From Nocardia asteroides (GTDB lineage Bacteria; Actinomycetota; Actinomycetes; Mycobacteriales; Mycobacteriaceae): 64,000 nucleotides of DNA. Made by a program: the position numbers and the translations under genes. The notes under the pieces were generated by a model. That model was not told where the DNA came from, made no database searches, and saw only the letters and a program-made list of their open reading frames with translations. The stretch lies in the NCBI RefSeq assembly GCF_900637185.1, contig NZ_LR134352.1, forward strand, positions 6,748,001-6,812,000, given 5' to 3'. Position 1 is the first letter of the stretch. Every line of letters begins with the position of its first letter. Shown here piece by piece: positions 1 through 64,000 of the stretch.

Positions 1-647
1 ACGTCCCCGCCGGGCAGACCCCACATGTTCCCGGGATTGCCGCCGCCGCGCACGGCCTGCGCACTGGCCATGGTGATGCCGAGCGGGTCGGCCGCCCATG
101 GACAGCCGCTCAGCGCGGCGACCGCGGCGAACCTGGACCCGCCGCGAATGGTGAGGTCCAGCGCCGAGGACGCGCTCATCGAGACACCGGCGATGGCGTT
201 GCGGCCGCTGGCGCCGAGCGCGTCGTCGATGACCTCGGGCAGTTCCCTGGTCAGGTAGGTCTCCCAGCGCACCCGGCCGACGCCGGGATCGTCGGCGATC
301 CAGTCGGTGTACAGCGTGAACGCGCCGCCCACCGGCATCACCACGTTGACGTACTTGTCGGCGAAGAACTGGCGCACGTCGGTGTTGTCCCACCAGGAGA
401 TCCCGTCCGCGCCGCCGCCAGCGCCGGTGAGCAGGTACAGCGTGGGCGCGCCCGGACCGGCCGCCTTGATCACCCGGTTCTGGATGACCCGGCCCATCGC
501 GGGCGAATACACGTCGAGCTGCGCGGCCCGCCCGCCCAGCGGCGCCTCCCCCGCCACCCGCGCCCCCGGATCGGCCGACGCCTGGACACCCCCCAGCGAA
601 GCGACGATCGCGCACACCACAGCAAGCCACAGTCTCGATGCCGTCAC
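1..647 (-). CDS. Secreted esterase / antigen 85-like mycolyltransferase family (partial)
   Basis: The gene runs off the left edge, so only the N-terminal 215 residues are visible. They start with a signal peptide (hydrophobic core about residues 6-20, likely cleavage after ASA at 23-25). An alpha/beta-hydrolase core follows, with a GVSMS nucleophile elbow (Ser156), the form seen in the antigen 85 and esterase D family of mycolic-acid bacteria, and a WWDN segment near residue 85. The family transfers mycolates to trehalose or arabinogalactan, or hydrolyses esters, outside the cytoplasmic membrane. Catalytic Glu and His lie beyond the window, so mycolyltransferase and plain esterase cannot be separated. 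The GTG start is placed 6 nt after a TATACC hexamer, a leaderless arrangement; GTG at 680 is an alternative. Confidence 0.85.
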   Translation of the reverse strand, partial: MTASRLWLAVVCAIVASLGGVQASADPGARVAGEAPLGGRAAQLDVYSPAMGRVIQNRVIKAAGPGAPTLYLLTGAGGGADGISWWDNTDVRQFFADKYVNVVMPVGGAFTLYTDWIADDPGVGRVRWETYLTRELPEVIDDALGASGRNAIAGVSMSASSALDLTIRGGSRFAAVAALSGCPWAADPLGITMASAQAVRGGGNPGNMWGLPGGD

Positions 648-653
648 TCCTCC

Positions 654-659
654 GGTATA
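654..659 (-). promoter_or_regulatory. -10 element, probable leaderless promoter of the esterase gene
   Basis: TATACC reads toward the esterase gene and ends 6 nt before its GTG. The intervening GGAGGA touches the start codon with no spacer, so it is badly placed as a ribosome binding site. A leaderless mRNA starting at or near the GTG explains the layout better. Confidence 0.45.
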
Positions 660-955
660 CCCCGGGGTTTCGACCCGCACACGCACCCCGAACAGTGCGT
701 ATCGGACGAGTGACCAGGGTCACCATCACCCGAAATCGACGCGAGAAAATCGCCTCTACCTGCGGGTTCACTCGGCTATCGCGCGGGCCCCGCAGCGAAA
801 AGAAGGTGATTTGTGTCGTAGGTGAGCGGAATACTGTGCCGCGCCCGATGAGTTGGACCGACCGAATCCGTCTTCTCTGATGTGGTGCCGGGACGCAGTC
901 GACTCGGCATCGGGCCACCGTTCGCCCTGCCGATCCCTGTTCTGGAGGTACCCCG
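660..955. other. Divergent intergenic region between esterase and MFS genes
   Basis: About 300 bp without a convincing gene. It must carry the promoters of both flanking genes. Part of it (about 720-850) is less GC-rich than its surroundings. An ATACTGT segment near 831 could be a -10 for the MFS gene. I see no repeat or operator palindrome. Confidence 0.4.
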
Positions 956-2434
956 ATGCCGGCCGACCTATCCCCGACGACGACGAAAGGGCGCACACCC
1001 ACCGTCATCCGGGTGCTGGTGCTCGCGACCTTCGTGGTCATCCTGAACGAAACCATCATGATCAACGCCATCCCGCGGCTGATGGCGGACCTGCACGTCA
1101 CCGAGGTGGCCGCGCAGTGGGTGTCCACCGCGTTCATGCTCACGATGGCCGCGATCATCCCGACCACGGGCTGGTTCCTGCAGCGGGTCACCACCCGGCA
1201 GGCCTACGCCACCGCGATGGGCGTGTTCATCGCGGGCACCGTCATCTCGGCGCTGGCGCCGAGCTTCGCCGTGCTGCTGATCGGCCGGATCATCCAGGCG
1301 GGCGGCACCGCGGTGATGATGCCGCTGCTGATGACCACCCTGATGACCGTGGTGGCCGAGCAGGACCGCGGCCGCGTGATGGGCAACGTCACCCTGGCGA
1401 TCTCGGTGGCGCCCGCCATGGGCCCGGTGATCTCCGGGCTGATCCTGCAGGTGGCGTCGTGGCGCTGGCTGTTCGTCATCATGCTGCCGATCGCCGGTCT
1501 GGTCACCTGGCTCGGGCTGCGGCAGCTGGAGAATGTCGGTGAGCCGCAGGCGGGCCGGATCGACGTGCTCAGCGTGGCGCTGGCCGCGCTCGGCTTCGGT
1601 GGCCTGGTGTTCGGTCTGAGCAAGTTCCACAGCGGCAGCTACACCACTCCGGCCCTGATCGTGGCCGGTGGCGTCGCCCTGGTCGCGGCGTTCGCGCTGC
1701 GCCAGATCCAGCTGCAGCGCAACGGCACCCCGCTGCTGGACCTGCGGGTGCTGCTGTCGGGCACCTACAGCAAGGCGCTGGTGCTGATGGCGGTGGCGTT
1801 CCTGGCGATGATGGGCTCGATGATCCTGCTGCCGCTGTACCTGCAGAACCTGCGGCACCTGAGCCCGCTGGAGACCGGCCTGCTGGTGATGCCGGGTGGT
1901 CTGGCGATGGGTCTGCTCGGCCCGACCGTCGGCCGCCTGTTCGACAAGTTCGGCGGCCGGATGCTGGTGATCCCCGGCTCGATCGGTATCGCCGTCTCGC
2001 TGGCCGGCTTCACCCAGATCTCGCTGACCATGCCGTACTGGCAGCTGCTCGCCCTGCACATCCTGCTGATGGTCTCGCTGGCCGCCGCGTTCACGCCGGT
2101 GTTCACGCTGGGCCTGGGCGCCCTGCCGATGCATCTGTACTCGCACGGCAGCTCGATGCTGGGCACCCTGCAGCAGGTCGCCGCGGCGTTCGGCACGGCC
2201 CTGGTGGTCACCGTCATGTCGGCGCGCAGCACCTCGCTGATCGACGCGGGCACCGACCCCACCTCGGCCGCGCTCGACGGCATGCGCCTGGCCTTCCTGG
2301 TCTCGGCCGCCCTGGCCCTGATCGTGATCGCCATGGCCGTGCTGCTGCCGAACCGCGCGGCGGGCAACCCGCACGGCGCCCAGGACGAAACCCCGTCCGA
2401 CGAGCCGGAACAGCCGGTCCTGGTCAAGCACTGA
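956..2434 (+). CDS. DHA2-family MFS multidrug exporter
   Basis: A 492-residue integral membrane protein with about 14 predicted hydrophobic segments, the usual length and topology of the DHA2 (EmrB/QacA, LmrB-like) proton-antiport drug exporters. An IxNxAIPxL-type motif in helix 1, the D/R motif A region after helix 2-3 (QRVTTRQAYATAMG) and a motif C-like stretch (AISVAPAMGPVISG) are visible. The cytoplasmic tail is polar. GGAGG lies 7 nt before the ATG. The gene is monocistronic and ends in a strong hairpin. No regulator adjoins it, so the substrate cannot be inferred. Confidence 0.92.
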   Translation: MPADLSPTTTKGRTPTVIRVLVLATFVVILNETIMINAIPRLMADLHVTEVAAQWVSTAFMLTMAAIIPTTGWFLQRVTTRQAYATAMGVFIAGTVISALAPSFAVLLIGRIIQAGGTAVMMPLLMTTLMTVVAEQDRGRVMGNVTLAISVAPAMGPVISGLILQVASWRWLFVIMLPIAGLVTWLGLRQLENVGEPQAGRIDVLSVALAALGFGGLVFGLSKFHSGSYTTPALIVAGGVALVAAFALRQIQLQRNGTPLLDLRVLLSGTYSKALVLMAVAFLAMMGSMILLPLYLQNLRHLSPLETGLLVMPGGLAMGLLGPTVGRLFDKFGGRMLVIPGSIGIAVSLAGFTQISLTMPYWQLLALHILLMVSLAAAFTPVFTLGLGALPMHLYSHGSSMLGTLQQVAAAFGTALVVTVMSARSTSLIDAGTDPTSAALDGMRLAFLVSAALALIVIAMAVLLPNRAAGNPHGAQDETPSDEPEQPVLVKH

Positions 2435-2444
2435 CCTCGGCCCG

Positions 2445-2487
2445 CGCCGACGGCCACTCCCGGTCCACCCGGGGGTGGCCGTCGGCG
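2445..2487 (+). terminator. Rho-independent terminator after the MFS gene
   Basis: Perfect 13-bp arms (2445-2457 and 2475-2487) separated by 17 nt and followed by TTT. It lies between the convergent MFS and SDR genes and could serve both. Confidence 0.8.
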
Positions 2488-2489
2488 TT

Positions 2490-3290
2490 TCAGGCGGACC
2501 GACCATGCCCGCGCCGGCCTGCTCCGGCGACGACCGCGACGCCGGTACGGCCACCGTCCACATCGAGGACGGTGCCGTGCACGAACGCGGCGTCGTCGGA
2601 GGCCAGGTAGACGGCCGCGGCGGCGATGGCATCGGGGCGGCCGGTCGCGCCAGCCGGGGTGCCGTGCATCATGACCCCGGCCACCTCCTCGATCGCGGGA
2701 TCACCGTCGGGCGCGAGGATGACGCCGGGGGAGATCGCGTTGACCCGGATGCCGTCCGGCCCGAACTCGGCCGACCAGGCGCGGGTGAGGGTTTCCATCG
2801 CGCCCTTCGTGGAGCTGTACAGCGCGCCGGAGCCGACACCGAGCCGGGCCACCCAGGAGCCGAGATTGACGAGGATGCCGCCGCCCGCGGCGATCATGCC
2901 GGGGACCAGCGCCTGGGTCAGGAAGAACGGCGCCTTCACGTTCACGCCGTACATCCGGTCGAAGGTGTCGTCGTCGACCATGAGCGTGGTGGCGCGCGGA
3001 TAGATTCCGGCATTGTTGACCAGGATGTCGAGCCGTCCGCCCGCCGCCTCGACGGCCGCGGCGGCCAGCGCGCGGCTGGCGGCGGAGCTGCCGTCGAGAT
3101 CGGCGCGCACATAGTCCGCGGTGCCGCCGTCGCCCCGGATCCGCTCGACGACCTCCGCGCCGCGCGCCCGGTCCCGGCCCGACACGACGACGTGCGCGCC
3201 CTCCGCGCCGAACGCGAGCGCGATGGAACGCCCGATATTGCTGGTGGATCCGGTGATCAGCGCCGTCTTGCCGCGCAGTCGCTGGGTCAT
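2490..3290 (-). CDS. Short-chain dehydrogenase/reductase (SDR), classical type
   Basis: A 266-residue NAD(P)-dependent oxidoreductase with all classical SDR marks: TGSTSNIG dinucleotide loop (13-20), NNAG (92-95), catalytic Ser145 and YxxxK (Tyr158, Lys162). The C-terminal 20 residues are Gly/Arg/Ala-rich and go beyond the usual family end (DVDGG). Resemblance is to 3-oxoacyl-ACP reductase or glucose dehydrogenase-like SDRs, but the substrate cannot be read from sequence. It is the last gene of a leftward operon with the membrane protein and SRPBCC genes. AAGGAG precedes the ATG. Confidence 0.9.
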   Translation of the reverse strand: MTQRLRGKTALITGSTSNIGRSIALAFGAEGAHVVVSGRDRARGAEVVERIRGDGGTADYVRADLDGSSAASRALAAAAVEAAGGRLDILVNNAGIYPRATTLMVDDDTFDRMYGVNVKAPFFLTQALVPGMIAAGGGILVNLGSWVARLGVGSGALYSSTKGAMETLTRAWSAEFGPDGIRVNAISPGVILAPDGDPAIEEVAGVMMHGTPAGATGRPDAIAAAAVYLASDDAAFVHGTVLDVDGGRTGVAVVAGAGRRGHGRSA

Positions 3291-3326
3291 GAAATGCTCC
3301 TTGCCGTTGTCGAATTCGACGATGAA

Positions 3327-3908
3327 TCAGTGAATTTCGCTGCCCTGACGTGACTTCCACGCCAGCAGTGCCGCCTGGGCGACGAAGAAGACGCCGCCGC
3401 CGGTCGCGTACACGGACAGCACGTGCAGTGACGGCGAGTCGCCCGCCGCCTGGGCCAGATAGGTGAGGCCGACCAGGAAGGACAGACCACCGGAGATCAG
3501 CGTCGGCCACTGCTTACCGAATACCGGGCCCCGACGGCGCAGGCCGACGACGAGCTGCGCCGCGCCCGACACCACGGCCCAGGCCCCGAAGACCCCGAGC
3601 ACCGCGCCCGCTCCGCCGAGTGCGCCGGCGAGGCCGAGCGCGACGGCGACGACCGCGCTCAGTGTGCCGTTGAGCGCCGTCACCCGGCGTTCGGGTCCGT
3701 CGGGCATTCCCCCGTGGTCGATCAGCGACGACACGGCGTCGATCAGCGGATAGGCGACGAGCAGCGCGACGGCCACCGGGCCCAGGGTGTCGCTCACGAC
3801 GGCGAAGGCCGACGCCCACCCGATCGCCAGCACTCCGCGGCCCAGCGACAGCCGGATCACCGACGCCCGTTCCGTCGTCGCGACGGCCGGTACTGCGGTC
3901 TTGTTCAT
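3327..3908 (-). CDS. Multi-pass membrane protein (DUF308-like)
   Basis: A 193-residue protein with about six hydrophobic helices in three helix pairs, starting after a polar N-terminus of about 20 residues. The spacing and the WA-x-YPLIDAVSSL type loops recall DUF308/HdeD-like or DoxX-sized membrane proteins of actinobacteria that occur beside stress or catabolic genes. No catalytic motif is visible. It sits 36 bp upstream of the SDR gene in the same operon. Function is unknown. Confidence 0.75.
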   Translation of the reverse strand: MNKTAVPAVATTERASVIRLSLGRGVLAIGWASAFAVVSDTLGPVAVALLVAYPLIDAVSSLIDHGGMPDGPERRVTALNGTLSAVVAVALGLAGALGGAGAVLGVFGAWAVVSGAAQLVVGLRRRGPVFGKQWPTLISGGLSFLVGLTYLAQAAGDSPSLHVLSVYATGGGVFFVAQAALLAWKSRQGSEIH

Positions 3909-3935
3909 GGGATTTTCCGTTCGATCGGTTCGGGC

Positions 3936-4055
3936 TCAGCCCAGTAGTTCGCGCGGACCGGGGCCGCGGCCGTGCAGCACGGCGGCTTCCGACCAGATCA
4001 CCATCGCGATCGGGCCGGTCACGAAAAGGGTTGCGATGAAAGGGCGTTCGGTCAT
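3936..4055 (-). CDS. Possible small hydrophobic protein (39 aa)
   Basis: A 39-codon reading frame fits the 176-bp gap between the SRPBCC and membrane protein genes, on the same strand. Its first half (residues 6-24) is hydrophobic and could span the membrane once; the tail is polar with GPGPRELLG. The ATG starts 29 nt after the SRPBCC stop codon, and upstream purines (GCAGGCG) give only a weak ribosome binding site. It may be a real operon microprotein or chance. Confidence 0.35.
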   Translation of the reverse strand: MTERPFIATLFVTGPIAMVIWSEAAVLHGRGPGPRELLG

Positions 4056-4084
4056 GACTGGCGCCTGCGGGCGGACAGCGGGCA

Positions 4085-4516
4085 TCACGCGGCTCGCAGC
4101 GGTGCGGCGAAGGACTTGCGCAGCGAGGACGGTCCGATCAGCGGCAGCAGCGCAGCCAGGATCTTGCCCTTGACCGCCGTGGGTGTGCGGGTCAGTTCGA
4201 CGTCGACGCGCGAACCCCGCTCGGTGGGCGTGGCACGGAAGACCCAGCCGCCGCCCGCGCCGAAGAGTTTGGAGTCCAGCGTGGTGACGGTGACGGTGTC
4301 GCCGGCGGGATCCCAGTCGTAGCGGGCGCGTTCCCAGGCGGCGGCGGTGCCCTCGGTGACCTCGGCCCAGGTGTCGCCGCGCTCGTGCACCACGAAGTGC
4401 GCGGCGTCGATGGTGTTCGCCCAGGTCTCGGGGCGGGTGGGGCCGAAGTCGGTGAGTACGCGCACCACCTCGGCGGGAGTCAGGGTGGACAGCAGGTGGA
4501 ACCGGATCGTTGTCAT
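4085..4516 (-). CDS. SRPBCC (START/polyketide cyclase-like) family protein
   Basis: A 143-residue protein with the helix-grip fold signature of SRPBCC proteins: an N-terminal strand (IRFHLLSTLTPAEVVRVL), a tryptophan after the first helices (PETWANTI), and a long C-terminal helix. The family binds hydrophobic ligands or acts as cyclases. The open frame extends upstream for another 125 codons but that part overlaps the divergent promoter, so the ATG at 4516 is preferred. First gene of a leftward operon (SRPBCC, small ORF, membrane protein, SDR), divergent from the hydrolase operon across a 175-bp region with a palindromic operator. Confidence 0.75.
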   Translation of the reverse strand: MTTIRFHLLSTLTPAEVVRVLTDFGPTRPETWANTIDAAHFVVHERGDTWAEVTEGTAAAWERARYDWDPAGDTVTVTTLDSKLFGAGGGWVFRATPTERGSRVDVELTRTPTAVKGKILAALLPLIGPSSLRKSFAAPLRAA

Positions 4517-4571
4517 GGCACAACGATCGCCGTCCGCGGGTACCCGCCGAATCTGTCGGATGACGCAGGCG

Positions 4572-4599
4572 ATGACGTAATCGCGGGCGACTACGTCAT
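4572..4599. promoter_or_regulatory. Dyad operator ATGACGTA-N12-TACGTCAT in the divergent promoter
   Basis: A perfect inverted repeat with 8-bp arms and a 12-bp spacer between the SRPBCC operon (left) and the lipoprotein hydrolase operon (right). The left half with its flank, GATGACGTAATCG at 4571-4583, recurs exactly at 10078-10090 upstream of the epoxide hydrolase-like gene. The nearby LuxR/LAL regulator is a plausible binder, by inference only. Confidence 0.55.
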
Positions 4600-4691
4600 G
4601 GTCGGCGTCAGATGACAGATGTGGCGGCCGGGCGGTGCGGCCCAGGGTGAAACCACCCGCATCGCACCGTTCGTTCGAAAGGACCATCGAC

Positions 4692-5522
4692 ATGGTCGAC
4701 ATCCGCCGCCCGCACCGGATCATCGCCGCGGCGACCGCCGCCGTCGCCGCAGGCGCCCTCGCCGTCGCCTGCACCGCGAGCACCACCACCCAGGCCGGCC
4801 CCACGCCGGACGCGCCACGGCCGACCGTGGTCCTGGTCCACGGCGCGTTCGCGGACGGCTCGAGCTGGAACGACGTCGTCGACAAGCTCATCGCCGACCG
4901 CTATCCCGTTGTCGCGGTGGCCAATCCGCTGCGCGGGCCGGCCGCGGACGCGGCGGTCGTGCGCAGCGTGATCAGCCACCTCCAGGGCCCGGTGGTCCTG
5001 GTCGGGCACTCCTACGGCGGATCGGTCATCAGCGCGGCCGCCGCGGGCAACGACCAGGTGAGGTCGCTGGTCTACGTGGCGGCCTTCCAGCCCGCCCCGG
5101 GCGAGACCGCGCTGGAGCTGACGAACAAGTTCCCCGGCTCCACCCTGCCCGGCACCCTCGACCCGGTCCCGGTCACCGGCGCGGACGGCGGCACGGGCAC
5201 CGACCTGTACATCCAGCAGGCGAAGTTCCCCGCCCAGTTCGCCGCCGACGTGCCCGCCGAGCGCGCCGCGCTGGCCGCCGCCGCCCAGCGCCCGATCGCG
5301 CAGGCCGCGCTCGAGGAGAAGGCCACGGTGGCCGCCTGGACCGACAAGCCCAACTGGTCGGTGGTCACCACCCAGGACCTCAACATCCCGGCCGCCGCGC
5401 AGCGGTTCATGGCCGAGCGGGCGCATTCCCGGATCACCGAGGTCGCCGCCTCGCATTCGGTGGCCGTCTCGCATCCCGATGTCGTCGCCGACGTCATCGA
5501 ACAGGCCGCCGCCGCCCACTGA
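4692..5522 (+). CDS. Alpha/beta hydrolase, predicted lipoprotein
   Basis: A 276-residue protein with an N-terminal signal ending in a lipobox-like LAVAC (Cys27), so it is probably anchored outside the membrane. The core has HGAF (oxyanion loop), GHSYGG (nucleophile Ser) and ASHSVAVSHP near the end (catalytic His). These are typical of the actinobacterial esterase-like hydrolases seen in stress or detoxification loci. The ATG at 4692 is preferred over an upstream in-frame GTG or ATG because GAAAGGA precedes it and the signal peptide then begins correctly. First gene of a four-gene rightward operon. Confidence 0.85.
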   Translation: MVDIRRPHRIIAAATAAVAAGALAVACTASTTTQAGPTPDAPRPTVVLVHGAFADGSSWNDVVDKLIADRYPVVAVANPLRGPAADAAVVRSVISHLQGPVVLVGHSYGGSVISAAAAGNDQVRSLVYVAAFQPAPGETALELTNKFPGSTLPGTLDPVPVTGADGGTGTDLYIQQAKFPAQFAADVPAERAALAAAAQRPIAQAALEEKATVAAWTDKPNWSVVTTQDLNIPAAAQRFMAERAHSRITEVAASHSVAVSHPDVVADVIEQAAAAH

Positions 5523-5557
5523 CCCATCACGAAAATCGTTCGAGGAGATCACCGATC

Positions 5558-6004
5558 ATGGATCTGAAACTGGAAGTCGTCGTGCTGCCCGTCGCCGACG
5601 TCGACCGCGCCAAGGCCTTCTACGTCGACCGGCTGGGTTTCCGGCTCGACGCCGACTTCCCGGTGGACGACGGCTATCGCGTCGTGCAGGTCACCCCGCC
5701 CGGCTCGGAGTGCTCGATCATCTTCGGCACCGGAGTCGCCTCGGCCGCACCGGGCTCCACGCACGGCCTGCACCTGATCGTCACCGATATCGAGCAGGCC
5801 GTCGCGGAACTGACCGCGCGCGGTGTCGCGGTCGACGGCCCCTTCCGCGACGCCACCGGCGTGTTCCACCACCCCGGCACCGCGCACCGGGTGCCGGGCG
5901 CCGACCCGCGGCGACGCTCCTACGGCTCCTTCGCCGCGTTCACCGATCCCGACGGCAACGGCTGGTACCTGCAGGAAGTCACCCAGCGCGCGCCCGGCCG
6001 CTGA
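5558..6004 (+). CDS. VOC (glyoxalase/bleomycin resistance) superfamily protein
   Basis: A 148-residue single-domain vicinal-oxygen-chelate protein with the beta-alpha-beta-beta-beta start (VVLPVADVDRAKAFYVDRLGFRLD) and the closing FTDPDGNGWYLQE strand containing the usual metal-ligand Glu position. Members include glyoxalases, dioxygenases and antibiotic-binding proteins, so the reaction is open. GAGGAG lies 10 nt before the ATG. It lies 35 bp after the hydrolase gene and 16 bp before the flavoprotein gene, so it is surely co-transcribed. Confidence 0.85.
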   Translation: MDLKLEVVVLPVADVDRAKAFYVDRLGFRLDADFPVDDGYRVVQVTPPGSECSIIFGTGVASAAPGSTHGLHLIVTDIEQAVAELTARGVAVDGPFRDATGVFHHPGTAHRVPGADPRRRSYGSFAAFTDPDGNGWYLQEVTQRAPGR

Positions 6005-6020
6005 CCCGGAAGGAAACATC

Positions 6021-7478
6021 ATGTCCGACAACGAAACCCGCAGCTACGACGTCGTGGTGATCGGCGCCGGTCCGGTCGGTGAGAACGTCGCCGACCGGAC
6101 CAGCGCCGCCGGGCTGCGCACGGTGATCGTCGAAGCCGAACTGGTCGGCGGCGAATGTTCCTACTGGGCGTGCGAACCCAGCAAGGCGATGCTGCGCCCG
6201 GCGCTGCTCCATCGCGAGGCCGCCCGCTTCCCCGGGGTGGCTGGCGCGGTGACCGGCGGTCTCGACGCGGCCGCGGTGCTGAAGCATCGCGACCGCATGG
6301 CGGCCGAGTGGAACGACCAGGACCAGCTCGCCTGGCTCGACTCCGTGCGGGTCGACCTGGTGCGCGGCCACGGCAGGCTCGACGGGCCCAAGCGGGTGAC
6401 GGTCCGCACGCCCGACGGCGGCACCGTGCGGCTCCTCGCCCGGCACGCGGTCGCACTGTGCACCGGCACCACCGCCGCACTGCCACCGCTGCCCGATCTG
6501 GACGCGCTGCGGCCGTGGACGAGTCGCGAGGCCACGGCGGCGCGGTCGGTGCCGGACCGGCTCGCGATCCTCGGCGCCGGGGTGGTCGCGGTGGAGATGG
6601 CCACCGCCTGGCAGGCCCTCGGCGCCCGGGTGACCCTGATCGCCAGGGAATCCCGGCTGCTCGGGCGCGTCGAGCCGTTCGCCGCGGACCTGGTCACCGA
6701 GCGGCTCCGGGAAGCGGGCGTCGACCTGCGACTGGGCACCACCATCGAGACGGCGACCCGGGTCGGCGACGAGGTTCACCTCGCCCTCGCCGACGGCACC
6801 GAGCTGGTGGCCGACGAACTGCTGCTGGCGACCGGGCGCGCACCCCGCACCACCGACCTCGGCGTCGACACCGTCGGCCTGCGGCCGGGCGGGTGGCTGA
6901 GCACCGACGACACGCTCACCGTCACCGCGGTCGAGGGCGAGTGGCTCTACGCCGTCGGCGACGTGAATCGCCGGGCCCTGCTCACCCACCAGGGCAAATA
7001 CCAGGCCCGCATCACCGGGGCGGTCATCGCCGCGCGAGCGCGCGGGCAGGCACTGGACACCGGGCGCTGGGGCGCGCATACCGCCACCGCCGATCTGGAC
7101 GCGGTGCCGCAGGTGGTGTTCACCGACCCGGAGATCGCCTCGGTCGGCCTCACCACCGCCGACGCCGCCCGCATCGGACGCGCGGTGCACGTGGTCGACT
7201 ACGAGATCGGCCACGTGGCCGGCGCGATCCAGCACGATCCCGAATATCGCGGACGGGCGCGGGTGCTCCTCGATCCGGATCGCGGTGTCGTCGTCGGCGC
7301 CACCTTCGCCGGTCCGGGGGTGGCCGAACTGCTGCACTCGGCGACCATCGCGATCACCGGAGAGGTTCCGCTGCAACGGCTCTGGCATGCCGTGCCGTCG
7401 TTCCCCACCATCGGCGAGGTCTGGCTGCGGCTGCTGGAAACCTACCGCGACCAGCAGGGCGAGGAGGCGGTGGCGTGA
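6021..7478 (+). CDS. FAD-dependent pyridine nucleotide-disulfide oxidoreductase (class I-like)
   Basis: A 485-residue flavoprotein: N-terminal FAD loop GAGPVG (16-20), redox Cys pair in GGECSYWACEPSK (Cys46, Cys51), NAD(P) loop near GAGVVAVE, and a C-terminal dimerisation domain. The relation is to dihydrolipoamide, mycothione and mercuric reductases. The usual active-site HPTxxE is replaced by FPTIGE, so Phe461 stands where the proton-shuttling His is found in lipoamide or glutathione reductase, while Glu466 is kept. Soluble transhydrogenases and mercuric reductases also lack this His. The thiol or quinone substrate is unknown. AAGGAA lies before the ATG. Its stop overlaps the aldehyde dehydrogenase start. 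Confidence 0.88.
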   Translation: MSDNETRSYDVVVIGAGPVGENVADRTSAAGLRTVIVEAELVGGECSYWACEPSKAMLRPALLHREAARFPGVAGAVTGGLDAAAVLKHRDRMAAEWNDQDQLAWLDSVRVDLVRGHGRLDGPKRVTVRTPDGGTVRLLARHAVALCTGTTAALPPLPDLDALRPWTSREATAARSVPDRLAILGAGVVAVEMATAWQALGARVTLIARESRLLGRVEPFAADLVTERLREAGVDLRLGTTIETATRVGDEVHLALADGTELVADELLLATGRAPRTTDLGVDTVGLRPGGWLSTDDTLTVTAVEGEWLYAVGDVNRRALLTHQGKYQARITGAVIAARARGQALDTGRWGAHTATADLDAVPQVVFTDPEIASVGLTTADAARIGRAVHVVDYEIGHVAGAIQHDPEYRGRARVLLDPDRGVVVGATFAGPGVAELLHSATIAITGEVPLQRLWHAVPSFPTIGEVWLRLLETYRDQQGEEAVA

Positions 7479-8917
7479 TCGTCTACGACCGGCTCTACGT
7501 CGGCGGCACCTGGACCGAACCCAGCGAACCCGCCCTCCTGGAGATCCTCTCCCCGCACGACCGCTCGGTCATCGGCCGGGCGGCGCAGGCGCAACCCGCC
7601 GACGTGGACCGGGCGGTGGCGGCGGCCGCCGCGGCCTTCGACAGCCGCGTCTGGCGTGACACCCCACCGGCCCGCCGCATCGCCACGCTCCGGCGCTTCG
7701 ACGAGCTGCGCGCCGCCCAGGCCGACCGCATCGCCGCGCTCATCACCGCCGAGAACGGCTCGGCCGCCTGGTTCACCACGGCGAGCCAAGCGGGACTGAC
7801 CCGGCAGGCGCGCGCCTATTTCACCGCGGCCGAGGACTTTCCGTGGGAGCGCACGCTCATCCCGTCCGACCCGGCCGACCCGGTTCGCACCGTGGTCCGC
7901 CGGGAGCCGGTCGGCGTGGTCGCCGCGGTGATTCCGTGGAACTCGCCCTTCGCCGCCGCGACCGCGAAGATCCTGCCCGCCCTGCTCACCGGGAATTCGG
8001 TGGTGCTCAAGGCGTCTCCGGAGAACTCGCTGAGCATGGGCCTGCTGGCCGACCTGCTGGATCAGGTCGGGCTGCCCGCCGGCGTCCTCAGCGTGCTGCC
8101 CGCCGACCGCGACACCAGCGAGCACCTGATCTCGCACCCCCGGGTGGACAAGATCGCGTTCACCGGGTCCACCGGGGCGGGCAGGCGGATCGCGGCCATC
8201 GCGGGCGCGCAGCTCAAGCGCGTCAGCCTCGAGCTGGGCGGGAAGTCGGCGGCGGTGATCCTGCCGGACGCCGACCTGGCCGCGGTGACGGCGGGCCTGA
8301 AGTTCGGATCGCTGCTGAACAACGGTGAATCCTGCATCGCCCAGACCCGGATCCTCGCCCCGCGCGGCCGGTACGCGGAGGTGGTGGCCGCGCTCGCCGC
8401 GCTGGTGGAGTCGCTGCCGGTCGGCGATCCGAGCGATCCGAGCACGTTCATCGGGCCGATGGTCCGCGGCGATCAGCAACAGCGGGTCCGCGACTACATC
8501 GAGGCGGGTATCGCCGAGGGCGCGCGCCTGGTCTGTGGTGGGCCGCAGTTACCGCCCGGCCTGGGCGACGGCTTCTATGTCACCCCGACCGTCTTCGCCG
8601 ACGTGACCCCGGCCATGCGGATCGCGCGCGAGGAGATCTTCGGCCCGGTCCTGGTGGTCATCCCGTACGACGACATCGACGACGCCGTCCGCATCGCCGA
8701 CGACTCCGACTACGGGCTCTCCGGCGGCGTGTGGTCGGCCGACGAGGACGCCGCCCTGGCGGTCGCGCGCCGCATCCGGACGGGGACGGTCACCGTCAAC
8801 GGCGCGCCGGTGGGATTCGACGGCCCGTTCGGCGGGTTCAAGGCCAGTGGGATCGGTCGCGAGTTCGGGGCGGTCGGACTGGGCCAGTACACCGAGTACC
8901 AGACCATCACCGTCTAG
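7475..8917 (+). CDS. Aldehyde dehydrogenase, NAD(P)-dependent
   Basis: A 480-residue ALDH-superfamily enzyme oxidising an aldehyde to the acid. General base Glu253 is in ELGGKS, nucleophile Cys287 in NNGESC, and the cofactor region has FTGSTGAGRRI and PWNSP. Length is normal. The GTG start overlaps the upstream stop codon (GTGA) and gives translational coupling; no internal start keeps the N-terminal beta strands. The family resembles betaine, geranial or cumic aldehyde dehydrogenases, but the substrate is not determined. Last gene of the operon, followed by a hairpin. Confidence 0.92.
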   Translation: MIVYDRLYVGGTWTEPSEPALLEILSPHDRSVIGRAAQAQPADVDRAVAAAAAAFDSRVWRDTPPARRIATLRRFDELRAAQADRIAALITAENGSAAWFTTASQAGLTRQARAYFTAAEDFPWERTLIPSDPADPVRTVVRREPVGVVAAVIPWNSPFAAATAKILPALLTGNSVVLKASPENSLSMGLLADLLDQVGLPAGVLSVLPADRDTSEHLISHPRVDKIAFTGSTGAGRRIAAIAGAQLKRVSLELGGKSAAVILPDADLAAVTAGLKFGSLLNNGESCIAQTRILAPRGRYAEVVAALAALVESLPVGDPSDPSTFIGPMVRGDQQQRVRDYIEAGIAEGARLVCGGPQLPPGLGDGFYVTPTVFADVTPAMRIAREEIFGPVLVVIPYDDIDDAVRIADDSDYGLSGGVWSADEDAALAVARRIRTGTVTVNGAPVGFDGPFGGFKASGIGREFGAVGLGQYTEYQTITV

Positions 8918-8928
8918 CGATCGACAGC

Positions 8929-8965
8929 ACTCCGGCGCCGGGCGGCGATCGCCCCGCGCCGGAGT
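8929..8965. terminator. Bidirectional hairpin between convergent genes
   Basis: 10-bp arms (8929-8938 and 8956-8965) with a 17-nt loop, lying between the stop codons of the aldehyde dehydrogenase and the epoxide hydrolase-like gene. No long T-run. Confidence 0.65.
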
Positions 8966-8990
8966 TCGTCTGTGTGACTGTGCCTTCCGG

Positions 8991-10034
8991 TCACATCCGG
9001 TCGGCGTCGACGATCGCCTGAGCGAACGGCCGTGGCGCCTCCTGCGGAACGTTGTGGCCGATGCCGTCGAGCACGCGGTGCTCGTACTTCCCGGTGAACT
9101 TGCCCCGGTAGCCTTTTCCGTCCTTGGCCGCGCCGTCGAAGTCGCTGCTGATCGTGATGGCGGGGACGGTGATGACCGGGCCGGTCGACAGCCGCTGCTC
9201 GTAGTCGTCGTACCGCGGTTCACCGGGCGCCAGGCCGAGGCGCCACCGGTAGTTGGAGATGACGATGTCGACGTGGTCGGGATTGTCGAAGGCGGCGCCG
9301 CTGCGCTGGTAGGTGGCCTCGTCGAAATCCCACGCCGGAGAGGCGTTGCGCCAGATGAGCTTGTTGAAATCGTGCCGATTGCGCGCGTAGCCGAGGCGGC
9401 CGCGTTCGGTGGCGAAGTAGTACTGGTACCACCAGCCGAGCTCCGCCGCGGGCGCCAACGGCTGCTGTTGCGCCGCCAGCTGGGTGACGAGGTACCCGCT
9501 CACCGCGACCATGGCCTTGACCCGCTCCGGCCACAGCGCCGCGATGATGTCGACCGTCCGCGCGCCCCAGTCGAATCCGCCGAGCACCGCCTTGTCGATG
9601 CGCAGCGCGTCCAGGAAGTCGACGATGTCGCGCGCGATGGCCGACTGCTGACCGTTGCGTGGCGTCTGCGCGGACAGGAAGCGGGTCGGCCCGTACCCCC
9701 GCAGGAACGGGACCAGCACCCGGAATCCCGACTCGGCCAGCAGCGGGCCCACGTCGGCGAAGCTGTAGGGGTCGTACGGCCAGCCGTGCACCAGCACCAC
9801 GGGTTGACCTGCGGCAGGCCCGAATTCGGCGTAGGCGATGTCGAGCACGCCCGCCTGGATCGTCTTGATCGGCCCCAGGCTCGTGTTGGCTCCCGCCCCC
9901 GCCCGCAGCGCGGCGCCGGGGACGGCGGGCGCGGCCGGCGCTTCGGTGGCGCAGGCGCCGAGGGAGGTCACGGCCAGCCCCGCGGCGCCCGCCGCGAGCG
10001 CGCCGCCGAAGAGTCGTCGTCGATTGATGTCCAT
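8991..10034 (-). CDS. Tat-exported lipoprotein of the epoxide hydrolase-like alpha/beta hydrolase family
   Basis: A 347-residue protein. The N-terminus has a twin-arginine motif (NRRRLFGG) followed by a hydrophobic stretch and the lipobox LGAC (Cys28), so it is probably folded before export and lipid-anchored outside. The hydrolase core carries HGWP (oxyanion), GGFDWGAR with Asp as nucleophile (the epoxide hydrolase and haloalkane dehalogenase form) and GHNVPQE with the catalytic His. ATG 10034 is chosen because it starts the Tat signal. It lies 76 bp downstream of the LuxR regulator on the same strand and carries a copy of the GATGACGTAATCG motif in front. Confidence 0.85.
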   Translation of the reverse strand: MDINRRRLFGGALAAGAAGLAVTSLGACATEAPAAPAVPGAALRAGAGANTSLGPIKTIQAGVLDIAYAEFGPAAGQPVVLVHGWPYDPYSFADVGPLLAESGFRVLVPFLRGYGPTRFLSAQTPRNGQQSAIARDIVDFLDALRIDKAVLGGFDWGARTVDIIAALWPERVKAMVAVSGYLVTQLAAQQQPLAPAAELGWWYQYYFATERGRLGYARNRHDFNKLIWRNASPAWDFDEATYQRSGAAFDNPDHVDIVISNYRWRLGLAPGEPRYDDYEQRLSTGPVITVPAITISSDFDGAAKDGKGYRGKFTGKYEHRVLDGIGHNVPQEAPRPFAQAIVDADRM

Positions 10035-10077
10035 GTCATCGAAGCTAGGGAGCGGGTGGGGTCCGCCGCGTGCGTCG

Positions 10078-10090
10078 GATGACGTAATCG
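10078..10090. promoter_or_regulatory. GATGACGTAATCG motif upstream of the epoxide hydrolase-like gene
   Basis: An exact 13-bp copy of the left half and flank of the 4572-4599 dyad, about 45 bp before the ATG. It is a half-site here; no TACGTCAT partner follows. Confidence 0.45.
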
Positions 10091-10110
10091 GTGTCGATCG
10101 CTCGGCGCCG

Positions 10111-12825
10111 TCAGACCGCCGCGTCGTCCAGTGTCGGCAGCAGCGCGGCGAGGTCACCGCGCGAACTGATGCCGAGTTTCGGGAAGATCCGGTGCAGGTG
10201 CGTGCTGACCGTCCGGTGCGACAGGTACAGCCGCTGCCCGATCTCCCGGTTCGTCAGCCCCTGCGCCGCCAGCTGGGCGATGCTGAGCTCGTGCGGCGTG
10301 AGCCGTTCGCGCGCGTCCGGGTCCCGGTTCGGGCTGGATTCGCCGGCGCTGCGCAGCTCGAGACGGGCCCGCTCGCTCCAGGCGGTGAAACCGAGGGCGT
10401 CGAAGATCTCCCTGGCCGTGCGCAGGTGGGTCCGGGATTCGACCACCCGCCGCTGGCGGCGCAGCCACTCGCCGTAGGCCAGGTGCAGCCTGCCGCGTTC
10501 GGCCGGCCAGCCGGTGAGATCGGCCGCCAGTGCCTCGGCGAACATCTCCGCGGCCGAGTCGCCCGCGAGAACGGCTCGGGCATACCGCATTCCGATGTGC
10601 AGCGCCGGGGACGAGGTGGCCGCCGCCACCGGCTCCAGCCCGCGCAGCAGGTTCGCGACGGCCTCGGTGCGGCCCGCGCGCACCGCGGCCTCGCTGAGCT
10701 CGGTCAGGAAGCACACCCGCAGGGCCGGCGAATACGACGGGTCCAGCGGATCGTGGACGCGGGCCAGATCGGTGAACGCGTCGTCGAAACGGCCCTCGCC
10801 CAGGGCGATGATCGCGCGCGTGAGCTGCACGGTCGCCAGCACCGGTCGCACGGCGGCGGCCAGCCCGGTCCGTTCGGTGTCCGCGGCGATAGCCGTGGCC
10901 GTCGGGTAATCCCCACGCAGCGCGGCGATCTCGGCTTGGACGCCGGTGGCGGACGCGTGCATGAAGGTCTGCCCGGTCTCCAGCGCGAAGGCCGCCGCCT
11001 CGGCCGCGATGGGGGCCGCGGCGGCGAGGTCACCGACCCTGGCCAGGCTCCACGCCTGGATGGCCAGCGCCCGCGTCAGCAGGCCGAGCCTGCCCGCGGA
11101 GCGGAAGCCGGGTGCGGCCGCCCCGGCGAAGTGGGCCGCGAGATCGAACGCGCCGACCTGGTAGGCGGCGCTGCTGAGGAAGTAGTCGACCTCCGGGTCG
11201 TGTCCGGTGGTGGCCGCGAGTACCCGGAGCCGGCCGAGGACCTGCTCGCCGCGCTCGAACGGCGCCACGATCGAGTCGATCGCCAGCTTGCGATGATCCC
11301 CGTCGGGGATGCCGAAGGAGTCGGCGACGGCCAGGACCGCGCGCCGGATGTCCGGTCCCGGCTCGGACCAGAAGCACCGCATGGCCGCGCCCCACAGGAT
11401 CCGCAGCGCCGGATCGGGATACCCGTCGGCGGCCACGGCGGCGGCCAGCGCCGCCAGTTCGCCGATCCGCGCCGGGCTCTCCCTGATCCCGTCCTCGGGC
11501 GCGCTGAGTACCCAGCTCGCCGTGGCCTCCTGCCCCGGGGTGAGCGGCAGCGAGCGCGCGGCGTCGACCAGCCGGTCCACGATGTCGCGACGACCCGATT
11601 CGACGGCGAGTTCGGCCGCGCGCAGCAGCCGGTCGGCGCGGCGGCCGGGAGTGCCACTGAGCGCGGCGGCGCGTTCCAGGGCCGCGATGGCCCCGTCGCG
11701 GTGCCTGGCGCGTTCGGCGGCCGCCTCCAGCGCCGCCGCCACCTCCTCGTCGGTGCCCGGCGTGCCCGCCGCCCGGTGCCACACCTGGCGATCCGGCGAC
11801 CCGGCGAGCACGTCGGCCAGCGCCAGGTGCGCGCGGCAGCGCTCCTCCGCCCGCGCCGCCGTGACCAGTGCGGAGCGGACCAGCGGATGGCGGAAAGCGA
11901 CTGTGCCGGAGCCGATATCGATCAGGCGCGCGCTCACCGCCGGCGCGAGCACGTCGGCGTCGACCACGGATCCGATGAGTTGCCCGGTGGCGGCGAGGAT
12001 CTCGGCGAGCGCGTTGCCGTCGTCGAGCGCGGCGACCAGCAGCGCCGACCTGGTGTGTTCGGGCAGTTCCGCGCCGCGAGCCGAGAAGGCGTGTTCGAGC
12101 CGTTCGGTCAGCGGCAGCGCGGCGGTGGTGTCGGCGAGATCGACCGCGGCCGTGGGCAATTCGGTCAGCGCGAGCGGATTGCCGTGTGCCTCGGCGAGCA
12201 CCCGGCGCCGCACCTGGGCCGGTGCGCCCGGCGCCATCCGGTCGAGCAGCGCGTTCGCGTCGGCGTCGGACAGGGGGCCCAGCCGCATCACGGCCAGCTC
12301 GGCATCACGCAGTGGTGAGCTCGCGCCGTCGCGGACGGTGGCGACCAGGACGACGGGTTCGGCATCGATCCGTCGCGCGACGAAGGCCAGCACCTCGGCG
12401 CTGGCCGGGTCGAGCCAGTGCGCGTCCTCGGCGACGACCAGCAGCGGCCGCTCGGCCGCGACATCGGCCAGCACGGTCAGCGCGCCGAGCCCGACCAGGT
12501 GCGGGCTCGGCTCCTCGACCAGGTCCGACATGCCCAGCGCGCAGGTCAGCGCCTCGCGCTGACGGCTGGGCAGCGCGTCGAAGGCCCGGCGCAGCGGATA
12601 CAGCACCCGGTGCAGTCCGGCGTAGGCGAGGCCGTGCTCGGCTTCCACACCCGTGGTCCGCAGCACCCGCAACCCCGCGTCCGCCGCCACCACGACCACC
12701 CGCTCGACGAGGGTCGACTTCCCGATCCCGGGTTCGCCCTCGATCACGACGCCGCTGCGGCCCTCGGGAGCGCCCACCAGCGCGGCCAGTTCCGCCAGCT
12801 CGCTGTCCCGTCCGATCATCGGCAT
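10111..12825 (-). CDS. LuxR-family large ATPase regulator (LAL/MalT-type)
   Basis: A 904-residue transcription regulator with an N-terminal AAA/STAND ATPase (Walker A GEPGIGKST, residues 30-38; Walker B-like LLVVAEDAHWLD), a long helical TPR-like middle, and a C-terminal LuxR helix-turn-helix (LTPHELSIAQLAAQGLTNREIGQRL...). LAL proteins bind an inducer and nucleotide before activating catabolic or secondary-metabolite genes. Size is typical. The flanking hydrolase and dehydrogenase operons, which share an operator-like motif, are plausible targets. Confidence 0.9.
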   Translation of the reverse strand: MPMIGRDSELAELAALVGAPEGRSGVVIEGEPGIGKSTLVERVVVVAADAGLRVLRTTGVEAEHGLAYAGLHRVLYPLRRAFDALPSRQREALTCALGMSDLVEEPSPHLVGLGALTVLADVAAERPLLVVAEDAHWLDPASAEVLAFVARRIDAEPVVLVATVRDGASSPLRDAELAVMRLGPLSDADANALLDRMAPGAPAQVRRRVLAEAHGNPLALTELPTAAVDLADTTAALPLTERLEHAFSARGAELPEHTRSALLVAALDDGNALAEILAATGQLIGSVVDADVLAPAVSARLIDIGSGTVAFRHPLVRSALVTAARAEERCRAHLALADVLAGSPDRQVWHRAAGTPGTDEEVAAALEAAAERARHRDGAIAALERAAALSGTPGRRADRLLRAAELAVESGRRDIVDRLVDAARSLPLTPGQEATASWVLSAPEDGIRESPARIGELAALAAAVAADGYPDPALRILWGAAMRCFWSEPGPDIRRAVLAVADSFGIPDGDHRKLAIDSIVAPFERGEQVLGRLRVLAATTGHDPEVDYFLSSAAYQVGAFDLAAHFAGAAAPGFRSAGRLGLLTRALAIQAWSLARVGDLAAAAPIAAEAAAFALETGQTFMHASATGVQAEIAALRGDYPTATAIAADTERTGLAAAVRPVLATVQLTRAIIALGEGRFDDAFTDLARVHDPLDPSYSPALRVCFLTELSEAAVRAGRTEAVANLLRGLEPVAAATSSPALHIGMRYARAVLAGDSAAEMFAEALAADLTGWPAERGRLHLAYGEWLRRQRRVVESRTHLRTAREIFDALGFTAWSERARLELRSAGESSPNRDPDARERLTPHELSIAQLAAQGLTNREIGQRLYLSHRTVSTHLHRIFPKLGISSRGDLAALLPTLDDAAV

Positions 12826-12982
12826 TCGCGGCGCTCTCCTCCCGGCCCCGCGACGACACGCGGACCGATCGGTACCTTATCGAAAGCCGGGTCCCACCCG
12901 CTCGTCACGCCGAGCACCACACGGTCGACACTCGTACCGCATTCCCGGACCATAGGCGTGTGGGGTGGGAGAGGAGTATCCG

Positions 12983-13249
12983 ATGACCAGCATGTCCGCC
13001 AGCGAGGCACGCGCCAGTCTCTATCCGTTGATCGAACAGGTCAACGACGATGCTGTCGCTATTCATATCACCAGCCGCAAAGGCAACGCCGTACTGATCT
13101 CGGAGGACGAATACAACTCTCTGCGGGAGACGCTGTACTTGATGCGCTCCCCTGCCAACGCGGCACGTCTTGCCCAGGGAATCGCGCAGCTGGAATCCGG
13201 TGACGTGATGGAGATCGACATGGAGCGGCTCGCGAAAGAGCTCGAATGA
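12983..13249 (+). CDS. yefM: YefM/Phd-family antitoxin
   Basis: An 88-residue antitoxin of type II YefM-YoeB systems: N-terminal DNA-binding fold (SASEARASLYPLIEQVNDD, then HITSRKGNAVLISEDEYNSLRETLYLM) and an acidic C-terminal toxin-binding tail. It represses its own operon and neutralises the mRNA interferase. GAGGAG is 6 nt before the ATG, so this start is preferred over an upstream in-frame start. The stop overlaps the toxin ATG by 4 bp (ATGA). The toxin next to it is frameshifted. Confidence 0.92.
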   Translation: MTSMSASEARASLYPLIEQVNDDAVAIHITSRKGNAVLISEDEYNSLRETLYLMRSPANAARLAQGIAQLESGDVMEIDMERLAKELE

Positions 13250-13498
13250 AGGTCGTCTTCGCGAAGGTCGGATTCGAAGACCTCGGCCACTGGACAGCCA
13301 CCGACCGGAAGATAGCGTTGCGGGTCTTACGTCTGATCGACGACATCGATCGCGATCCCTTCTCCGGTCTCGGTAAGCCGGAGCCTGAAGGGCGACAAGT
13401 CCGGCTACTGGTCTCGGCGCATCAATGATGAGCATCGTCTGGTCTACGCCGTCTCCGGCGACAACATCCTCATCGCCCAGGCCCGCTATCGCTACTAG
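13246..13498 (+). pseudogene. yoeB: YoeB-family mRNA interferase toxin, frameshifted
   Basis: The frame starting at 13246 encodes a good YoeB N-terminus up to GLGKPEP (about residue 47), then runs into a stop at 13428 after 60 residues. The rest of the toxin is intact in the next frame, from about 13391 to the TAG at 13498: GDK, SGYWSRRINDEHR, LVYAV and the terminal RYRY, which contain the conserved Arg, Glu and catalytic C-terminal residues. Restoring two bases (CCT to CCTCT) at about 13386 would give the canonical KPEPLKGDKSGYWSRR. It may be a real 2-bp deletion, a read error, or a rare programmed +1 shift. Confidence 0.85.
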
Positions 13499-13596
13499 AC
13501 CTCCCCACCGTCCAGCGGGCGGCGATGAAACATCTCGACTTCTCGATGTCGCAGTGCGTTTCGGTGCTCGGCCCAGCCCGCTGCGCGCCTGAGCAC

Positions 13597-13638
13597 ACGC
13601 CGCGAGCCCCCGGCGGGAGGGCCAGGGGCTCGCGGCGT
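13597..13638 (-). terminator. Hairpin after the P450 gene
   Basis: 14-bp perfect arms (13597-13610 and 13625-13638) with a 14-nt loop, just past the P450 stop codon, between convergent yoeB and P450 genes. Confidence 0.7.
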
Positions 13639-13643
13639 CGGGA

Positions 13644-14864
13644 CTAGCTCGTCGACCAGGTGACCGGGAGTTGGTGCACGCCGTAGATGTTCATGTCGCT
13701 GCGCAGTGGCACCTGCTCCGCCGGGACGGCCAGGGCCAGGGTCGGGAAGCGGCGGAGCAGGCCGGCGAAACCGGCGCGGAGCTCGATGCGGGCCAGCTGC
13801 TGGCCCAGGCACAGGTGGATGCCGTGGCCGAAGGTGGTGTGCCCGCGGGCCTTTCGTTGGACGTCGAGGCGGTCGGGATCGTCGTAGCGCAGCGGGTCGC
13901 GGTTGGCGGCCAGGAGCGAGACGACGACCGTCGAGCCGGCGGGGATCGTCTCGCCGCACAGTTCGATGTCCTCGGTGGCGTAGCGGTAGAAGATGTCGGC
14001 GACCGACAGGTAGCGCAGCAGTTCCTCGACGGCGTCGGGGATCAGCTCCGGATCGGCGTGTAGGTGCACCAGCTCCGCCGGGTGCTCGAGCAGCGCGAAC
14101 GTGCCGAGGGACAGCATGTTCGCGGTGGTCTCGTGCCCGGCCAGCAGGAGCAGGAAGGCGATGCCGGTCAGTTCGTCGATGCCGAGATCCTCGTCGCGGG
14201 CCAGGTCGGAGAGGATGTCCTCGCCGGGCTCGGCCCGCTTGCGGGTCACCAGCTCGGCCAGGTACATGTTCATCGCGCCGAGCGCGCCCATCTTCTCCTC
14301 GAGGGTCTGGTCCCGCACCAGGAACTTGGCGGTGTTGACCTGGAACGTCGCCCGGTCCTCATACGGCACGCCGAGCAGCTCGCAGATCACCAGCGAGGGC
14401 ACCGGCAAGGCGAACTCGGCCACCAGGTCGACCGGCGGGGTGAGCCGCGCCATCGCGTCGAGGCGCTGTTCGACGATCTCGGCGATGTGCTCCTCCAGCG
14501 CCCGCATGCGGTGCACGGTGAAGGCGCCGGTGAGCTTGCGCCGCAGCCTGCCGTGGTCCGGCGGGTCCATGGCCACGAACACGCCCGGCATCGGCGGGGA
14601 CGGTTCGGTGGCGGCGGGCATGCCGGGGGTCTCGTACGGCACGTGCACGACGCCGAGGTCCTGGCGCGAGCTGAACCGGGTGTCGGCCATCAGCCTGCGC
14701 ACCGCCTCGTGGCCGGTGACCAGCCAGCCGTCGTGGCCGTCGGGGAACTTCAGCGGGCTCACCGGGCGGGTGGCGCGCAGGCGGGTGATCGCGCTGGGCG
14801 GGTCGAAGGGGCCCGCGTCGCGGTGCTGGGGCAGGCCGTGCGGGACGGCGGTGGTGTCGATCAT
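13644..14864 (-). CDS. Cytochrome P450
   Basis: A 406-residue bacterial class I P450 monooxygenase: oxygen-binding I-helix AGHETT, K-helix ExxR (EELLR), and heme loop FGHGIHLCLGQ with Cys352 as iron ligand. Length and the RPVSPLKFPDG N-terminus resemble CYP105/CYP107-type actinobacterial enzymes that oxidise drugs, steroids or polyketides. No ferredoxin or reductase gene adjoins, so electron partners are elsewhere. It follows the DUF4097 gene by 4 bp and so shares the SARP-type promoter at 15601-15662. Confidence 0.95.
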   Translation of the reverse strand: MIDTTAVPHGLPQHRDAGPFDPPSAITRLRATRPVSPLKFPDGHDGWLVTGHEAVRRLMADTRFSSRQDLGVVHVPYETPGMPAATEPSPPMPGVFVAMDPPDHGRLRRKLTGAFTVHRMRALEEHIAEIVEQRLDAMARLTPPVDLVAEFALPVPSLVICELLGVPYEDRATFQVNTAKFLVRDQTLEEKMGALGAMNMYLAELVTRKRAEPGEDILSDLARDEDLGIDELTGIAFLLLLAGHETTANMLSLGTFALLEHPAELVHLHADPELIPDAVEELLRYLSVADIFYRYATEDIELCGETIPAGSTVVVSLLAANRDPLRYDDPDRLDVQRKARGHTTFGHGIHLCLGQQLARIELRAGFAGLLRRFPTLALAVPAEQVPLRSDMNIYGVHQLPVTWSTS

Positions 14865-14868
14865 GGTC

Positions 14869-15510
14869 TCAGGCCGCCTCGGCGTGCCGGATGACGATGT
14901 TGCCCAGCGAGTTCCGCGCGAACACGCGCACGGTGTCCACCGGCTCGGCGCCGACCGGGGCCATCGAGTTCTGGACGGTGCCGAGCGAGGTGTCGCTCTC
15001 CAGGCGCGCCGCGCTGCCGGGGTGGATGCCCACCTCGACCGCGCCGACCGAGGTCTCCAGCCGCAGTTCCCCGCGCACGGCGGCGCCGATGCGGATGTCG
15101 CCCTTGGCGGTCTTGGCGGTGACCGAACCCTGCGGCCGCTCGACGACGATGTCGCCCAGCGACACCGTCACCTCGCAGTCGCCGAGCTCGCCGGCGCCGA
15201 GGACCTGGCCCACGCCGGTGGTGCTGGTCAGCCGGGAGCCCGCGGGCACCTCGATGGTCACCGCGATCGCCGCGTTGCCGCCGAACGGGGTGTAGGTGCG
15301 CCAGTTCTTCGGGCTGCTCACGCTCAGGACGCCGTCGGCGAAGTCGACCTTCGTCTGTTCGGCGGCGCGCACGTCGGCCTTCTTGGCCGGGTCCGCGGGA
15401 CGGATCACCACGACGCTGTCGGTGCGCTCGGAGGCGATGACGGTGACATCGGCGGCGAGCACGTCGACGGTGACGGCGATCGGGGCGGGGGTCTGGAAGG
15501 TGGTGGTCAT
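14869..15510 (-). CDS. DUF4097-family beta-strand repeat protein
   Basis: A 213-residue protein made of repeated short beta strands (patterns such as VTVSLGDIVVERPQGSVTAKTAKGDIRIG), the mark of DUF4097/head-GIN domains. These proteins form beta-helices, often beside ABC exporters and regulators, and their function is not established. GGAG precedes the ATG at 15510. The frame stays open to another ATG at 15600, which is exactly where a leaderless promoter would start transcripts. That start would add 30 residues whose first codons resemble those of the ABC ATPase gene at 23570. I prefer 15510 but both may be used. First gene of an operon with the P450. Confidence 0.75.
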   Translation of the reverse strand: MTTTFQTPAPIAVTVDVLAADVTVIASERTDSVVVIRPADPAKKADVRAAEQTKVDFADGVLSVSSPKNWRTYTPFGGNAAIAVTIEVPAGSRLTSTTGVGQVLGAGELGDCEVTVSLGDIVVERPQGSVTAKTAKGDIRIGAAVRGELRLETSVGAVEVGIHPGSAARLESDTSLGTVQNSMAPVGAEPVDTVRVFARNSLGNIVIRHAEAA

Positions 15511-15610
15511 GACGGTCTCCTCGGGAGTCGGTACTGCGCGGTAGTCGGTGAACCGGCACCCTCGGCGTGACCCGGGAGCCGCGCTGGTCGTGCTGTTCAT
15601 GTGGACTACT

Positions 15611-15662
15611 GTCGCGAGCCGCGCTGATACCGGGCTGACACCGGCCTGACGCGCGCCCTGAC
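15611..15662 (-). promoter_or_regulatory. SARP-type promoter of the DUF4097-P450 operon: four 11/12-bp repeats
   Basis: Read toward the gene, GTCAG units occur at 15662, 15650, 15639 and (as ATCAG) 15628, with periods of 12, 11 and 11 bp. After the last unit come 10 nt, GACAGT as a -10-like hexamer, 7 nt, and the ATG at 15600. Taking heptamer units, the last is 8 bp from the -10, as described for SARP activators. The same geometry is repeated at 23570 and 23713. Confidence 0.75.
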
Positions 15663-15717
15663 ACCGCGTCCACCCCGCTCACGCCGAGCAGGTCGGACGA
15701 CCGGTTGACGTGCGGGG

Positions 15718-15723
15718 CACAAT
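15718..15723 (+). promoter_or_regulatory. -10 element of the SARP/AfsR-type gene
   Basis: CACAAT ends 6 nt before the GTG start, with no ribosome binding site between, consistent with a leaderless transcript. Confidence 0.4.
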
Positions 15724-15729
15724 GGGCCG

Positions 15730-18700
15730 GTGCAGATCGCGATGCTGGGACCGCTGGAGATCCGAACCACGGACGGCGGTGCGATCGAGGTACCGGGCGC
15801 CCGGCTGCGGGCCCTGCTGATCGCGCTGGCGCTCGAACCCGGACGCGCGGTCGCCAAGTCGAAGCTGGTCGACTGGATCTGGGGTGAGCAGCCGCCCGCC
15901 GACGCGGCGAACGCGTTGCAGGCCTTGGTCTCCCGCTTACGCCGCGCCCTGCCCGACGGTTCGCTCGAGGTGCAGCCGGGCGGCTACCGGCTGACCGTCG
16001 ACCCCGGCGCCGTCGACGCCGTGCGCTTCGATCAGCTGCTCGACCTGGCCCGTGGCGGCGACGACACGCGACAGGCCGCGCTGCTGCGCGAGGCGGTGCA
16101 GCTGTGGCGCGGCGCGGCCATGCCGGAGCTGGGCGAGAGCACCGAGGCCGCCGCCGTGATCACCCGCTACGAGGGCCTGCGCCTGGCCGCGCTGGAGGAC
16201 CTGTACGAGGCCGATATCCGGCTGGGGCGTGGCCCCGAGCTGGTCGGTGAGCTGACCGACCTGGTCGCGCAACATCCGGTGCGGGAACGGCTGGCCGGCG
16301 CGCTCATGCGGGCGCTGGCCGCCGCGGGCCGCGGGCCGGAGGCGCTGGCGGTCTATCAGCGCACCCGCGAGGAACTGGCCGACGAACTCGGCGTCGACCC
16401 GTCGCCGGAGCTCTCGGCACTGCACGTCGCGCTGCTGCGCGGCGAGGTCGGCGCACGGGCCGAGGAACGCACCACGAACCTGCGCGCCGAGCTGACCAGC
16501 TTCGTCGGCAAGCGCGCCGATATCGCGGCGGTGCGCGAACTCATCGCGGCGCACCGGCTCACGACCGTCACCGGCCCCGGCGGCTCCGGCAAGACCCGGC
16601 TCGCGGTGGAGACCGCGCGCACCATGCTCGGCGATCTGCCCGACGGCGCCTGGCTGGTGGAACTGGCGGGCGCCGACGGCGGCGGTGATCTGGCGCAGGC
16701 GGCGCTGGCCGCGTTCGGGCTCAGGGACGCGCTGCTGGGCAGCGCACCGAACGCCGAGCCGATGGACCGGCTGATCGCCGCGATCCGCGACCGCGAAACC
16801 CTGCTGATCCTGGACAACTGCGAACACGTCGTCGAGGCGGCGGCGGCCTTCGCGCATCGGCTGCTCGGCGAGTGCACCCGCCTGCGCATCCTCGCGACGA
16901 GCCGTGAGCCACTCGGCATCACCGGCGAGGCGCTGTGGCAGGTCGAACCGCTGGCCCTGCCCGCCCCGAACGCCGAGCCCACCGCGATCGCCGCCGCCCC
17001 CGCCGTCGCCTTGCTGCGGGACCGGGCGGGCGCGATCCGCAAGGACCTGGGCACCGACGCGGCGAGCCTGGCGACCATGGCCCGGATCTGCCGCGCGCTC
17101 GACGGCATCCCGCTGGCCATCGAACTGGCGGCCGCGCGTCTGCGCACGATGTCGCTCGACCAGCTCGCGCACCGCCTCGACGACCGCTTCCGGCTGCTCA
17201 CCGGCGGCAGCCGCACCGCGATCCCGCAGCACCGGACCCTGCGCGCGGTGGTCGACTGGAGCTGGGAACTGCTCAGCGACGCCGAACGGCAGGTGTTGCG
17301 CAGGCTCGCGGTGTTCGCCGGTGGCGCGAGTCTGGAAGCGGCCGAACAGGTCTGCGCCGACGGCGGTGCCGTCGAGCAGTGGGAGGTGCTGGAACTGCTG
17401 ACCACGCTGACGGAGAAGTCCCTGCTGCTGGTGACCCCGGACGACAGTCCGCGCTTCCGGATGCTCGAGACCATCAAGCAGTACGCCGCCGACCGCCTGG
17501 TCGAGTCGGGCGATGCCGACGCGGCCCGGCGCGCGCACCTGGACTACTTCACCGGCCTGGCCGAATCCGCCGAACCGCACCTGCGGCGCGCGGAGCAGCT
17601 CAGCTGGCTCGCCGTACTCGAGGCCGAGCACGACAATATCGCCGCGGCCATGCGCGGCGCGCTGGCCGACGCGGACGCCGCCGCGGCGATGCGGCTCGCG
17701 GGGGCCGCGGGCTGGTACTGGTGGCTGGGCGGGCACAAGGGCGAGGGCACCGAACTGGTCATCGCCGCCGCCGAGCTGCCCGGCGAGGTCGACGACCAGA
17801 CCAGGGCACTGGTGTACGGGCTGGTCGTGCACTTCGTCACCTCGGGCCGCAATGACGAACAGCAGGTCGCGGAGTGGATCCGCAAGGCGCACCGGTTCGG
17901 CCGCGAGGCAGGCGGCGGCCATCCCGCGCTGCGCTTCACCGCCGCCCTGGACCGGATGCTCGGCGGCCCGGACGAGTACCTGCCCGCCTTCGAATCGGTG
18001 CTCGACGACGACGATCCCTGGGTGCGGGCGCTGGCCCGGCTCCAGCTGGGCAAGCTGCGCACCGTGCTCGGCCACGCCGGCCCGGAGCCAGACGAGTATC
18101 TCGCGCAGGCGCTCACCGAATTCCGCGCGCTCGGCGAACGCTGGGGCATCTCCTTCGCGCTCACCGAATTGGCCAACCGCACCGCCATGCGCGGCGAATT
18201 CGCCCGGGCCGTGGCACTTCTCGACGACGCGATCGCGGTGGTCACCGAGGTCGGCGCGGTCGAGGACGTGGTGGGCATGCGCGCCAGGCAAGCCCATCTG
18301 CATCAGCTGCTCGGCGATCCGGCGGCGAGCGCCGCCGCCCTGGTTGAGGCGCAGCGGCACGCCGATCAGAACGGCTGGCCCACCGCGCTGGCCGAAGTCG
18401 CCATGGCGCGTGCAGAACTGGCCCGCTGGGGCGACGACCCGCAACTGGCGCACGACCAGATCGCCCTCGCCCGCACGCTGCTCGGCCCCGACGCCGAACA
18501 GCCCAACGTCAGCGCGATGGTGCATGTGCTGCTGGGCTACCTGGCCACCGACCCCGCCGAGTCGGCCACCCATCTCACCGCCGCCTACGCGGCGGCGGGG
18601 GCGGCGGGTCACGCTCCCCTGGTGGCCCACGTGCTCGTCGGCATCGCCGACCTCGCCCTGCGCTCGGGCGAACCGGACCGGGCCGCCCGGCTCCTCGGCG

Positions 18701-18864
18701 CGAGCGACACCACCCGCGGCCTGCCCGACCTGGCCCACCCGGACGCGACCCGGGTCGCCCGGTCCACCCGGGAACACCTGGGCGACAAGGCCTTCCACGC
18801 AGCCGTGCGCGCGGGAGCCGACACCGACCCGGCCGAGCTGGTCGGGCTGGTCCTCGCCCGCTGA
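15730..18864 (+). CDS. AfsR/SARP-family regulator with BTAD, NB-ARC and TPR regions
   Basis: A 1044-residue activator. An OmpR-type winged helix (residues 1-90) is followed by a bacterial transcriptional activation domain (about 95-240), an NB-ARC ATPase (Walker A GPGGSGKT near 281-289; LLILDNCEHV as Walker B), a winged-helix region and TPR-like repeats to the end. Such proteins bind direct repeats next to weak -10 boxes and recruit RNA polymerase. The divergent DUF4097-P450 operon and the ABC exporter/GtrA pair carry matching repeats, so they are likely targets. The GTG start has no Shine-Dalgarno sequence but a -10 at leaderless distance. Confidence 0.92.
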   Translation: MQIAMLGPLEIRTTDGGAIEVPGARLRALLIALALEPGRAVAKSKLVDWIWGEQPPADAANALQALVSRLRRALPDGSLEVQPGGYRLTVDPGAVDAVRFDQLLDLARGGDDTRQAALLREAVQLWRGAAMPELGESTEAAAVITRYEGLRLAALEDLYEADIRLGRGPELVGELTDLVAQHPVRERLAGALMRALAAAGRGPEALAVYQRTREELADELGVDPSPELSALHVALLRGEVGARAEERTTNLRAELTSFVGKRADIAAVRELIAAHRLTTVTGPGGSGKTRLAVETARTMLGDLPDGAWLVELAGADGGGDLAQAALAAFGLRDALLGSAPNAEPMDRLIAAIRDRETLLILDNCEHVVEAAAAFAHRLLGECTRLRILATSREPLGITGEALWQVEPLALPAPNAEPTAIAAAPAVALLRDRAGAIRKDLGTDAASLATMARICRALDGIPLAIELAAARLRTMSLDQLAHRLDDRFRLLTGGSRTAIPQHRTLRAVVDWSWELLSDAERQVLRRLAVFAGGASLEAAEQVCADGGAVEQWEVLELLTTLTEKSLLLVTPDDSPRFRMLETIKQYAADRLVESGDADAARRAHLDYFTGLAESAEPHLRRAEQLSWLAVLEAEHDNIAAAMRGALADADAAAAMRLAGAAGWYWWLGGHKGEGTELVIAAAELPGEVDDQTRALVYGLVVHFVTSGRNDEQQVAEWIRKAHRFGREAGGGHPALRFTAALDRMLGGPDEYLPAFESVLDDDDPWVRALARLQLGKLRTVLGHAGPEPDEYLAQALTEFRALGERWGISFALTELANRTAMRGEFARAVALLDDAIAVVTEVGAVEDVVGMRARQAHLHQLLGDPAASAAALVEAQRHADQNGWPTALAEVAMARAELARWGDDPQLAHDQIALARTLLGPDAEQPNVSAMVHVLLGYLATDPAESATHLTAAYAAAGAAGHAPLVAHVLVGIADLALRSGEPDRAARLLGASDTTRGLPDLAHPDATRVARSTREHLGDKAFHAAVRAGADTDPAELVGLVLAR

Positions 18865-18870
18865 ACGCGG

Positions 18871-21660
18871 TCAGGCCAGCCGGTCCAGGAACGCCCGGAA
18901 CCGGGCGGCTTCGTCGCTGCCGGTGGTCGGCAGGCGCAGCAACGGGAAGTCGTAGCGGCGGCAGATCTGATCCTTGAGCCTGTCGCGGGCGAGCTGGGCC
19001 GGGTCGGCCTCGTGGGTGCCGAAGCCGTCCACCTCGACAGCGCCCGCGTTCTCGTTGGTGATCCGGTTGTAGAGGACGAAGTCGAACGACGCCCGATCCC
19101 GGACGAACCGGCGCTGCTTTTCGTCGAGCCTGTCCAGCGAGCGCGGAAACACGTTCCGCAGGAACACCTGCCGGTGGACGGCGAGGTGGTGGTAGCCGGG
19201 CCGGGCGAGCACGGTCTCGAGCATCGTCAGCGCGATGTCCTCCGACGGCCACTCGGTGCGACCCCACCCGATCAGCGGATGCCTGCGCCGCCGGGCGGTG
19301 TAGTCGGTGTAGAGCAGGTCGAAGATCGACGCCACCTCGCTGTCGACCACCGCGTTGTCCGGGTCCCGGTAGCGGATGTAGCCGATGAGATCGCGCAGGT
19401 GCCTGCTGGCGGGCAGCTCGGACGGGTGCGTGACCAGCACGAACGAGCGCACCGCCCGCGACACCGCGACATTGATCAGTTTCGGGTCGTCGGCGAATTC
19501 CAGTGCCGCCACCGCGCTGCGCGAGTCGTCGAGCACCGTGGTCATGACGACCACTTCCTTCTCCCGCCCCTGGAATTTGTGCACGGTGTCGGATTCGATG
19601 GACTCGATCAGGGCGTCGGCCACCTTGTTCGCCTGGCGACGGTACGGCGTGGTGACCCCGATCTCGTGCGGCGGGGTGTCGGCGGATACCCACGGCAGGA
19701 CCTGCTGCCGGATGACGTCGATCTCGCGCTGATTGCTGCGCCCCTTCGACATCGGGTCGTCGTCGCCGAAGGTCCGGCGCATGTGGTGGCCAGGGACGGT
19801 CCGCACCACCGTCATCGGCGCCGAGCCACCCGTCGCGCCGCGGGTGTAAGGAATCAGCTTGCCGCCATAGAACTTCCGGTTGCAGAACTCGATGATGTCG
19901 GGATCGCACCGGTAGTGCTCGCGCAGCATCGTCCGGGGCAGCTCGGCGCCGAAGAGGTCGATGATCGAGGACAGCACGCTGCGCCGGTAGTCGAAGTCCG
20001 GCGCGGGTGCCTGCGGCGGATCGGCGAGCTCGGTGGTGACGGGCGGCAGCTGCGCCAGATCGCCGACCACGATCACCGTGCGCGCGCAGGCCAGCGCCGG
20101 ACTCACCGTGAGCAGATCCACCTGCGACGCTTCGTCGATGATCAGGTAGTCGAGCAGGAACGAGGGCCCGATGCTGTTCTGGAGCGAATGGCAGGTGCTC
20201 AGGATGAGCGGGTAGTCGCGGGTGAACTGCCGGAACTGCCGATATCGGTAGGCCGGGGTATAGGTCGTGCGCGACAGCGCGCGATACCGCTCGCGCAGCG
20301 CGTCGCCGAGCAGCTGCTGGGACAGCCGGGTCCGGTCGGCGCGCAGCGCCTCGAACTTCTTGTGTTCCAGCGTCTTCGTGAGCTGCTCGACTCGCCGCTC
20401 CAGTTCGGCGATCTTCTTCGCGTAGTACAGGCGCTGGATCCGCAGGACCACCTCGACGTCGCCGGCGTCGACCGTGCGCAGCGCACGGTAGCGGAAGTAG
20501 CGGTTCATGGTGTCGCGCATCCGCTCCCACCCGCTGTCGCGGGGCCGGCGTGGATCGGTGTCGGCGATGAAGTCGAGCAGTTTGTCCGCGCTGTAGCGCC
20601 GCAGCAGCGGCAGGGCGTCGGCGTCGGGCACCTCGCCACGGTCGAAGAAGGACTGGAAGTGCCGCTGTTCCAACTGGTATCCGTGCAGTTGTCCGCGCAG
20701 CTCGGCCCGGCGGCGGTCCTGGTGCTGCAGGTCGTCGAGGCGCCGGTGCACCGCAGCGAGTTCGCTCGCGGTCTTGGTGGCGGGGGTGGCGGCGCCCGCC
20801 CGCAGCAGCGTGTCGACGGCGGTGTGGCGGCCGCCCTGCCGATCGAAGAACTCCTGCCGCTTCTCCGCGCGCCCCAGGTTGGCCGCGACCATCCCGAAGC
20901 CCTCCCTGGTCAGCTTCTCGAAGACGTTGTCCACGGCCGAATTGCTGAACGACACGACCCCCACGGTGGCGTCGGGTCGGCAGATCACCGAGGCGATGAT
21001 GTTGAGGATCGTCTGTGTCTTGCCGGTGCCGGGCGGGCCGTCGATGACCGAGATCGGGTAGCGCAGCGCTCTGCGCACCGCGTCGGTCTGGCTGATGTTG
21101 GTGTGGAAAGGATAGAGCGGCAACGGCATCTCGGCGTCGGGCCGGGCCGGGATCGGCCCCTTGGCGAGGATCCGGGCCAGCGCGCTGTCGGGGTGGACGA
21201 AGTCCAGCTTCTCGTGGTTACGCAGCAGGACACCGGAATCGCCCGCCAGCTTCCCGGCCACGGCGCGCCAGTACGCGAGCACCTCGCGGGATCGGGGATC
21301 GCCCGCGGCGTTCGGCAGCACCAGCACCCGATCCGCGCGGTACACGTCCCACCCGCCACGGCTGTTGAGCACGTGCCACCACGACCCGGCATCCGGCGGT
21401 CCGGTGAACAGGTAGCCGGTGGTCGCGTCCTGCGGCGATCCGTCGACGAACAGCCGCGCGCCCGATCCCAGCGACACCCGCGTCGGATGTTCGAGGATCG
21501 CGACCCGGTCCCATCCGAACGAGTAGTCCCGCGAGCCGCCGAACCGCACCCGGACGTGCCGCGGTCCCGGATCGCAGACGGTGACCTCGGCGGTCCGGTC
21601 CTCGGGGAGACCGTCGGTCTTGCCGCGGATGACGATCGCGACCGCGCCTGGATCGACCAT
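18871..21660 (-). CDS. SF1 (UPF1/DNA2-like) helicase with C-terminal nuclease-like domain
   Basis: A 929-residue protein. After about 200 residues of unassigned N-terminus, a split SF1B helicase follows: GPPGTGKT (208-215), coiled insert (about 300-470), IIDEAS (507-512), GDLAQLPP (533-540), TPYRRQ, VHKFQGRE (693-700) and AVSRAVRSFVLV (732-743). The end has FDFVL (Asp860), EVDG (Glu876, Asp878) and His883, followed by a helix ending in FPLLRL, the outline of DUF2726/Vsr-type PD-(D/E)XK nucleases. Single-gene helicase-nucleases of this build occur in defence or repair; the role here is unproved. It lies alone, convergent with the SARP gene. The ATG at 21660 with GAGGGGG before it is preferred over a start 27 codons upstream. 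Confidence 0.88.
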   Translation of the reverse strand: MVDPGAVAIVIRGKTDGLPEDRTAEVTVCDPGPRHVRVRFGGSRDYSFGWDRVAILEHPTRVSLGSGARLFVDGSPQDATTGYLFTGPPDAGSWWHVLNSRGGWDVYRADRVLVLPNAAGDPRSREVLAYWRAVAGKLAGDSGVLLRNHEKLDFVHPDSALARILAKGPIPARPDAEMPLPLYPFHTNISQTDAVRRALRYPISVIDGPPGTGKTQTILNIIASVICRPDATVGVVSFSNSAVDNVFEKLTREGFGMVAANLGRAEKRQEFFDRQGGRHTAVDTLLRAGAATPATKTASELAAVHRRLDDLQHQDRRRAELRGQLHGYQLEQRHFQSFFDRGEVPDADALPLLRRYSADKLLDFIADTDPRRPRDSGWERMRDTMNRYFRYRALRTVDAGDVEVVLRIQRLYYAKKIAELERRVEQLTKTLEHKKFEALRADRTRLSQQLLGDALRERYRALSRTTYTPAYRYRQFRQFTRDYPLILSTCHSLQNSIGPSFLLDYLIIDEASQVDLLTVSPALACARTVIVVGDLAQLPPVTTELADPPQAPAPDFDYRRSVLSSIIDLFGAELPRTMLREHYRCDPDIIEFCNRKFYGGKLIPYTRGATGGSAPMTVVRTVPGHHMRRTFGDDDPMSKGRSNQREIDVIRQQVLPWVSADTPPHEIGVTTPYRRQANKVADALIESIESDTVHKFQGREKEVVVMTTVLDDSRSAVAALEFADDPKLINVAVSRAVRSFVLVTHPSELPASRHLRDLIGYIRYRDPDNAVVDSEVASIFDLLYTDYTARRRRHPLIGWGRTEWPSEDIALTMLETVLARPGYHHLAVHRQVFLRNVFPRSLDRLDEKQRRFVRDRASFDFVLYNRITNENAGAVEVDGFGTHEADPAQLARDRLKDQICRRYDFPLLRLPTTGSDEAARFRAFLDRLA

Positions 21661-21812
21661 CCGAACCCCCTCGTCCCAGCTCCCCAGCGGACCGCACCGC
21701 AGCCGTCGCGCCGCTGGCGGCCCGATATCCACGCACCACACAGCCTACGTGCGGCGCCTCCAAACCGTCTGGGCTCCAGCACTATTCATGACAAGCCACA
21801 CCGAACACACCG

Positions 21813-21845
21813 ATCGCCCCGGCGATCGGTGATCACCGGGGCGAT
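21813..21845. terminator. Hairpin between the helicase promoter and the ABC permease
   Basis: 10-bp arms ATCGCCCCGG and CCGGGGCGAT (21813-21822, 21836-21845) with a 13-nt loop, 22 bp past the permease stop. It likely ends the ABC operon. Confidence 0.65.
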
Positions 21846-21867
21846 AGGGGTCGGGGGCCGATGGCAC

Positions 21868-22629
21868 TCACGCCCGCTTCGTGAAAGTGGCTCGGGACCA
21901 CAGGTATCCGACCACCGCGAACCCCGCGCACCAGGCCAGCGCCGCGACGGTGTACCCCGTGGAAGGACTTCCGGTCAGGAACCCACGGACTGATTCGATG
22001 ATCGGGGTGAAGGGCTGGTACTCGGCGAACTGGCGGACGCCGGGGCCCATCTTGTCGGCGGGCACGATCGCGCTGCTCACGAAGGGCAGCATGATCAGCG
22101 GCACCACCGACATCCCCGCGGCCTCCGGGGTTTTCGCGGCCATGCCGAGGGCGACGGTGAGCCACGCGGCGGCGAAGGCGGTGGCCAGCAGGACACCGAG
22201 CGCGCCCAGCCACTGCGCCGCACTCGCCGGGGAACGGAAGCCCAGCGCGAAGCCGACGGCGAGGACGGAACCGATGGCGACCACGTTGGTCACCATGCTC
22301 GCCGCCACATGTCCGGTGAGTACGGCGCCCCGGGACACGTCCATCACCTTGAACCGGTTGATCACCCCGGTGGTCATGTCGGAGCTCACCGACACCGCGG
22401 TACCGGACAGGCCGTAGCTGATGGCCAGCATCAGCATGCCGGGCACCGCGTAGTCGATGTAGTTCTCGCCCACGTCGAACGCGTCACCGAAGACGTAGAC
22501 GAAGATCAGCATCATCACTACGGGCATCAGCGCGGCGTTGAAGATCGTGACGGGCGAACGGGTGATGTGGGTGAAGTTGCGGCGCAACATGACCGACGAG
22601 TCGAACAGGGCGGCGGACAGGGTGCTCAT
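21868..22629 (-). CDS. ABC-2 type drug exporter permease (DrrB-like)
   Basis: A 253-residue membrane protein with six hydrophobic segments, of the ABC-2 permease family that includes DrrB for daunorubicin. An N-terminal amphipathic stretch (LRRNFTHITRSPVTIF) precedes the first helix, and the conserved PGMLML and VSRGAVLTGHV loop regions are present. It overlaps the ATPase stop by ATGA, a tight stoichiometric pair. It works with the ATPase to export a hydrophobic compound, possibly the P450 product or a toxic analogue (inference). Confidence 0.9.
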   Translation of the reverse strand: MSTLSAALFDSSVMLRRNFTHITRSPVTIFNAALMPVVMMLIFVYVFGDAFDVGENYIDYAVPGMLMLAISYGLSGTAVSVSSDMTTGVINRFKVMDVSRGAVLTGHVAASMVTNVVAIGSVLAVGFALGFRSPASAAQWLGALGVLLATAFAAAWLTVALGMAAKTPEAAGMSVVPLIMLPFVSSAIVPADKMGPGVRQFAEYQPFTPIIESVRGFLTGSPSTGYTVAALAWCAGFAVVGYLWSRATFTKRA

Positions 22630-23570
22630 CGGGCTTCGGCCTCCGTGGTGGGGTGCCCGGTGAGGGCGAGGAATACGTCGTCGAGATCGGGGGTGTGCAG
22701 CGAGACCTGCTCGGCCTCGAGGTCGTGGGCGGCGAGCCGGTCCAGCAGTGCCCGCAGGGATTTCGAGTCGCCGTCGCCGGGCACGCTCAGGGTGAGCGCG
22801 TCGGTGTCGGCGGTGGCGCCGGGCACGATGTCCGCGGCCGTGGCCAGCTCCGCCGCGGTGGCGAAGCGCAACCGGATGTGGCTGCCGGGCACCCGGCGCT
22901 TGAGTTCCTCGGCGGTGCCCTCGGCGACGATCCGCCCCTGGTCCAGGACCGCGATCCGGTCGGCCAGCTGGTCGGCTTCCTCGAGGTACTGGGTGGTGAG
23001 GAAGATCGTCACGCCACCGGCGGTCAGCTCGCGCACGATCTCCCACATGGTGCGCCTGCTGCGCGGGTCGAGACCGGTGGTCGGCTCGTCGAGGAAGACG
23101 ATCTCGGGCTTGGTCACCAGGGTCATCGCCAGGTCCAGCTTCCGGCGCATGCCGCCGGAGTAGCTCGCGGCCTGCTTGTCCGCCGAGGCGGTGAGGTCGA
23201 ACCGCTCGAGCAGGTCGCCGACCACCCGCTTGCCCTCCGCACCGCGCAGGCGGTGCAGGTCGGCCATGAGCTTCAGGTTCTCCGCGCCGGTGAGCAGGTC
23301 GTCGACCGCGGCGAACTGGCCGGTGACGCCGATCGCCGCGCGGACCGCCCCGGTCTCGGTGTCGAGATCGTGTCCCGCCACCCGCGCGGTGCCGCCGTCG
23401 GCCTTCAGCAGGGTGGTCAGGACGTTCACGGTGGTGGTCTTGCCCGCGCCGTTCGGGCCGAGCAGGGCGAAGATGGTGCCCGCGCCGACGGTGAGGTCGA
23501 TACCGTCGAGGACTGTCTTGTCCCCGTAGGACTTCCGCAGCCCGGAGGCCGCGATGGCTGTGCTGTTCAT
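22626..23570 (-). CDS. ABC exporter ATPase (DrrA-like)
   Basis: A 314-residue ATPase with Walker A GPNGAGKTT (38-46), Q-loop at VTGQFAAVDD, signature SGGMRRK, Walker B VFLDEPTTGLD and the H-loop region TQYLEEAD; the C-terminal 90 residues form the DrrA regulatory domain ending in DLDDVFLALTG. It powers the permease encoded downstream. The ATG lies 7 nt after a -10-like GACGGT with four GTCAG repeats upstream, the same promoter pattern as at 15600. Confidence 0.93.
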   Translation of the reverse strand: MNSTAIAASGLRKSYGDKTVLDGIDLTVGAGTIFALLGPNGAGKTTTVNVLTTLLKADGGTARVAGHDLDTETGAVRAAIGVTGQFAAVDDLLTGAENLKLMADLHRLRGAEGKRVVGDLLERFDLTASADKQAASYSGGMRRKLDLAMTLVTKPEIVFLDEPTTGLDPRSRRTMWEIVRELTAGGVTIFLTTQYLEEADQLADRIAVLDQGRIVAEGTAEELKRRVPGSHIRLRFATAAELATAADIVPGATADTDALTLSVPGDGDSKSLRALLDRLAAHDLEAEQVSLHTPDLDDVFLALTGHPTTEAEAR

Positions 23571-23580
23571 GGGAACTACC

Positions 23581-23632
23581 GTCGCCGGTGCGGCTGATAC
23601 CGACCTGACAGCGCTCTGACACGGCGGCTGAC
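23581..23632 (-). promoter_or_regulatory. SARP-type promoter of the ABC exporter: four 11/12-bp repeats
   Basis: Read toward the gene, GTCAG units sit at 23632, 23620, 23609 and (ATCAG) 23598, spaced 12, 11 and 11 bp, then 10 nt, GACGGT, 7 nt and the ATG. Every distance equals that of the promoter at 15611-15662. Confidence 0.75.
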
Positions 23633-23651
23633 AGCGCGACCGGCGGCCGGC

Positions 23652-23705
23652 GCCAGTGGCGTGTCAGTCCGGCGTCAGGTCGGCGTCAGCGGGCCGGGCG
23701 AGCGT
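23652..23705 (+). promoter_or_regulatory. SARP-type promoter of the GtrA gene: three GTCAG repeats
   Basis: GTCAG at 23663, 23674 and 23685 (11-bp period), with a degenerate GCCAG at 23652; then 10 nt, GAGCGT, 7 nt and the GTG at 23713. It is the divergent partner of the ABC promoter and keeps the same repeat to -10 to start distances. Confidence 0.7.
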
Positions 23706-23712
23706 TGTCCGC

Positions 23713-24189
23713 GTGAACAGCATCGCCATCGCCACCCCGGTCTTCGGTCCCGTCCTCGCCCCGATGCCGCTCCGGGAACCGCTCGCCCGTGTCCGGCGGG
23801 CGCTGCGCGGCGATCACGTGTTCGCCCAGCTGGTCCGGTTCGCGCTGGTCGGCGGAGTCAGCAATATCGCCTACGCGGCGCTGTTCCTGGCGTGCGGCGG
23901 GTTCGGCGCGCTGGTCGCCAACGCGATCGGCTCGGTGGTCAGCACGGTGCTCGCCAACGAACTGCACCGCAGGCTGACCTTCCGCGCGGCGGGGCGGGTC
24001 GGCTGGTTCACCGCCCAGTGGGAAGGCGGCGGGCTGGCGCTGGTCGGCCTGGCCACCAGCACCGCGGCCCTGGCCGGGCTGGCGGCCGTGGCGCCCGGCC
24101 TCGGCGGGGCCGCGCAGGCGGGCGCCGTGCTGGCGGTGCTCGCGGCGGCGGGCGGTCTGCGGTTCCTGGCGCTGCGCGGCCTGTTCTGA
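23713..24189 (+). CDS. GtrA-family membrane protein
   Basis: A 158-residue protein with four hydrophobic helices and the GtrA signature around the first helix (FALVGGVSNIAYAALFLA) and NELHRRLTFR at the end of helix 3. GtrA proteins help move or present polyprenyl-phosphate-linked sugars across the membrane for GT-C glycosyltransferases. A GT39-like gene lies convergently 7 bp away, a sensible partner. The GTG start is fixed by the promoter geometry; its first codons (MNSIAIA) resemble those of the ABC ATPase (MNSTAIA). Confidence 0.8.
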   Translation: MNSIAIATPVFGPVLAPMPLREPLARVRRALRGDHVFAQLVRFALVGGVSNIAYAALFLACGGFGALVANAIGSVVSTVLANELHRRLTFRAAGRVGWFTAQWEGGGLALVGLATSTAALAGLAAVAPGLGGAAQAGAVLAVLAAAGGLRFLALRGLF

Positions 24190-24196
24190 GGCCGGG

Positions 24197-25786
24197 TCAG
24201 CGCGTGGGCCGGGTACTCGTGGCGGGATCGCGCCAGAGCCCGAGGTCGTAGTACAGCGTGGTCATCGAGTCCCACATGACCGACCAGGGTTCCCGCGGCC
24301 CCTGGCATTTCCAGACCGCGACCATACGGTCGATGCCCGGAACGCCCAGTGGATCGTCGAGCCCGCCCACCCGTTCCACCTGGGCGAAACGGCTCCGCAG
24401 ATCGGCTTCGGCGGTGTCGAGGCCCACATAGATCACGGTGGTCGCCGAATCCGGTGGCGGGCCGAAGAACCCGAAACCACGGCTGGGGCTGTAGGTGGCG
24501 GGCAGGTCGTACCGCCCGCCGAAGTGCTCGATGGCGCCGGCTTGCGGATAGCCCTGCGCGACGATCACCGCGTGCGCCTGCTCCGCCGGGGTCAGCGTGT
24601 CGTACCCGGCGTCGACGGCCGCGACCAGCGAGGTCCAGTTGGTGTTGCCGAAGAATGCCGCCCGGAGACCGAGATCGATCGCGTCCTCGGCCTGTGTGCG
24701 CCAGCCGGGCGACAACGGCACCACCGTGAGGGTCACCAGCACCACCAGCACCGACAGCGCCGCGATCGGGTAGAGCGCCAGGTTCATCCAGCGCTTGCGG
24801 TCGTACTGCCACAGCCCGACCGCGCCGAGGGCGAACATCGCCGGGAACAGCCCGCCCGGGTAGTAGGGCCTGCCGTGGGTCAGCATCACGAAGGCGGTCA
24901 TGATCACCAGCGCCACCGCGATGAAACGGTAGGGCCGCAACGACTCCTGCTTGAACGCCGCCCACAACCCGATCGCGAGCAGCAGGGTCCCCATGACGCC
25001 GGCCAGGATGGGCCACTGCGGCAGGAATCCGATGGGGCCGTAACCGGTGGCGTCCTGTTCGGCGCCGATGACCGCGCCCATGGCCAGCTGGGGCCAGTTG
25101 TGCTGGGACTGCCAGTAGAGGATCGGGACCAGCGACGCCGCGAGAATGCCGGTCGCCACCCACAGCGCCGGGCGCCGCAGCACCTCGCGGGGGCCGCACA
25201 GCACCACGGCCAGCCCGAGGCATCCCCACACGATCGGGATCATCCACTTCACCTGCATGTCCACGGCGGCGACCAGACCCGCGACCACGATCAGCCAGTC
25301 CTGCCGGGTACGCACCCAGCGGATGAACAGCCAGGTGATCACGGCGGTGAAGGTGGCGTCGAACGAGAAGGTGCTCAGCACCACCTGATTGGCCGCCAGA
25401 CCCGACATCGCGTAGGCGGCCGCGGCGAGTAGCTGGGCACGGTGGCTACCGCGCAGCTCATACGCGATCAGGGCCGCGATCACGACCGCGCCCACGCACA
25501 TCAGCACCGCGGGGAACCGCAGCGCGATCACCGATCCCGGCGCGAGCTGATCGGAGATCCAGGCGACCAGCGGGACGATCACACCCTGGTCGGCGTAGGT
25601 GTAGTCGAGCCGCCGCCCGGCGGAAAGGAAATAGAGTTCGTCACCGAAGAATTCGTATCGCCCCGCCGTCGCGGTCAGCACGATTGCCGTGATCGAAGCG
25701 ATCAGCGCGACTCCGCGATAAGCGAACGACGGGTGAATATTCGGTACATCTTCCGGCACGGCGCGTGCCGTGATGACCGCTGTCAT
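24197..25786 (-). CDS. GT39/ArnT-like GT-C glycosyltransferase
   Basis: A 529-residue multi-pass protein with about 11-12 hydrophobic segments. The first extracytoplasmic loop has FFGDELYF, the acidic motif of GT-C enzymes that use polyprenyl-phosphate sugars, as in dolichyl-phosphate-mannose protein mannosyltransferases (GT39) and ArnT (GT83). A soluble domain follows the last helix. The acceptor, protein or cell-wall glycan, is unknown. ATG 25786 with AGGGGCAG upstream removes an implausible 61-residue N-terminal extension. Convergent with gtrA. Confidence 0.85.
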   Translation of the reverse strand: MTAVITARAVPEDVPNIHPSFAYRGVALIASITAIVLTATAGRYEFFGDELYFLSAGRRLDYTYADQGVIVPLVAWISDQLAPGSVIALRFPAVLMCVGAVVIAALIAYELRGSHRAQLLAAAAYAMSGLAANQVVLSTFSFDATFTAVITWLFIRWVRTRQDWLIVVAGLVAAVDMQVKWMIPIVWGCLGLAVVLCGPREVLRRPALWVATGILAASLVPILYWQSQHNWPQLAMGAVIGAEQDATGYGPIGFLPQWPILAGVMGTLLLAIGLWAAFKQESLRPYRFIAVALVIMTAFVMLTHGRPYYPGGLFPAMFALGAVGLWQYDRKRWMNLALYPIAALSVLVVLVTLTVVPLSPGWRTQAEDAIDLGLRAAFFGNTNWTSLVAAVDAGYDTLTPAEQAHAVIVAQGYPQAGAIEHFGGRYDLPATYSPSRGFGFFGPPPDSATTVIYVGLDTAEADLRSRFAQVERVGGLDDPLGVPGIDRMVAVWKCQGPREPWSVMWDSMTTLYYDLGLWRDPATSTRPTR

Positions 25787-26143
25787 GAACTGCCCCTGGT
25801 ATTTCCGATCGTGACGCCCCCCTCCCGTCGGCGGCGTCACGTCTGTTCGCTGATGAACCGATTGCTCCCCGGCAGCGAACTTTTCGAGGCCATGCTCGCG
25901 GTCCTGCTCGGATTGTTCAGTTGACCGGAACGTTATCGGCTGTCGGCAGGGTCCGCAAATACGCGGCACGGCAATAGCGAATCGCTGTGATTAACGCGCG
26001 AACGGGGCGGGTACAGATGTGATCTCGGCGATAAAACGGTAACGGCGCCAATGATCATTTCGAATTGATGACCCGAATTACCGAATATCAGAGCGAGGAT
26101 TTCAGGCAAGTCCCGGAAATGATTGTCGGTAACGGGATTGACC
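25787..26143. other. Divergent intergenic region before the alpha/beta hydrolase gene
   Basis: About 390 bp with lower GC than the genes. It holds the 5' leader of the glycosyltransferase, with an inverted repeat GTGACGCC (25811-25818) / GGCGTCAC (25833-25840), and the MerR-type promoter on the right. No convincing gene is seen in it. Confidence 0.45.
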
Positions 26144-26172
26144 TTGACCCTGCGTCAGGGTTGCAGGCTGAT
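26144..26172 (+). promoter_or_regulatory. MerR-type promoter/operator
   Basis: Two TTGACC hexamers (26138 and 26144) lead into a dyad ACCCTG-CGT-CAGGGT (26147-26161) and GCTGAT (26167-26172) 4 bp before the ATG. A dyad between -35 and -10 is the hallmark of MerR activators. The MerR gene lies immediately downstream of the hydrolase. Confidence 0.6.
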
Positions 26173-26175
26173 CCC

Positions 26176-27075
26176 ATGACGCAGCCCAGTACTCCCCCGG
26201 CCCGGTGCGCCCCACCCGTCGGCGGGTTCACCGAAGTAGCCGGCCACCGCCTGTTCACCCACCGCGCCGGAAGCGGGCCCACGGTGGTGTTCCTGCCCGG
26301 CGCGAGCGCGGTCGGCCTGGACTATTTCGGCGTCCAGCAAACAGTTTCGCGGTTCGCCACCGCCGTGGTGTACGACCGCGGCGGCACCGGCTTCAGCGAC
26401 CCGCTCGACCTGCCGCGCAGCGCCGCCGCGGTCGCCACCGAGCTGCGCGCGCTCCTGCGGGCTCTCGCTGTGCCCGAACCCTATGTCCTCGTGCCGCATT
26501 CGCTGGGCGGCTTCTACGCCCACCGCTTCGCCCAGCTCTACCCGGCGGAGGTGGCCGGACTGGTCTGGCTCGACGGCCTGCACCGCGACTGGGACCACTT
26601 CATGCCTACGGCCATGCGGCTGGCCGCGGCCGAGCGGATGGGTACCGACCTCGCCGAATTGGACCAGCTGCGTCCCGCCCTGCGCGCCCAGCGGGCCGAA
26701 CTGCTGACGGACTATCCCGCCGACATCCGGCAGACCCTGCTCGCGGCGAAGGACACCGACGAGTGGACCCGAGTCGGCATCGCCGAGCGCGCGAATCTGC
26801 GCGAGCTGGCCGCCGAGTTGCGCGCCGGACCCGGCCTGCCCGATGTCCCGCTGATCGCGCTCAGCGCGCTGGGCCCCGACCCCACCCAGCCCGCGGACGC
26901 GCTGGCGGCGATGCACGCCGGGCGCACGGGCATGGACGCCGCCCTGGTCCGCACGGTCACGCGCGGGGAGCACCGGATCCTGACCGACACCGTGCACCAT
27001 CGCCTCTGCTTCGACCGTCCCGACGCTGTCGTCGCGGCCGTGCGCGATGTGCTCGCCCTGACGGCGCGCGCCTAG
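26176..27075 (+). CDS. Alpha/beta hydrolase
   Basis: A 299-residue cytoplasmic hydrolase: oxyanion FLPGAS, YDRGGTGFS after strand 4, PHSLGG (nucleophile Ser), acid near LSALGPDP and a late His in GEHRI. The closest outline is prolyl-iminopeptidase-like or haloperoxidase-like esterases. The frame extends upstream by 37 codons over the promoter, so ATG 26176 is preferred. It pairs with the MerR gene, whose likely operator overlaps this promoter, so the hydrolase is probably induced by a small molecule it degrades (inference). Confidence 0.82.
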   Translation: MTQPSTPPARCAPPVGGFTEVAGHRLFTHRAGSGPTVVFLPGASAVGLDYFGVQQTVSRFATAVVYDRGGTGFSDPLDLPRSAAAVATELRALLRALAVPEPYVLVPHSLGGFYAHRFAQLYPAEVAGLVWLDGLHRDWDHFMPTAMRLAAAERMGTDLAELDQLRPALRAQRAELLTDYPADIRQTLLAAKDTDEWTRVGIAERANLRELAAELRAGPGLPDVPLIALSALGPDPTQPADALAAMHAGRTGMDAALVRTVTRGEHRILTDTVHHRLCFDRPDAVVAAVRDVLALTARA

Positions 27076-27115
27076 ACTCGACGTGCGCATATTCGGCGGG
27101 GATCCGAGGAGGACG

Positions 27116-27790
27116 GTGCTCACGATCGGCCAGCTCGCGGCGACCGCGGGCGTCACCGTGCGCACCGTCCGGCACTACCACCACGTGGGCCTGCTGCCCG
27201 AGCCCGAGCGCGACGCCTCCGGCTATCGCCGCTATCGCGCCCAGGCCGCGGTCGACCTCATCCGGATCAGGACCCTCGCCGACGCCGGTGTCCCACTGGC
27301 CCGCATCGACGCCCTGCTGCACGCGCGGCCCGCCGAATTCGCCGCCGCCGTCACCGATATCGACGCCGAGCTGCGCCGCAAGATCGATCAGCTCACCGAA
27401 TACCGCGCCCGCATCGCGGAATTGGCGAGCGGTGAACGGCTGGTCCTGCCGCCCGAGGTGGTCGCGGTCCTGGACCGGCTGCGCGGCTTCGGCATCGGCG
27501 AGGAGCGGATCCGGCTCGAGCGTGACTCCTGGATCCTGCTGTGCGCCCTCGACCCAGCCGCCCTCCCGCGACGGGTGCGCGAGAAGAACGCCGAACTGGA
27601 CGACCCCGAGACGATCCGCCTGCTCCGCGCGGTCGACGCGGCCGTCGGCTGGGACCCGCGCGATCCCCGCCTCGACCAGCTCATCGACGACCTGGACGCC
27701 TGGGAGATCGCGCACGCGCCGCCCGCCGCCAGGCCCGGCACCGACGCACTCGTCACGTCCCGGATCGCGGAAGCCTCCCCGGCGTGGTAG
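27116..27790 (+). CDS. MerR-family transcriptional regulator
   Basis: A 224-residue MerR regulator: winged helix with IGQLAATAGVTVRTVRHYHHVGLLPEPERDASGYR-type N-terminus, the coiled dimerisation helix (about 85-120) and a C-terminal effector region without the Cys residues of metal sensors. This suits an organic-ligand or stress-sensing member. GTG 27116 is preferred because GAGGAGGA lies 3-10 nt before it; GTG 27083 is an alternative. It lies 40 bp after the hydrolase in the same direction. Confidence 0.87.
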   Translation: MLTIGQLAATAGVTVRTVRHYHHVGLLPEPERDASGYRRYRAQAAVDLIRIRTLADAGVPLARIDALLHARPAEFAAAVTDIDAELRRKIDQLTEYRARIAELASGERLVLPPEVVAVLDRLRGFGIGEERIRLERDSWILLCALDPAALPRRVREKNAELDDPETIRLLRAVDAAVGWDPRDPRLDQLIDDLDAWEIAHAPPAARPGTDALVTSRIAEASPAW

Positions 27791-27825
27791 CGCATCGTCG
27801 ACACGCTGACCCGGCGCGCCGCCCA

Positions 27826-27854
27826 CCGCCGGGCCCGCTGACCGGGCCCGGCGG
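27826..27854. terminator. Bidirectional hairpin between merR and the ABC-F gene
   Basis: Perfect 12-bp arms (27826-27837, 27843-27854) with a 5-nt loop, between two convergent stop codons. Confidence 0.75.
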
Positions 27855-27860
27855 GGCGGT

Positions 27861-29435
27861 CTACAGCGTCGCGCCCGGCTGGAACCGGCCCGCGGCGTCG
27901 AGTTCGACGACGATGTCGATGCCGAGCCGGCGCAGGAACGGCAGATCGTGGCTCACCACGAGCAGTGCGCCGCGATAGCCGGCCAGCGCCTCGACGAGCT
28001 GGTCGACGGTGGCGATGTCGAGGTTGTTGGTCGGTTCGTCGAGGACCAGCAGCTGGGCGGGCGGGTCGGCCAGCAGCAGCCGGGCCAGGCAGACCCGGAA
28101 TCGTTCTCCACCGGACAGGGTGGCGACCGGCCGTTCGACGCTGTTGCCGCGCAACAGCAATCGGGCCAGCTGGTTGCGGATCGTCGCGGGCGGCGTGCCC
28201 GGCGCCACCGCGTGCACATTGTCGAGCGCGCCGAGCCGCTCGTCCAGACCGTCCAGGCGTTGCGGGAGATATCCCACGCGGTCGGTGTGCAGGACACCGG
28301 CGCGGCCGTGCAGGAGATTCTCGAGCAGCGTCGACTTCCCGGCGCCGTTGGGGCCGACCACCGCGACCCGCTCCGGGCCCTGGATCAGGACGGTCCGATC
28401 ACCGTCGGACAGGTCCGCGATGCGTTTGCCGCGTGGCACTTCGGGGTCGGCCAGGTCGAGGTGGATGTGTTCCTCGCGACGCACCCTTGCCGCCGTGGCG
28501 TCCAGCACCTCTTGGGCAGCGCGTACTTTCGCGTCGAGGGTGGTGCGCAGCGCGCCTGCCGAACCCTGCGCCTTGCTCGCCCGATTGCCCGCGAGGATGC
28601 GCGGGATACCGCCGTTGCGCTGGGTGGCCTTGCCGGTGCGTTCCCGCCGGGCCAGCGTGGTCTCGGCCTCGATGCGCTGGCGCTTCTCGGTTTTCAGCGC
28701 CTGTTCGGCGGTGCGGGCCGCCTGCTGGGCGGCGGCCTGTTCCTGGTCGAGCTGCTGCCGCCAGGCGCTGTAGGGACCGCCGAAAGTGGTCAGGGTGGTG
28801 CCGTGCAGTTCGGCGGTGGCGTCCATGTGCTCGAGCAGGTCCAGATCGTGGCTGACCACCACGAGTGTCCCCGGCCAGCTGTCCACGAATCGGGTGAGCG
28901 CGGACCGGGTTTCGCGGTCGAGGTTGTTGGTGGGCTCGTCCAGCAGGGTGATGGGGGTGCGCCGCAGGCGCAGACCGGTGATGGCGACCAGCACCGCCTG
29001 GCCGCCCGAGATCGCGCCCACCCGGCGATCGAGATCGGCGGCGCCGAAGCCGATCTCGTGCAGGGCTTCGTCGGCGCGCGGCTCGATGTCCCAGTCGTCG
29101 CCGACGGTGTCGAACAGCGCCTCGTCGACGCGACCGGCCTCGATGGCGCGCACGGCGGCGAGCTTGTCGGCGATTCCGAGCAGCTCGGCGATGGTGGCGT
29201 CGCGGCCGAGGGTGAGTGTCTGCGGGAGATAGCCCACGTCGCCGGTGGTTTCGATCCGCCCCGAGGTCGGTGTGAGAATTCCGGCGATCAGGCGCAGCAG
29301 CGTCGATTTGCCCGCGCCGTTGCGGCCGACCAGGCCGGTGCGCCCGGCGGAGAACGCGCCGTCGACGTCGTGCAGCGCGACGGTGCCGTCGGGCCATTCG
29401 AATGTGACACCGCGCAGGACGATGGAAGTGGACAT
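27861..29435 (-). CDS. ABC-F ATPase, probable ribosome protection/antibiotic resistance protein
   Basis: A 524-residue soluble protein with two ABC domains and no membrane part: Walker A GRNGAGKST and GPNGAGKST, signatures ISGGQ and LSGGE, two LLDEPTNNLD boxes, joined by a charged coiled-coil linker (about 240-330) that is the ribosome-contacting P-site motif of ABC-F proteins. ABC-F factors displace antibiotics from the ribosome or act as translation factors. The ATG is preceded by AGGAAAGA at 10 nt. A 200-nt leader with a possible leaderless 8-residue ORF and hairpins lies upstream, typical of antibiotic-inducible ABC-F genes. Confidence 0.9.
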   Translation of the reverse strand: MSTSIVLRGVTFEWPDGTVALHDVDGAFSAGRTGLVGRNGAGKSTLLRLIAGILTPTSGRIETTGDVGYLPQTLTLGRDATIAELLGIADKLAAVRAIEAGRVDEALFDTVGDDWDIEPRADEALHEIGFGAADLDRRVGAISGGQAVLVAITGLRLRRTPITLLDEPTNNLDRETRSALTRFVDSWPGTLVVVSHDLDLLEHMDATAELHGTTLTTFGGPYSAWRQQLDQEQAAAQQAARTAEQALKTEKRQRIEAETTLARRERTGKATQRNGGIPRILAGNRASKAQGSAGALRTTLDAKVRAAQEVLDATAARVRREEHIHLDLADPEVPRGKRIADLSDGDRTVLIQGPERVAVVGPNGAGKSTLLENLLHGRAGVLHTDRVGYLPQRLDGLDERLGALDNVHAVAPGTPPATIRNQLARLLLRGNSVERPVATLSGGERFRVCLARLLLADPPAQLLVLDEPTNNLDIATVDQLVEALAGYRGALLVVSHDLPFLRRLGIDIVVELDAAGRFQPGATL

Positions 29436-29611
29436 GAGAAGTGGCTCTTTCCTGCTCGCGAAGGAGCGGCTGCGAGAAATGTGACAGATCCCGGGCAGCA
29501 GGCGAAGGCAGGCGGACGTGACCGCGTGGCGGCACGCCGGTTCAGGCGCAGGTGAGGGTGCTCGCGCTCGACGGAGCGCGCACTGCCGGAACGCCGCCTT
29601 CGACTGGGCGG

Positions 29612-29638
29612 CTAGAGTCTGTCGACCTCGATGAGCAC
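29612..29638 (-). CDS. Possible leaderless regulatory uORF (8 aa) before the ABC-F gene
   Basis: GTG-initiated MLIEVDRL-stop, 174 nt before the ABC-F start. A TACGGT hexamer ends 6 nt before the GTG, the same leaderless geometry as other genes here. Downstream hairpins (for example CGCGCTC/GAGCGCG near 29567-29585) could switch on ribosome stalling. Translation is unproved. Confidence 0.35.
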   Translation of the reverse strand: MLIEVDRL

Positions 29639-29644
29639 ACCGCC

Positions 29645-29650
29645 ACCGTA
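29645..29650 (-). promoter_or_regulatory. -10 element for the ABC-F transcript
   Basis: TACGGT, a TAnnnT match, placed between the lipase terminator and the uORF. No clear -35 sequence. Confidence 0.4.
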
Positions 29651-29663
29651 GCACCGCACGAAA

Positions 29664-29693
29664 AGATCCCCAGGCCGTGGGACCTGGGGATCT
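29664..29693 (-). terminator. Rho-independent terminator of the lipase gene
   Basis: 11-bp arms AGATCCCCAGG/CCTGGGGATCT with an 8-nt loop, followed in the gene direction by TTTT. The same arms recur in the terminator at 31236-31264. Confidence 0.85.
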
Positions 29694-29713
29694 GCGGGAG
29701 TCGGCGGTGACGG

Positions 29714-31117
29714 CTAGCGGACACCGATCGGCTTGCCGAAGAAGGAGGCGATGGTCTCCCCGAAGGTGTTCGCGAGCAGCGCCAGTCCGTCGGGGTTCAG
29801 CGCGAGCAGGCCGGCGTCGGCGGTCCTGCAGCCCGGGGCGGCGGGGGCGCCGTCGAGGCGGTCACGCAGCCACAGCAGCGCGGTCGCCGATCCGGAGACC
29901 TCGGTCGTGATGTGCTCGCCGAGGTGTTCGCGGATGTACTGGACCTGCGCGTCCGGGCTCTGGCAGTAGGTGTCGACGAGAGTGTTGACCGGGCCCACCG
30001 GAATCAGCTCGTCGGGGTTGGCCTGCCAGATGAACATGGGCATGTCCGGGACGGCCTTGCCCATGCGGGTCTTGTCGAGCACGTCGCGCACGACGGGATT
30101 GCGCATCGGGTCGCCCTCGGGGACGCGCAGCATGCCCTTCATGTTCAGGAACGGGAACAGCGCGGTGTTGTACTGCACGCACAGGCCGCCCTTGATCACC
30201 GAAAGGCCCTGTCCGAGCGGGTCCAGATCACGGTCGAGCAGCTCGCCGAACTCGCGGTATTCGCGTCCGAGTCCGAGCACGGCGGCCATGATCATGCCCG
30301 ACCAGATCTGTCCGTTGCCGATGTCGAGCAGCGGGCCGAAGTCGGCGGGCACACCGCCGATGGCCGCGCCGACGATGTTCAGTTCGGGGGCGTAGCTCTG
30401 CGCGAGCTCGGCGGCATGGCCGGTCACGATGGCGCCGCCGGAATAGCCGTACATGCCGACGCGGGTGTCGGGCGCGAGCCGCATCGGCGCGAAGTCGCGG
30501 GCGGCGCGGATGCCGTCGAGGGTGATCCGGGCGCCCAGCGGGCCCACGCCGAACGCGCTGTCGGGCCCCTGGTGATCCGGAATGACCACCGCCCACCCCT
30601 GCTGGAGCTGGGCTTGGGCGACGACGAATTCCAGTGGCGCCACGATCTGCCCGAGCGCGGCCGCGGCCGACCATTGCTGCACGGCGTAGGACGGCGAGCA
30701 GTAGGCCGCGAGGGAGTCCTCGGCGATCTGCATCGAAACAAGCTTGTCCGGGGTCGATCCGCGCGGCTTGAGCACCGTCGCGACCGCGGCGATGGCCTCG
30801 TCCCTGGTGTTGGTGGAACGGTAGGAGACCTGCCAGGCGTCGACATTCACCGGGATGAGGCCCGCGTTGGCCACGTTGACCTGCCGCGCGGCGATGATCT
30901 CGCCCGGCTGCTTGGCCGCGACCAGCTCGGCGGGCGGCCGGTAGAACGCCGGATCCAGTTCCGGCGGAACAGCCACCGCGGGCGCCGGTTGCACCGCCAC
31001 CGGAGCTGTCCCAGCAGGTTCGGCCGTCGCCACCGCGACGCTGAGTGCGGGCGCTATCGCCGTGACCGCGACCGCCAAGGCCGCCAACCTGCGGGACATC
31101 TTCGTCACCGGTGCCAT
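29714..31117 (-). CDS. Secreted lipase (LIP/PF03583 type)
   Basis: A 467-residue secreted esterase or triacylglycerol lipase. A signal peptide (about 1-34, cleavage near ATA-EP) precedes an alpha/beta hydrolase with GYSGG (nucleophile Ser), IPDHQGPDS and a late His in REHLGEH. The build matches the secretory lipase family of Nocardia, Rhodococcus and yeasts. ATG 31117 with GAGGAAG before it is preferred; the ATG 7 codons upstream is possible. A TetR-type palindrome lies between the -10 and the start. The gene is flanked by two near-identical terminators. Confidence 0.88.
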   Translation of the reverse strand: MAPVTKMSRRLAALAVAVTAIAPALSVAVATAEPAGTAPVAVQPAPAVAVPPELDPAFYRPPAELVAAKQPGEIIAARQVNVANAGLIPVNVDAWQVSYRSTNTRDEAIAAVATVLKPRGSTPDKLVSMQIAEDSLAAYCSPSYAVQQWSAAAALGQIVAPLEFVVAQAQLQQGWAVVIPDHQGPDSAFGVGPLGARITLDGIRAARDFAPMRLAPDTRVGMYGYSGGAIVTGHAAELAQSYAPELNIVGAAIGGVPADFGPLLDIGNGQIWSGMIMAAVLGLGREYREFGELLDRDLDPLGQGLSVIKGGLCVQYNTALFPFLNMKGMLRVPEGDPMRNPVVRDVLDKTRMGKAVPDMPMFIWQANPDELIPVGPVNTLVDTYCQSPDAQVQYIREHLGEHITTEVSGSATALLWLRDRLDGAPAAPGCRTADAGLLALNPDGLALLANTFGETIASFFGKPIGVR

Positions 31118-31138
31118 CCCATCTACTTCCTCTCCCAC

Positions 31139-31158
31139 TTGAGACGGATGCGTCTCAA
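31139..31158. promoter_or_regulatory. TetR-type operator TTGAGACG-GATG-CGTCTCAA
   Basis: A perfect 8-bp inverted repeat with a 4-bp spacer, just downstream of a TAACCT -10 (31169-31174) and 22 bp before the lipase ATG. A bound repressor would block transcription. No TetR gene adjoins, so the regulator is encoded elsewhere. Confidence 0.65.
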
Positions 31159-31168
31159 ATCTGGAGTG

Positions 31169-31174
31169 AGGTTA
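31169..31174 (-). promoter_or_regulatory. -10 element of the lipase gene
   Basis: TAACCT (TAnnnT) reading toward the lipase; predicted transcription start near 31162, which puts the TetR-type palindrome at about +4 to +23. Confidence 0.45.
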
Positions 31175-31235
31175 GCCGGATCACAGCGTGGAGGCAAGAG
31201 CTGTCCGAGACAGTTGGACTTCAGGCACACAAAAA

Positions 31236-31264
31236 AGATCCCCAGGCGTTGCGCCTGGGGATCT
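31236..31264 (-). terminator. Terminator of tRNA-Ala
   Basis: 13-bp arms with a 3-nt loop, followed in the tRNA direction by six T. It lies 6 bp after the tRNA 3' end. Confidence 0.85.
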
Positions 31265-31269
31265 GGGAG

Positions 31270-31342
31270 TGGAGCTAAGGGGAATCGAACCCCTGACCTT
31301 CTCGATGCGAACGAGACGCGCTACCAACTGCGCTATAGCCCC
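31270..31342 (-). tRNA. tRNA-Ala (anticodon CGC)
   Basis: 73 nt folding as a full cloverleaf: acceptor GGGGCTA/TAGCTCC, D-arm GCGC...GCGC, anticodon stem TCTCG/CGAGA with loop TTCGCAT (anticodon CGC, reading GCG), and T-arm AGGGG-TTCGATT-CCCCT. Discriminator A; the CCA end is not encoded. GCG is a frequent alanine codon in this GC-rich genome. Confidence 0.96.
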
Positions 31343-31439
31343 GTGCGGCTCTGGCGAACCGCGCTGTGACACTGTATCAGGCGTTGCGCCCAGATACCGA
31401 ATCGGTACTCTGACCTGCCATTTTGCGTGGTTTCACCAG

Positions 31440-32498
31440 TTACTCGCCGACAGCGCGCCCGAGGTCGTCGACCCGGGTGCGGAGGGCGCGTGCGGTGGCC
31501 GGATCGAAGGTTTCCAGGTGCTCGAACATCGGGTCCTCGTCGTCGGTGTCGAGCAGGGTGGAACGGCGGCGCAGGGCCCGCGCGGTGTCGCGGTCCATGG
31601 TGCGCCGGATGGTCGCCGCCTCCGGCGTCGCGGTGTCCTCGCGGCGCTTGCCCCGGGTGAGGCGAGCCGCGCGCCTGCGGCGGATCTCCTCCTCCACGTG
31701 GACCTGCTTGCGCAGATAGGCCAGATAGCCCACCAGCACGGCCGTGGACAGCCCGCACGCCCACCAGAACATCGAGTTCAGCAGCAGGCCGAACGCGGCG
31801 AACAGGATGACGGCGATGATCAGCCCGAGCACGGCGCGCTGGCGGAAGCTGTAGCGCGCAGCGCGGGCGATGGCGTCGGCCTCGGGGTCGTAACCGCCGC
31901 GGCCGCGGCGGCTCGGCACGAAGTCGTCGTCGTCCTCGTCGGCGGCGGCGATCGGCTCGGCGACGTCGTCGAGCCGGGCCGGCGGCGCGGGTGGGATGCG
32001 CGCGGTGACCGGCGGATCGTCCGCGTCGTCGGCGTCGGGCTCGGCCGTGTCGCGGTCCGAGTCCGGCTCCGCCGCAGTATCGTCGACGTCGTCGTCGGCG
32101 GAAGCGGTTGTCTCGGCGGGTTTTTCGTTCTCGACGGCGGTCGCGTCGTCGTCGAGTTCCACCTCGACCTCCGACGCGGCTTCCAGTTGCGGTGTGGTGG
32201 CGAGCTTCTCGTCGTCAGCTTCGGTGACGGGCTCGTCGGCCGGTGTCGTCATCCGATCCTCCGAATCAGTACGGTGGGGGCGCCTGCTCAGCACACGGGG
32301 GCGATAATCGGGGTCACTCTCGTGACCGCCCGCCGCCCCGATGCGAATCCGTCGTTCGGCCCCGCCACGGTGCAGCACACGCGTGGCGAGCGCGGCATCG
32401 GTGGTGCGGCGGATCCGGGGATGCCGGTCCGCCAGAATCGGGAACAGGACGAAGACCCACAGCACGACAAGTCCGATCCACAGGATCGAATTCGGCAT
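31440..32498 (-). CDS. glpR: Divisome membrane protein SepX/GlpR (gephyrin-like protein receptor)
   Basis: A 352-residue protein: an N-terminal membrane helix (SILWIGLVVLWVFVLFPIL), a long acidic disordered cytoplasmic stretch (about 75-190, Asp/Glu/Ala/Pro-rich), two more membrane helices (about 215-260), and a charged C-terminus. The layout fits SepX/GlpR (Rv0996 family), which binds the MoeA-like protein Glp and links it to FtsZ and Wag31 at division sites. The Glp gene is two genes upstream. ATG 32498 follows the near-perfect ribosome site GGAGGTGAT at 7 nt, so the upstream GTG and ATG starts are rejected. Confidence 0.85.
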   Translation of the reverse strand: MPNSILWIGLVVLWVFVLFPILADRHPRIRRTTDAALATRVLHRGGAERRIRIGAAGGHESDPDYRPRVLSRRPHRTDSEDRMTTPADEPVTEADDEKLATTPQLEAASEVEVELDDDATAVENEKPAETTASADDDVDDTAAEPDSDRDTAEPDADDADDPPVTARIPPAPPARLDDVAEPIAAADEDDDDFVPSRRGRGGYDPEADAIARAARYSFRQRAVLGLIIAVILFAAFGLLLNSMFWWACGLSTAVLVGYLAYLRKQVHVEEEIRRRRAARLTRGKRREDTATPEAATIRRTMDRDTARALRRRSTLLDTDDEDPMFEHLETFDPATARALRTRVDDLGRAVGE

Positions 32499-32637
32499 CG
32501 CGGTCATCACCTCCCGTCCCCGCCTGCGCGTATTGTCCGTTTCGTGGACGCACTACCGACGTCCGTAGGTTAATTCGGGCACGCCTGCGTACGCGGCAGG
32601 CGCGCCGTGCTCACCTGTCACATGAGTAACAGAAATT

Positions 32638-33288
32638 TCACGGCAGTGCCGCTCTACCCTCTCTGACCAGGCGATCGACGACGGTGCCCATGACCTCTTC
32701 GATCGTCAAGCCCACCAGCAGGTGATCGCGCCATTCGCCGTCCACATCGAGGTAGCGGCGCAGCAGCCCCTCCTCGCGGAAGCCGACATTGCGCAACACC
32801 GCCTGGCTGGCCAGGTTCTCCGGCCGCACCGTGGCCTCCACCCGGTGCAGGCCGACCGGCCCGAAGCAGTGGTCCAGGCCCAGCGCCAGCGCGGCCGTCG
32901 CCACGCCCTGCCCGCCCAGATCCTTGGCCACCCAGTAGCCGATCCAGGCCGAGCGCAGCGCGCCGCGCACGATATTGCCGATGGTGAGCTGGCCGCTGAA
33001 CTGCCCGTCGACCTCGATCACCAGCGGGATCATCGCGCCCCGCCTGGCCTCGGCCTTCAAGCTCGTCCACAGCGAGGGCCAGTTCGACGCGTGGTTGCGC
33101 GCCTCCCAGCTGCCGCGACCGGTGGGCTCCCAGCGTTCCAGATGGTCCCGATCGCGCAGCCGGATCCGGCTCCAGGCCGCGGCGTCGCGGAACCGCACCG
33201 GCCGCAGCGTGACCTGACCGCCCGCCACGACCACCGGGCCGAGCCGGGCCGGCCATCCGGGATGCTGACCTGCCCGGAATACGTTCAT
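32638..33288 (-). CDS. rimJ: GNAT-family N-acetyltransferase, RimJ-like
   Basis: A 216-residue acetyltransferase of the RimJ/RimL group, which acetylates protein N-termini. Visible GNAT parts are the LRPVRFRDAAAWSRIR strand-helix, the acetyl-CoA loop KDLGGQGVATAAL (Q/RxxGxG/A) and the C-terminal VEATVRPENLASQAVLRNVGF. It matches Rv0995 in place and sequence type. ATG 33288 fits homologues beginning MNV; the GTG at 33297 is another option. It is 12 bp from the Glp stop, so it is in the same operon. Confidence 0.88.
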   Translation of the reverse strand: MNVFRAGQHPGWPARLGPVVVAGGQVTLRPVRFRDAAAWSRIRLRDRDHLERWEPTGRGSWEARNHASNWPSLWTSLKAEARRGAMIPLVIEVDGQFSGQLTIGNIVRGALRSAWIGYWVAKDLGGQGVATAALALGLDHCFGPVGLHRVEATVRPENLASQAVLRNVGFREEGLLRRYLDVDGEWRDHLLVGLTIEEVMGTVVDRLVREGRAALP

Positions 33289-33300
33289 CGACTCCACGTT

Positions 33301-34560
33301 TCAGCCGCGCTGCGCCAGGAACGCGACCCGGACCTCGTCACCGGTGCGGAAATCGGTGTCGTCGGGATCGACCACGATCAGGCTGTTGGCCTCGGCCAAG
33401 GTCGCCAGCAGGTGCGACGACCCGTTGGTGCCGTTGCCCAGCGGCTGCACCAGGTAGTCGCCGGTGGCCTCGTCGCGCAGCAGCTGCGCGCGCAGGTAGC
33501 CCTTGCGCCCCGGCATCGACGTGATCGGAGTGATGGTGCGCGCGTTGACGATCCGGCGCATCGGCTGCCTGCGGCCCAGCGCGATCCGGATCAGCGGACG
33601 CACCATCACCTCGAAGACCACCAGCGCGCTCACCGGATTCGACGGCAGCAGGAAGGTCGGCACCTCGTCGCGGCCCAGCCGCCCGAAGCCCTGCACCGAA
33701 CCGGGGTGCATCGCCACCCGGTCCACCTCCAGCTCACCGAGCCCGTCGAGCGCCTCGCGCACCTGCTCCGAGGCCCAGCCGCCGACCGCGCCGGCGATCA
33801 CCACGACCTCCGAGCGCACCAGCTGGCCCTCGACCACATCGCGCAGCCTGCGCGGATCGGCGCTGACGATGCCGACCCGGTTCACGTCGGCGCCCGCGTC
33901 GCGCGCGGCGGCGGCCAGCGCGTAGGAGTTCACGTCGTAGACCTGGCCCGGTCCCGGCGTGCGATCGATATCGATCAGCTCGCCACCGATGGAGATCACC
34001 GACAGCCGGGGACGCGGGTGGACCAGCACCTTGTCCTGGCCGACCGCGGCCAGCAGGCCCACCTGCGCGGCGCCGATGATGGTGCCCGCGCGCACTGCCA
34101 CGTCGCCGGGCTGCACGTCGTCGCCGATGCGGCGCACGTAGTCGCCGGAACGGACGGGCTCGAACACCTTGATCCTGGCCCGGCCGCCGTCGGTGAAGTC
34201 CACCGGCAGCACCGCGTCGGCCAGGGTCGGCAGCGGGGCTCCGGTGTCGACGCGCACGGTCTGGCGCGGCTGCAACCGGATGGGCTGGCGGGAACCGGCC
34301 ACCACCTCGCCGACCACCGGCAGGGTGAGGTCGATCAGTTCGCCCTCTTCGTCGCGCACATCGGTCCCCGCGGCGGCGACGTCGACGCTGCGCACCGCGT
34401 ACCCGTCGATGGCGGCCTGATCGAAGCCGGGCAGCGGGCGCTCGGTGACGACGTCCTCCGCGCACAGCAGACCCTGGGCCTCGGATATCGCGACCCGGAC
34501 CGGCCTGGGTGCGACCGCGGCCGCGGTGACCTTGATCAGCTGATCCTCAACCGAGCGCAT
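33301..34560 (-). CDS. glp: MoeA-family, gephyrin-like protein Glp
   Basis: A 419-residue MoeA-type protein: the N-terminal domain I/II (SVEDQLIKVTAAAVAP; GFDQAAIDGYAV), the MPT-binding domain III (PRLSVISIGGELIDI), and a C-terminal beta domain. MoeA inserts molybdate into the cofactor. The actinobacterial copy next to sepX/glpR is the Glp form, reported to work in cell division and polar growth, and this neighbourhood (galU, glp, rimJ, glpR) supports that. Both roles remain possible. ATG 34560 with GGAG at good spacing is preferred over an upstream frame of 14 codons. Confidence 0.85.
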   Translation of the reverse strand: MRSVEDQLIKVTAAAVAPRPVRVAISEAQGLLCAEDVVTERPLPGFDQAAIDGYAVRSVDVAAAGTDVRDEEGELIDLTLPVVGEVVAGSRQPIRLQPRQTVRVDTGAPLPTLADAVLPVDFTDGGRARIKVFEPVRSGDYVRRIGDDVQPGDVAVRAGTIIGAAQVGLLAAVGQDKVLVHPRPRLSVISIGGELIDIDRTPGPGQVYDVNSYALAAAARDAGADVNRVGIVSADPRRLRDVVEGQLVRSEVVVIAGAVGGWASEQVREALDGLGELEVDRVAMHPGSVQGFGRLGRDEVPTFLLPSNPVSALVVFEVMVRPLIRIALGRRQPMRRIVNARTITPITSMPGRKGYLRAQLLRDEATGDYLVQPLGNGTNGSSHLLATLAEANSLIVVDPDDTDFRTGDEVRVAFLAQRG

Positions 34561-34605
34561 CGAGCTCCTGTGTCTATCGGCGACTGCCTGCCTGTTGTCC
34601 AACCG

Positions 34606-35532
34606 CTATGCGTTCGGGGCCTGAGGGTCCCACTCCGGGCTGAGCCGGAAGTTCAGCCACTCACGCAGTTGCGGACCGTATTCCTCCCGCTCGAGGGCGA
34701 AATCCACGGCAGCTCGAAGATAGCCGCCCGGGTTACCCAAATCGTGGCGCGACCCACGGTGGACGACCACATGGACCGGGTGTCCCTCGGCGATCAGCAG
34801 CGCGATGGCATCGGTGAGCTGCAGTTCACCGCCCGCGCCCGGCTCGATCCGGCGCAGCGCGTCGAAGATCGCCCGGTCGAGCAGGTAGCGTCCGGCGGCG
34901 GCGAAGGTCGACGGCGCGTCGGCCAGCTCGGGCTTCTCGACCATGCCCCTGACCCGGAGGACATCGGCCTCGGCGCCCTCGGTGAGATCCTCCACGTCGA
35001 ACACGCCGTACGCGCTGACCTGCGACTTCGGCACGTCGATGGCGCACAGCACCGACCCGCCGCGCTCGCGGCGCACCCGGCTCATCGTCTCCAGGACGCC
35101 GCACGGCAGCACCAGGTCGTCGGGCAGCAGCACGGCGATGGCCGCTTCGTCGGCGTCGAGGACGGCCTCGGCCTGGGCCACCGCGTGCCCGAGGCCCAGC
35201 GGCTCCTCCTGCACGACCGAGGTCACGTCGAGCAGGCCCGGCGCCTTGCGGACCTTCTCCAGCAGCGCGAACTTGCCGCGCTCGGCCAGGGTGCTCTCCA
35301 GCACCAGATCTTCGACGAAGTGCGCGACGACACCGTCCTTGCCGGGCGAGGTGACGATCACCAGCCGGTCGGCGCCAGAGTCGGCGGCCTCGGCGGCGAC
35401 GAGTTCGATACCGGGGGTGTCGACCACCGGCAGCAATTCCTTGGGCACCGTCTTGGTGGCAGGCAGAAACCGCGTCCCGAGTCCGGCCGCGGGTACCACC
35501 GCAGTGCGGAAACCGGAAGTCTTGTCTGTCAT
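34606..35532 (-). CDS. galU: UTP-glucose-1-phosphate uridylyltransferase GalU
   Basis: A 308-residue nucleotidyltransferase making UDP-glucose for cell-wall, trehalose and glycan synthesis. The signature VVPAAGLGTRFLPATKTVPKELLPV gives the nucleotide loop and catalytic Arg/Lys; GSVLCAIDVP and RGMVEKP follow. Length is normal. ATG 35532 follows AGGG at 7 nt; ATG 35538 is 2 codons upstream. First gene of the galU-glp-rimJ-glpR cluster, 45 bp before glp, divergent from the folate gene. Confidence 0.95.
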   Translation of the reverse strand: MTDKTSGFRTAVVPAAGLGTRFLPATKTVPKELLPVVDTPGIELVAAEAADSGADRLVIVTSPGKDGVVAHFVEDLVLESTLAERGKFALLEKVRKAPGLLDVTSVVQEEPLGLGHAVAQAEAVLDADEAAIAVLLPDDLVLPCGVLETMSRVRRERGGSVLCAIDVPKSQVSAYGVFDVEDLTEGAEADVLRVRGMVEKPELADAPSTFAAAGRYLLDRAIFDALRRIEPGAGGELQLTDAIALLIAEGHPVHVVVHRGSRHDLGNPGGYLRAAVDFALEREEYGPQLREWLNFRLSPEWDPQAPNA

Positions 35533-35599
35533 GCGCATACCCTATCCATTCAGCTGCCGTCCGATCGCCCGTCGCGACGATCCGGCGTCGGCAAGAGCT

Positions 35600-35605
35600 T
35601 AGGGT
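35600..35605 (+). promoter_or_regulatory. -10 element, leaderless promoter of the folate cyclo-ligase gene
   Basis: TAGGGT (TAnnnT) ends 7 nt before GTG 35613 with no ribosome binding site. An upstream in-frame GTG at 35604 overlaps the -10 and is unlikely to be transcribed. Confidence 0.5.
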
Positions 35606-35612
35606 GGTCGCT

Positions 35613-36197
35613 GTGGAGATGCCCGGTGAGCGCACCAAATATGCGTGGCGCAGCCACATCCTCGCCGCGCGCGCACAGGTCACGCCGTCCGAGCACGCCG
35701 TCGAAGCCGCAGCGCTGGCGGCCGCGATCGGCCCGCTGGCCGGGGCGGACGACGTGGTCTGCGCCTACGTTCCGATCCGCGGCGAACCCGGCGATCTGCG
35801 CATGCTCGACGCGCTGCGTGTGCGCGACGCCACAGTGTTGCTGCCGGTGACCGGCGAACCCGGCCCGCTGAGCTGGGCGCGCTACGAGGGCGCCGATTCG
35901 CTGCGCAAGGCCCGCTTCGGCCTGCGCGAGCCGACGACGCCGACCCTGCCGCCCGAGACCGTCGCCACCGCCACGACGATCCTGGTGCCCGCGCTGGCGG
36001 TGGACCGGCGCGGTGTCCGGCTCGGTCGCGGCGCCGGCTACTACGACCGGACGCTGGGCGCCGCCGGTTCCGGCGCGCGCCTGATCGCCGTGGTGCGCGA
36101 TGATGAACTCGTCGACCACTTGCCGGAGGAGCCGCACGACCGGCGGATGGGCTGGGCACTGACGCCCGGCGGCGGCCTGTGCGAACTCGGGCGCTGA
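35613..36197 (+). CDS. 5-formyltetrahydrofolate cyclo-ligase
   Basis: A 194-residue ATP-dependent enzyme that converts 5-formyl-THF to 5,10-methenyl-THF, recycling folate. The signature is GRGAGYYDRTL near 145, with the earlier ATP region CAYVPIRGEPG. It matches Rv0992c in place. GTG 35613 is chosen because a -10 sits 7 nt before it; GTG 35604 would add three residues. Confidence 0.92.
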   Translation: MEMPGERTKYAWRSHILAARAQVTPSEHAVEAAALAAAIGPLAGADDVVCAYVPIRGEPGDLRMLDALRVRDATVLLPVTGEPGPLSWARYEGADSLRKARFGLREPTTPTLPPETVATATTILVPALAVDRRGVRLGRGAGYYDRTLGAAGSGARLIAVVRDDELVDHLPEEPHDRRMGWALTPGGGLCELGR

Positions 36198-36288
36198 CCG
36201 GCCGGTTTCCCCGGAATGAAAAGGCGATTCGCAACGTTGGCAGTGTCGGCGGTAGAGTGCTAGATCGACGAGACTTGCGGAGGATCCT

Positions 36289-36573
36289 GTGCCAACTTAT
36301 TCATACGCGTGCACCGAGTGTGACAACCGCTTCGACATCGTTCAGTCCTTCTCCGACGACACACTGACGGAATGCCCGCAGTGTTCCGGGAAGCTGCGGA
36401 AGCTGTTCAACTCGGTCGGCATCGTTTTCAAGGGCAGCGGTTTCTACCGCACCGACAGCCGGGGTGGCGCGTCCACCGCGAGCGAGCCCGCCAAGTCGTC
36501 CTCGTCGGACAGCAGCGGCAACGGCAGCTCGGCGGCCACCAGCACCAGCTCCACCCCCGCCGCCGCCAGCTGA
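36289..36573 (+). CDS. FmdB-family zinc ribbon protein (Ruc-like redox-regulated chaperone)
   Basis: A 94-residue protein: a zinc ribbon with Cys8-x2-Cys11 and Cys29-x2-Cys32, then a disordered Ser/Ala/Thr-rich tail from about 60. The architecture equals Rv0991c (Ruc), reported as a redox-controlled chaperone that prevents aggregation when its zinc cysteines are oxidised. Conserved synteny with the folate cyclo-ligase gene supports orthology. GTG start with GGAGGA 5 nt upstream; a TAGAGT -10 lies at 36253-36258. Confidence 0.88.
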   Translation: MPTYSYACTECDNRFDIVQSFSDDTLTECPQCSGKLRKLFNSVGIVFKGSGFYRTDSRGGASTASEPAKSSSSDSSGNGSSAATSTSSTPAAAS

Positions 36574-36584
36574 TACTTCCCGAT

Positions 36585-36611
36585 TTGTCCACAGCCCCGT
36601 AGTTGTCCACA
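36585..36611 (+). promoter_or_regulatory. Two consensus DnaA boxes (TTGTCCACA)
   Basis: TTGTCCACA at 36585-36593 and 36603-36611, same orientation, 18 bp apart, in the 89-bp gap between the FmdB and SAF genes. This is the strong actinobacterial DnaA box. They could control the SAF gene or titrate DnaA. Confidence 0.65.
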
Positions 36612-36662
36612 ACCTGGACTTTCGGCGGCTTTCGCGCACTGCCACGCTCCTAGGCTTCGGGC

Positions 36663-37334
36663 ATGACTCGCAGTCTCGCCGATCTGGGACGTGGCAGTTC
36701 CTGGCGCTTCGCCCTCGGTAACCGCCCCGCGTGGGCCGATGCCCTGCTCGCCCGCCGTCTGGCCGCCGGTGCGCTCGCCCTGCTCGCACTGGCCCTGTTC
36801 GTACGCGGTGACCCCGGCGCCGCCCGGCACACCGTCGTAGTCGCCGCCCGTGACCTCGCACCGGGCAGGCTGCTGACCGCCGACGATCTGCGCCTCGACG
36901 AACGCGAATCCCGTTCCCTGCCTTCGGGTTCAGCCACCGATACCGCCGCCCTGCTCGGCGCCACACTCACCGGCGCGATGCGCGCGGGCGAGACCTTCAC
37001 CGATCTGCGGGTGGTCGGCCCGCGTCTGGCCGCGGCCGCGGCGGGCAGCCCCGAGGCCAGGATCGTGCCCATCCGGCTGGCCGATCCGGCGGTGGCCGAG
37101 GTGTTGCGCGCGGGCGATCGGGTCGACGTGGTCGGCGTCGAGGACGCGGGCGGACCGGGCGCGAGCAAACCGGCCCGCACCCTGGCGACCGACGCCGCCG
37201 TGGTGCTGGTCACCACGAGCGGCGAGCGGCGCTCGGGTACGGAACGGGTGGTCCTGGTCGCGCTGGACGCCCACAACGCCACGGCGGTGGCGGGCGCGTC
37301 GCTGCGCACCGCGCTCACCGTCGTCTTCCACTGA
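36663..37334 (+). CDS. SAF-domain (CpaB/RcpC-like) membrane-anchored protein
   Basis: A 223-residue protein with one N-terminal membrane helix (about 31-48), then a SAF domain (VVVAARDLAPGRLLTADDLRLDERE) and a second beta region (VPIRLADPAVAEVLRAGDRVDVVGVE), the layout of Flp-pilus assembly protein CpaB. In actinobacteria this gene sits next to mscL rather than a pilus locus, so a pilus role is not shown. It follows the DnaA box pair and precedes mscL by 159 bp. Confidence 0.82.
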   Translation: MTRSLADLGRGSSWRFALGNRPAWADALLARRLAAGALALLALALFVRGDPGAARHTVVVAARDLAPGRLLTADDLRLDERESRSLPSGSATDTAALLGATLTGAMRAGETFTDLRVVGPRLAAAAAGSPEARIVPIRLADPAVAEVLRAGDRVDVVGVEDAGGPGASKPARTLATDAAVVLVTTSGERRSGTERVVLVALDAHNATAVAGASLRTALTVVFH

Positions 37335-37493
37335 CGCGTGGGCACGGCTCGCGGATCCCGCCCTGAATCAGTTCGCGAGAAATTTGCCGCAATGCTGGTT
37401 AGCATCACACACGAACCTGCTCGACCGTTTCACAGCATTCGAACCTGGAGCACAGTGCCCCCGGCCCGCTCCTAGACGAAGGAGACATCGGCA

Positions 37494-37901
37494 ATGCTCA
37501 AAGGTTTCAAAGACTTCCTGCTCCGCGGCAATGTGATCGACCTGGCGGTCGCCGTCGTGATGGGTACCGCGTTCGTCGCGATCGTCACCGCGTTCACCAC
37601 CGGGATCATCAACCCGCTGCTCGCGGTGTTCGGCGATACCAACGAGATGGGACTCGGCATCCAGCTGGTCGCCGACAAGCCCGCGACCTTCATCGCGATC
37701 GGACCCATCATCACCGCGTTCATCAATTTCCTGATGATCGCCGTCATCCTGTACTTCGTCCTGGTGCTGCCCGCCACCATGGCCAAGAAGCGCTTCTCCA
37801 AGGCCGACGAGGTGCTTTCCGACAACGAGGTGCTGATCCAGATCCGGGACCTGCTCTCCGAGCGCGACGCCAGCTCCGAGGGCGGCAAGCACAGCTACTG
37901 A
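37494..37901 (+). CDS. mscL: Large-conductance mechanosensitive channel MscL
   Basis: A 135-residue channel that opens under membrane tension. The N-terminal amphipathic helix MLKGFKDFLLRGNVIDLAVAV, the first membrane helix with GTAFVAIVTAF, a periplasmic loop, the second helix (about 70-95) and the charged C-terminal helix are all present. Size is normal for a MscL homopentamer subunit. GGAG lies 9 nt before the ATG. Confidence 0.96.
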   Translation: MLKGFKDFLLRGNVIDLAVAVVMGTAFVAIVTAFTTGIINPLLAVFGDTNEMGLGIQLVADKPATFIAIGPIITAFINFLMIAVILYFVLVLPATMAKKRFSKADEVLSDNEVLIQIRDLLSERDASSEGGKHSY

Positions 37902-37918
37902 GTTCCGTTCGCCGAGAA

Positions 37919-37958
37919 GGGAATCGGGGCCGGCCCCGTGGACCGAGCCCCGATTCCC
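37919..37958. terminator. Bidirectional terminator between mscL and porin genes
   Basis: 12-bp perfect arms GGGAATCGGGGC/GCCCCGATTCCC with a 16-nt loop, between the convergent mscL and porin unit. Confidence 0.8.
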
Positions 37959-37971
37959 CCGCGCTGACGAA

Positions 37972-38616
37972 TCAGCCGAGGCTGAACGGCTGGCCCCACA
38001 GGGTGACCCAGCTGATCACGTTGTCGGTCTCCACCTCCACGCTCACGAACGAGCGGGCCTGGGCATAACCGCCACAGCCGGACAGCCCGATGGTCTCGTC
38101 GGCCCAGGTGACCGAGCCGCTGCCGTTCTTGAAGGCGTTGCGGGTCTTGTGCGATTCCTCGCCGTAGTCGTCGGGCATCTCCAGGTCGAGTACGTAGAAG
38201 GACTTCGACTGGCCGGGGCCGAGCGAGAGCGCACCGCCGCCGAGGCCCACCGCGCCACCGGAGTCGAACCCGCCCTCGGCCTGCGGACCGCCGCCCTCGA
38301 TGTTGACCTGGCAGCCGACGGTGTAGCCGGGGAAGATCTTGCCGCCGCCCCCGCCCGACACCGTGACCTGCGCACTGCCCGACACCCACGCATTCCGGTG
38401 CGCGGGAGTGGATCCCATCGAAGGATTGATGTTCGCGGACTCCCCGACCATGCTGATGTCGACGACGGTGCCGTCGGAGAGGGTTTTGCTGATATGCCCG
38501 CCCGGCAGCGGGATGAAGGTGTCGGCGTGCGCCGCACCCGTGGAGAACAAGCCCAACGCCATGGTCGCCGCGGCGGTGAGACCGGCCGCGCGCGCCATGC
38601 TGCCAACATTGATCAT
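37972..38616 (-). CDS. MspA-family porin subunit, type A (copy 1)
   Basis: A 214-residue outer-membrane (mycomembrane) porin subunit with a signal peptide cleaved at AHA-DTF. The mature protein has MspA features: DTFIPLPGG start, GSxPAHRNAWVSGSAQV, GYTVGCQVNI, the glycine-rich barrel insert (about 105-130) and the C-terminal NVISWVTLWGQPFSLG. In Nocardia farcinica two such proteins, NfpA and NfpB, form one hetero-oligomeric channel, and the type B gene just upstream fits that. The start at ATG 38616 matches its paralogue (MIN...). Confidence 0.9.
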   Translation of the reverse strand: MINVGSMARAAGLTAAATMALGLFSTGAAHADTFIPLPGGHISKTLSDGTVVDISMVGESANINPSMGSTPAHRNAWVSGSAQVTVSGGGGGKIFPGYTVGCQVNIEGGGPQAEGGFDSGGAVGLGGGALSLGPGQSKSFYVLDLEMPDDYGEESHKTRNAFKNGSGSVTWADETIGLSGCGGYAQARSFVSVEVETDNVISWVTLWGQPFSLG

Positions 38617-38676
38617 CACTGGTGACCCCTCGAGGGTGAATTCGTGTGAACTAGCGAGAATTTCGTCGGCTCGTGT

Positions 38677-39345
38677 TCAGCCGATGCTGAAAGGCATGCC
38701 GTACAGGGTGGTCTTGGAGTAGTGGTCACCGATGATCTCGACCACCGTGTACGACCGGGCCTGGGCATAGCCCGCGCACCCCTGGACCTGGATCTCGGCG
38801 TCCTGGTACTCCACCGAGTAGACGCCCGGCTTCAGAATGTCCTTCGAGCTGATCTGGGCGAAGGCCACCTCACCAGGACCGAGATCGAGGCCGATGGAGG
38901 CCTCACCGATCGGGCCGTCGCTGTCGAGGCCGAGGCCGACCTGGCCGCCGATCGCGTCGTCACCGATGCTCACCTGGCACCCCACGAGGTAGCCCGTACT
39001 CAGCTGCGACGCACCGTGTGTCGACGAATTGTTGGAGCCGGGGCGGTTGGACGGCCCGTTCCACGGACCCACCTCGCCCTCCGGCGTGACCTGCACATCG
39101 GCGCGCGCGGTGCCCGAGACCCAGACGACGCGGCCCGCGCCGTTGGCGGCCAGCGACGGGGAGACGACAGCGCTCTCACCGGTCCGAATGACGGTGACGC
39201 CGGGACCGTTCTTCTGCCCGTCCGGCAAGGGCACGAAGGTATCCGCGTCGGCAGCGCCGGTCGACAGCAGGCCGATCGTCACGGCCACCGCGGCGCCGGC
39301 GCTCCAGGCGCCACGACGCACGCGGGTGGTGCGGTTCTCGCTCAT
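38677..39345 (-). CDS. MspA-family porin subunit, type B (copy 1)
   Basis: A 222-residue porin subunit with signal peptide cleaved near ADA-DTF, then VPLPDGQK, the VVWVSGTA strand, GYLVGCQVSI, and the ending SKTTLYGMPFSIG. It differs from type A by an added loop (EGEVGPWNGPSNRPGSNNSS, about 100-120) and a shorter gap near the barrel. First gene of unit 1 (B then A). GAGGGGAAG precedes the ATG. The upstream 275 bp holds the leader and terminator of the second unit. Confidence 0.9.
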   Translation of the reverse strand: MSENRTTRVRRGAWSAGAAVAVTIGLLSTGAADADTFVPLPDGQKNGPGVTVIRTGESAVVSPSLAANGAGRVVWVSGTARADVQVTPEGEVGPWNGPSNRPGSNNSSTHGASQLSTGYLVGCQVSIGDDAIGGQVGLGLDSDGPIGEASIGLDLGPGEVAFAQISSKDILKPGVYSVEYQDAEIQVQGCAGYAQARSYTVVEIIGDHYSKTTLYGMPFSIG

Positions 39346-39567
39346 ACTTCCCCTCGAGGTGTACGCAAAATCGACCTCGACCATCGAGGCCGATATCTGT
39401 GTTGCGCCCGGGCCCAGCCGAAACGGGTCCGCGGACCGCGTTGCTGGCAACAGGGCGGACTCGCCCAGCCGGGAGGTGTATCGAGAAAGCTGAATAGCAC
39501 GATTTCGCCACAAACATAATGAGACGACCCCGCAATGTCCAGCGCCGAGTATGCCGACGGCACAACA

Positions 39568-39599
39568 AACGGGCCGGTCGCTTTCGCGGCCGGCCCGTT
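39568..39599 (-). terminator. Terminator between the two porin units
   Basis: 10-bp arms AACGGGCCGG/CCGGCCCGTT with a 12-nt loop, followed in the gene direction by TGTTGTG. It ends the A subunit gene of unit 2 and separates the two transcription units. Confidence 0.75.
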
Positions 39600-39621
39600 G
39601 TCGGGTTGGTGATCGAGCAGA

Positions 39622-40281
39622 TCAGCCCAGGCTGAACGGCTGACCCCACAGGGTCACCCAGCTGATGACGTTGTCGGTCTCGACCTCGACGCTGACGAAG
39701 GCGCGAGCCTGCGCGTAGCCGCCGCAGCCGGTGAGGCCGATGGTCGAGTCGGACCAGGTGACCGAGCCGGAGCCGTTCTTGAACTTGTTGTTCTTGCCGT
39801 GCGACTCGGAGCCGTAGTCGTCGGCCTTCTCGATGTCGAGGATGTAGAACGACTTGGACTGGCCGGGGCCGAGCGAGAGCTCGCCGCCGGTGCCGACGCC
39901 ACCGGAAGCGTTGCCCTCCCAGTCGCTTTCGACGGTCGCGTCGCCGGAGACACCGCCGCCGGCGATGTTCACCTGGCAACCCACGGTGTAGCCCGGGTAG
40001 ATCTTGCCGCTGCCGCCGTCGGAGACGGTGACCTGCGCGCTACCGGAGACCCACGCGTTGCGGTGGACCGGGGTGGAGCCCATCGACGGGTTGATGTTGG
40101 CCGACTCGCCCACCAGGCTGATGTCGACGACGGTGCCGTCGGAGAGGACCTTGGTGATGTGTCCGCCCGGCAGCGGAACGAAGGTGTCGGCGTTGGCCGC
40201 GCCCGTGGAGAACAGGCCGACAGCCACGGTGGCCGCGGCGCCGACGCCCGCCATCCGCGCCATGAACGTACGGTTGATCAT
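39622..40281 (-). CDS. MspA-family porin subunit, type A (copy 2)
   Basis: A 219-residue paralogue of the porin at 37972-38616. They share the signal peptide motif (ANA-DTF), the VPLPGGHI start, NPSMGSTPVHRNAWVSGSAQV, and the NVISWVTLWGQPFSLG end, but differ in the barrel loop (SGDATVESDWEGNAS here). ATG 40281 starts MINRTF. It is the second gene of unit 2, 65 bp after type B. The GGG-rich ribosome site lies before the ATG. Confidence 0.9.
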   Translation of the reverse strand: MINRTFMARMAGVGAAATVAVGLFSTGAANADTFVPLPGGHITKVLSDGTVVDISLVGESANINPSMGSTPVHRNAWVSGSAQVTVSDGGSGKIYPGYTVGCQVNIAGGGVSGDATVESDWEGNASGGVGTGGELSLGPGQSKSFYILDIEKADDYGSESHGKNNKFKNGSGSVTWSDSTIGLTGCGGYAQARAFVSVEVETDNVISWVTLWGQPFSLG

Positions 40282-40346
40282 TGGTTTTGTCCCTCGAAGA
40301 GTGAGTTCGCCGTAGCGAGAAGAAGATTCGTACCGGTTCGAAGACG

Positions 40347-41027
40347 TCAGCCGATGCTGAACGGCATGCCGTAGAGGGTGGTCTTCGAGTAGTGGTCGCC
40401 GATGATCTCGACCACGGTGTACGCCCGGGCCTGCGCGTAGCCGGCGCAGCCCTGGATCTCGATCTCCGCGTCCTGGTAATCGACGGCGTAGGTGCCCGCC
40501 TTCTGGATGTCCTTCGAGCTGATCTGCACGAACTTGACCTCGCCCGGGCCCAGGTTGACACCGATGGAACCGCCGGCGCTCACGCCACCGGTGCTCACGC
40601 CACCGGAGACGCCGGCGCCGATCGCGTCGTCGGCGATGCTCACCTGGCAACCGACGATGTAGCCGGTGTTCAGCTGGGAGGTGCCGTGGGTGGAGGAGTT
40701 GTTCGAGCCGGGACGGCCGGACGGGCCGTTCCAGGGACCGACCTCACCCTCGGGGGTGTCGGCGACCTCGGCGATCGCGGAGCCCGAGACCCACACGACG
40801 CGGCCCGCGCCGTTGGCGGCCATGGACGGCGAGATCAGGGCGCTCTCGTGGGTGCGGGTGATGGTGACGCCCGCAGGGCTCACCTTCTGGCCGTCCGGCA
40901 ACGGCACGAAGGTATCGGCATTGGCGGCACCGGTCGACAGCAGGCCGAAAGCCACGGCGGCCGCGGCAGCGCCGACGCCCGCGGCACGGGCTCCGCGGCG
41001 CACACCGGTGGTGCGGTTCTCGCTCAT
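40347..41027 (-). CDS. MspA-family porin subunit, type B (copy 2)
   Basis: A 226-residue paralogue of the porin at 38677-39345, with nearly identical signal peptide, EGEVGPWNGPSGRPGSNNSS loop and SKTTLYGMPFSIG end. The Gly/Val/Ser-rich insert (GVSGGVSTGGVSAGG) replaces the shorter segment in copy 1. It heads unit 2 and is preceded by a long leader (41028 onward). The four genes thus form B-A, B-A, a tandem duplication of a two-gene unit. Confidence 0.9.
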   Translation of the reverse strand: MSENRTTGVRRGARAAGVGAAAAAVAFGLLSTGAANADTFVPLPDGQKVSPAGVTITRTHESALISPSMAANGAGRVVWVSGSAIAEVADTPEGEVGPWNGPSGRPGSNNSSTHGTSQLNTGYIVGCQVSIADDAIGAGVSGGVSTGGVSAGGSIGVNLGPGEVKFVQISSKDIQKAGTYAVDYQDAEIEIQGCAGYAQARAYTVVEIIGDHYSKTTLYGMPFSIG

Positions 41028-41547
41028 ACTTCCCCTCATCAGTGTCTAGCAGCCGGCCTCGACCATCGAGACCGGACGGGTGGACCTCACAGGCCCAGCT
41101 CAGTGTGTCGCCCCTTTGTTGCCGTTACGTAACCAACTGTTATTTCGACGATACGGACGGGGCCGGTGTGGCGAACCCGAGCCAGGGCTCCACCGGGTGG
41201 TTCGACGCTCAGAAGTGGGGTACTGCGGGGGCCGATAGTTGATGGCTCGATGGCGAACATTAAACGCTGTGCCGTAGTTCCAGCAACGAAAGAGTTCGTA
41301 AATTTCATTGTGACCCCAGGCACAGGAGCACACATCGCCGCATGCTTTGACGTGCATAAATGCATCCGTGCATGATCGCGTCAACGGGGGTGGACCGGAG
41401 ATGGCCGTTGGCCGCAATTGGCGGCCCATACGACAAAGGACCACGCAGAAGCGTGGTCCAGAGGAATTGTCACCCGTTCGCAATCACACCGAAAAGGACA
41501 TTTCGGTGAGGCTTTATTACGTAGCCGCTACGTAGATAACGGAACGG
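41028..41547. other. Gene-poor region upstream of the porin units, AT-richer than its surroundings
   Basis: About 520 bp. The left part holds the porin promoter and leader; it includes GTTACGTAAC (41130s) and low-GC runs. The right part (41410-41534) has four consecutive inverted repeats. Short open frames occur but none has a ribosome binding site or recognisable motif, so I call no gene. A small RNA is possible. Confidence 0.5.
41410..41534. repeat. Cluster of four inverted repeats
   Basis: Within 125 bp: GGCCGC-AATTG-GCGGCC (41410-41426); GGACCACGC-agaa-GCGTGGTCC (41438-41459, with one extra base); CACCGAAA-N6-TTTCGGTG (41487-41508); and TACGTAG-CCG-CTACGTA (41518-41534). The last lies 14 bp beyond the 66-aa gene stop. 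They could be RNA hairpins, a multi-site operator, or the remains of a mobile element. Confidence 0.65.
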
Positions 41548-41748
41548 TCACCCGTGATGCGGTGGCACCTGCGACCGTAACCATTCATCACTGTCGGAGC
41601 GGCGTGAATCGTCGCCGCGTTCGTCGCCGGTGGTCTCGGGCAGCACGTCGCCGAAGATCCGCGCCAGGCGCGCGGCCTCGGCGGCCTTGCGCCGGGCCGC
41701 CTCGGGATCGGGCGACGACGTGCTGTCCGGGCGGGTCATCGTGCTCAC
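41548..41748 (-). CDS. Small charged hypothetical protein (66 aa)
   Basis: A 66-residue soluble protein, rich in Asp, Ser and Arg, with one predicted helix (about 15-32, AARRKAAEAARLARIFGDVL). The GTG start overlaps the moaB2 stop by 4 bp (GTGA), which means translational coupling with the upstream gene and suggests the frame is real. No family recognised. It could be a regulator of the molybdopterin or MprAB neighbours. Confidence 0.6.
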   Translation of the reverse strand: MSTMTRPDSTSSPDPEAARRKAAEAARLARIFGDVLPETTGDERGDDSRRSDSDEWLRSQVPPHHG

Positions 41749-42245
41749 TCGTCCAATCCGGAGAGCTCGCCGATCACCCTGCTCGCGAGCGGGCCGAGCG
41801 TAGCCATGCCGTCGCGGATGGCCGAGCGGGTGCCGGGCAGGTTCACGACCAGGGTGCTGCCCGAGATGCCGGCGACACCGCGCGAGAGCCCGGCGTCCAG
41901 CGATCCGGCGACCCGGCCGGACGCCCGCAGCGCCTCGGTGATGCCGGGCAGTTCCCGGTCGAGCACCTGGGCGGTGGCCTCCGGGGTGATGTCACGGGGG
42001 GACATACCGGTGCCGCCGACCGAGATCACCAGGTCGACACCGCCGATCACCGCGGTGTTGAGGGCGTTGCGGATCTCGACCTCTTCGGCCTGCACCGTCA
42101 CCGACGCGTCGACCAGGAAGCCGGCTTCGCTGAGCAGTTCGGTGACGAGCGGGCCGATCGAATCCACGCCGCCGTGCGCCGTCCGATCGTCGACCACAAC
42201 TACCAGTGCACGCCCTGCCACGGGAGCATCGATGTCCATGCTCAT
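41745..42245 (-). CDS. moaB2: MogA/MoaB-family molybdopterin adenylyltransferase-like protein (MoaB2)
   Basis: A 166-residue protein of the MoaB/MogA fold: ALVVVVDDRTAHGGVDSIGP, DLVISVGGTGMSPRDITPEA (substrate loop GGTG and the catalytic-type Asp) and GSTLVVNLPG. Members adenylylate molybdopterin before metal insertion. Next to pepD and mprAB it equals Rv0984 (moaB2). ATG 42245 is the first in-frame start after the upstream gene; an ATG two codons further is an alternative. Confidence 0.88.
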   Translation of the reverse strand: MSMDIDAPVAGRALVVVVDDRTAHGGVDSIGPLVTELLSEAGFLVDASVTVQAEEVEIRNALNTAVIGGVDLVISVGGTGMSPRDITPEATAQVLDRELPGITEALRASGRVAGSLDAGLSRGVAGISGSTLVVNLPGTRSAIRDGMATLGPLASRVIGELSGLDE

Positions 42246-42286
42246 CACCGTAGCGCCTACACACGACAGTGCCGCGCTCGAACGCA

Positions 42287-43792
42287 TCATCGGCCACCCT
42301 CCACGGCCGCGCCGGTGAGCGTGACCTCGACGGTCTTGGCGTTGCCGCCCTGCTCGTCGGTGTAGGTGAGCTTCACCTTGTCGCCCGGCTGGTGCGAGCG
42401 GACCGCGGCGATCAGCGCGTCGCCGGAGTCGATCGGGCGGTCGTCGAGCCGGGTGACGACCGCGCCCGCCGGAATGCCCGCCTTGGCGGCGGGGCTGTCG
42501 GGGGTCACCTCGAGCACCCGCGCCGCGGTGTCCTGCGGGCGCAGCTTGATCCCGATCTGGGCGTAGGTGGCGTGCCCGGTCTTGATCAGTTCGTCGGCGA
42601 CGCGGCGGGCCTGGTCGACCGGGATCGCGAAGCCGAGGCCGATCGAACCGCTCTGCGCGCCGCCGGCCGCCTCGCCACCGAGGCTGGCGATGGCGGTGTT
42701 GATGCCGATCAGCTTGCCCTGGCCGTCGACCAGGGCGCCGCCGGAGTTGCCCGGGTTGATCGCGGCGTCGGTCTGGATCGCGTCGATCACCGGGTTGACC
42801 TGGCTGGGCGTGCCCTCACCACTGGTGGAGACCGGGCGGTTGAGCGCGGAGACGATGCCGGTGGTGACGGTGCCCGCGAGGCCGAGCGGCGAGCCGATGG
42901 CGATCACCGGCTGACCGACGGCGAGCCCGTCGGAGGTGCCGAGCTCGATCGGGGTGAGCCCGGTCTTGCCGCTCACCTTGATGACGGCGAGGTCGGAGAC
43001 CGGGTCGGCGCCGATCATCGTCGCGGGCGCGGTGCTGCCGTCGCTGAAGACCACTTCCATCTTGGCCGCGGCCCCCGCCCCGGCGGCGACGTGATTGTTG
43101 GTGAGGATCAGGCCGTCGGAGGACAGCACCACCCCCGACCCCTCCCCCGATGCGCGGGCGCCCGCCACCTTGATCATCACCACGCTGGGCAGCACCCGCT
43201 GCGCGACCGCCTGGGTGGATCCGGCCGGCGCGTTGGCGACGTTGTTGACCGCGGGCTTGGGCACGTCGAGCGCGTTGGTCACCGCGGCCGAGTCGGAGTT
43301 GGTGGCCAGGACGCCGACGGCACCGCCGATGCCACCGCTGACCAGCGCCAGCGCGGTCGCGCCCGCGACCAGGCCCAGCCGCAACGGCTTGCGCTGCGGT
43401 GCGGGCGGGGCGGCATAGGCGCCGGGCTGACCGGCGTACGCCTGCGGTCCGTGGGACGCGCCGAAAGCGGGCACGCCGGGCAGCGGAGCGGTGCCGTAGG
43501 AGCCGTACGGCTGCTCGGCGCTGTGGGAGGGCGCGGCGCCGTACGGCTGTTCGGGCGAGTGCGACGGCGCGGAGCCGTAGGGATGACCGGCGACGGGCCG
43601 GGCGGGGTCGGAGGCGGGGCCGCCGGGGTGCGCCGGGCCGGGGAACGGTGGCTGCGGGATCGGGCCGGACGGCTGGGCGGCGGCGGGCCCCTGGCCCTGA
43701 CCGGGGAACCGTGCCTCGGCGGGATGATCCGTGTGGCCCGGTCCGGGGTCGGCGGGCTGGTCAGCAGGACGCTGCTGGGGATCGTCGGTCAT
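42287..43792 (-). CDS. pepD: HtrA-family serine protease PepD
   Basis: A 501-residue membrane-anchored protease. The cytoplasmic N-terminus (1-135) is Pro/Gly/Gln-rich with repeats of APSHS-EQPYG, followed by a membrane helix (about 137-158), a trypsin-like domain with TNNHV (His), SDLAVIK (Asp) and GNSGGAL (Ser), and a C-terminal PDZ domain (about 400-490). PepD degrades misfolded envelope proteins and is the main effector of MprAB stress signalling. A pair of TCTCAG repeats 45-60 bp before the start marks MprA binding. Same order as Rv0981-Rv0984. Confidence 0.95.
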   Translation of the reverse strand: MTDDPQQRPADQPADPGPGHTDHPAEARFPGQGQGPAAAQPSGPIPQPPFPGPAHPGGPASDPARPVAGHPYGSAPSHSPEQPYGAAPSHSAEQPYGSYGTAPLPGVPAFGASHGPQAYAGQPGAYAAPPAPQRKPLRLGLVAGATALALVSGGIGGAVGVLATNSDSAAVTNALDVPKPAVNNVANAPAGSTQAVAQRVLPSVVMIKVAGARASGEGSGVVLSSDGLILTNNHVAAGAGAAAKMEVVFSDGSTAPATMIGADPVSDLAVIKVSGKTGLTPIELGTSDGLAVGQPVIAIGSPLGLAGTVTTGIVSALNRPVSTSGEGTPSQVNPVIDAIQTDAAINPGNSGGALVDGQGKLIGINTAIASLGGEAAGGAQSGSIGLGFAIPVDQARRVADELIKTGHATYAQIGIKLRPQDTAARVLEVTPDSPAAKAGIPAGAVVTRLDDRPIDSGDALIAAVRSHQPGDKVKLTYTDEQGGNAKTVEVTLTGAAVEGGR

Positions 43793-43836
43793 GGTGTCTG
43801 TCTCCTCACGCTTGCCGACCAGCTTCGTGACGGGTA

Positions 43837-43853
43837 CTGAGAGGCGGCTGAGA
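43837..43853 (-). promoter_or_regulatory. MprA box upstream of pepD
   Basis: Read toward pepD: TCTCAG-CCGCC-TCTCAG, an 11-bp direct repeat. The same repeat stands before mprA at 46064-46080. This agrees with the known MprA control of both genes. Confidence 0.7.
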
Positions 43854-43887
43854 TCGCCCCGTCAGTTCGCCTAGACTCCGCGGCCGA

Positions 43888-45345
43888 TCATCTCGAGCCA
43901 GGTTCGGATTCGTCCGGAATCGCGGGCGCTTCGCCCGGCAGCACGATCCGGACCAGGGCGCCGCCGCGATCGGAGGTATCGATCGCGATGGTGCCACCAT
44001 GCTTGGTGACCACCTGTTTGACAATGGCCAGCCCGAGCCCGGAACCGGGCATGGACCGCGAGACCGTGGTGCGGTAGAACCGCTCGAACACCAGCTCCCG
44101 CTCGCCGCTGGGAATGCCGGGGCCCGCGTCGGCCACGGCCAGTTCGAGCAGGCCCGGTCCGGCCGGGCGCATGGTCATGCGCACCTCGGCGTCGCCGGGG
44201 CTCCACTTGGCCGCGTTGTCGAGCACGTTGAGCACCGCGCGTTCCAGGCCCGCCTCGTGCCCGTAGACGAACCACGGGCTCAGCTCGGCGGTGAAGGTGA
44301 CGTTGGTGCGCCTGCGCCGCGCCCGCTCCAGCGCCCGCTCGGCCACCTCGCCGAGATCCACCCGCTCGTAGACGGTTTCGGGCGCGTCCTCGCGGGCCAG
44401 GTCGACCAGGTCGCCGACCAGGGTGGACAGCTCCTCGATCTGGGCAACGACATCGGCGCGCAGCTCGGCCATGTCCTCGTCGGGCAGCCGCGGGGCGCCC
44501 GGCCTGCCCGAGGCGATGAGCAGTTCCATATTGGTGCGCAGCGAGGTCAGCGGGGTGCGCAGCTCGTGGCCCGCGTCGGCGACGAGCCTGCGCTGGCGAT
44601 CCCTGGATTCGGCCAGGGCCCGCAGCATCGTGTTGAAGCTTTCCGTGAGCCGGGCCAGCTCGTCGTCGCCGGTGACCGGGATCGGGGTCAGATCGTCGGT
44701 GCGGGCGACGCGCTCGGTGGCGGCGGTGAGCCGGGCGATCGGGCGCAGGCCGGTGCGGCCCACCGCGGTGCCCGCCGCGGCGGCCAGCACCACACCACAG
44801 GCGCCGACGACGAACAGCAGCCACGCCAGCCGGTCGAGCACCTCGCGGGTGCGATACAGCTTCTGCGAGATGATCAGGGTGGCGCCGGAATGCGTGCGCG
44901 CGGCGAGAACCCGCTGGTCACCGACGGTGCGCAGGGACGAACTCAGCTTGCCGTCGGCCACCGCGAGCTCCTGGGCGCCCACCGGCGGGATGGTCTGCTG
45001 CGGTGGCATGTACGGCTTGTGGTCGGCGTAGATCAGCGCGACACCGACATCGTTGGAGAACAGCCCGGCCAGCACGATCGACTGGAAGCCCAGCGTCTCG
45101 AAGTTGTTGTTGATCATCGTCGCCGCGCGCGCCTCGAGCTGGGCGTCGACGTCGGCGTAGAGGGCGCGCGCCACCATCGCGTAGGCCGCGATGGAGGTGA
45201 CCGCGACGGCGATGAGCACCACCGAGGCCGCCAGCAGGGTGACCCGCCAGCGCAGCGACACCGAGCGGGTCAGCGGCATCGGCGGACGCATCTCGCTTGC
45301 GTCCGCCGGGCGCAGCACCGCGACCGCGGGTTCCTTGGAGGCCAT
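43888..45345 (-). CDS. mprB: Sensor histidine kinase MprB
   Basis: A 485-residue kinase: membrane helices at about 37-57 and 170-195, an extracytoplasmic sensor loop between them, HAMP, the phosphoacceptor motif DAGHELRTPL (His260), and an HATPase domain with NAAKWSP (N box), DAGPGIP and GSGLGLAI. It senses envelope stress (surfactants, cell-wall damage in mycobacteria) and phosphorylates MprA. It starts 9 bp after the mprA stop. Confidence 0.95.
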   Translation of the reverse strand: MASKEPAVAVLRPADASEMRPPMPLTRSVSLRWRVTLLAASVVLIAVAVTSIAAYAMVARALYADVDAQLEARAATMINNNFETLGFQSIVLAGLFSNDVGVALIYADHKPYMPPQQTIPPVGAQELAVADGKLSSSLRTVGDQRVLAARTHSGATLIISQKLYRTREVLDRLAWLLFVVGACGVVLAAAAGTAVGRTGLRPIARLTAATERVARTDDLTPIPVTGDDELARLTESFNTMLRALAESRDRQRRLVADAGHELRTPLTSLRTNMELLIASGRPGAPRLPDEDMAELRADVVAQIEELSTLVGDLVDLAREDAPETVYERVDLGEVAERALERARRRRTNVTFTAELSPWFVYGHEAGLERAVLNVLDNAAKWSPGDAEVRMTMRPAGPGLLELAVADAGPGIPSGERELVFERFYRTTVSRSMPGSGLGLAIVKQVVTKHGGTIAIDTSDRGGALVRIVLPGEAPAIPDESEPGSR

Positions 45346-45354
45346 GCCCGCCGC

Positions 45355-46041
45355 CTACGGAGGGGTCTCGCGCAGCACGTAGCCGACGCCGCGCACGGTG
45401 TGGATCAGTCGTTCCTCCCCGTCGGCCTCGGTCTTGCGGCGCAAATAGCCGATGTAGACCTCCAGCGCATTTCCCGAGGTGGGAAAGTCGTAGCCCCAGA
45501 CCTCTTCCAGGATCCGGCCGCGGGTGAGTACCCGGCGCGGATTGGCCATCAACATCTCCAGCAGCGAGAACTCGGTGCGGGTGAGGCTGATGGCGCGCTC
45601 GCCACGGGCCACCTCCCTGGTCACCGGATCCAGCGACAGATCAGCGAACACCATCGCTTCGGAGGCTTCGCCCGGGTCGGGCGCACGTCGGCGCAGCAAC
45701 GCGCGTAAACGCGCCAGCAATTCCTCCAACGCGAATGGCTTCGGCAAATAATCGTCGGCGCCCGCGTCGAGCCCCGCGACGCGTTCGGAGACCGAATCGC
45801 GGGCGGTCAATACCAGAATCGGCAGATCGTCGCCGGTGCTGCGCAGGCGGCGGCACACTTCCAACCCGTCCAGCCGGGGCATCATCACATCGAGCACGAG
45901 GGCATCGGGCCTGGCCGCGGCCACTTTTTCGAGGGCGTCCATGCCGTCCACCGCCAGGTCGACGGTGTAGCCGTTGAAGCTCAGCGACCGGCGCAGTGAT
46001 TCCCGCACGGCGCGATCGTCGTCGACTACCAGAATGCGCAT
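45355..46041 (-). CDS. mprA: Response regulator MprA
   Basis: A 228-residue OmpR-type regulator: receiver domain with Asp7-Asp9 and the phosphorylation site Asp51 (LVLDVMMP), Lys near 105, then the winged helix ([26 protein letters not shown]). It autoregulates mprAB and controls pepD and sigma-factor genes in mycobacteria. The TCTCAG repeat 23-39 bp upstream of the start is a likely self-binding site. Divergent from the conservon. Confidence 0.96.
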
Positions 46042-46063
46042 GTGCTCAGTTTGCCGTGACCGA

Positions 46064-46080
46064 CTGAGAACGCACTGAGA
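46064..46080 (-). promoter_or_regulatory. MprA box upstream of mprA
   Basis: Read toward mprA: TCTCAG-TGCGT-TCTCAG, 11-bp period, the same as at 43837-43853. Confidence 0.7.
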
Positions 46081-46331
46081 GGGTCACGCCCCGCGTGGCG
46101 GACCCGGATCGGTGTCGCGGCCTGTCGCTCTTGACAACTCAGAGCGAATCGTCTTTGTGTCAGCGCATATTCGGCGAATTTCCGGGTACACGGCCCGGAT
46201 TGCCGTTGACCACCCAGCACGGTATCTTTCCTGCGGTAATTGAAGACCTCCAGTTGGTTCTGCGCTCGCATCCTCCGCGACCTCCCCGCGCGGGCCCGGG
46301 TCATACGTGGAAGCAGAGGCAACGCACGCGG

Positions 46332-49226
46332 ATGGAACCTGCATCGCGCTCCTGGCAATTCAGCCTGTCGAACTGGTCGGTTACGCGCAAGGTCGGTGTG
46401 GTGCTGGTGCTGCCGGTGATGCTGGCGACCACGTTCGCCGTGCTGCGCATCAACAACGAACTGCAAATGATGACCCAGCTCGGCGCGGCGACCGAACAGG
46501 CCACCGTCATCCGGCCGGTCGTCAAATTCGCCACCGCGACCGAGCAACTCGCCGTCGCGGCGACCGCCAACTGGGGAGCCATCGCCGACCCGCAGACCGA
46601 CGCGGCGCTCACCAACTACGACCAGGCGCTCGCCGAGGTGCAGAGCGCGCTGCGCTCGGCCAAGGTCGAGCCCGACATCGCGGCCGAGATCACCGCGGCC
46701 ACCACGCTGGGCGCCACCCTGCGCAACACCGTGCGCGGCGGCTCCCCGGCGATGGTCGGCGAGCAGACCGACGAGATCGGTGAGCGGATCGGCAACGCCC
46801 TCACCAAGACCCCGAAGGTCGACGACTTCGTGGTCCAGCGCTACTTCCTGCAGCTCAGCGCGCTGCACCAGGCGCGAAGGGTGCTCACCCACCAGCGCAT
46901 GCTGATCGCCACCCCCGACGCGGGCCGCAGCATGGCCGTGCGCGGGCGGATGCTGGTGGAGCTCGGCTCCGAGGCCACCACGATCATGACCTACGCCATG
47001 ATCATGCCGGAGAACGCGGGCAGCACCGCCGCGCTGCTCGACGCCGTGCAGACCCGCATCGGTGTGCTGAGCCAGAACAACGGCGACCCCACCACCAATC
47101 CGGCGCTGCTCAACACCCTGCAGGTCAGCTCCGACACCTACGCCTCGAGCATCGCGTCCCTGCTCGACAACATCGACCACACCCTCGACACCAACACCTC
47201 CGACGCGCAGACCAACGCGCTGCGCGAGACCACGCTGGTGCTCGGGATGCTGCTGGCCGGTCTGGCGCTGGCGCTGGCGGTGGCCCGCACCCTGGTCGTC
47301 CCGGTGCGCAGGCTGCGCCGCGACGCGCTCGAGGTGGCCCATGTGAAGCTGCCCGACGAGCTGGCCGTGGTGCGCAGCGGCGGCGCGACGCCCGAGATCA
47401 CCCCGGTGGGCGTGCATTCCACCGACGAGGTCGGTCAGCTGGCCCGCGCCGTCGACGAGATGCACGAGCAGGCGCTGAACCTGGCCGCCGACCAGGCGCG
47501 GCTGCGCCTGCAGATCGGCAACATGTTCGAGACGCTCTCGCGCCGCAGCCAGTCGCTGGTGGAACAGCAGCTGGCCCTGATCGAGGAGCTCGAGCACGAC
47601 GAGGACAACCCGTCGCGGCTGCAGACACTGTTCCGGCTCGACCACCTGGCCACCCGCATGCGCCGCAACGGCGACAACCTGCTGGTGCTCGCCGGTACCG
47701 TGCTGCGCCGCGGCCATCTGCCGCCGGTGCCGCTGTCGGACATGCTGTGGAGCGCGGTCTCCCAGGTGGAGGACTACCAGCGCGTCGAGATCGGCAACGT
47801 GCCCGACGGCATCGTCGCCGGTGAGTCCGCGGTCGATATCGAGCACCTGCTCGCCGAACTCATCGACAACGCGCTGCGCTACTCGCCGCCGAGCACGTCG
47901 GTGGCGGTCATCGTCGGCCGCGCGGTCGACGGCGGCTACCTGATCGAGATCACCGACCGCGGCCTCGGCATGTCGGCCGACGATCTGCAGACCACCAACG
48001 ACCGGCTCGCCTCCGGTGGTGAGGTCACCATCGAGACCGCCCGCCGGATGGGTCTTTTCGTGGTCGGCAGGCTCGCCAAGCGGCACACGATCACCGTCAG
48101 CCTGCGCCGGACCACCACCCAGGCGCCGCAGCCCGGCATCACCGCGAGCGTGCACCTGCCCAGCGCGCTGGTCGCCCCGCCGCCGCCCTCGCTGTCGGGT
48201 CCGGCGACGGGTCCCAACCCGATCGTGTCGACCGGCTCGCACGCGCTGGCCACGGCCGCCATGGGTCCGCACGCGCTGACCCCGGCCGACATCACCGGCC
48301 CGAACCCGGTCACCGCGCCGAACGGCGCCGCGCCCTACGGTGCGACGCCGACCGGCCCGAATCCGCTGGTGCCGAACCACGACACCGAGCAGACCGACAT
48401 CGCCAGGCCGCCGTTCACCCCGTCGGGGCTGCCGCAGCGCAGGCCAGCCAACGGCCTGCCGCCGGAGCCCGCCCGCGTCGCGGCGCCGGAGCCGGAACCG
48501 GAACCCGACGAGCCCACCGGGCTGTGGGCCGAGCACGAGCACGACACCGACGACCTGCCGGTCCCCGCCGCGCCGGTCCCGCCGCGGGCCGAGCCCGCGC
48601 CGCGCCCCGTCGGTCTGCCGCAGCGTGTTCCGGCTTCCGCGCTCACCGAGCTCACCGAGGCGAACCAGGTGCCGCGCAGGCAGGCGCCGGAACCGCGACC
48701 CGAGCCGACGCCCGTGCCGCCGTCGGCGCCGGTCCAGTCGCCCGCCCCGGTGCAACAGCCCGTCCAATCGCCGGCGCCGACGCAGCAGCCTGTCCAGTCG
48801 CCCGCCCCGGTGCAGCAGCCGGCTCCGGTCGCCGCGGCCGACCCGATGCCGACCTCGAGCACCCGGCTGCAGCCGGTGCCCGGTGAGGCCCCGACCCCGA
48901 TCTATCAGCGGATGGTCTCGGAATGGCTCGTCGAACCCGCCTCGGCCACTGTCGAATCCGGCGGCAACGGCGCATCATGGAGTTCCCCCGGCGACGCGGG
49001 CTGGTCGGCCGCGGCCAGCGCGGGCAATCCGCAGACTTCCTCGCGCACCGTCGGCGGCCTGCCGATCCGTAAACCGGGCGCCCAGCTCGTCCCCGGCGGC
49101 TTAGCGCCCGCCGAGGAAGCGGGCGCGCGCGATCCCGAGGAGATCCGCAGCAACTTGACCAGACATCTCAGCGGCGTTCGCAGTGGCCGTGCCGAGATCC
49201 AGTACAACGACGGAGGCCTCGAATGA
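46332..49226 (+). CDS. cvnA: Conservon sensor histidine kinase-like protein (CvnA)
   Basis: A 964-residue membrane protein: helix 1 (about 21-38), a helical extracytoplasmic sensor of NIT type (to about 305), helix 2, HAMP-like region, [14 protein letters not shown] (likely phosphoacceptor His near 438), an HATPase ([11 protein letters not shown] near 510; DRGLGM) and a 330-residue Pro/Ala/Glu-rich tail. In conservons the sensor works with roadblock, DUF742 and a small GTPase, encoded here in order. The 10-residue repeat QSPAP-QQPV occurs three times near 802-831. ATG 46332 is chosen; its ribosome site is weak. Confidence 0.88.
48735..48824 (+). repeat. Three 30-bp tandem repeats in the cvnA tail
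   Basis: Units at 48735-48764, 48765-48794 and 48795-48824 encode [20 protein letters not shown] and [10 protein letters not shown]. Coding tandem repeats like these vary in number between strains. Confidence 0.75.
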
Positions 49227-49627
49227 GCAACGCGCATCCCACAGACGAGAATCTGAACTGGTTGGTCGCCCGCTTCACCAGGGACGTGCCCGGCGTTTCG
49301 CACGCGGTGCTGGTCTCGGCCGACGGTCTGCTGCAGGCGACCAGCCCGCACCTGCCGTCCGACCGGGCCGAGCAGCTGGCCGCGGTGACCGCGGGCCTGG
49401 CGAGCCTGTCGATGGGTGCGGCGCACCTGTTCGACGGTGGCAAGGTGATGCAGTCGATCGTGGAGATGCAGCGCGGATACCTGCTGGTGATGAGCGTCGG
49501 AAACGGCTCGCACCTGGCGGTTCTGGCCAACAAGAGCCACGACATCGGCCGCATCGGCTACGAGATGGCGTTGCTCGTCGATCGGGTGGGCTCGGCGGTC
49601 ACCGCCACCGCCCGCTCCGCCGGCTGA
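49223..49627 (+). CDS. cvnB: Roadblock/LC7 domain protein (CvnB)
   Basis: A 134-residue roadblock protein ([29 protein letters not shown], then the [12 protein letters not shown] strand). Roadblock dimers act as GTPase partners or scaffolds, here for CvnD. It overlaps cvnA by ATGA, so its translation is coupled to the sensor gene. Confidence 0.92.
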
Positions 49628-49633
49628 GGTGAG

Positions 49634-49999
49634 ATGTCGAGCCCGTACGGAGCAGAAAACCGGCCGACGACCAGGGTCAGGCCCTACGCGCTGACCTCGG
49701 GCCGGACCGAACCCGCCGTCACGCTGCCGCTGGAGGCGGTCGTGGAGACGGTCGCGTACAACATGGAATGGCCCGCAGGAGATCTGCGTACCGAAATCGT
49801 GCGACTAGGGACTCATCGGCTCTCGGTCGCGGAAATAGCTGCATACCTCGGCCGCCCACTGGGTATGGTCCGGGTGATGATCGGCGATCTCGTTGTCGGC
49901 GGGATTCTTCGAGTGCATTCGACGCTGACCGAGCAGGCGAGCTACGACGAACGCCGATCACTGATGGAGAGGACTTTGCGTGGACTCCGTGGCCTCTGA
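49634..49999 (+). CDS. cvnC: DUF742 protein (CvnC)
   Basis: A 121-residue protein with the DUF742 pattern: VRPYALTSGRTEP at the start, a winged-helix-like region RLSVAEIAAYLGRPLGMVRVMIGDLVVGGIL, and a charged end. The family is found only in conservons and its biochemical role is not known. It starts 6 bp after cvnB and overlaps cvnD by 20 bp. The first codon lies close to a GAGGTGAG ribosome site. Confidence 0.92.
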   Translation: MSSPYGAENRPTTRVRPYALTSGRTEPAVTLPLEAVVETVAYNMEWPAGDLRTEIVRLGTHRLSVAEIAAYLGRPLGMVRVMIGDLVVGGILRVHSTLTEQASYDERRSLMERTLRGLRGL

Positions 50000-50603
50000 G
50001 GGCATGCGCCCCCCGGCACCCGATCAACGGGTCGCGTCGACGAAAATCGTCGTGGCCGGTGGATTCGGCGCGGGCAAGACCACATTCGTGGGGTCGGTGT
50101 CGGAGATCGTGCCGCTGCGCACGGAGGCGATGGTGACCCATTTCTCCGACGGCATCGACGATCTCGCCGAGACGCCGGACAAGGAGACGACCACCGTCGC
50201 CATGGACTTCGGCCGCATCGTGCTGCCGGGCAACCTGGTGCTGTACCTGTTCGGCACCCCGGGCCAGAAGCGTTTCTGGTTCATGTGGGACGACCTGATC
50301 CGCGGCGCCATCGGCGCGGTGGTGCTGATCGATACCCGCAGGCTGGAGGACAGTTTCGCGGCCGTCGACTTCTTCGAGGCGCGCGGGCTGCCGTTCCTGA
50401 TCGCGGTGAACCGCTTCCCCAACGCCCCGCGTTTCCCGATCGCCGAACTGCGCGAGGCGCTCTCGGTGCGCGAGGGCATCCCGATCGTCGACATCGACGC
50501 GCGCAACGCCGTCGAGGTGCGGCAGGCGCTGGCCGCGGTGACCGAGTACGCCATCGCTCAGCTGGAGCCGCAGCAGTTCGAGGAGGCTGGCCGGCGTGGT
50601 TGA
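49980..50603 (+). CDS. cvnD: Ras/Rho-like small GTPase of the conservon (CvnD)
   Basis: A 207-residue GTPase: P-loop GGFGAGKTT (about 27-35), DFGR and the switch FGTPGQKRFW, and AVNRFP for guanine recognition. Similar to MglA-like bacterial GTPases. It probably passes the CvnA signal through CvnB/CvnC. The GTG start overlaps cvnC by 20 bp, and its stop overlaps the next gene by 8 bp, so five genes form one operon. Confidence 0.93.
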   Translation: MDSVASEGMRPPAPDQRVASTKIVVAGGFGAGKTTFVGSVSEIVPLRTEAMVTHFSDGIDDLAETPDKETTTVAMDFGRIVLPGNLVLYLFGTPGQKRFWFMWDDLIRGAIGAVVLIDTRRLEDSFAAVDFFEARGLPFLIAVNRFPNAPRFPIAELREALSVREGIPIVDIDARNAVEVRQALAAVTEYAIAQLEPQQFEEAGRRG

Positions 50604-51381
50604 CGTGCTCGCCGCGACCGACGTCGAGACGTTCGGTCGTGGCTTCGGCATCGCCTGGCTCGCGCTGGCCCTGTCGGTCCTCGGCGCGCTCGTGTCGTTC
50701 GCCTGTGTGCGGCACGCCAAGTACTCGCTGCGGTTCCGGCTGGTCTGGCTGACGATGGCCGCGGTCTCGCTCGGCGGGGTGGGCATCTGGCTGGCCGACG
50801 CGGTGGCCCTGCTCGCCATCCGGGTGCCCGACAGTGTCATCCGGCTCAATGCCGCGCTCGGCGCGTCGGCGCTGGCCGTCGCGGTCGTCGGCGTGCTGGC
50901 CGGCCTGTTGATCGCGGGCCGGGAGCCACAGCTGCCGCGCCTGGTCGTCGGTGGGCTGACGATGGGGCTCAGCGTCGGGCTGTCGATCTATCTGACCCTG
51001 GACGCGCTCGAGGTGCAGGGCGGTGTCGACGAGTCGCTCGGCCTGATCGGCCTGGCCATCCTGCTGTCCATCGCGGTGTGCACGGCGATGCTGTGGGCGT
51101 TCCAGGTGATCCGCTCGATCCCATTGCGGATCGCGGGGTCGCTGCTGTTCGCGCTCGGCGCCGCGGGCGTCTACTTCTTCGCGATCACCGCGCTGGAGTT
51201 CACGATCGATCCGGGCAGCCGGACCCCGTCCGGGTTGCCGCTGTTCGACATGGTGTTCCCGATGTTCGTGATCGGGGCGCTGGGGCTGACAGTGCCGATC
51301 ACCGCGGTGCTGGTGGCGCCGGATCGGCGCGAAGCCGCGCAGCGGACCGAGGCGCCGCGGCGGCCGGTCGCCGCTCGCTGA
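50596..51381 (+). CDS. Seven-helix membrane protein, degenerate MHYT-like
   Basis: A 261-residue protein with seven hydrophobic helices and a polar C-terminus. The spacing of helices and the segments GIWLADAVALLA, SIYLTLDALEV and FFAITALEF resemble the three repeats of MHYT sensor domains, but the metal-binding Met-His-Tyr residues are absent in each. It may be a ligand sensor that lost copper binding, or an unrelated helical bundle. It ends the conservon operon and overlaps cvnD, so a signalling role is likely. Confidence 0.6.
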   Translation: MVDVLAATDVETFGRGFGIAWLALALSVLGALVSFACVRHAKYSLRFRLVWLTMAAVSLGGVGIWLADAVALLAIRVPDSVIRLNAALGASALAVAVVGVLAGLLIAGREPQLPRLVVGGLTMGLSVGLSIYLTLDALEVQGGVDESLGLIGLAILLSIAVCTAMLWAFQVIRSIPLRIAGSLLFALGAAGVYFFAITALEFTIDPGSRTPSGLPLFDMVFPMFVIGALGLTVPITAVLVAPDRREAAQRTEAPRRPVAAR

Positions 51382-51876
51382 CCAGCTATCGCCCGGTTTG
51401 TCCGGTTGATACCGGACTCCGGGCCCGCTCGCGGAATCCGTGGCCGCGCACCGCGTCCGGCCCGAAAACCGCCCCTGAAGTGGCGATGAGCGGGTTCTCC
51501 TTAACCGGAGAACCCGCCCTCCCGCACGAGAGTACATACCCGCCAAGGACTCCGCATCAGTCGTTCGGGAATTTTCCTGTGCGGCAAAACAAACCAGAAG
51601 TCCGTTCTGCGCGGTGCAGCAACCATCCGGCAAGCCGCTCGCCGCACTCGGGCCAAGTGGTATGTGTCACATGGTTAACCGGTCGATAGCCCCGCGCCCA
51701 TCTCCGCACCGTCGGGCGGTCGCGACGCCCGCGGTGATAGCCCCCTGGACAGCCCGACCCGCCGAACCGGCCACCGGCGGCGCGTTCGCCCCCCACACCG
51801 CCGTTCCACGGGTTATCGTCGCCGAGGGCGCATTCGTCTCGCCCAGCACATCCAAGGTTCGTTCGAAGGAGTTCGC
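51382..51876. other. Intergenic region downstream of the conservon
   Basis: About 495 bp. It holds a strong hairpin at 51490-51517 and, near 51655-51680, an AT-rich stretch (ATGTGTCACATGGTTAACC) that could be the promoter of the 74-aa gene. I see no other gene. Confidence 0.5.
51490..51517 (+). terminator. Conservon operon terminator hairpin
   Basis: 11-bp perfect arms GCGGGTTCTCC/GGAGAACCCGC with the 6-nt loop TTAACC. No T-run follows. The nearest stop codon is 109 bp upstream. Confidence 0.65.
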
Positions 51877-52101
51877 ATGGCCGTCAACGTGGTGCTCGAC
51901 AAAGTTCTCGACAAGGAATTCGAGAACAAGACGCTGAAGGAAATCCTCGCCGCGCCGCCGTCGGCCCTGGCCGGTCTCACCGAGGCGCACGACAAGCAGC
52001 TGCTCGACGCGCTCAAGATCAAGTCCATCGCCGACCTCGGCAGCAACAAGTTCTTCCAGCTCGCGGCCGCCCTGGTCGAACTCGCCGAACGCGAAGGCTG
52101 A
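51877..52101 (+). CDS. Small helical hypothetical protein (74 aa)
   Basis: A 74-residue all-helical soluble protein; residues 25-60 (PPSALAGLTEAHDKQLLDAL, then IKSIADLGSNKF) look like a helix-hairpin-helix or SAM-like pair. AAGGAG lies 6 nt before the ATG, and lysine and leucine codons are used as in real genes. No family recognised. It stands alone, followed by a long palindrome. Function unknown. Confidence 0.7.
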   Translation: MAVNVVLDKVLDKEFENKTLKEILAAPPSALAGLTEAHDKQLLDALKIKSIADLGSNKFFQLAAALVELAEREG

Positions 52102-52142
52102 GTTTATGGCGGCTGGCGCCGCGGGGTTCGCGGCCCCCTGAT

Positions 52143-52205
52143 GCCTCGCGTCCGAGGGGCGATACTTCGGCTTCGCCGGGACGTCTCGCCCCTCGGACGC
52201 GAGGC
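52143..52205. repeat. 20-bp perfect inverted repeat with 23-nt loop
   Basis: Arms at 52143-52162 and 52186-52205 start GCCTCGCGTCCG. It lies 42 bp after the 74-aa gene and a second hairpin follows. The length is unusual for a plain terminator; the loop contains TTCGGCTTCG. It may be a dispersed repeat or a strong terminator. Confidence 0.75.
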
Positions 52206-52242
52206 GGGCCGCGAACTGTGACTGTCGCGTTGGGCGCACGCG

Positions 52243-52274
52243 AACGGCCTGCCGGAGTTATCCGGCAGGCCGTT
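52243..52274 (-). terminator. Terminator of the mrf-rpmE2-rpmF operon
   Basis: 14-bp perfect arms (52243-52256, 52261-52274) with the 4-nt loop GTTA, 70 bp past the rpmF stop. It may also end transcripts of the 74-aa gene. Confidence 0.75.
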
Positions 52275-52343
52275 GCTGTGTCCGATCCCCGATTCGGGTT
52301 GTCCCCTCCGAACCAGCTCTCGAACTCCGAGGTGCGGGTGGAA

Positions 52344-52517
52344 TCAGATCCGCGAGGGATCGATCAGACCACGCCGCACGGCTGCCACGATACGGCGTGG
52401 CACCCGGTACTCGACACCGCCCACGGTGACCGGGACCAGCTGCGGCGCGGTGGCCTTCCACTGCGAACGCCTGCTGTGGGTGTTGGCGCGCGACATCCTG
52501 CGCTTGGGAACCGCCAC
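52344..52517 (-). CDS. rpmF: Ribosomal protein L32, zinc-independent paralogue
   Basis: 57 residues starting [19 protein letters not shown], the L32 N-terminus. It has no cysteine, so it lacks the zinc knuckle of the housekeeping form. Such C-minus copies replace zinc-binding ribosomal proteins when zinc is scarce. GTG start, 3 bp after the L31 stop codon, so it is coupled to that gene. Too short for long-ORF searches but fully convincing. Confidence 0.93.
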
Positions 52518-52520
52518 GGG

Positions 52521-52787
52521 TCAGCCCTCCTTGCCTGCGCGCGTGCGCTTTCCGTACTTGCGCTCGAACTTCTCCACCCGGCCCTGGGTGTCGAGCACCC
52601 GGCTCGCCCCGGTCCAGAACGGGTGCGAATCGGAAGTGACGTCGACCATCAGCAGTGGATAGGTGTTGCCGTCGGTCCATTCGACGGTGCGGTCGGCGGT
52701 CGCGGTCGACCGGGTCAGGAACCGCTTGCCGGTGCTCGAATCCTCGAACACCACGGGGTGATAGTCGGGGTGGATGCCCGCTTTCAT
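52521..52787 (-). CDS. rpmE2: Ribosomal protein L31 type B (zinc-independent)
   Basis: 88 residues, starting [20 protein letters not shown] and with SHPFWTG, typical of L31 type B. No cysteine is present, so it needs no zinc. It overlaps the mrf stop codon (ATGA) and precedes rpmF by 3 bp. Part of the operon controlled by the Zur-like site at 54102-54116. Confidence 0.96.
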
Positions 52788-54088
52788 GACGTTTCTCCTC
52801 TCGGATCGGTGCGCTCCCCCGCCGTGGCCGTGGCCTCGGTGGGATCGGCGCAGGGGTCTTCGTGCCAGTCGCCGAAGGGGTCCTCCCACTGGGCGACTCG
52901 CTCCGGCGCGCGGTCGACCAGCAGCAGCTCGTCGTCCTCGACCAGCGCCCAGTGCAGGGCGTGCCGGATCTCGGCGGGGTCGGCGTCGTGCGCCAGGATC
53001 ACCAGCGACACATCGCGGTCACCGAAACGCTCGTCCCAGCGCAGCGCGGCCATCGCCCTGCGGTCCGGGTCGGCGCCCGCCTGCTCCTCGGCGCTCATCG
53101 CCGCCAGCCAGCGACCGGCGCCGCCGACCCGCAGGCCACCGCCCGCCGATTCCAGCCACACCACCTGATCCGGCTGGGTGGCCAACCAGATCCGGCCGCG
53201 CGCGGTGACGACACCGTCGAACAGCACATCCAGCGCCTCGTGCAGCCGGACCGGGTGGAACGGCCTGCGCGCGGCGAACTCGATGATCGTGACGCCACAG
53301 TCGGTCGTCAGCGGCGGCTGCCCGCGCAGCAGCGGCGCGTGCGCGTCGAAGATCCGGCCGCGGCGCGCGTCGGCGGGGATCCGGGTCAGCAGCGCGCCGA
53401 TCTCCACGGCGTCGAAGGCGGGCAGCTCGGCGAGCCAGGCCACCGGCGCCGCGGGCGCCATCCGGGCCAGCACGGCGTCGAGCCGCTCGCGCTCGAGCGC
53501 GTCGACATCGGTGGTGAGCACCACCAGCGCGTCGGCGAAGTCGACCTGGCCAACGGCCACCTGGGCGACGGTGCGTTCGTCGTCGGCCGCGGCCAGGCCG
53601 CGATCGGCCAGCGCCTCGTCGCCGGTGGCGTCGGCCAGCCACTGCTGCCCGTCCAGGCAGGTCAGCACGGCCTCGATGCGCACGTTGCGGCCCGCGGGCC
53701 CGTCCACCCGGTCCGCCACGCCGGTAACCTCGACGGTGTCGATCGCGTGGCACAGCGCCTCGGCCTCGATGGCCGGGTCCAGCGCCAGCACGATGCGACG
53801 CACGTGCTCACGGGCGGCCAGCGTGCACAGCATCGGCAGCAGGTCGGCGCGCAGCGTGCAGGAGACACAGCCGTGCGCGAGCTCCAGCACCGTGGTGGTG
53901 ACGGTGCCCGCGGTGCGCACCGTGCGCCGCACCACACCTTCGCGCAGTTCGGCCAGGTCGTGGTGCACCACCACGGTGCCCGCGTCCTCGCTCAGCGTCG
54001 CCGCGATGTGCTCCACGCCGGTCATGGCGGGTCCGGAGAAGCCGGCCAGCAGCACGACGGGCGTTCTCCGGTCGGACTGGTCCAGCAC
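52784..54088 (-). CDS. mrf: CobW-like protein Mrf (ribosome hibernation factor, Rv0106 type)
   Basis: A 434-residue CobW/P47K relative. Where CobW proteins have the P-loop GxxGxGKT, this has GFSGPAMT (16-23), without the Lys, and the metal motif CxCC is CVSC (Cys74, Cys77). The C-terminal CobW domain remains ([45 protein letters not shown] at the end). It is very like Rv0106 and mycobacterial Mrf, which recruits Mpy to zinc-poor ribosomes. It lies in the same operon as L31B and L32, under a Zur-like site. GTG 54088 follows AAAGGGG, so longer upstream starts are rejected. Confidence 0.85.
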
Positions 54089-54101
54089 CCGAAACCCCTT
54101 T

Positions 54102-54116
54102 CGATAACGATTTTCA
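54102..54116 (-). promoter_or_regulatory. Zur-box-like site for the mrf operon
   Basis: CGATAACGATTTTCA agrees at 13 of 15 positions with the actinobacterial Zur consensus TGAAAACGATTTTCA. It lies 14 bp before the mrf start, on its promoter. Confidence 0.7.
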
Positions 54117-54156
54117 TTTAACTTGGCCCAACGGTACAGTGCGGAATACCTGTTGT

Positions 54157-54171
54157 CGAAAATGGTTGTCA
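54157..54171 (+). promoter_or_regulatory. Zur-box-like site for the rpmB operon
   Basis: CGAAAATGGTTGTCA agrees at 12 of 15 positions with TGAAAATGATTTTCA. It lies 21 bp before the L28 start. The pair lets zinc-loaded Zur repress both operons. Confidence 0.65.
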
Positions 54172-54191
54172 TACCCATGGAGGGAGGTCGC

Positions 54192-54428
54192 ATGTCGGCC
54201 CACTGCCAGGTCACCGGTCGCAAGCCCGGCTTCGGGAAAGCCGTCTCGCATTCGCACCGGCGCACCAACCGGCGCTGGAACCCCAACATCCAGCGCAAGA
54301 CCTACTACCTGCCCAGCGAGGGCCGCCGCATCACGCTGACGGTCTCCGCCAAGGGCATCAAGACCATCGACCGGGACGGGATCGAGGCCGTGGTGGCCCG
54401 CATCCGCGCTCGCGGCGACAAGATCTAG
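54192..54428 (+). CDS. rpmB: Ribosomal protein L28, zinc-independent paralogue
   Basis: 78 residues with L28 features ([32 protein letters not shown], split here only by description). It has one Cys and thus no CxxC zinc site. It heads the operon L28-L33-S14-S18, all C-minus. The ATG at 54192 has GGAGG 6-10 nt upstream; longer frames overlap the Zur site. Confidence 0.95.
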
Positions 54429-54438
54429 GAGGAGCCCC

Positions 54439-54609
54439 ATGGCCTCGAAATCGACCGACATCCGGCCGATCGTCAAGCTCAAGTCCACCGCGGGGACGGG
54501 CTACACCTACGTCACCCGCAAGAACCGTCGCAACGACCCCGACCGGCTGGTCCTGCGCAAGTACGACCCAGTCGTGCGCAAGCACGTCGACTTCCGCGAG
54601 GAGCGCTGA
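54439..54609 (+). CDS. rpmG: Ribosomal protein L33, zinc-independent paralogue
   Basis: 56 residues starting [20 protein letters not shown], with [14 protein letters not shown] and [14 protein letters not shown], the L33 pattern without cysteines. AGGAGGAG lies before the ATG, 10 bp after the L28 stop codon. Too short for a long-ORF list. Confidence 0.95.
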
Positions 54610-54610
54610 G

Positions 54611-54916
54611 ATGGCGAAGAAGTCCAAGATCGCCCGCAACGAACAGCGCCGCGCGATCGTCGAGCGCTATGCCGCCCGGCGCGCCGAGCTCAAGGAGCTC
54701 ATCCGCAAGCCGGGAACCGGTGACGCCGAGCGCGCCGCCGCGCAGGCCGAACTGCGCAGCCAGCCCCGCGACGCCAGTCCGGTACGATTGCGCAATCGGG
54801 ATGCAGCCGATGGCCGGCCACGCGGCCATCTCCGGAAGTTCGGCCTCTCCCGTGTTCGTGTGCGCGAGATGGCCCACCGGGGCGAGCTCCCTGGGGTCCA
54901 CAAATCGAGCTGGTAG
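54611..54916 (+). CDS. rpsN: Ribosomal protein S14, zinc-independent paralogue
   Basis: 101 residues: [14 protein letters not shown] start and [33 protein letters not shown] end are S14 signatures. No cysteine, so it is the long zinc-independent form. It starts 1 bp after the L33 stop, GAGGAG being inside the L33 end. Confidence 0.96.
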
Positions 54917-54948
54917 ACACCCACTGATCTCGTGAGAAGGAACATCGC

Positions 54949-55203
54949 ATGGCAGTGAAGCGAGCACCGTCCAAGAAGGCACGCGCCGAGCAGGGCCGTA
55001 AGCCGAAGAAGAACCCGCTGATCGCCGCGGGCATCGAAGTCGTCGACTACAAAGACGTCAACCTGCTGCGCACCTTCATCTCCGACCGCGGCAAGATCCG
55101 CAGCCGTCGCGTCACCGGCCTGACCCCGCAGCAGCAGCGTCAGGTCGCCGTCGCGGTGAAGAACGCGCGTGAGATGGCGCTGCTGCCCTTCACCAGCCGG
55201 TAG
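54949..55203 (+). CDS. rpsR: Ribosomal protein S18, zinc-independent paralogue
   Basis: 84 residues: [31 protein letters not shown] and [28 protein letters not shown], the S18 core. No cysteine. GAAGGA precedes the ATG. It is the last gene of the zinc-starvation operon, followed by a strong terminator. Confidence 0.96.
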
Positions 55204-55218
55204 GACGACGAAGACCGA

Positions 55219-55254
55219 AAAGTGGCCCCGAAGCTGTTGCCTCGGGGCCACTTT
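55219..55254. terminator. Bidirectional terminator between rpsR and the LysM lectin gene
   Basis: 13-bp perfect arms AAAGTGGCCCCGA/TCGGGGCCACTTT with a 10-nt loop; A/T runs at the stem ends suit both directions. Confidence 0.85.
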
Positions 55255-55289
55255 CGTTACGCGGGCGATGAGACGCCGCGGTCAGATCG

Positions 55290-55859
55290 TCACGGGATGG
55301 TGAGGACCTGGCCCGCGTTGATCAGGTCCGGGTTGTCGATCCCGGAGGCGTTGGCGATCTCGTGGTAGCGGTTGCCGTCGCCGTAGAAGCGCTCGGAGAT
55401 GGCCCACAGGGTGTCGCCCGGCTCGACCGTGTAGGTCTGCGCGGCCGGCGGCGGCGGGACCTCCTCGGCGACGGGGGCGGCGGCGACCGGCTCCGGCTCG
55501 GCGGCCGGGGCGGGCAGCGGGTTGTCGGTGTTGGTGGCGGTGGCCCACGCGACCGAGTCGTCGGTGCCGTAGAGCACGACGTTGCGGTCGGGCTGCACGA
55601 CCAGCCGCTCGACGTTCTTACCGGCGGTATCGGTCGCCCAGACGCGCGAGCCGTCGCCCTTGTAGATGACGAAGTCGCCATCGTGCTGCAGGGCCGCGCG
55701 CTGCACGTCCTGTCCATGAGTCTGTGCGGCCCACACGACGTTGCCGTCGGGCTCGGTCAGCACAAGGTTGCCGTCCGGCTGCAGGGCCAGGGTGTACGCA
55801 CCGCCGGTCAGGGACTGTCCCAGTCCCAGTTCTTCGCCTACGCGCAGCGTGTCGCCCAC
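55290..55859 (-). CDS. Mannose-binding-type lectin with C-terminal LysM domain
   Basis: A 189-residue protein: a B-lectin domain with three sugar-binding segments (LQPDGNLVLT, LQHDGDFVIY, VQPDRNVVLY; only the third matches QxDxNxVxY fully), a Pro/Ala/Glu linker (about 115-140) and a LysM domain (YTVEPGDTLWAISERFYGDG...). It has no signal peptide. The build equals the LysM lectin of Mycobacterium smegmatis. It may bind mannosylated wall polymers, but export is unexplained. The GTG start follows GAAAGGA. Confidence 0.87.
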   Translation of the reverse strand: MGDTLRVGEELGLGQSLTGGAYTLALQPDGNLVLTEPDGNVVWAAQTHGQDVQRAALQHDGDFVIYKGDGSRVWATDTAGKNVERLVVQPDRNVVLYGTDDSVAWATATNTDNPLPAPAAEPEPVAAAPVAEEVPPPPAAQTYTVEPGDTLWAISERFYGDGNRYHEIANASGIDNPDLINAGQVLTIP

Positions 55860-56061
55860 GTTCGTCCTTTCGAAGATCCAGTTGCAGAGCATCCAACAAA
55901 GTGACGCCGACCGTATGCCACGGCGCCGCGTCGGAAGCGAATGTAGTCCCCGCCGAGCCGAAATGGGTGAGTTACGCGCAGCGTTCGCGGAAAGTTCACT
56001 GTGGCGAGGACCGTGACTAGGATGCCGCACCCGGCCGCGCGAACGCGCGCGCCACGCCGAC

Positions 56062-56067
56062 TAGGCT
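56062..56067 (+). promoter_or_regulatory. -10 element, leaderless promoter of the lipoprotein gene
   Basis: TAGGCT (TAnnnT) ends 6 nt before the ATG 56074, with no ribosome binding site. Confidence 0.45.
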
Positions 56068-56073
56068 CGCGCC

Positions 56074-56517
56074 ATGCGAACGATGTCGCGTTTCACCGCC
56101 GCCGCGGCCGCCCTGGCCGTGCTGTCCGGCCCGCTCACCGCGTGTTCGAGCTCCGATGACGCTGCACCCCAATCCAATTCGACGACAGCCGGCGCCCGGC
56201 CGGAGGACGGCAACGCGAGCCTCGGCCACCGCTTCACCGCCGATCCCACCATCGTCGACCCCCATCCCCTCCCCTTCACGTCGTGGACCCGGCTCAGCGA
56301 CAACACGATCGGCGTCAATTTCCAGACCGGTAACCCGGAGTGCTTCGGCGTCGACGCCACCGTCACCGAATCCACCGACGCGGTGACGGTCGCGCTGCGC
56401 GCGGGTACCAGGGCCGACGCGGTGGGCAAGATGTGCACGATGAACGCCGTCTTCGGCACCATCGACATCACGCTGAAGGCGCCACTCGGCAGCCGTCAGG
56501 TGATCGACGCCGAATAG
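56074..56517 (+). CDS. Predicted lipoprotein, unknown function
   Basis: A 147-residue protein with a signal peptide and the lipobox LTAC (Cys24), then a Ser/Asp/Ala-rich spacer and a compact beta-rich domain. The two Cys residues of that domain (about 90 and 116) may form a disulfide. Similar small lipoproteins are common in Nocardia and mycobacteria. It is monocistronic, with a leaderless-type promoter and a strong 16-bp terminator shared with purH. Confidence 0.7.
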   Translation: MRTMSRFTAAAAALAVLSGPLTACSSSDDAAPQSNSTTAGARPEDGNASLGHRFTADPTIVDPHPLPFTSWTRLSDNTIGVNFQTGNPECFGVDATVTESTDAVTVALRAGTRADAVGKMCTMNAVFGTIDITLKAPLGSRQVIDAE

Positions 56518-56522
56518 CGAAA

Positions 56523-56558
56523 ACGGGTGCCGCACCGAGGATTCGGTGCGGCACCCGT
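56523..56558. terminator. Bidirectional terminator between the lipoprotein gene and purH
   Basis: 16-bp perfect arms (56523-56538, 56543-56558) with the loop GGAT, between convergent stop codons. Confidence 0.85.
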
Positions 56559-56574
56559 GGGCTTTCGCCGTAAC

Positions 56575-58140
56575 TCAGTGCGCGAAGTGGCGCGCTCCGG
56601 TCAGGTACAGCGTGACGCCGGCTTCCTTGCACAGCTCGACGGTGTCCTTGTCGCGGATCGAGCCACCGGGGTGCACGATCGCGCGCACGCCCGCGGCCAT
56701 CAGGATCTGCGGACCGTCGGAGAACGGGAAGAACGCGTCGGAGGCCGCGACCGACCCCTTGGCCCGCTCGCCCGCGCGCTCGACCGCGAGCTTGCAGGAG
56801 TCGACCCGGTTGACCTGGCCCATGCCGACGCCGACAGCGGCGCCGTCGTCGGCCAGCAGGATGGCGTTCGACTTCACGGCACGGCAAGCGCGCCAAGCGA
56901 ATTCGAGATCGGCCAGGGTGGTGGCGTCGGCCGGATCGCCGGCGGCCAGGGTCCAGTTGGCCGGGTCGTCGCCCGGGGCGTCGAGGACGTCGCGGTCCTG
57001 CAGCAGCGCGCCGCCGCTGATCGGACGCAGCTCCACGCCCTTGCGCTGCGGCGGCTGGGCCACCAGCACGCGCACGTTCTTCTTGCGCGCCAGCACCTCC
57101 ACCGCGCCGGGCGCGTAGCCGGGCGCCACGATGACCTCGGTGAAGATCTCGGCGACCTGCTCGGCCATCTCGACGCTGACCTCGCGGTTGGCCGCGATCA
57201 CGCCGCCGTACGCGCTGACCGGGTCGGTGGCGTGCGCCTTGCGGTGCGCCTCGGCGATGTCGGTGCCGACGGCGATGCCACACGGGTTGGCGTGCTTGAT
57301 CACCGCGACGGCGGGCTCGTCGAAGTCGAAGGCGGCGCGCCAGGCGGCGTCACCGTCGGTGTAGTTGTTGTACGACATCTCCTTGCCGTGCAGCTGCTCG
57401 GCCTGGGCTATACCGACGGTGCCGTCGTTGCCGGTGTACAGCGCGGCGGCCTGGTGCGGGTTCTCGCCGTAACGCAGCACCGCGGCGCGCTCCCACGAAC
57501 CGGCGACCCAGCCCGGGAACTGCTCGGTCTCGGGCTGCACGGCGGGCACGGCGACCGAGCCCATCCAGCTCGCGACGGCCACGTCGTAGCTCGCGGTGTG
57601 CTGGAAGGCCTTGGCGGCCAGCGCGGTCCGCTCGGCCAGGGTGAACCCGCCCGACTTCACCGCGGCGAGCACGTCGTCGTAGTCGGTCACGTCGACCACC
57701 ACGCCCACCGACGGGTGGTTCTTGGCGGCGGCGCGCACCATCGACGGGCCGCCGATGTCGATCTGCTCGACGCACTCGTCGATGCTCGCGCCGCTGGCCA
57801 CGGTCTGGGTGAACGGGTAGAGGTTCACCACCACCAGCTGGAACGCCTCCACGCCGAGCTCGACGAGCTGGTCGACGTGCTCGGGGCGGCGGGTGTCGGC
57901 GAGGATGCCTGCGTGCACGCGCGGGTGCAGCGTCTTCACGCGGCCGTCGAGGGTCTCCGGGAAACCGGTCAGGTCCTCGACCTTGGTGACCGGAATGCCC
58001 GCCTCGGCGATCTTGCCCGCGGTCGAACCGGTCGACACCAGTTCCACGCCGGCGGCGTGCAGTCCGGTGGCCAGCTCGACGAGCCCGGTCTTGTCGTAGA
58101 CGCTCACCAGCGCCCTGCGGATCGCCTTACGTTCACTCAC
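56575..58140 (-). CDS. purH: Bifunctional AICAR transformylase/IMP cyclohydrolase
   Basis: A 521-residue enzyme doing the last two steps of IMP synthesis. The N-terminal cyclohydrolase has [18 protein letters not shown] and the DGRVKTLHP loop; the C-terminal transformylase has KHANPCG and the His/Lys motifs to [12 protein letters not shown]. Length is standard. The GTG start overlaps the purN stop by 4 bp. The purN-purH order and the perM upstream match Rv0955-Rv0957. Confidence 0.97.
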
Positions 58141-58793
58141 CGGCGTGCTCGCTCATCTGGAATTTCTGCCTTTCGTCCGTCGGAGACAATGCCTCGCGTC
58201 GCGACAGCGGCGATGACCTCCGCCAGCAACCGTCGCTCGACAACCTTGATGCGCTCGTGCAGGGTGGCCTCGTCGTCGCCGGGCAGCACGTCGACCGCCT
58301 CCTGCGCGAGGATCGGGCCGGTGTCGACCCCGCCGTCGACCAGGTGCACCGTGCAGCCGGTGACCTTGGCGCCGTAGGCGAGCGCGTCGCGCACCCCGTG
58401 CGCGCCGGGGAACGCGGGCAGCAGCGCGGGATGGGTGTTGATGAACCGGCCGCCGAAACGCTCCAGGAACGCGGGGCCGACGATCTTCATGAAACCGGCG
58501 GAGACCACCAGGTCGGGCCGGAACGCGTCGACGGCCTCGGTGAGCGCGACGTCCCAGGCGGACCGGTTGGGAAAGTCCTGCACGGCGACCCGGAAGTGCT
58601 CGATGCCCGCGGTCTCGGCGTGCTCGGTGGCCTGGCACACGCGGTCGACGCCGACCGCGACGATCTTCGCGGGGAATCCGGGCTCGCGCGCGGCCGCGAG
58701 CAGCGCGTTCAGCAGCGAGCCGGTGCCCGAGGCGAGGACGACGACGGTGGCCGGGGTCCCTGCGGGCTTCCACTGGGCAAACGAGGACGTCAG
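58137..58793 (-). CDS. purN: Phosphoribosylglycinamide formyltransferase, apparent CTG start
   Basis: A 218-residue enzyme that formylates GAR in purine synthesis. [14 protein letters not shown] is the phosphate loop; [20 protein letters not shown] (catalytic Asn, His) and [11 protein letters not shown] (Asp) follow. No ATG, GTG or TTG lies in frame before the loop. A CTG at 58793 has AGGAG at an ideal 7 nt, so it seems to be the start; the next in-frame GTG would delete the nucleotide-binding end. Stop overlaps purH. Confidence 0.88.
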
Positions 58794-58849
58794 CGCTCTA
58801 CTCCTGCGTTGGTCGGGCGGCGGCGATCGGCGATACCGCCGGGTCGAGC

Positions 58850-60373
58850 TTAACGACCGGTGGTCTTGTCACCTTCCGGCAGGTCCGACTCGACGACCTC
58901 GGCGTCGACGATGTCGTCGGCGGGCCGGTCCGCCGAGCCGGGCGCGGCGATGCTGACCTCGACGTCGTCGTCGATGTCCTCGACGAGTTCGGCGTCGACT
59001 TCTACGGCGGGCTCGTCCTCGTCGTCGTAGTCGTCGTACTCGTCGTCTTCTTCGTCGTCGTAGTCGTAGTCGTCGTAGTGATCGTCCTCGTCGTAGTCGT
59101 CGTACTCGTCGAGGTCGTCGTAGCTGTCGTAGTCGTCGACGGCGGGTGCGGCCGGGGCGAGGAAGCGGCGGGCGAAGACCATGCCCACGAAGCCGCCGAA
59201 GCCGAACCAGGTGACCATGAGCACCACCAGCATCGGCAGGTCGACGCCCACCCAGCCGACGGCGCCGAGCTGACCACCACCGAGGATCGCGAGCACGAGG
59301 AAGGTCAGCGTCGACAGGCCCGCGGAGGTGAGCGTCGCCCAGGGCGCGCCGGGACGGTCGTCGCTGGTGCGCCCGAGTTCGATCCCGCCGAGCACCCCCA
59401 CGGCGAGCGGCACCAGCAGCAGCACCGGCCACCACGCGGCGGCCGGGCCCTCGGGCAGCGGGATGAGCGCGGGCAGCGCGGGCACCTGCCCCGCGCTCAC
59501 GCCGAACAGCCCGACCGAGCCCGCCCCGAACTGCACGGCGGCACCGCTGAGCAGCCCGGCCGCGGCGATCACCACATTGGGCAGGTACAGCAGCGACAGC
59601 AAGGTCATCCCGAGCACGTCGGTGGCGTTGTGCGCCTGCTGATACGCGCCGTCGAGCCGGGACAGATGGGTGAAGAACGAGACGGCCGTGGCCAGCGCGG
59701 CGCAGCCCAGCATCCGCAGCACGGTGCGGCGGGCCGCGCGGGCGCCGAGCACCGCCCACGCCGGGATCTCGACCGGAACCAGCGCGCAGATCGCGGGCAG
59801 CGCCCGGCTCGCGATGCCCGCCGCGGCCGCGCCGAGGTACAGCGCGAACACCCAGCCGAACGCCGTCAGCGGGCCGGGCGGTTCGAGTGGGGTGACGCCG
59901 GCCGCGTCACCGGTGACGGCCAAGCAGACCGCCGTCACCAGCATCGGTCCGGCCAGCACGGCCGCGGCCAGCCAGCCCAGGTCGACGGGGGTGGGCCGCT
60001 TGGGGACCGCGCGCGCGCATTCGCGCGCGGCCAGCCAGACCAGCACCGCGGTCGGCACCAGCGGCAGCAGGCCGAGGGTGGTGCGGCCGACGGTGAGCGG
60101 AATCTGGTGCGCGGCCAGCCAGGTGGCGGCGACCGCGCCCGGCGCGCTGGTCAGCTCGGTACCTGCGGTCAGCATGACCACCAGAACCAGCACGATCGTC
60201 GCCGTCATCGCGCAGATGGTCGGCCGGGCCGCGACCAGCAGCAGCGTCCGCGCCCGCTCGGGCGACAGCGACCACCAGGGCGGTTCGTGACCGTGCCCGG
60301 TCTGCGATGCGGTGGCCGCCCCGTCGCCGCGCGACCCGGAGGTCCGGCGCACGAGGGCGTTACGGGAGCTCAT
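58850..60373 (-). CDS. perM: Cell-division membrane protein PerM (DUF6350)
   Basis: A 507-residue protein with about 10-11 membrane helices (about 45-400) and a cytoplasmic tail, equal in type and place to Rv0955 (PerM), which supports FtsB stability and divisome function in mycobacteria, especially at low magnesium and in chronic infection. The tail (about 410-500) is an Asp/Tyr/Glu-rich low-complexity stretch of DDY repeats. ATG 60373 is the first of the frame; no strong ribosome site. It precedes purN by 56 bp. Confidence 0.85.
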   Translation of the reverse strand: MSSRNALVRRTSGSRGDGAATASQTGHGHEPPWWSLSPERARTLLLVAARPTICAMTATIVLVLVVMLTAGTELTSAPGAVAATWLAAHQIPLTVGRTTLGLLPLVPTAVLVWLAARECARAVPKRPTPVDLGWLAAAVLAGPMLVTAVCLAVTGDAAGVTPLEPPGPLTAFGWVFALYLGAAAAGIASRALPAICALVPVEIPAWAVLGARAARRTVLRMLGCAALATAVSFFTHLSRLDGAYQQAHNATDVLGMTLLSLLYLPNVVIAAAGLLSGAAVQFGAGSVGLFGVSAGQVPALPALIPLPEGPAAAWWPVLLLVPLAVGVLGGIELGRTSDDRPGAPWATLTSAGLSTLTFLVLAILGGGQLGAVGWVGVDLPMLVVLMVTWFGFGGFVGMVFARRFLAPAAPAVDDYDSYDDLDEYDDYDEDDHYDDYDYDDEEDDEYDDYDDEDEPAVEVDAELVEDIDDDVEVSIAAPGSADRPADDIVDAEVVESDLPEGDKTTGR

Positions 60374-60420
60374 GACAATTCAGCGTGGCAGCTTCCCCGG
60401 CGGCCGCGGGGCAGGCGCGC

Positions 60421-60452
60421 CGCGAGCCCACAGGCGGACCTGTGGGCTCGCG
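60421..60452 (-). terminator. Terminator after the Rv0954-like gene
   Basis: 14-bp perfect arms CGCGAGCCCACAGG/CCTGTGGGCTCGCG with the loop CGGA, 34 bp past that gene's stop codon and before perM. Confidence 0.8.
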
Positions 60453-60486
60453 ATGCATCCGATGCCACGCGCGGCGGCCGTCGTTT

Positions 60487-61545
60487 CTACTTGTTGTCGT
60501 CGCTCGGACGGAACGCGGTGGTCGCGTCCGACGCCGGATCGGCGTTCTGCTCGCCTCCGAACGGCGAGCCGGCACCCGGCTGCTGACCCGGCTGCCCGTA
60601 GGACGGCGCGCCGAACGGCTGCCCCTGCTGCTGACCGGCCTGCGGCTGACCACCGAAGTTCTGGGTCGCGCTCTCGTCCGGACGCGGCTGTGCCTGCGGC
60701 GCACCGCCGTACGGCGAGGGCTGCTGCGGCGCGCCGTACTGCTGGCCGTAGGGCGACTGCTGCTGCGGCTGACCGTAGGACGGCTGCTGCGGCTGGCCAT
60801 AGGACGGCTGAGCCTGCGGCACCGACGGCTGGCTCTGCTGGCCGTACGGCGAGGCGGCCGGGTACTGACCGCCGGTCTGGCTCTGGCCGTAACCCTGCTG
60901 ACCGTAGGCCTGCTGACCGGTGGTCTGGCCGTAGCCCTGCTGGCCGTAACCCTGCTGCTGGCCGTACTGCCCGTACTGACCCGGCTGCTGCTGCGGCTGC
61001 GCCGGCTTGGGCGCGGGCGGCTTGATGATCCCCAGCCCGAACAGCAGGCCGACGACCGCGGCGGCCGCGGTGAGCAGCGCGAACACGATCACGATGTAGG
61101 CGCCGAACTCCAGCTCGACACCGTCGGGCAGCGAGAACGACAGCGCGAGCACACCGAACAGACCGGCCACACCGGTCGCGGCGGCGGCGCCGAGCAGATT
61201 CTGCTTGGGCAGCAGCGAGACCGCGGCCAGCAGACCCGCCACCAGCACGATGGTCAGCGTCGCGGCGCCACCGAAGTAGGCGAACAGGCTGTCGGTCTCG
61301 TCGCTGCTGACGGTGGTGCCGCCCAGCGTCACCGGCTTGGCGCCGACGAACGGCAGGAAGCCGAGCAGGAACGTCAGCACGCCGAGGCCTGCGGTGGCCG
61401 CGGTCAGAATGAACGGCAGCCCTTTGCCATCCGCGGTGGTCGCGGTCGATGGCGCAGCCGCGGCGGCACCGGTGCTCGGGCCCTGGCTGGGCGCGGCGGG
61501 TGTCGCGGGTGCGTTGTACCCGGAGCCCCCGGTCGGGTAGGACAT
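60487..61545 (-). CDS. DUF5336 / 34-kDa antigen-like membrane protein (Rv0954 family)
   Basis: A 352-residue protein: a Pro/Ala/Ser-rich N-terminus, four membrane helices (about 45-190), and a long C-terminal Gln/Pro/Tyr/Gly-rich tail with repeats of YGQQGYGQ. The same design is seen in the 34-kDa antigen family (Rv0954, MAP 34-kDa). Position beside sucD and perM agrees. Work in mycobacteria links it to cell division and envelope, which is inference here. GGAG precedes the ATG at 61545. Confidence 0.85.
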   Translation of the reverse strand: MSYPTGGSGYNAPATPAAPSQGPSTGAAAAAPSTATTADGKGLPFILTAATAGLGVLTFLLGFLPFVGAKPVTLGGTTVSSDETDSLFAYFGGAATLTIVLVAGLLAAVSLLPKQNLLGAAAATGVAGLFGVLALSFSLPDGVELEFGAYIVIVFALLTAAAAVVGLLFGLGIIKPPAPKPAQPQQQPGQYGQYGQQQGYGQQGYGQTTGQQAYGQQGYGQSQTGGQYPAASPYGQQSQPSVPQAQPSYGQPQQPSYGQPQQQSPYGQQYGAPQQPSPYGGAPQAQPRPDESATQNFGGQPQAGQQQGQPFGAPSYGQPGQQPGAGSPFGGEQNADPASDATTAFRPSDDNK

Positions 61546-61659
61546 GTCGTCGTCTCCTTGTCGAGTCGTGCGCATCGGTCGCGTCGAACTGACTGGTGCT
61601 GATCTGGTATCTGACGCTACTGCACGCCGCTCCCGCGGTCACCACCTACCGATCCCGCC

Positions 61660-61668
61660 TGTGGATAA
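61660..61668 (-). promoter_or_regulatory. Single DnaA-box-like sequence TTATCCACA
   Basis: On the minus strand, TTATCCACA equals the E. coli consensus. One isolated copy, in the gap between sucD and the Rv0954-like gene. It may be chance. Confidence 0.35.
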
Positions 61669-61674
61669 ATCGAC

Positions 61675-61709
61675 GAAGGCCGCCTCCGTCAAACATGGAG
61701 GCGGCCTTC
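61675..61709 (-). terminator. Terminator after sucD
   Basis: 13-bp perfect arms GAAGGCCGCCTCC/GGAGGCGGCCTTC with a 9-nt loop, 17 bp past the sucD stop codon. Confidence 0.85.
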
Positions 61710-61726
61710 GGCGGGTGTGAGATCGA

Positions 61727-62644
61727 TCAGGCGGAAGCGATCGACGCCTTCTCCAGGATCTCGCGGGCCAGCGCGGCGGTGGCGGACGGCGTCTTGCCGA
61801 CCTTCACGCCCGCGGCCTCCAGAGCCTCCTGCTTGGCCTGCGCGGTACCGCCGCCGCTGGAGACGATGGCGCCGGCGTGGCCCATGGTCTTGCCCTCGGG
61901 CGCGGTGAAACCGGCGACGTAGCCGACGACCGGCTTGGTGACGTTGGCCTTGATGTAGGCCGCGGCACGCTCTTCGGCGTCGCCACCGATCTCGCCGATC
62001 ATGACGATGATCTTGGTCTCCGGGTCCTTCTCGAACGCCTCGATGGCGTCGATGTGGGTGGTGCCGATGACCGGGTCGCCGCCGATGCCGATCGCGGTCG
62101 AGAAACCGAAATCGCGCAGCTCGTACATCATCTGGTAGGTCAGGGTGCCCGACTTCGACACCAGGCCGACCGGGCCCTTGCCGGTGATGTTGTTCGGGGT
62201 GATGCCGACCAGCGCCTCGCCGGGGGTGATGATGCCGGGGCAGTTCGGGCCGATGATGCGGGTCTTCTCGCCCTTCTCCACGTTGTAGGCCCACGCGTAG
62301 GCGGAGTCCTGCACCGGGATGCCCTCGGTGATGACCACGAGCAGCGGGATCTCCGCGTCGATGGCCTCGATGATGGCGTCCTTGGAGAAGGCGGGCGGCA
62401 CGAACGCGATGGAGGTGTCGGCGCCGGTCTTCTCCATGGCCTCGGCCACGGAAGCGAACACGGGCAGCTCGATCTCGTTGCCGTCTTTGTCGGTGTGGGT
62501 GACCGTGGTGCCGGCCTTGCGGGCGTTGACGCCGCCGACGATGTTGGTGCCCGCCTTCAGCATCAGCGCGGTGTGCTTGGTGCCCTCGCCGCCGGTGATG
62601 CCCTGGACGATGACCTTGTTGTCCTTGTTCAGGAAGATGGACAT
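61727..62644 (-). CDS. sucD: Succinyl-CoA ligase, alpha subunit
   Basis: A 305-residue subunit of the TCA-cycle enzyme making succinate and ATP/GTP from succinyl-CoA. Visible are the CoA-binding [32 protein letters not shown] and the phosphohistidine [15 protein letters not shown] precedes the ATG. It starts 11 bp after the sucC stop, so they are co-transcribed. Confidence 0.97.
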
Positions 62645-62655
62645 GTCAGTGTTCC

Positions 62656-63825
<1,170 letters not shown>

Positions 63826-64000
63826 GTACTCACCGTCTCGTCTGCGTTGCTATGACAACGTCTTTGTTGGCGGCCCGACGTCGGTAGCGGGTCGGGTCGG
63901 ACTCTAACCAGTCACATGGAGGGCCAATCGGCCACATTCATCCTAAGTGGCGCAGGTCACGACGGGTGAGGGGAGGTCGGAAAAACCGCTGGCCAAGGCT
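63826..64000. other. Upstream region of sucCD
   Basis: 175 bp to the window edge with no recognisable gene on either strand. It must hold the sucCD promoter. Sequence such as GACAACG (63855) and CTAACC (63904) is visible; no operator is clear. Confidence 0.4.

Follow-up and report, generated by a model that had tools for sequence, protein, structure and literature searches.

The 64,000-nucleotide stretch of Nocardia asteroides DNA analysed here (the window) contains a gene for a large SARP-type regulator and three transcription units, starting at positions 15600, 23570 and 23713, that are each preceded by GTCAG-type repeats. This raises the questions of whether the regulator controls all three units, how unrelated genes came to share one promoter design, and what such a regulon does. 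SARPs are best known for switching on antibiotic biosynthesis. We think it likely, with some reserve, that this regulator activates boxed, leaderless promoters, that the genes under them answer to toxic molecules, and that the set of target genes has grown in part by copying.

Three units share one promoter design

Sequence reading and shuffles confirmed the SARP-type arrays that the initial annotation had reported at 15600, 23570 and 23713. In particular, promoter 1 (15608–15664, minus strand) comprises the four boxes GTGTCAG (15664–15658), GCGTCAG (15652–15646), GTGTCAG (15641–15635) and GTATCAG (15630–15624), in steps of 12, 11 and 11 bp, followed by N10, the hexamer GACAGT (15613–15608), 7 nt and an ATG at 15600. 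Promoter 2 (23578–23634, minus strand) also has four boxes in steps of 12, 11 and 11 bp, then N10, GACGGT (23583–23578), 7 nt and an ATG at 23570, and promoter 3 (23661–23705, plus strand) has three boxes (23661–23667, 23672–23678 and 23683–23689) in steps of 11 bp, then N10, GAGCGT (23700–23705), 7 nt and a GTG at 23713. The 12-11-11 spacing claimed for the two leftward promoters was thus borne out, as was the N10-GAnnGT-7 nt arrangement in all three, but not every unit is GTCAG: in promoters 1 and 2 the array ends with ATCAG. The 11-bp direct repeats end about 8 bp before the −10, as is the rule for SARP operators, and the 12-bp first step departs from that rule. All three units also have RTGAACAGCA in common at the start of the coding sequence, on which the annotation was silent. 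(A degenerate GCCAG lies farther upstream of the three good units of promoter 3.) Folding of the three 50-nt 5′ ends revealed no unusual RNA structure (z = −0.50, 0.14 and 1.12).

Chance repeats were ruled out by shuffles and by genome-wide pattern searches. The pattern GTCAG N5–7 GTCAG N5–7 GTCAG matched three times in the window and never in 100 dinucleotide shuffles; the whole genome (6,983,363 bases) held five matches at four places, namely the three in the window and C1:642459. With N10-GAnnGT appended and up to three mismatches allowed, the search returned the same four places and one register-shifted match (reversed-pattern control, one match). The window sites are therefore nearly unique, and the idea that the regulon is purely local had to be abandoned, since the fourth site stands upstream of an alpha/beta hydrolase gene. 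The −10, the spacing and RTGAACAGCAYNRCC together had zero-mismatch matches in the genome only at the three window promoters; allowing up to two mismatches gave 19 matches, the other 16 of which all carry two.

Promoter 1 precedes an ORF (14869–15600, minus strand) that runs from a predicted leaderless ATG and matches DUF4097 (E 2.5e-4, 20.9 bits) under the Pfam cut-off of 22.9. An in-frame ATG at 15510 (codon 31) follows a GAGGAG Shine-Dalgarno sequence, and DUF4097 homology starts at residue 16–35 in 33 of 37 relatives (residue 1–10 in the other four); the ATG at 15600 is therefore doubtful as the start of DUF4097, and the conserved start is probably the ATG at 15510. A CYP105-like cytochrome P450 gene (13644–14864, minus strand; Pfam p450, E 3.7e-25) lies downstream in the same orientation. 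Promoter 2 precedes the ATPase gene of a DrrA-type ABC exporter (22626–23570, minus strand, predicted leaderless start), which overlaps the gene for the ABC-2 permease (21868–22629, minus strand; Pfam ABC2_membrane, E 1.7e-21), and promoter 3 precedes a gene for a GtrA-like membrane protein with a predicted leaderless GTG start (23713–24189, plus strand; Pfam GtrA_DPMS_TM, E 2.8e-06). The intervening helicase gene, described earlier as unrelated, indeed appears to be so, as it was matched at the fetched locus in none of 80 relatives.

An AfsR-like regulator without boxes of its own

The gene at 15730–18864 (plus strand), divergent from promoter 1, encodes a 1044-aa protein with the N-terminal winged-helix DNA-binding domain (Trans_reg_C, E 6.1e-08, 33.1 bits; cut-off 26.2) and BTAD domain (E 1.3e-35, 123.4 bits; cut-off 22.1) that define a SARP, in agreement with its previous assignment. 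These are accompanied by an AAA/NOD-like ATPase (AAA_22, E 5e-06) and by a C-terminal part that aligns weakly with the TPR part of AfsR and may be a sensor. The best PDB match was AfsR (8k60, E 1e-34), followed by EmbR (2fez). Against the NCBIfam AfsR equivalog NF053617, the protein scored 168.9 bits (cut-off 1430); the regulator probably works like AfsR but is not AfsR itself. Base-contacting Arg92 of AfsR aligns with Arg69 of the regulator; base-contacting Thr88 is replaced by Ala, which counts against the likeness.

AfsR of Streptomyces coelicolor on the afsS promoter (8k60, 8jke, 8hvr) has the same SARP, ATPase and C-terminal sensor layout, and its 11-bp direct repeats likewise lie directly upstream of a poor −10, at the same position relative to the probable transcription start. 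According to PMC10936776, the 3′ repeat is 8 bp from the −10 and the box spans −40 to −19; if transcription here starts at the start codon and the gap is 6 nt, the two proximal units fall on −40 to −19. We infer that two or more protomers would occupy GTGTCAG units along the same face of the double helix, immediately 5′ of the poor −10 (GAnnGT), and would recruit RNA polymerase as AfsR does on the afs box. Unlike in the AfsR system, the box is GTGTCAG, there are three to four units with a 12-bp first step, and the targets are export and degradation genes. The operators of PimR-type SARP-LAL regulators (CGGCAAG; PMC5930380) are similar in having heptamers, 4-bp spacers and a triplet operator, but differ in the heptamer and in target class; PimR has a single target gene, pimM.

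The regulator gene itself has a putative box-free promoter element, GGCACAAT (15716–15723, plus strand), 6 nt before its GTG. In 70 of 80 relatives, too, the start of the regulator gene has a GGCAnnAT no more than 18 nt away. Autoregulation was rejected, as no two-unit box array on the regulator strand lies within 120 nt in the window or in 79 of the 80 relatives (the exception is L081). Given this box-free element, it is probably a signal received by the ATPase and C-terminal parts, rather than autoregulation, that sets the activity of the regulator.

Sites follow the regulator across Nocardia genomes

The earlier proposal that the product of the gene at 15730 controls the three units gains strong support from comparative genomics. 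Among 59 Nocardia genomes, a relaxed pattern (three RWCAG units, N10, GANNGT) was present in 49 of 49 with a regulator ortholog (at least 60% identity) and in 1 of 10 without (Fisher p = 8e-10, related genomes being non-independent samples); the reversed pattern was found in none of the 59. We also looked in 14 chosen genomes for the P450 (E ≤ 1e-130) and for the exporter ATPase (at least 73% identity). None of the 10 that lack the regulator has either protein, and of the four that possess it, three have the P450 and three the ATPase. Very probably, then, as far as comparison of genomes can tell, this AfsR-type regulator switches on the exporter, the oxidising enzyme and the membrane protein through one promoter design.

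We consider it very improbable that the boxes serve a different SARP, or some unrelated factor, and lie near this regulator by coincidence. The genome does encode seven BTAD proteins, and one Nocardia genome, G022, has a site without an ortholog; that site, though, begins with an exporter-like 5′ end, MSSTVIAVSGTRNAFGDNT, and for this reason resembles the remnant of a system since lost. Moreover, in three genomes with only 38–46% paralogs of the regulator (G034, G038 and G041) the pattern search came up empty, which speaks for this regulator over other SARPs. The rival draws some support from outside the genus, where 11 of 22 genomes that encode a relative at 60% identity or more lack the strict pattern. 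In a class-wide draw, the strict pattern occurred in 12 of 27 genomes with a regulator relative and in none of 219 without; 11 of the 15 negative genomes have a relative of at least 60%. A looser two-unit pattern found a site in three of these 11 (two of them 1.7–2.6 kb beyond the regulator's end and one on another contig), in none of the other four, and in 1 of 13 genomes without a relative. In G112 and G144, the class-draw sites sit on contigs other than that of the regulator, and the G112 site may be due to chance. Outside the genus, a genome-wide pattern search separates poorly, so the regulator–site link there rests on the exporter promoters.

Among 58 exporter loci, drawn from many genera, the promoter register (GTGTCAG units in steps of 12, 11 and 11 bp, N10, GAnnGT, 6–7 nt, start codon) is preserved at 57, with 0–8 mismatches as against a minimum of 11 in 1684 random places. 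Where the permease gene is convergent on the regulator gene, it lies at most 1.3 kb from the regulator's end (58 of 59 loci). Across 159 sites, the fourth unit stands at exactly 12 bp in 102 and at 10, 11 or 13 bp in three; a 12-bp first step thus recurs from site to site. In 106 of the 159, an ATG or GTG follows the hexamer after 6–7 nt (in one of these, L181, with an immediate stop). Since the gap is so short, the exporter, GtrA and DUF4097-P450 transcripts probably begin at or beside the start codon, that is, are leaderless. Within Nocardia, the specificity of the operator is high enough for targets to be read off the genome sequence alone.

The 5′ end of the exporter gene recurs in front of other genes

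The 5′ end of the exporter ATPase gene (23531–23570, minus strand), a donor-like segment, resembles those of the other two units: over nucleotides 4–39, in register, it is identical to the DUF4097 unit at 24 of 36 positions and to GtrA at 21 of 36. Similarity among boxed genes thus runs past the start codon into coding sequence, in genes that are otherwise unrelated. Indeed, in several Nocardia the exporter's predicted leaderless promoter together with up to 30 codons precedes GtrA, P450-operon and PF00144 genes, with local alignments of up to 92 nt. In a matrix test, 23 of 67 non-exporter leaderless sites outscored all 1228 non-exporter ORF starts; in the window, the score of DUF4097 was reached only by three exporter starts and stood out, whereas that of GtrA did not, being reached by nine of 1231 ORF starts, including three that belong to exporter genes. 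Free local alignment with the exporter gave a marginal 37 for DUF4097 (maximum 33 in 100 shuffles) and 34 for GtrA, which did not beat the shuffles (maximum 36). In the window, then, the only trace of any copying is a short stretch of in-register similarity. The copied piece upstream of ferredoxin-P450 genes is not fused to them in N. brasiliensis (L020) and N. vinacea (L033); it forms a short ORF there (31 and 45 codons, respectively), which stops before the genes begin. None of 21 alpha/beta hydrolase sites has a copied 5′ end. (The gene chosen as exporter partner for G017 in this comparison, L213, proved to be a different boxed gene.)

Similarity that extends beyond the start codon into unrelated genes suggests that the regulon grew partly by copying of the exporter 5′ end. 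Because operator, −10, start codon and first codons fit within about 100 bp, a single duplication would suffice to put a new gene under the regulator, with its own start codon and a short foreign N-terminus. It is probable, in our estimate, that leaderless promoters have served in this way as portable cassettes, through which the Nocardia regulon gained GtrA, the ferredoxin-P450 operon, the PF00144 hydrolase and probably DUF4097, and that some copies have lost the leaderless ATG (now ATC or GTC) and use a Shine-Dalgarno start instead. Such copied 5′ ends would illustrate concretely how new genes can join a bacterial regulon.

Leaderless translation has been reported to benefit from CA-rich sequence downstream of the start codon. 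The shared RTGAACAGCACAGC start could accordingly have been selected for leaderless translation or early transcription and not inherited by copying, a reading favoured by the first five to six codons, which recur in more genes than the codons after them do (d134, window GtrA). We regard it as unlikely: several genes are similar for 50–92 nt, into the SGLRKAYGDK region conserved in exporter ATPases, and it is hard to see why a membrane protein such as GtrA should mimic that region.

A candidate defence programme

Targets in Nocardia include the DrrA-type exporter, the CYP105-like P450, DUF4097, GtrA, and alpha/beta and PF00144 hydrolases. With a family library built from site clusters (downstream proteins were not all scanned individually), 157 of the 159 sites were attributed to nine families of tailoring, hydrolytic, export or membrane proteins. 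Of the 71 distal sites (strict sites in 70 fetched regions, to which three and five further regions were added), 25 lie before genes for alpha/beta hydrolases, 20 before those for the 134-residue protein d134, alone or fused to PF00144, and 5 before those for PF00144. The Nocardia site listing leaves out five G050 sites, and a minority of the regulator-adjacent sites was covered. From these protein families, the regulon is probably an oxidise-hydrolyse-export programme, whose output would be a response to toxic small molecules.

A response to cell-envelope stress under the same regulator would fit GtrA and DUF4097 equally well, and is a less likely but serious alternative. DUF4097 and GtrA would then act on the envelope, the exporter would move a lipid or envelope-active peptide, and the P450 would modify an endogenous lipid. 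DrrAB-type exporters need not be drug pumps, and both envelope candidates recur (GtrA at 15 and DUF4097 at 24 of 159 sites; 9 and 6 of the 71 distal ones); the commonest distal targets, however, are the hydrolases and the 134-residue protein, and the P450 resembles those of CYP105, a family for which PMC4265290 gives many xenobiotic substrates. Rather improbable, to our minds, is a pathway-specific role in a biosynthetic cluster, with the P450 completing a natural product and the exporter secreting it. Antibiotic biosynthesis is what most of the SARPs studied activate (PMC10936776, PMC5930380), and biosynthetic clusters also contain CYP105s (PMC4265290), but the nine families include no scaffold maker, the distal sites are scattered over each genome, and the module recurs in many genera.

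In many actinobacterial genera, an AfsR-layout SARP is linked here to an exporter and often to a CYP105-like P450, and in Nocardia also to hydrolases. This suggests a SARP-controlled defence programme and a testable candidate for the switching of such P450s by foreign compounds. A literature search (titles and abstract openings; open-licence PMC) returned neither GTGTCAG as a SARP box nor promoter-plus-codon copying. Close precedents are the herbicide-inducible CYP105A1 and CYP105B1 of Streptomyces griseolus, for which PMC4265290 reports induction by foreign compounds; its main text contains neither "sarp" nor "transporter" (0 occurrences each). The window P450 is like these in being CYP105-like, and P450-SU1 (CYP105A1) and CYP105Q4 are both among its best 60 PDB matches, but its best match is CYP105AS1 (397.7 bits, versus 318.6 for CYP105A1). 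Similarly, the exporter resembles the daunorubicin-resistance exporters DrrAB in its ATPase, which scores 322.7 bits with the TIGR01188 drrA model (cut-off 312.45), and differs from them in its permease, which stays under the cut-offs of the DrrB-family (66.5 against 146.9 bits), drrB (36.1 against 223.05) and drrC (37.9 against 165.65) models.

SARP-type promoters around an AfsR-like gene

The initial annotation had proposed that the AfsR-like gene at 15730–18864 (+ strand) controls P450, exporter and GtrA genes through a shared promoter geometry. We found the described geometry ahead of all three starts, at 15600 (promoter 1, DUF4097–P450), 23570 (promoter 2, exporter ATPase) and 23713 (promoter 3, GtrA), apart from two small corrections: the last unit of promoters 1 and 2 reads ATCAG, and the good units of promoter 3 number three. 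The GTCAG triple occurred three times in the window versus never in 100 shuffles. In the whole genome (6,983,363 bases, one contig) it occurred at four places, these three and C1:642459, where an array with steps of 12-11-11, N10 and GACAGT lies upstream of an alpha/beta hydrolase gene having a leader; GGCTCGCGACAGTAGT is common to this promoter and to that at 15600. A genome search tolerating up to three mismatches returned no additional place except one register-shifted hit, the reversed control returning one.

The P450 gene (13644–14864, −), first in gene order, is 4 bases from DUF4097 (14869–15600, −), which separates it from the regulator gene. Next come a helicase gene (18871–21741, −; AAA_11/AAA_12 plus DUF2726), the ABC-2 permease (21868–22629, −) and DrrA ATPase (22626–23570, −) genes, and GtrA (23713–24189, +). 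Because the helicase had no match in the fetched locus of any of 80 relatives, it looks like an insertion between regulator and exporter. Several Nocardia relatives (including locus L022) have a ferredoxin-like gene ahead of P450 in the operon; no ferredoxin was seen among ORFs near the window's P450 operon (13644–14869). The surroundings also hold a large LuxR-family regulator near the P450 operon (10111–12825; AAA_16 plus GerE) and a YefM/YoeB-type toxin–antitoxin pair (12965–13428), whose toxin ORF is just 60 aa long and covers 43 of the profile's 80 positions, as well as a glycosyltransferase-like PMT_2 protein (24197–25861) convergent with GtrA.

Among named relatives, those nearest to the regulator come from Nocardia (N. 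cyriacigeorgica at 79 and 84% identity), which suggests that the host is a Nocardia too. AfsR has the same domain layout, and its Arg92 aligns with Arg69 of the window regulator, whereas its Thr88 aligns with Ala65. The protein is not AfsR itself, scoring 168.9 bits where the cut-off is 1430. In published work, a pair of 11-bp repeats spanning −40 to −19 is bound by AfsR at a promoter whose −10 (CACTGT) is poor, and SARP sites have 8 bp between their 3′ repeat and the −10 (PMC10936776). Were transcription to begin at the start codon, the window's two proximal units would lie at −41 to −20 with a 7-nt gap, or at −40 to −19 with one of 6 nt.

Conservation of the locus and of the promoter register

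The exporter gene was seen in the fetched locus of 60 of the 80 named relatives. Its permease is convergent on the regulator in 59 loci, at most 500 nt from the regulator's end in 50, 0.5–1.3 kb from it in 8 and, in L018, 2.9 kb from it; P450 (at least 70% identity) and DUF4097 occur in 40 and 37 of the 80, respectively. We scored 58 exporter ATPase starts, 20 from Nocardia and 38 from Streptomyces, Amycolatopsis, Kribbella, Micromonospora, Nonomuraea and others, against the register 12-11-11-N10-GAnnGT-N6/7/8-start. Mismatches numbered 0–8 at 57 of the 58 and 19 in L032, with a minimum of 11 among 1684 random places; Kribbella and some Amycolatopsis have only two or three good units. The regulator gene's own strand carries no box array in the window or in 79 of 80 relatives, and a GGCAnnAT element lies within 18 nt of its start in 70 of the 80.

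Co-occurrence of regulator and sites

Searching 59 genomes of the genus with RWCAG N6 RWCAG N6 RWCAG N10 GANNGT yielded 155 sites, spread over 50 genomes (reversed pattern, 0 sites in all 59). A regulator ortholog (at least 60% identity) is present in 49 of the 59, the frame in G028 carrying two stops. At least one site was found in 49/49 genomes with an ortholog versus 1/10 without (G022; Fisher p = 8e-10); three of these ten have only 38–46% paralogs, and no site. In 14 chosen genus genomes, both P450 and an exporter ATPase at 73% identity or more were found in 0/10 without the regulator and 3/4 with it; exporter ATPase paralogs at 58–69% occurred in both groups.

In a class-wide draw of 246 genomes, three of them from this genus, sites occurred in 12/27 genomes with a relative (E ≤ 1e-220) versus 0/219 others (p = 2e-13), that is, in 11/22 with a relative of at least 60% identity and 1/5 with 53–54% only. 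Among the misses, 11 genomes do have a close relative (at least 60%); they count slightly against the regulator link and for a different factor acting on the boxes, which the co-occurrence within the genus leaves improbable. When 28 chosen genomes were searched with a looser two-unit pattern, sites turned up in 3 of these 11 (two of them 1.7–2.6 kb past the regulator's end), in 0/4 with a 53–54% relative and in 1/13 without a relative (reversed control, 0). Beyond the genus, searching for the pattern is thus by itself a weak test of the regulator link. As a whole, the sequence data are best explained by the window regulator switching on the boxed units, and we consider this quite likely.

Members of the putative regulon

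Pooling 70 distal site regions (away from the regulator locus) with the 80 relatives' loci, three further regions and the window gave 159 strict sites, which were assigned by their best match to a protein library in the 450 nt downstream. In this pool, which over-represents genes adjoining the regulator, the sites precede exporter ATPase (38), alpha/beta hydrolase (27), ferredoxin/P450 (26), DUF4097 (24), a 134-residue protein, d134, alone or PF00144-fused (20), GtrA (15), PF00144 hydrolase (5), RibD_C (1) and another ABC ATPase (1), with 2 unassigned. The 71 distal sites comprise alpha/beta hydrolase (25), d134 (20), GtrA (9), DUF4097 (6), PF00144 (5), P450 (2), exporter ATPase (1), other ABC ATPase (1), RibD_C (1) and one unassigned. 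Over all 159 sites, GTGTCAG is the commonest heptamer at all three positions and GACAGT the commonest hexamer (67/159); a fourth unit sits exactly 12 bp further upstream at 102 sites and 10, 11 or 13 bp upstream at 3, while the other 54 lack it.

In N. xishanensis (L029) the alpha/beta hydrolase adjoins the exporter, which ties the hydrolase encoded at the distal site of the window's genome to the system. The d134 family, found under the same boxes in L130, L135, L171 and others of the genus, is sometimes fused ahead of a PF00144-like hydrolase part; one member scanned had no Pfam match. A DrrA-type exporter, CYP105-like P450 and hydrolases under one activator, which probably senses a signal, would suit a toxic-compound response; the main rival to this reading is a role in envelope stress.

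Apparent copying of 5′ ends

RTGAACAGCA follows the promoter in all three window genes, and in other Nocardia the likeness to the exporter extends beyond this. The GtrA gene of L138 begins MNSTAIAASGLGKAYGVKTILDGID, and 92 nt align with the exporter start of L026 (MNNTAIAASGLRKAYKDKTI...); this exporter-like start runs in frame into GtrA, whose homology begins at residue 42. Ferredoxin–P450 leaders align with the exporter over 52 nt (N. brasiliensis) and 70 nt (N. vinacea), both ending as short ORFs, and the PF00144 gene of L157 has an in-frame alignment of 57 nt. All four alignments score above 100 shuffles. Scored with a matrix built on the starts of 21 Nocardia exporters, 23 of 67 non-exporter sites predicted to be leaderless outranked all null ORF starts not from an exporter gene; three of the 1231 null starts scored higher, and these are exporter ATPase genes themselves. 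By family the 23 were GtrA 8/15, ferredoxin/P450 10/13, DUF4097 2/9, d134 2/4 and PF00144 1/3, with alpha/beta hydrolase at 0/21 and others at 0/2. Exporter ATPases from many genera conserve SGLRKAYGDK, so that the donor was probably the exporter.

SARPs, SARP operators and DrrA exporters are known kinds. As far as literature searches show, what is new is the operator described here, the regulon for export and degradation to which it is tied across genera, and regulon growth that would proceed through copying of a predicted leaderless promoter plus coding sequence.

In several leaders ATC or GTC replaces the start codon while the following letters are kept, so translation there must start downstream. 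The boxed PF00144 gene of L157 (G022 C14:427900-437900), with its exporter-like 5′ end, lies in a genome without a regulator ortholog or P450 and is probably a relic. In the window, copying is weakly indicated for GtrA, and the ATG at 15600 adds 30 in-frame codons to DUF4097 ahead of the Shine–Dalgarno-led start at 15510.
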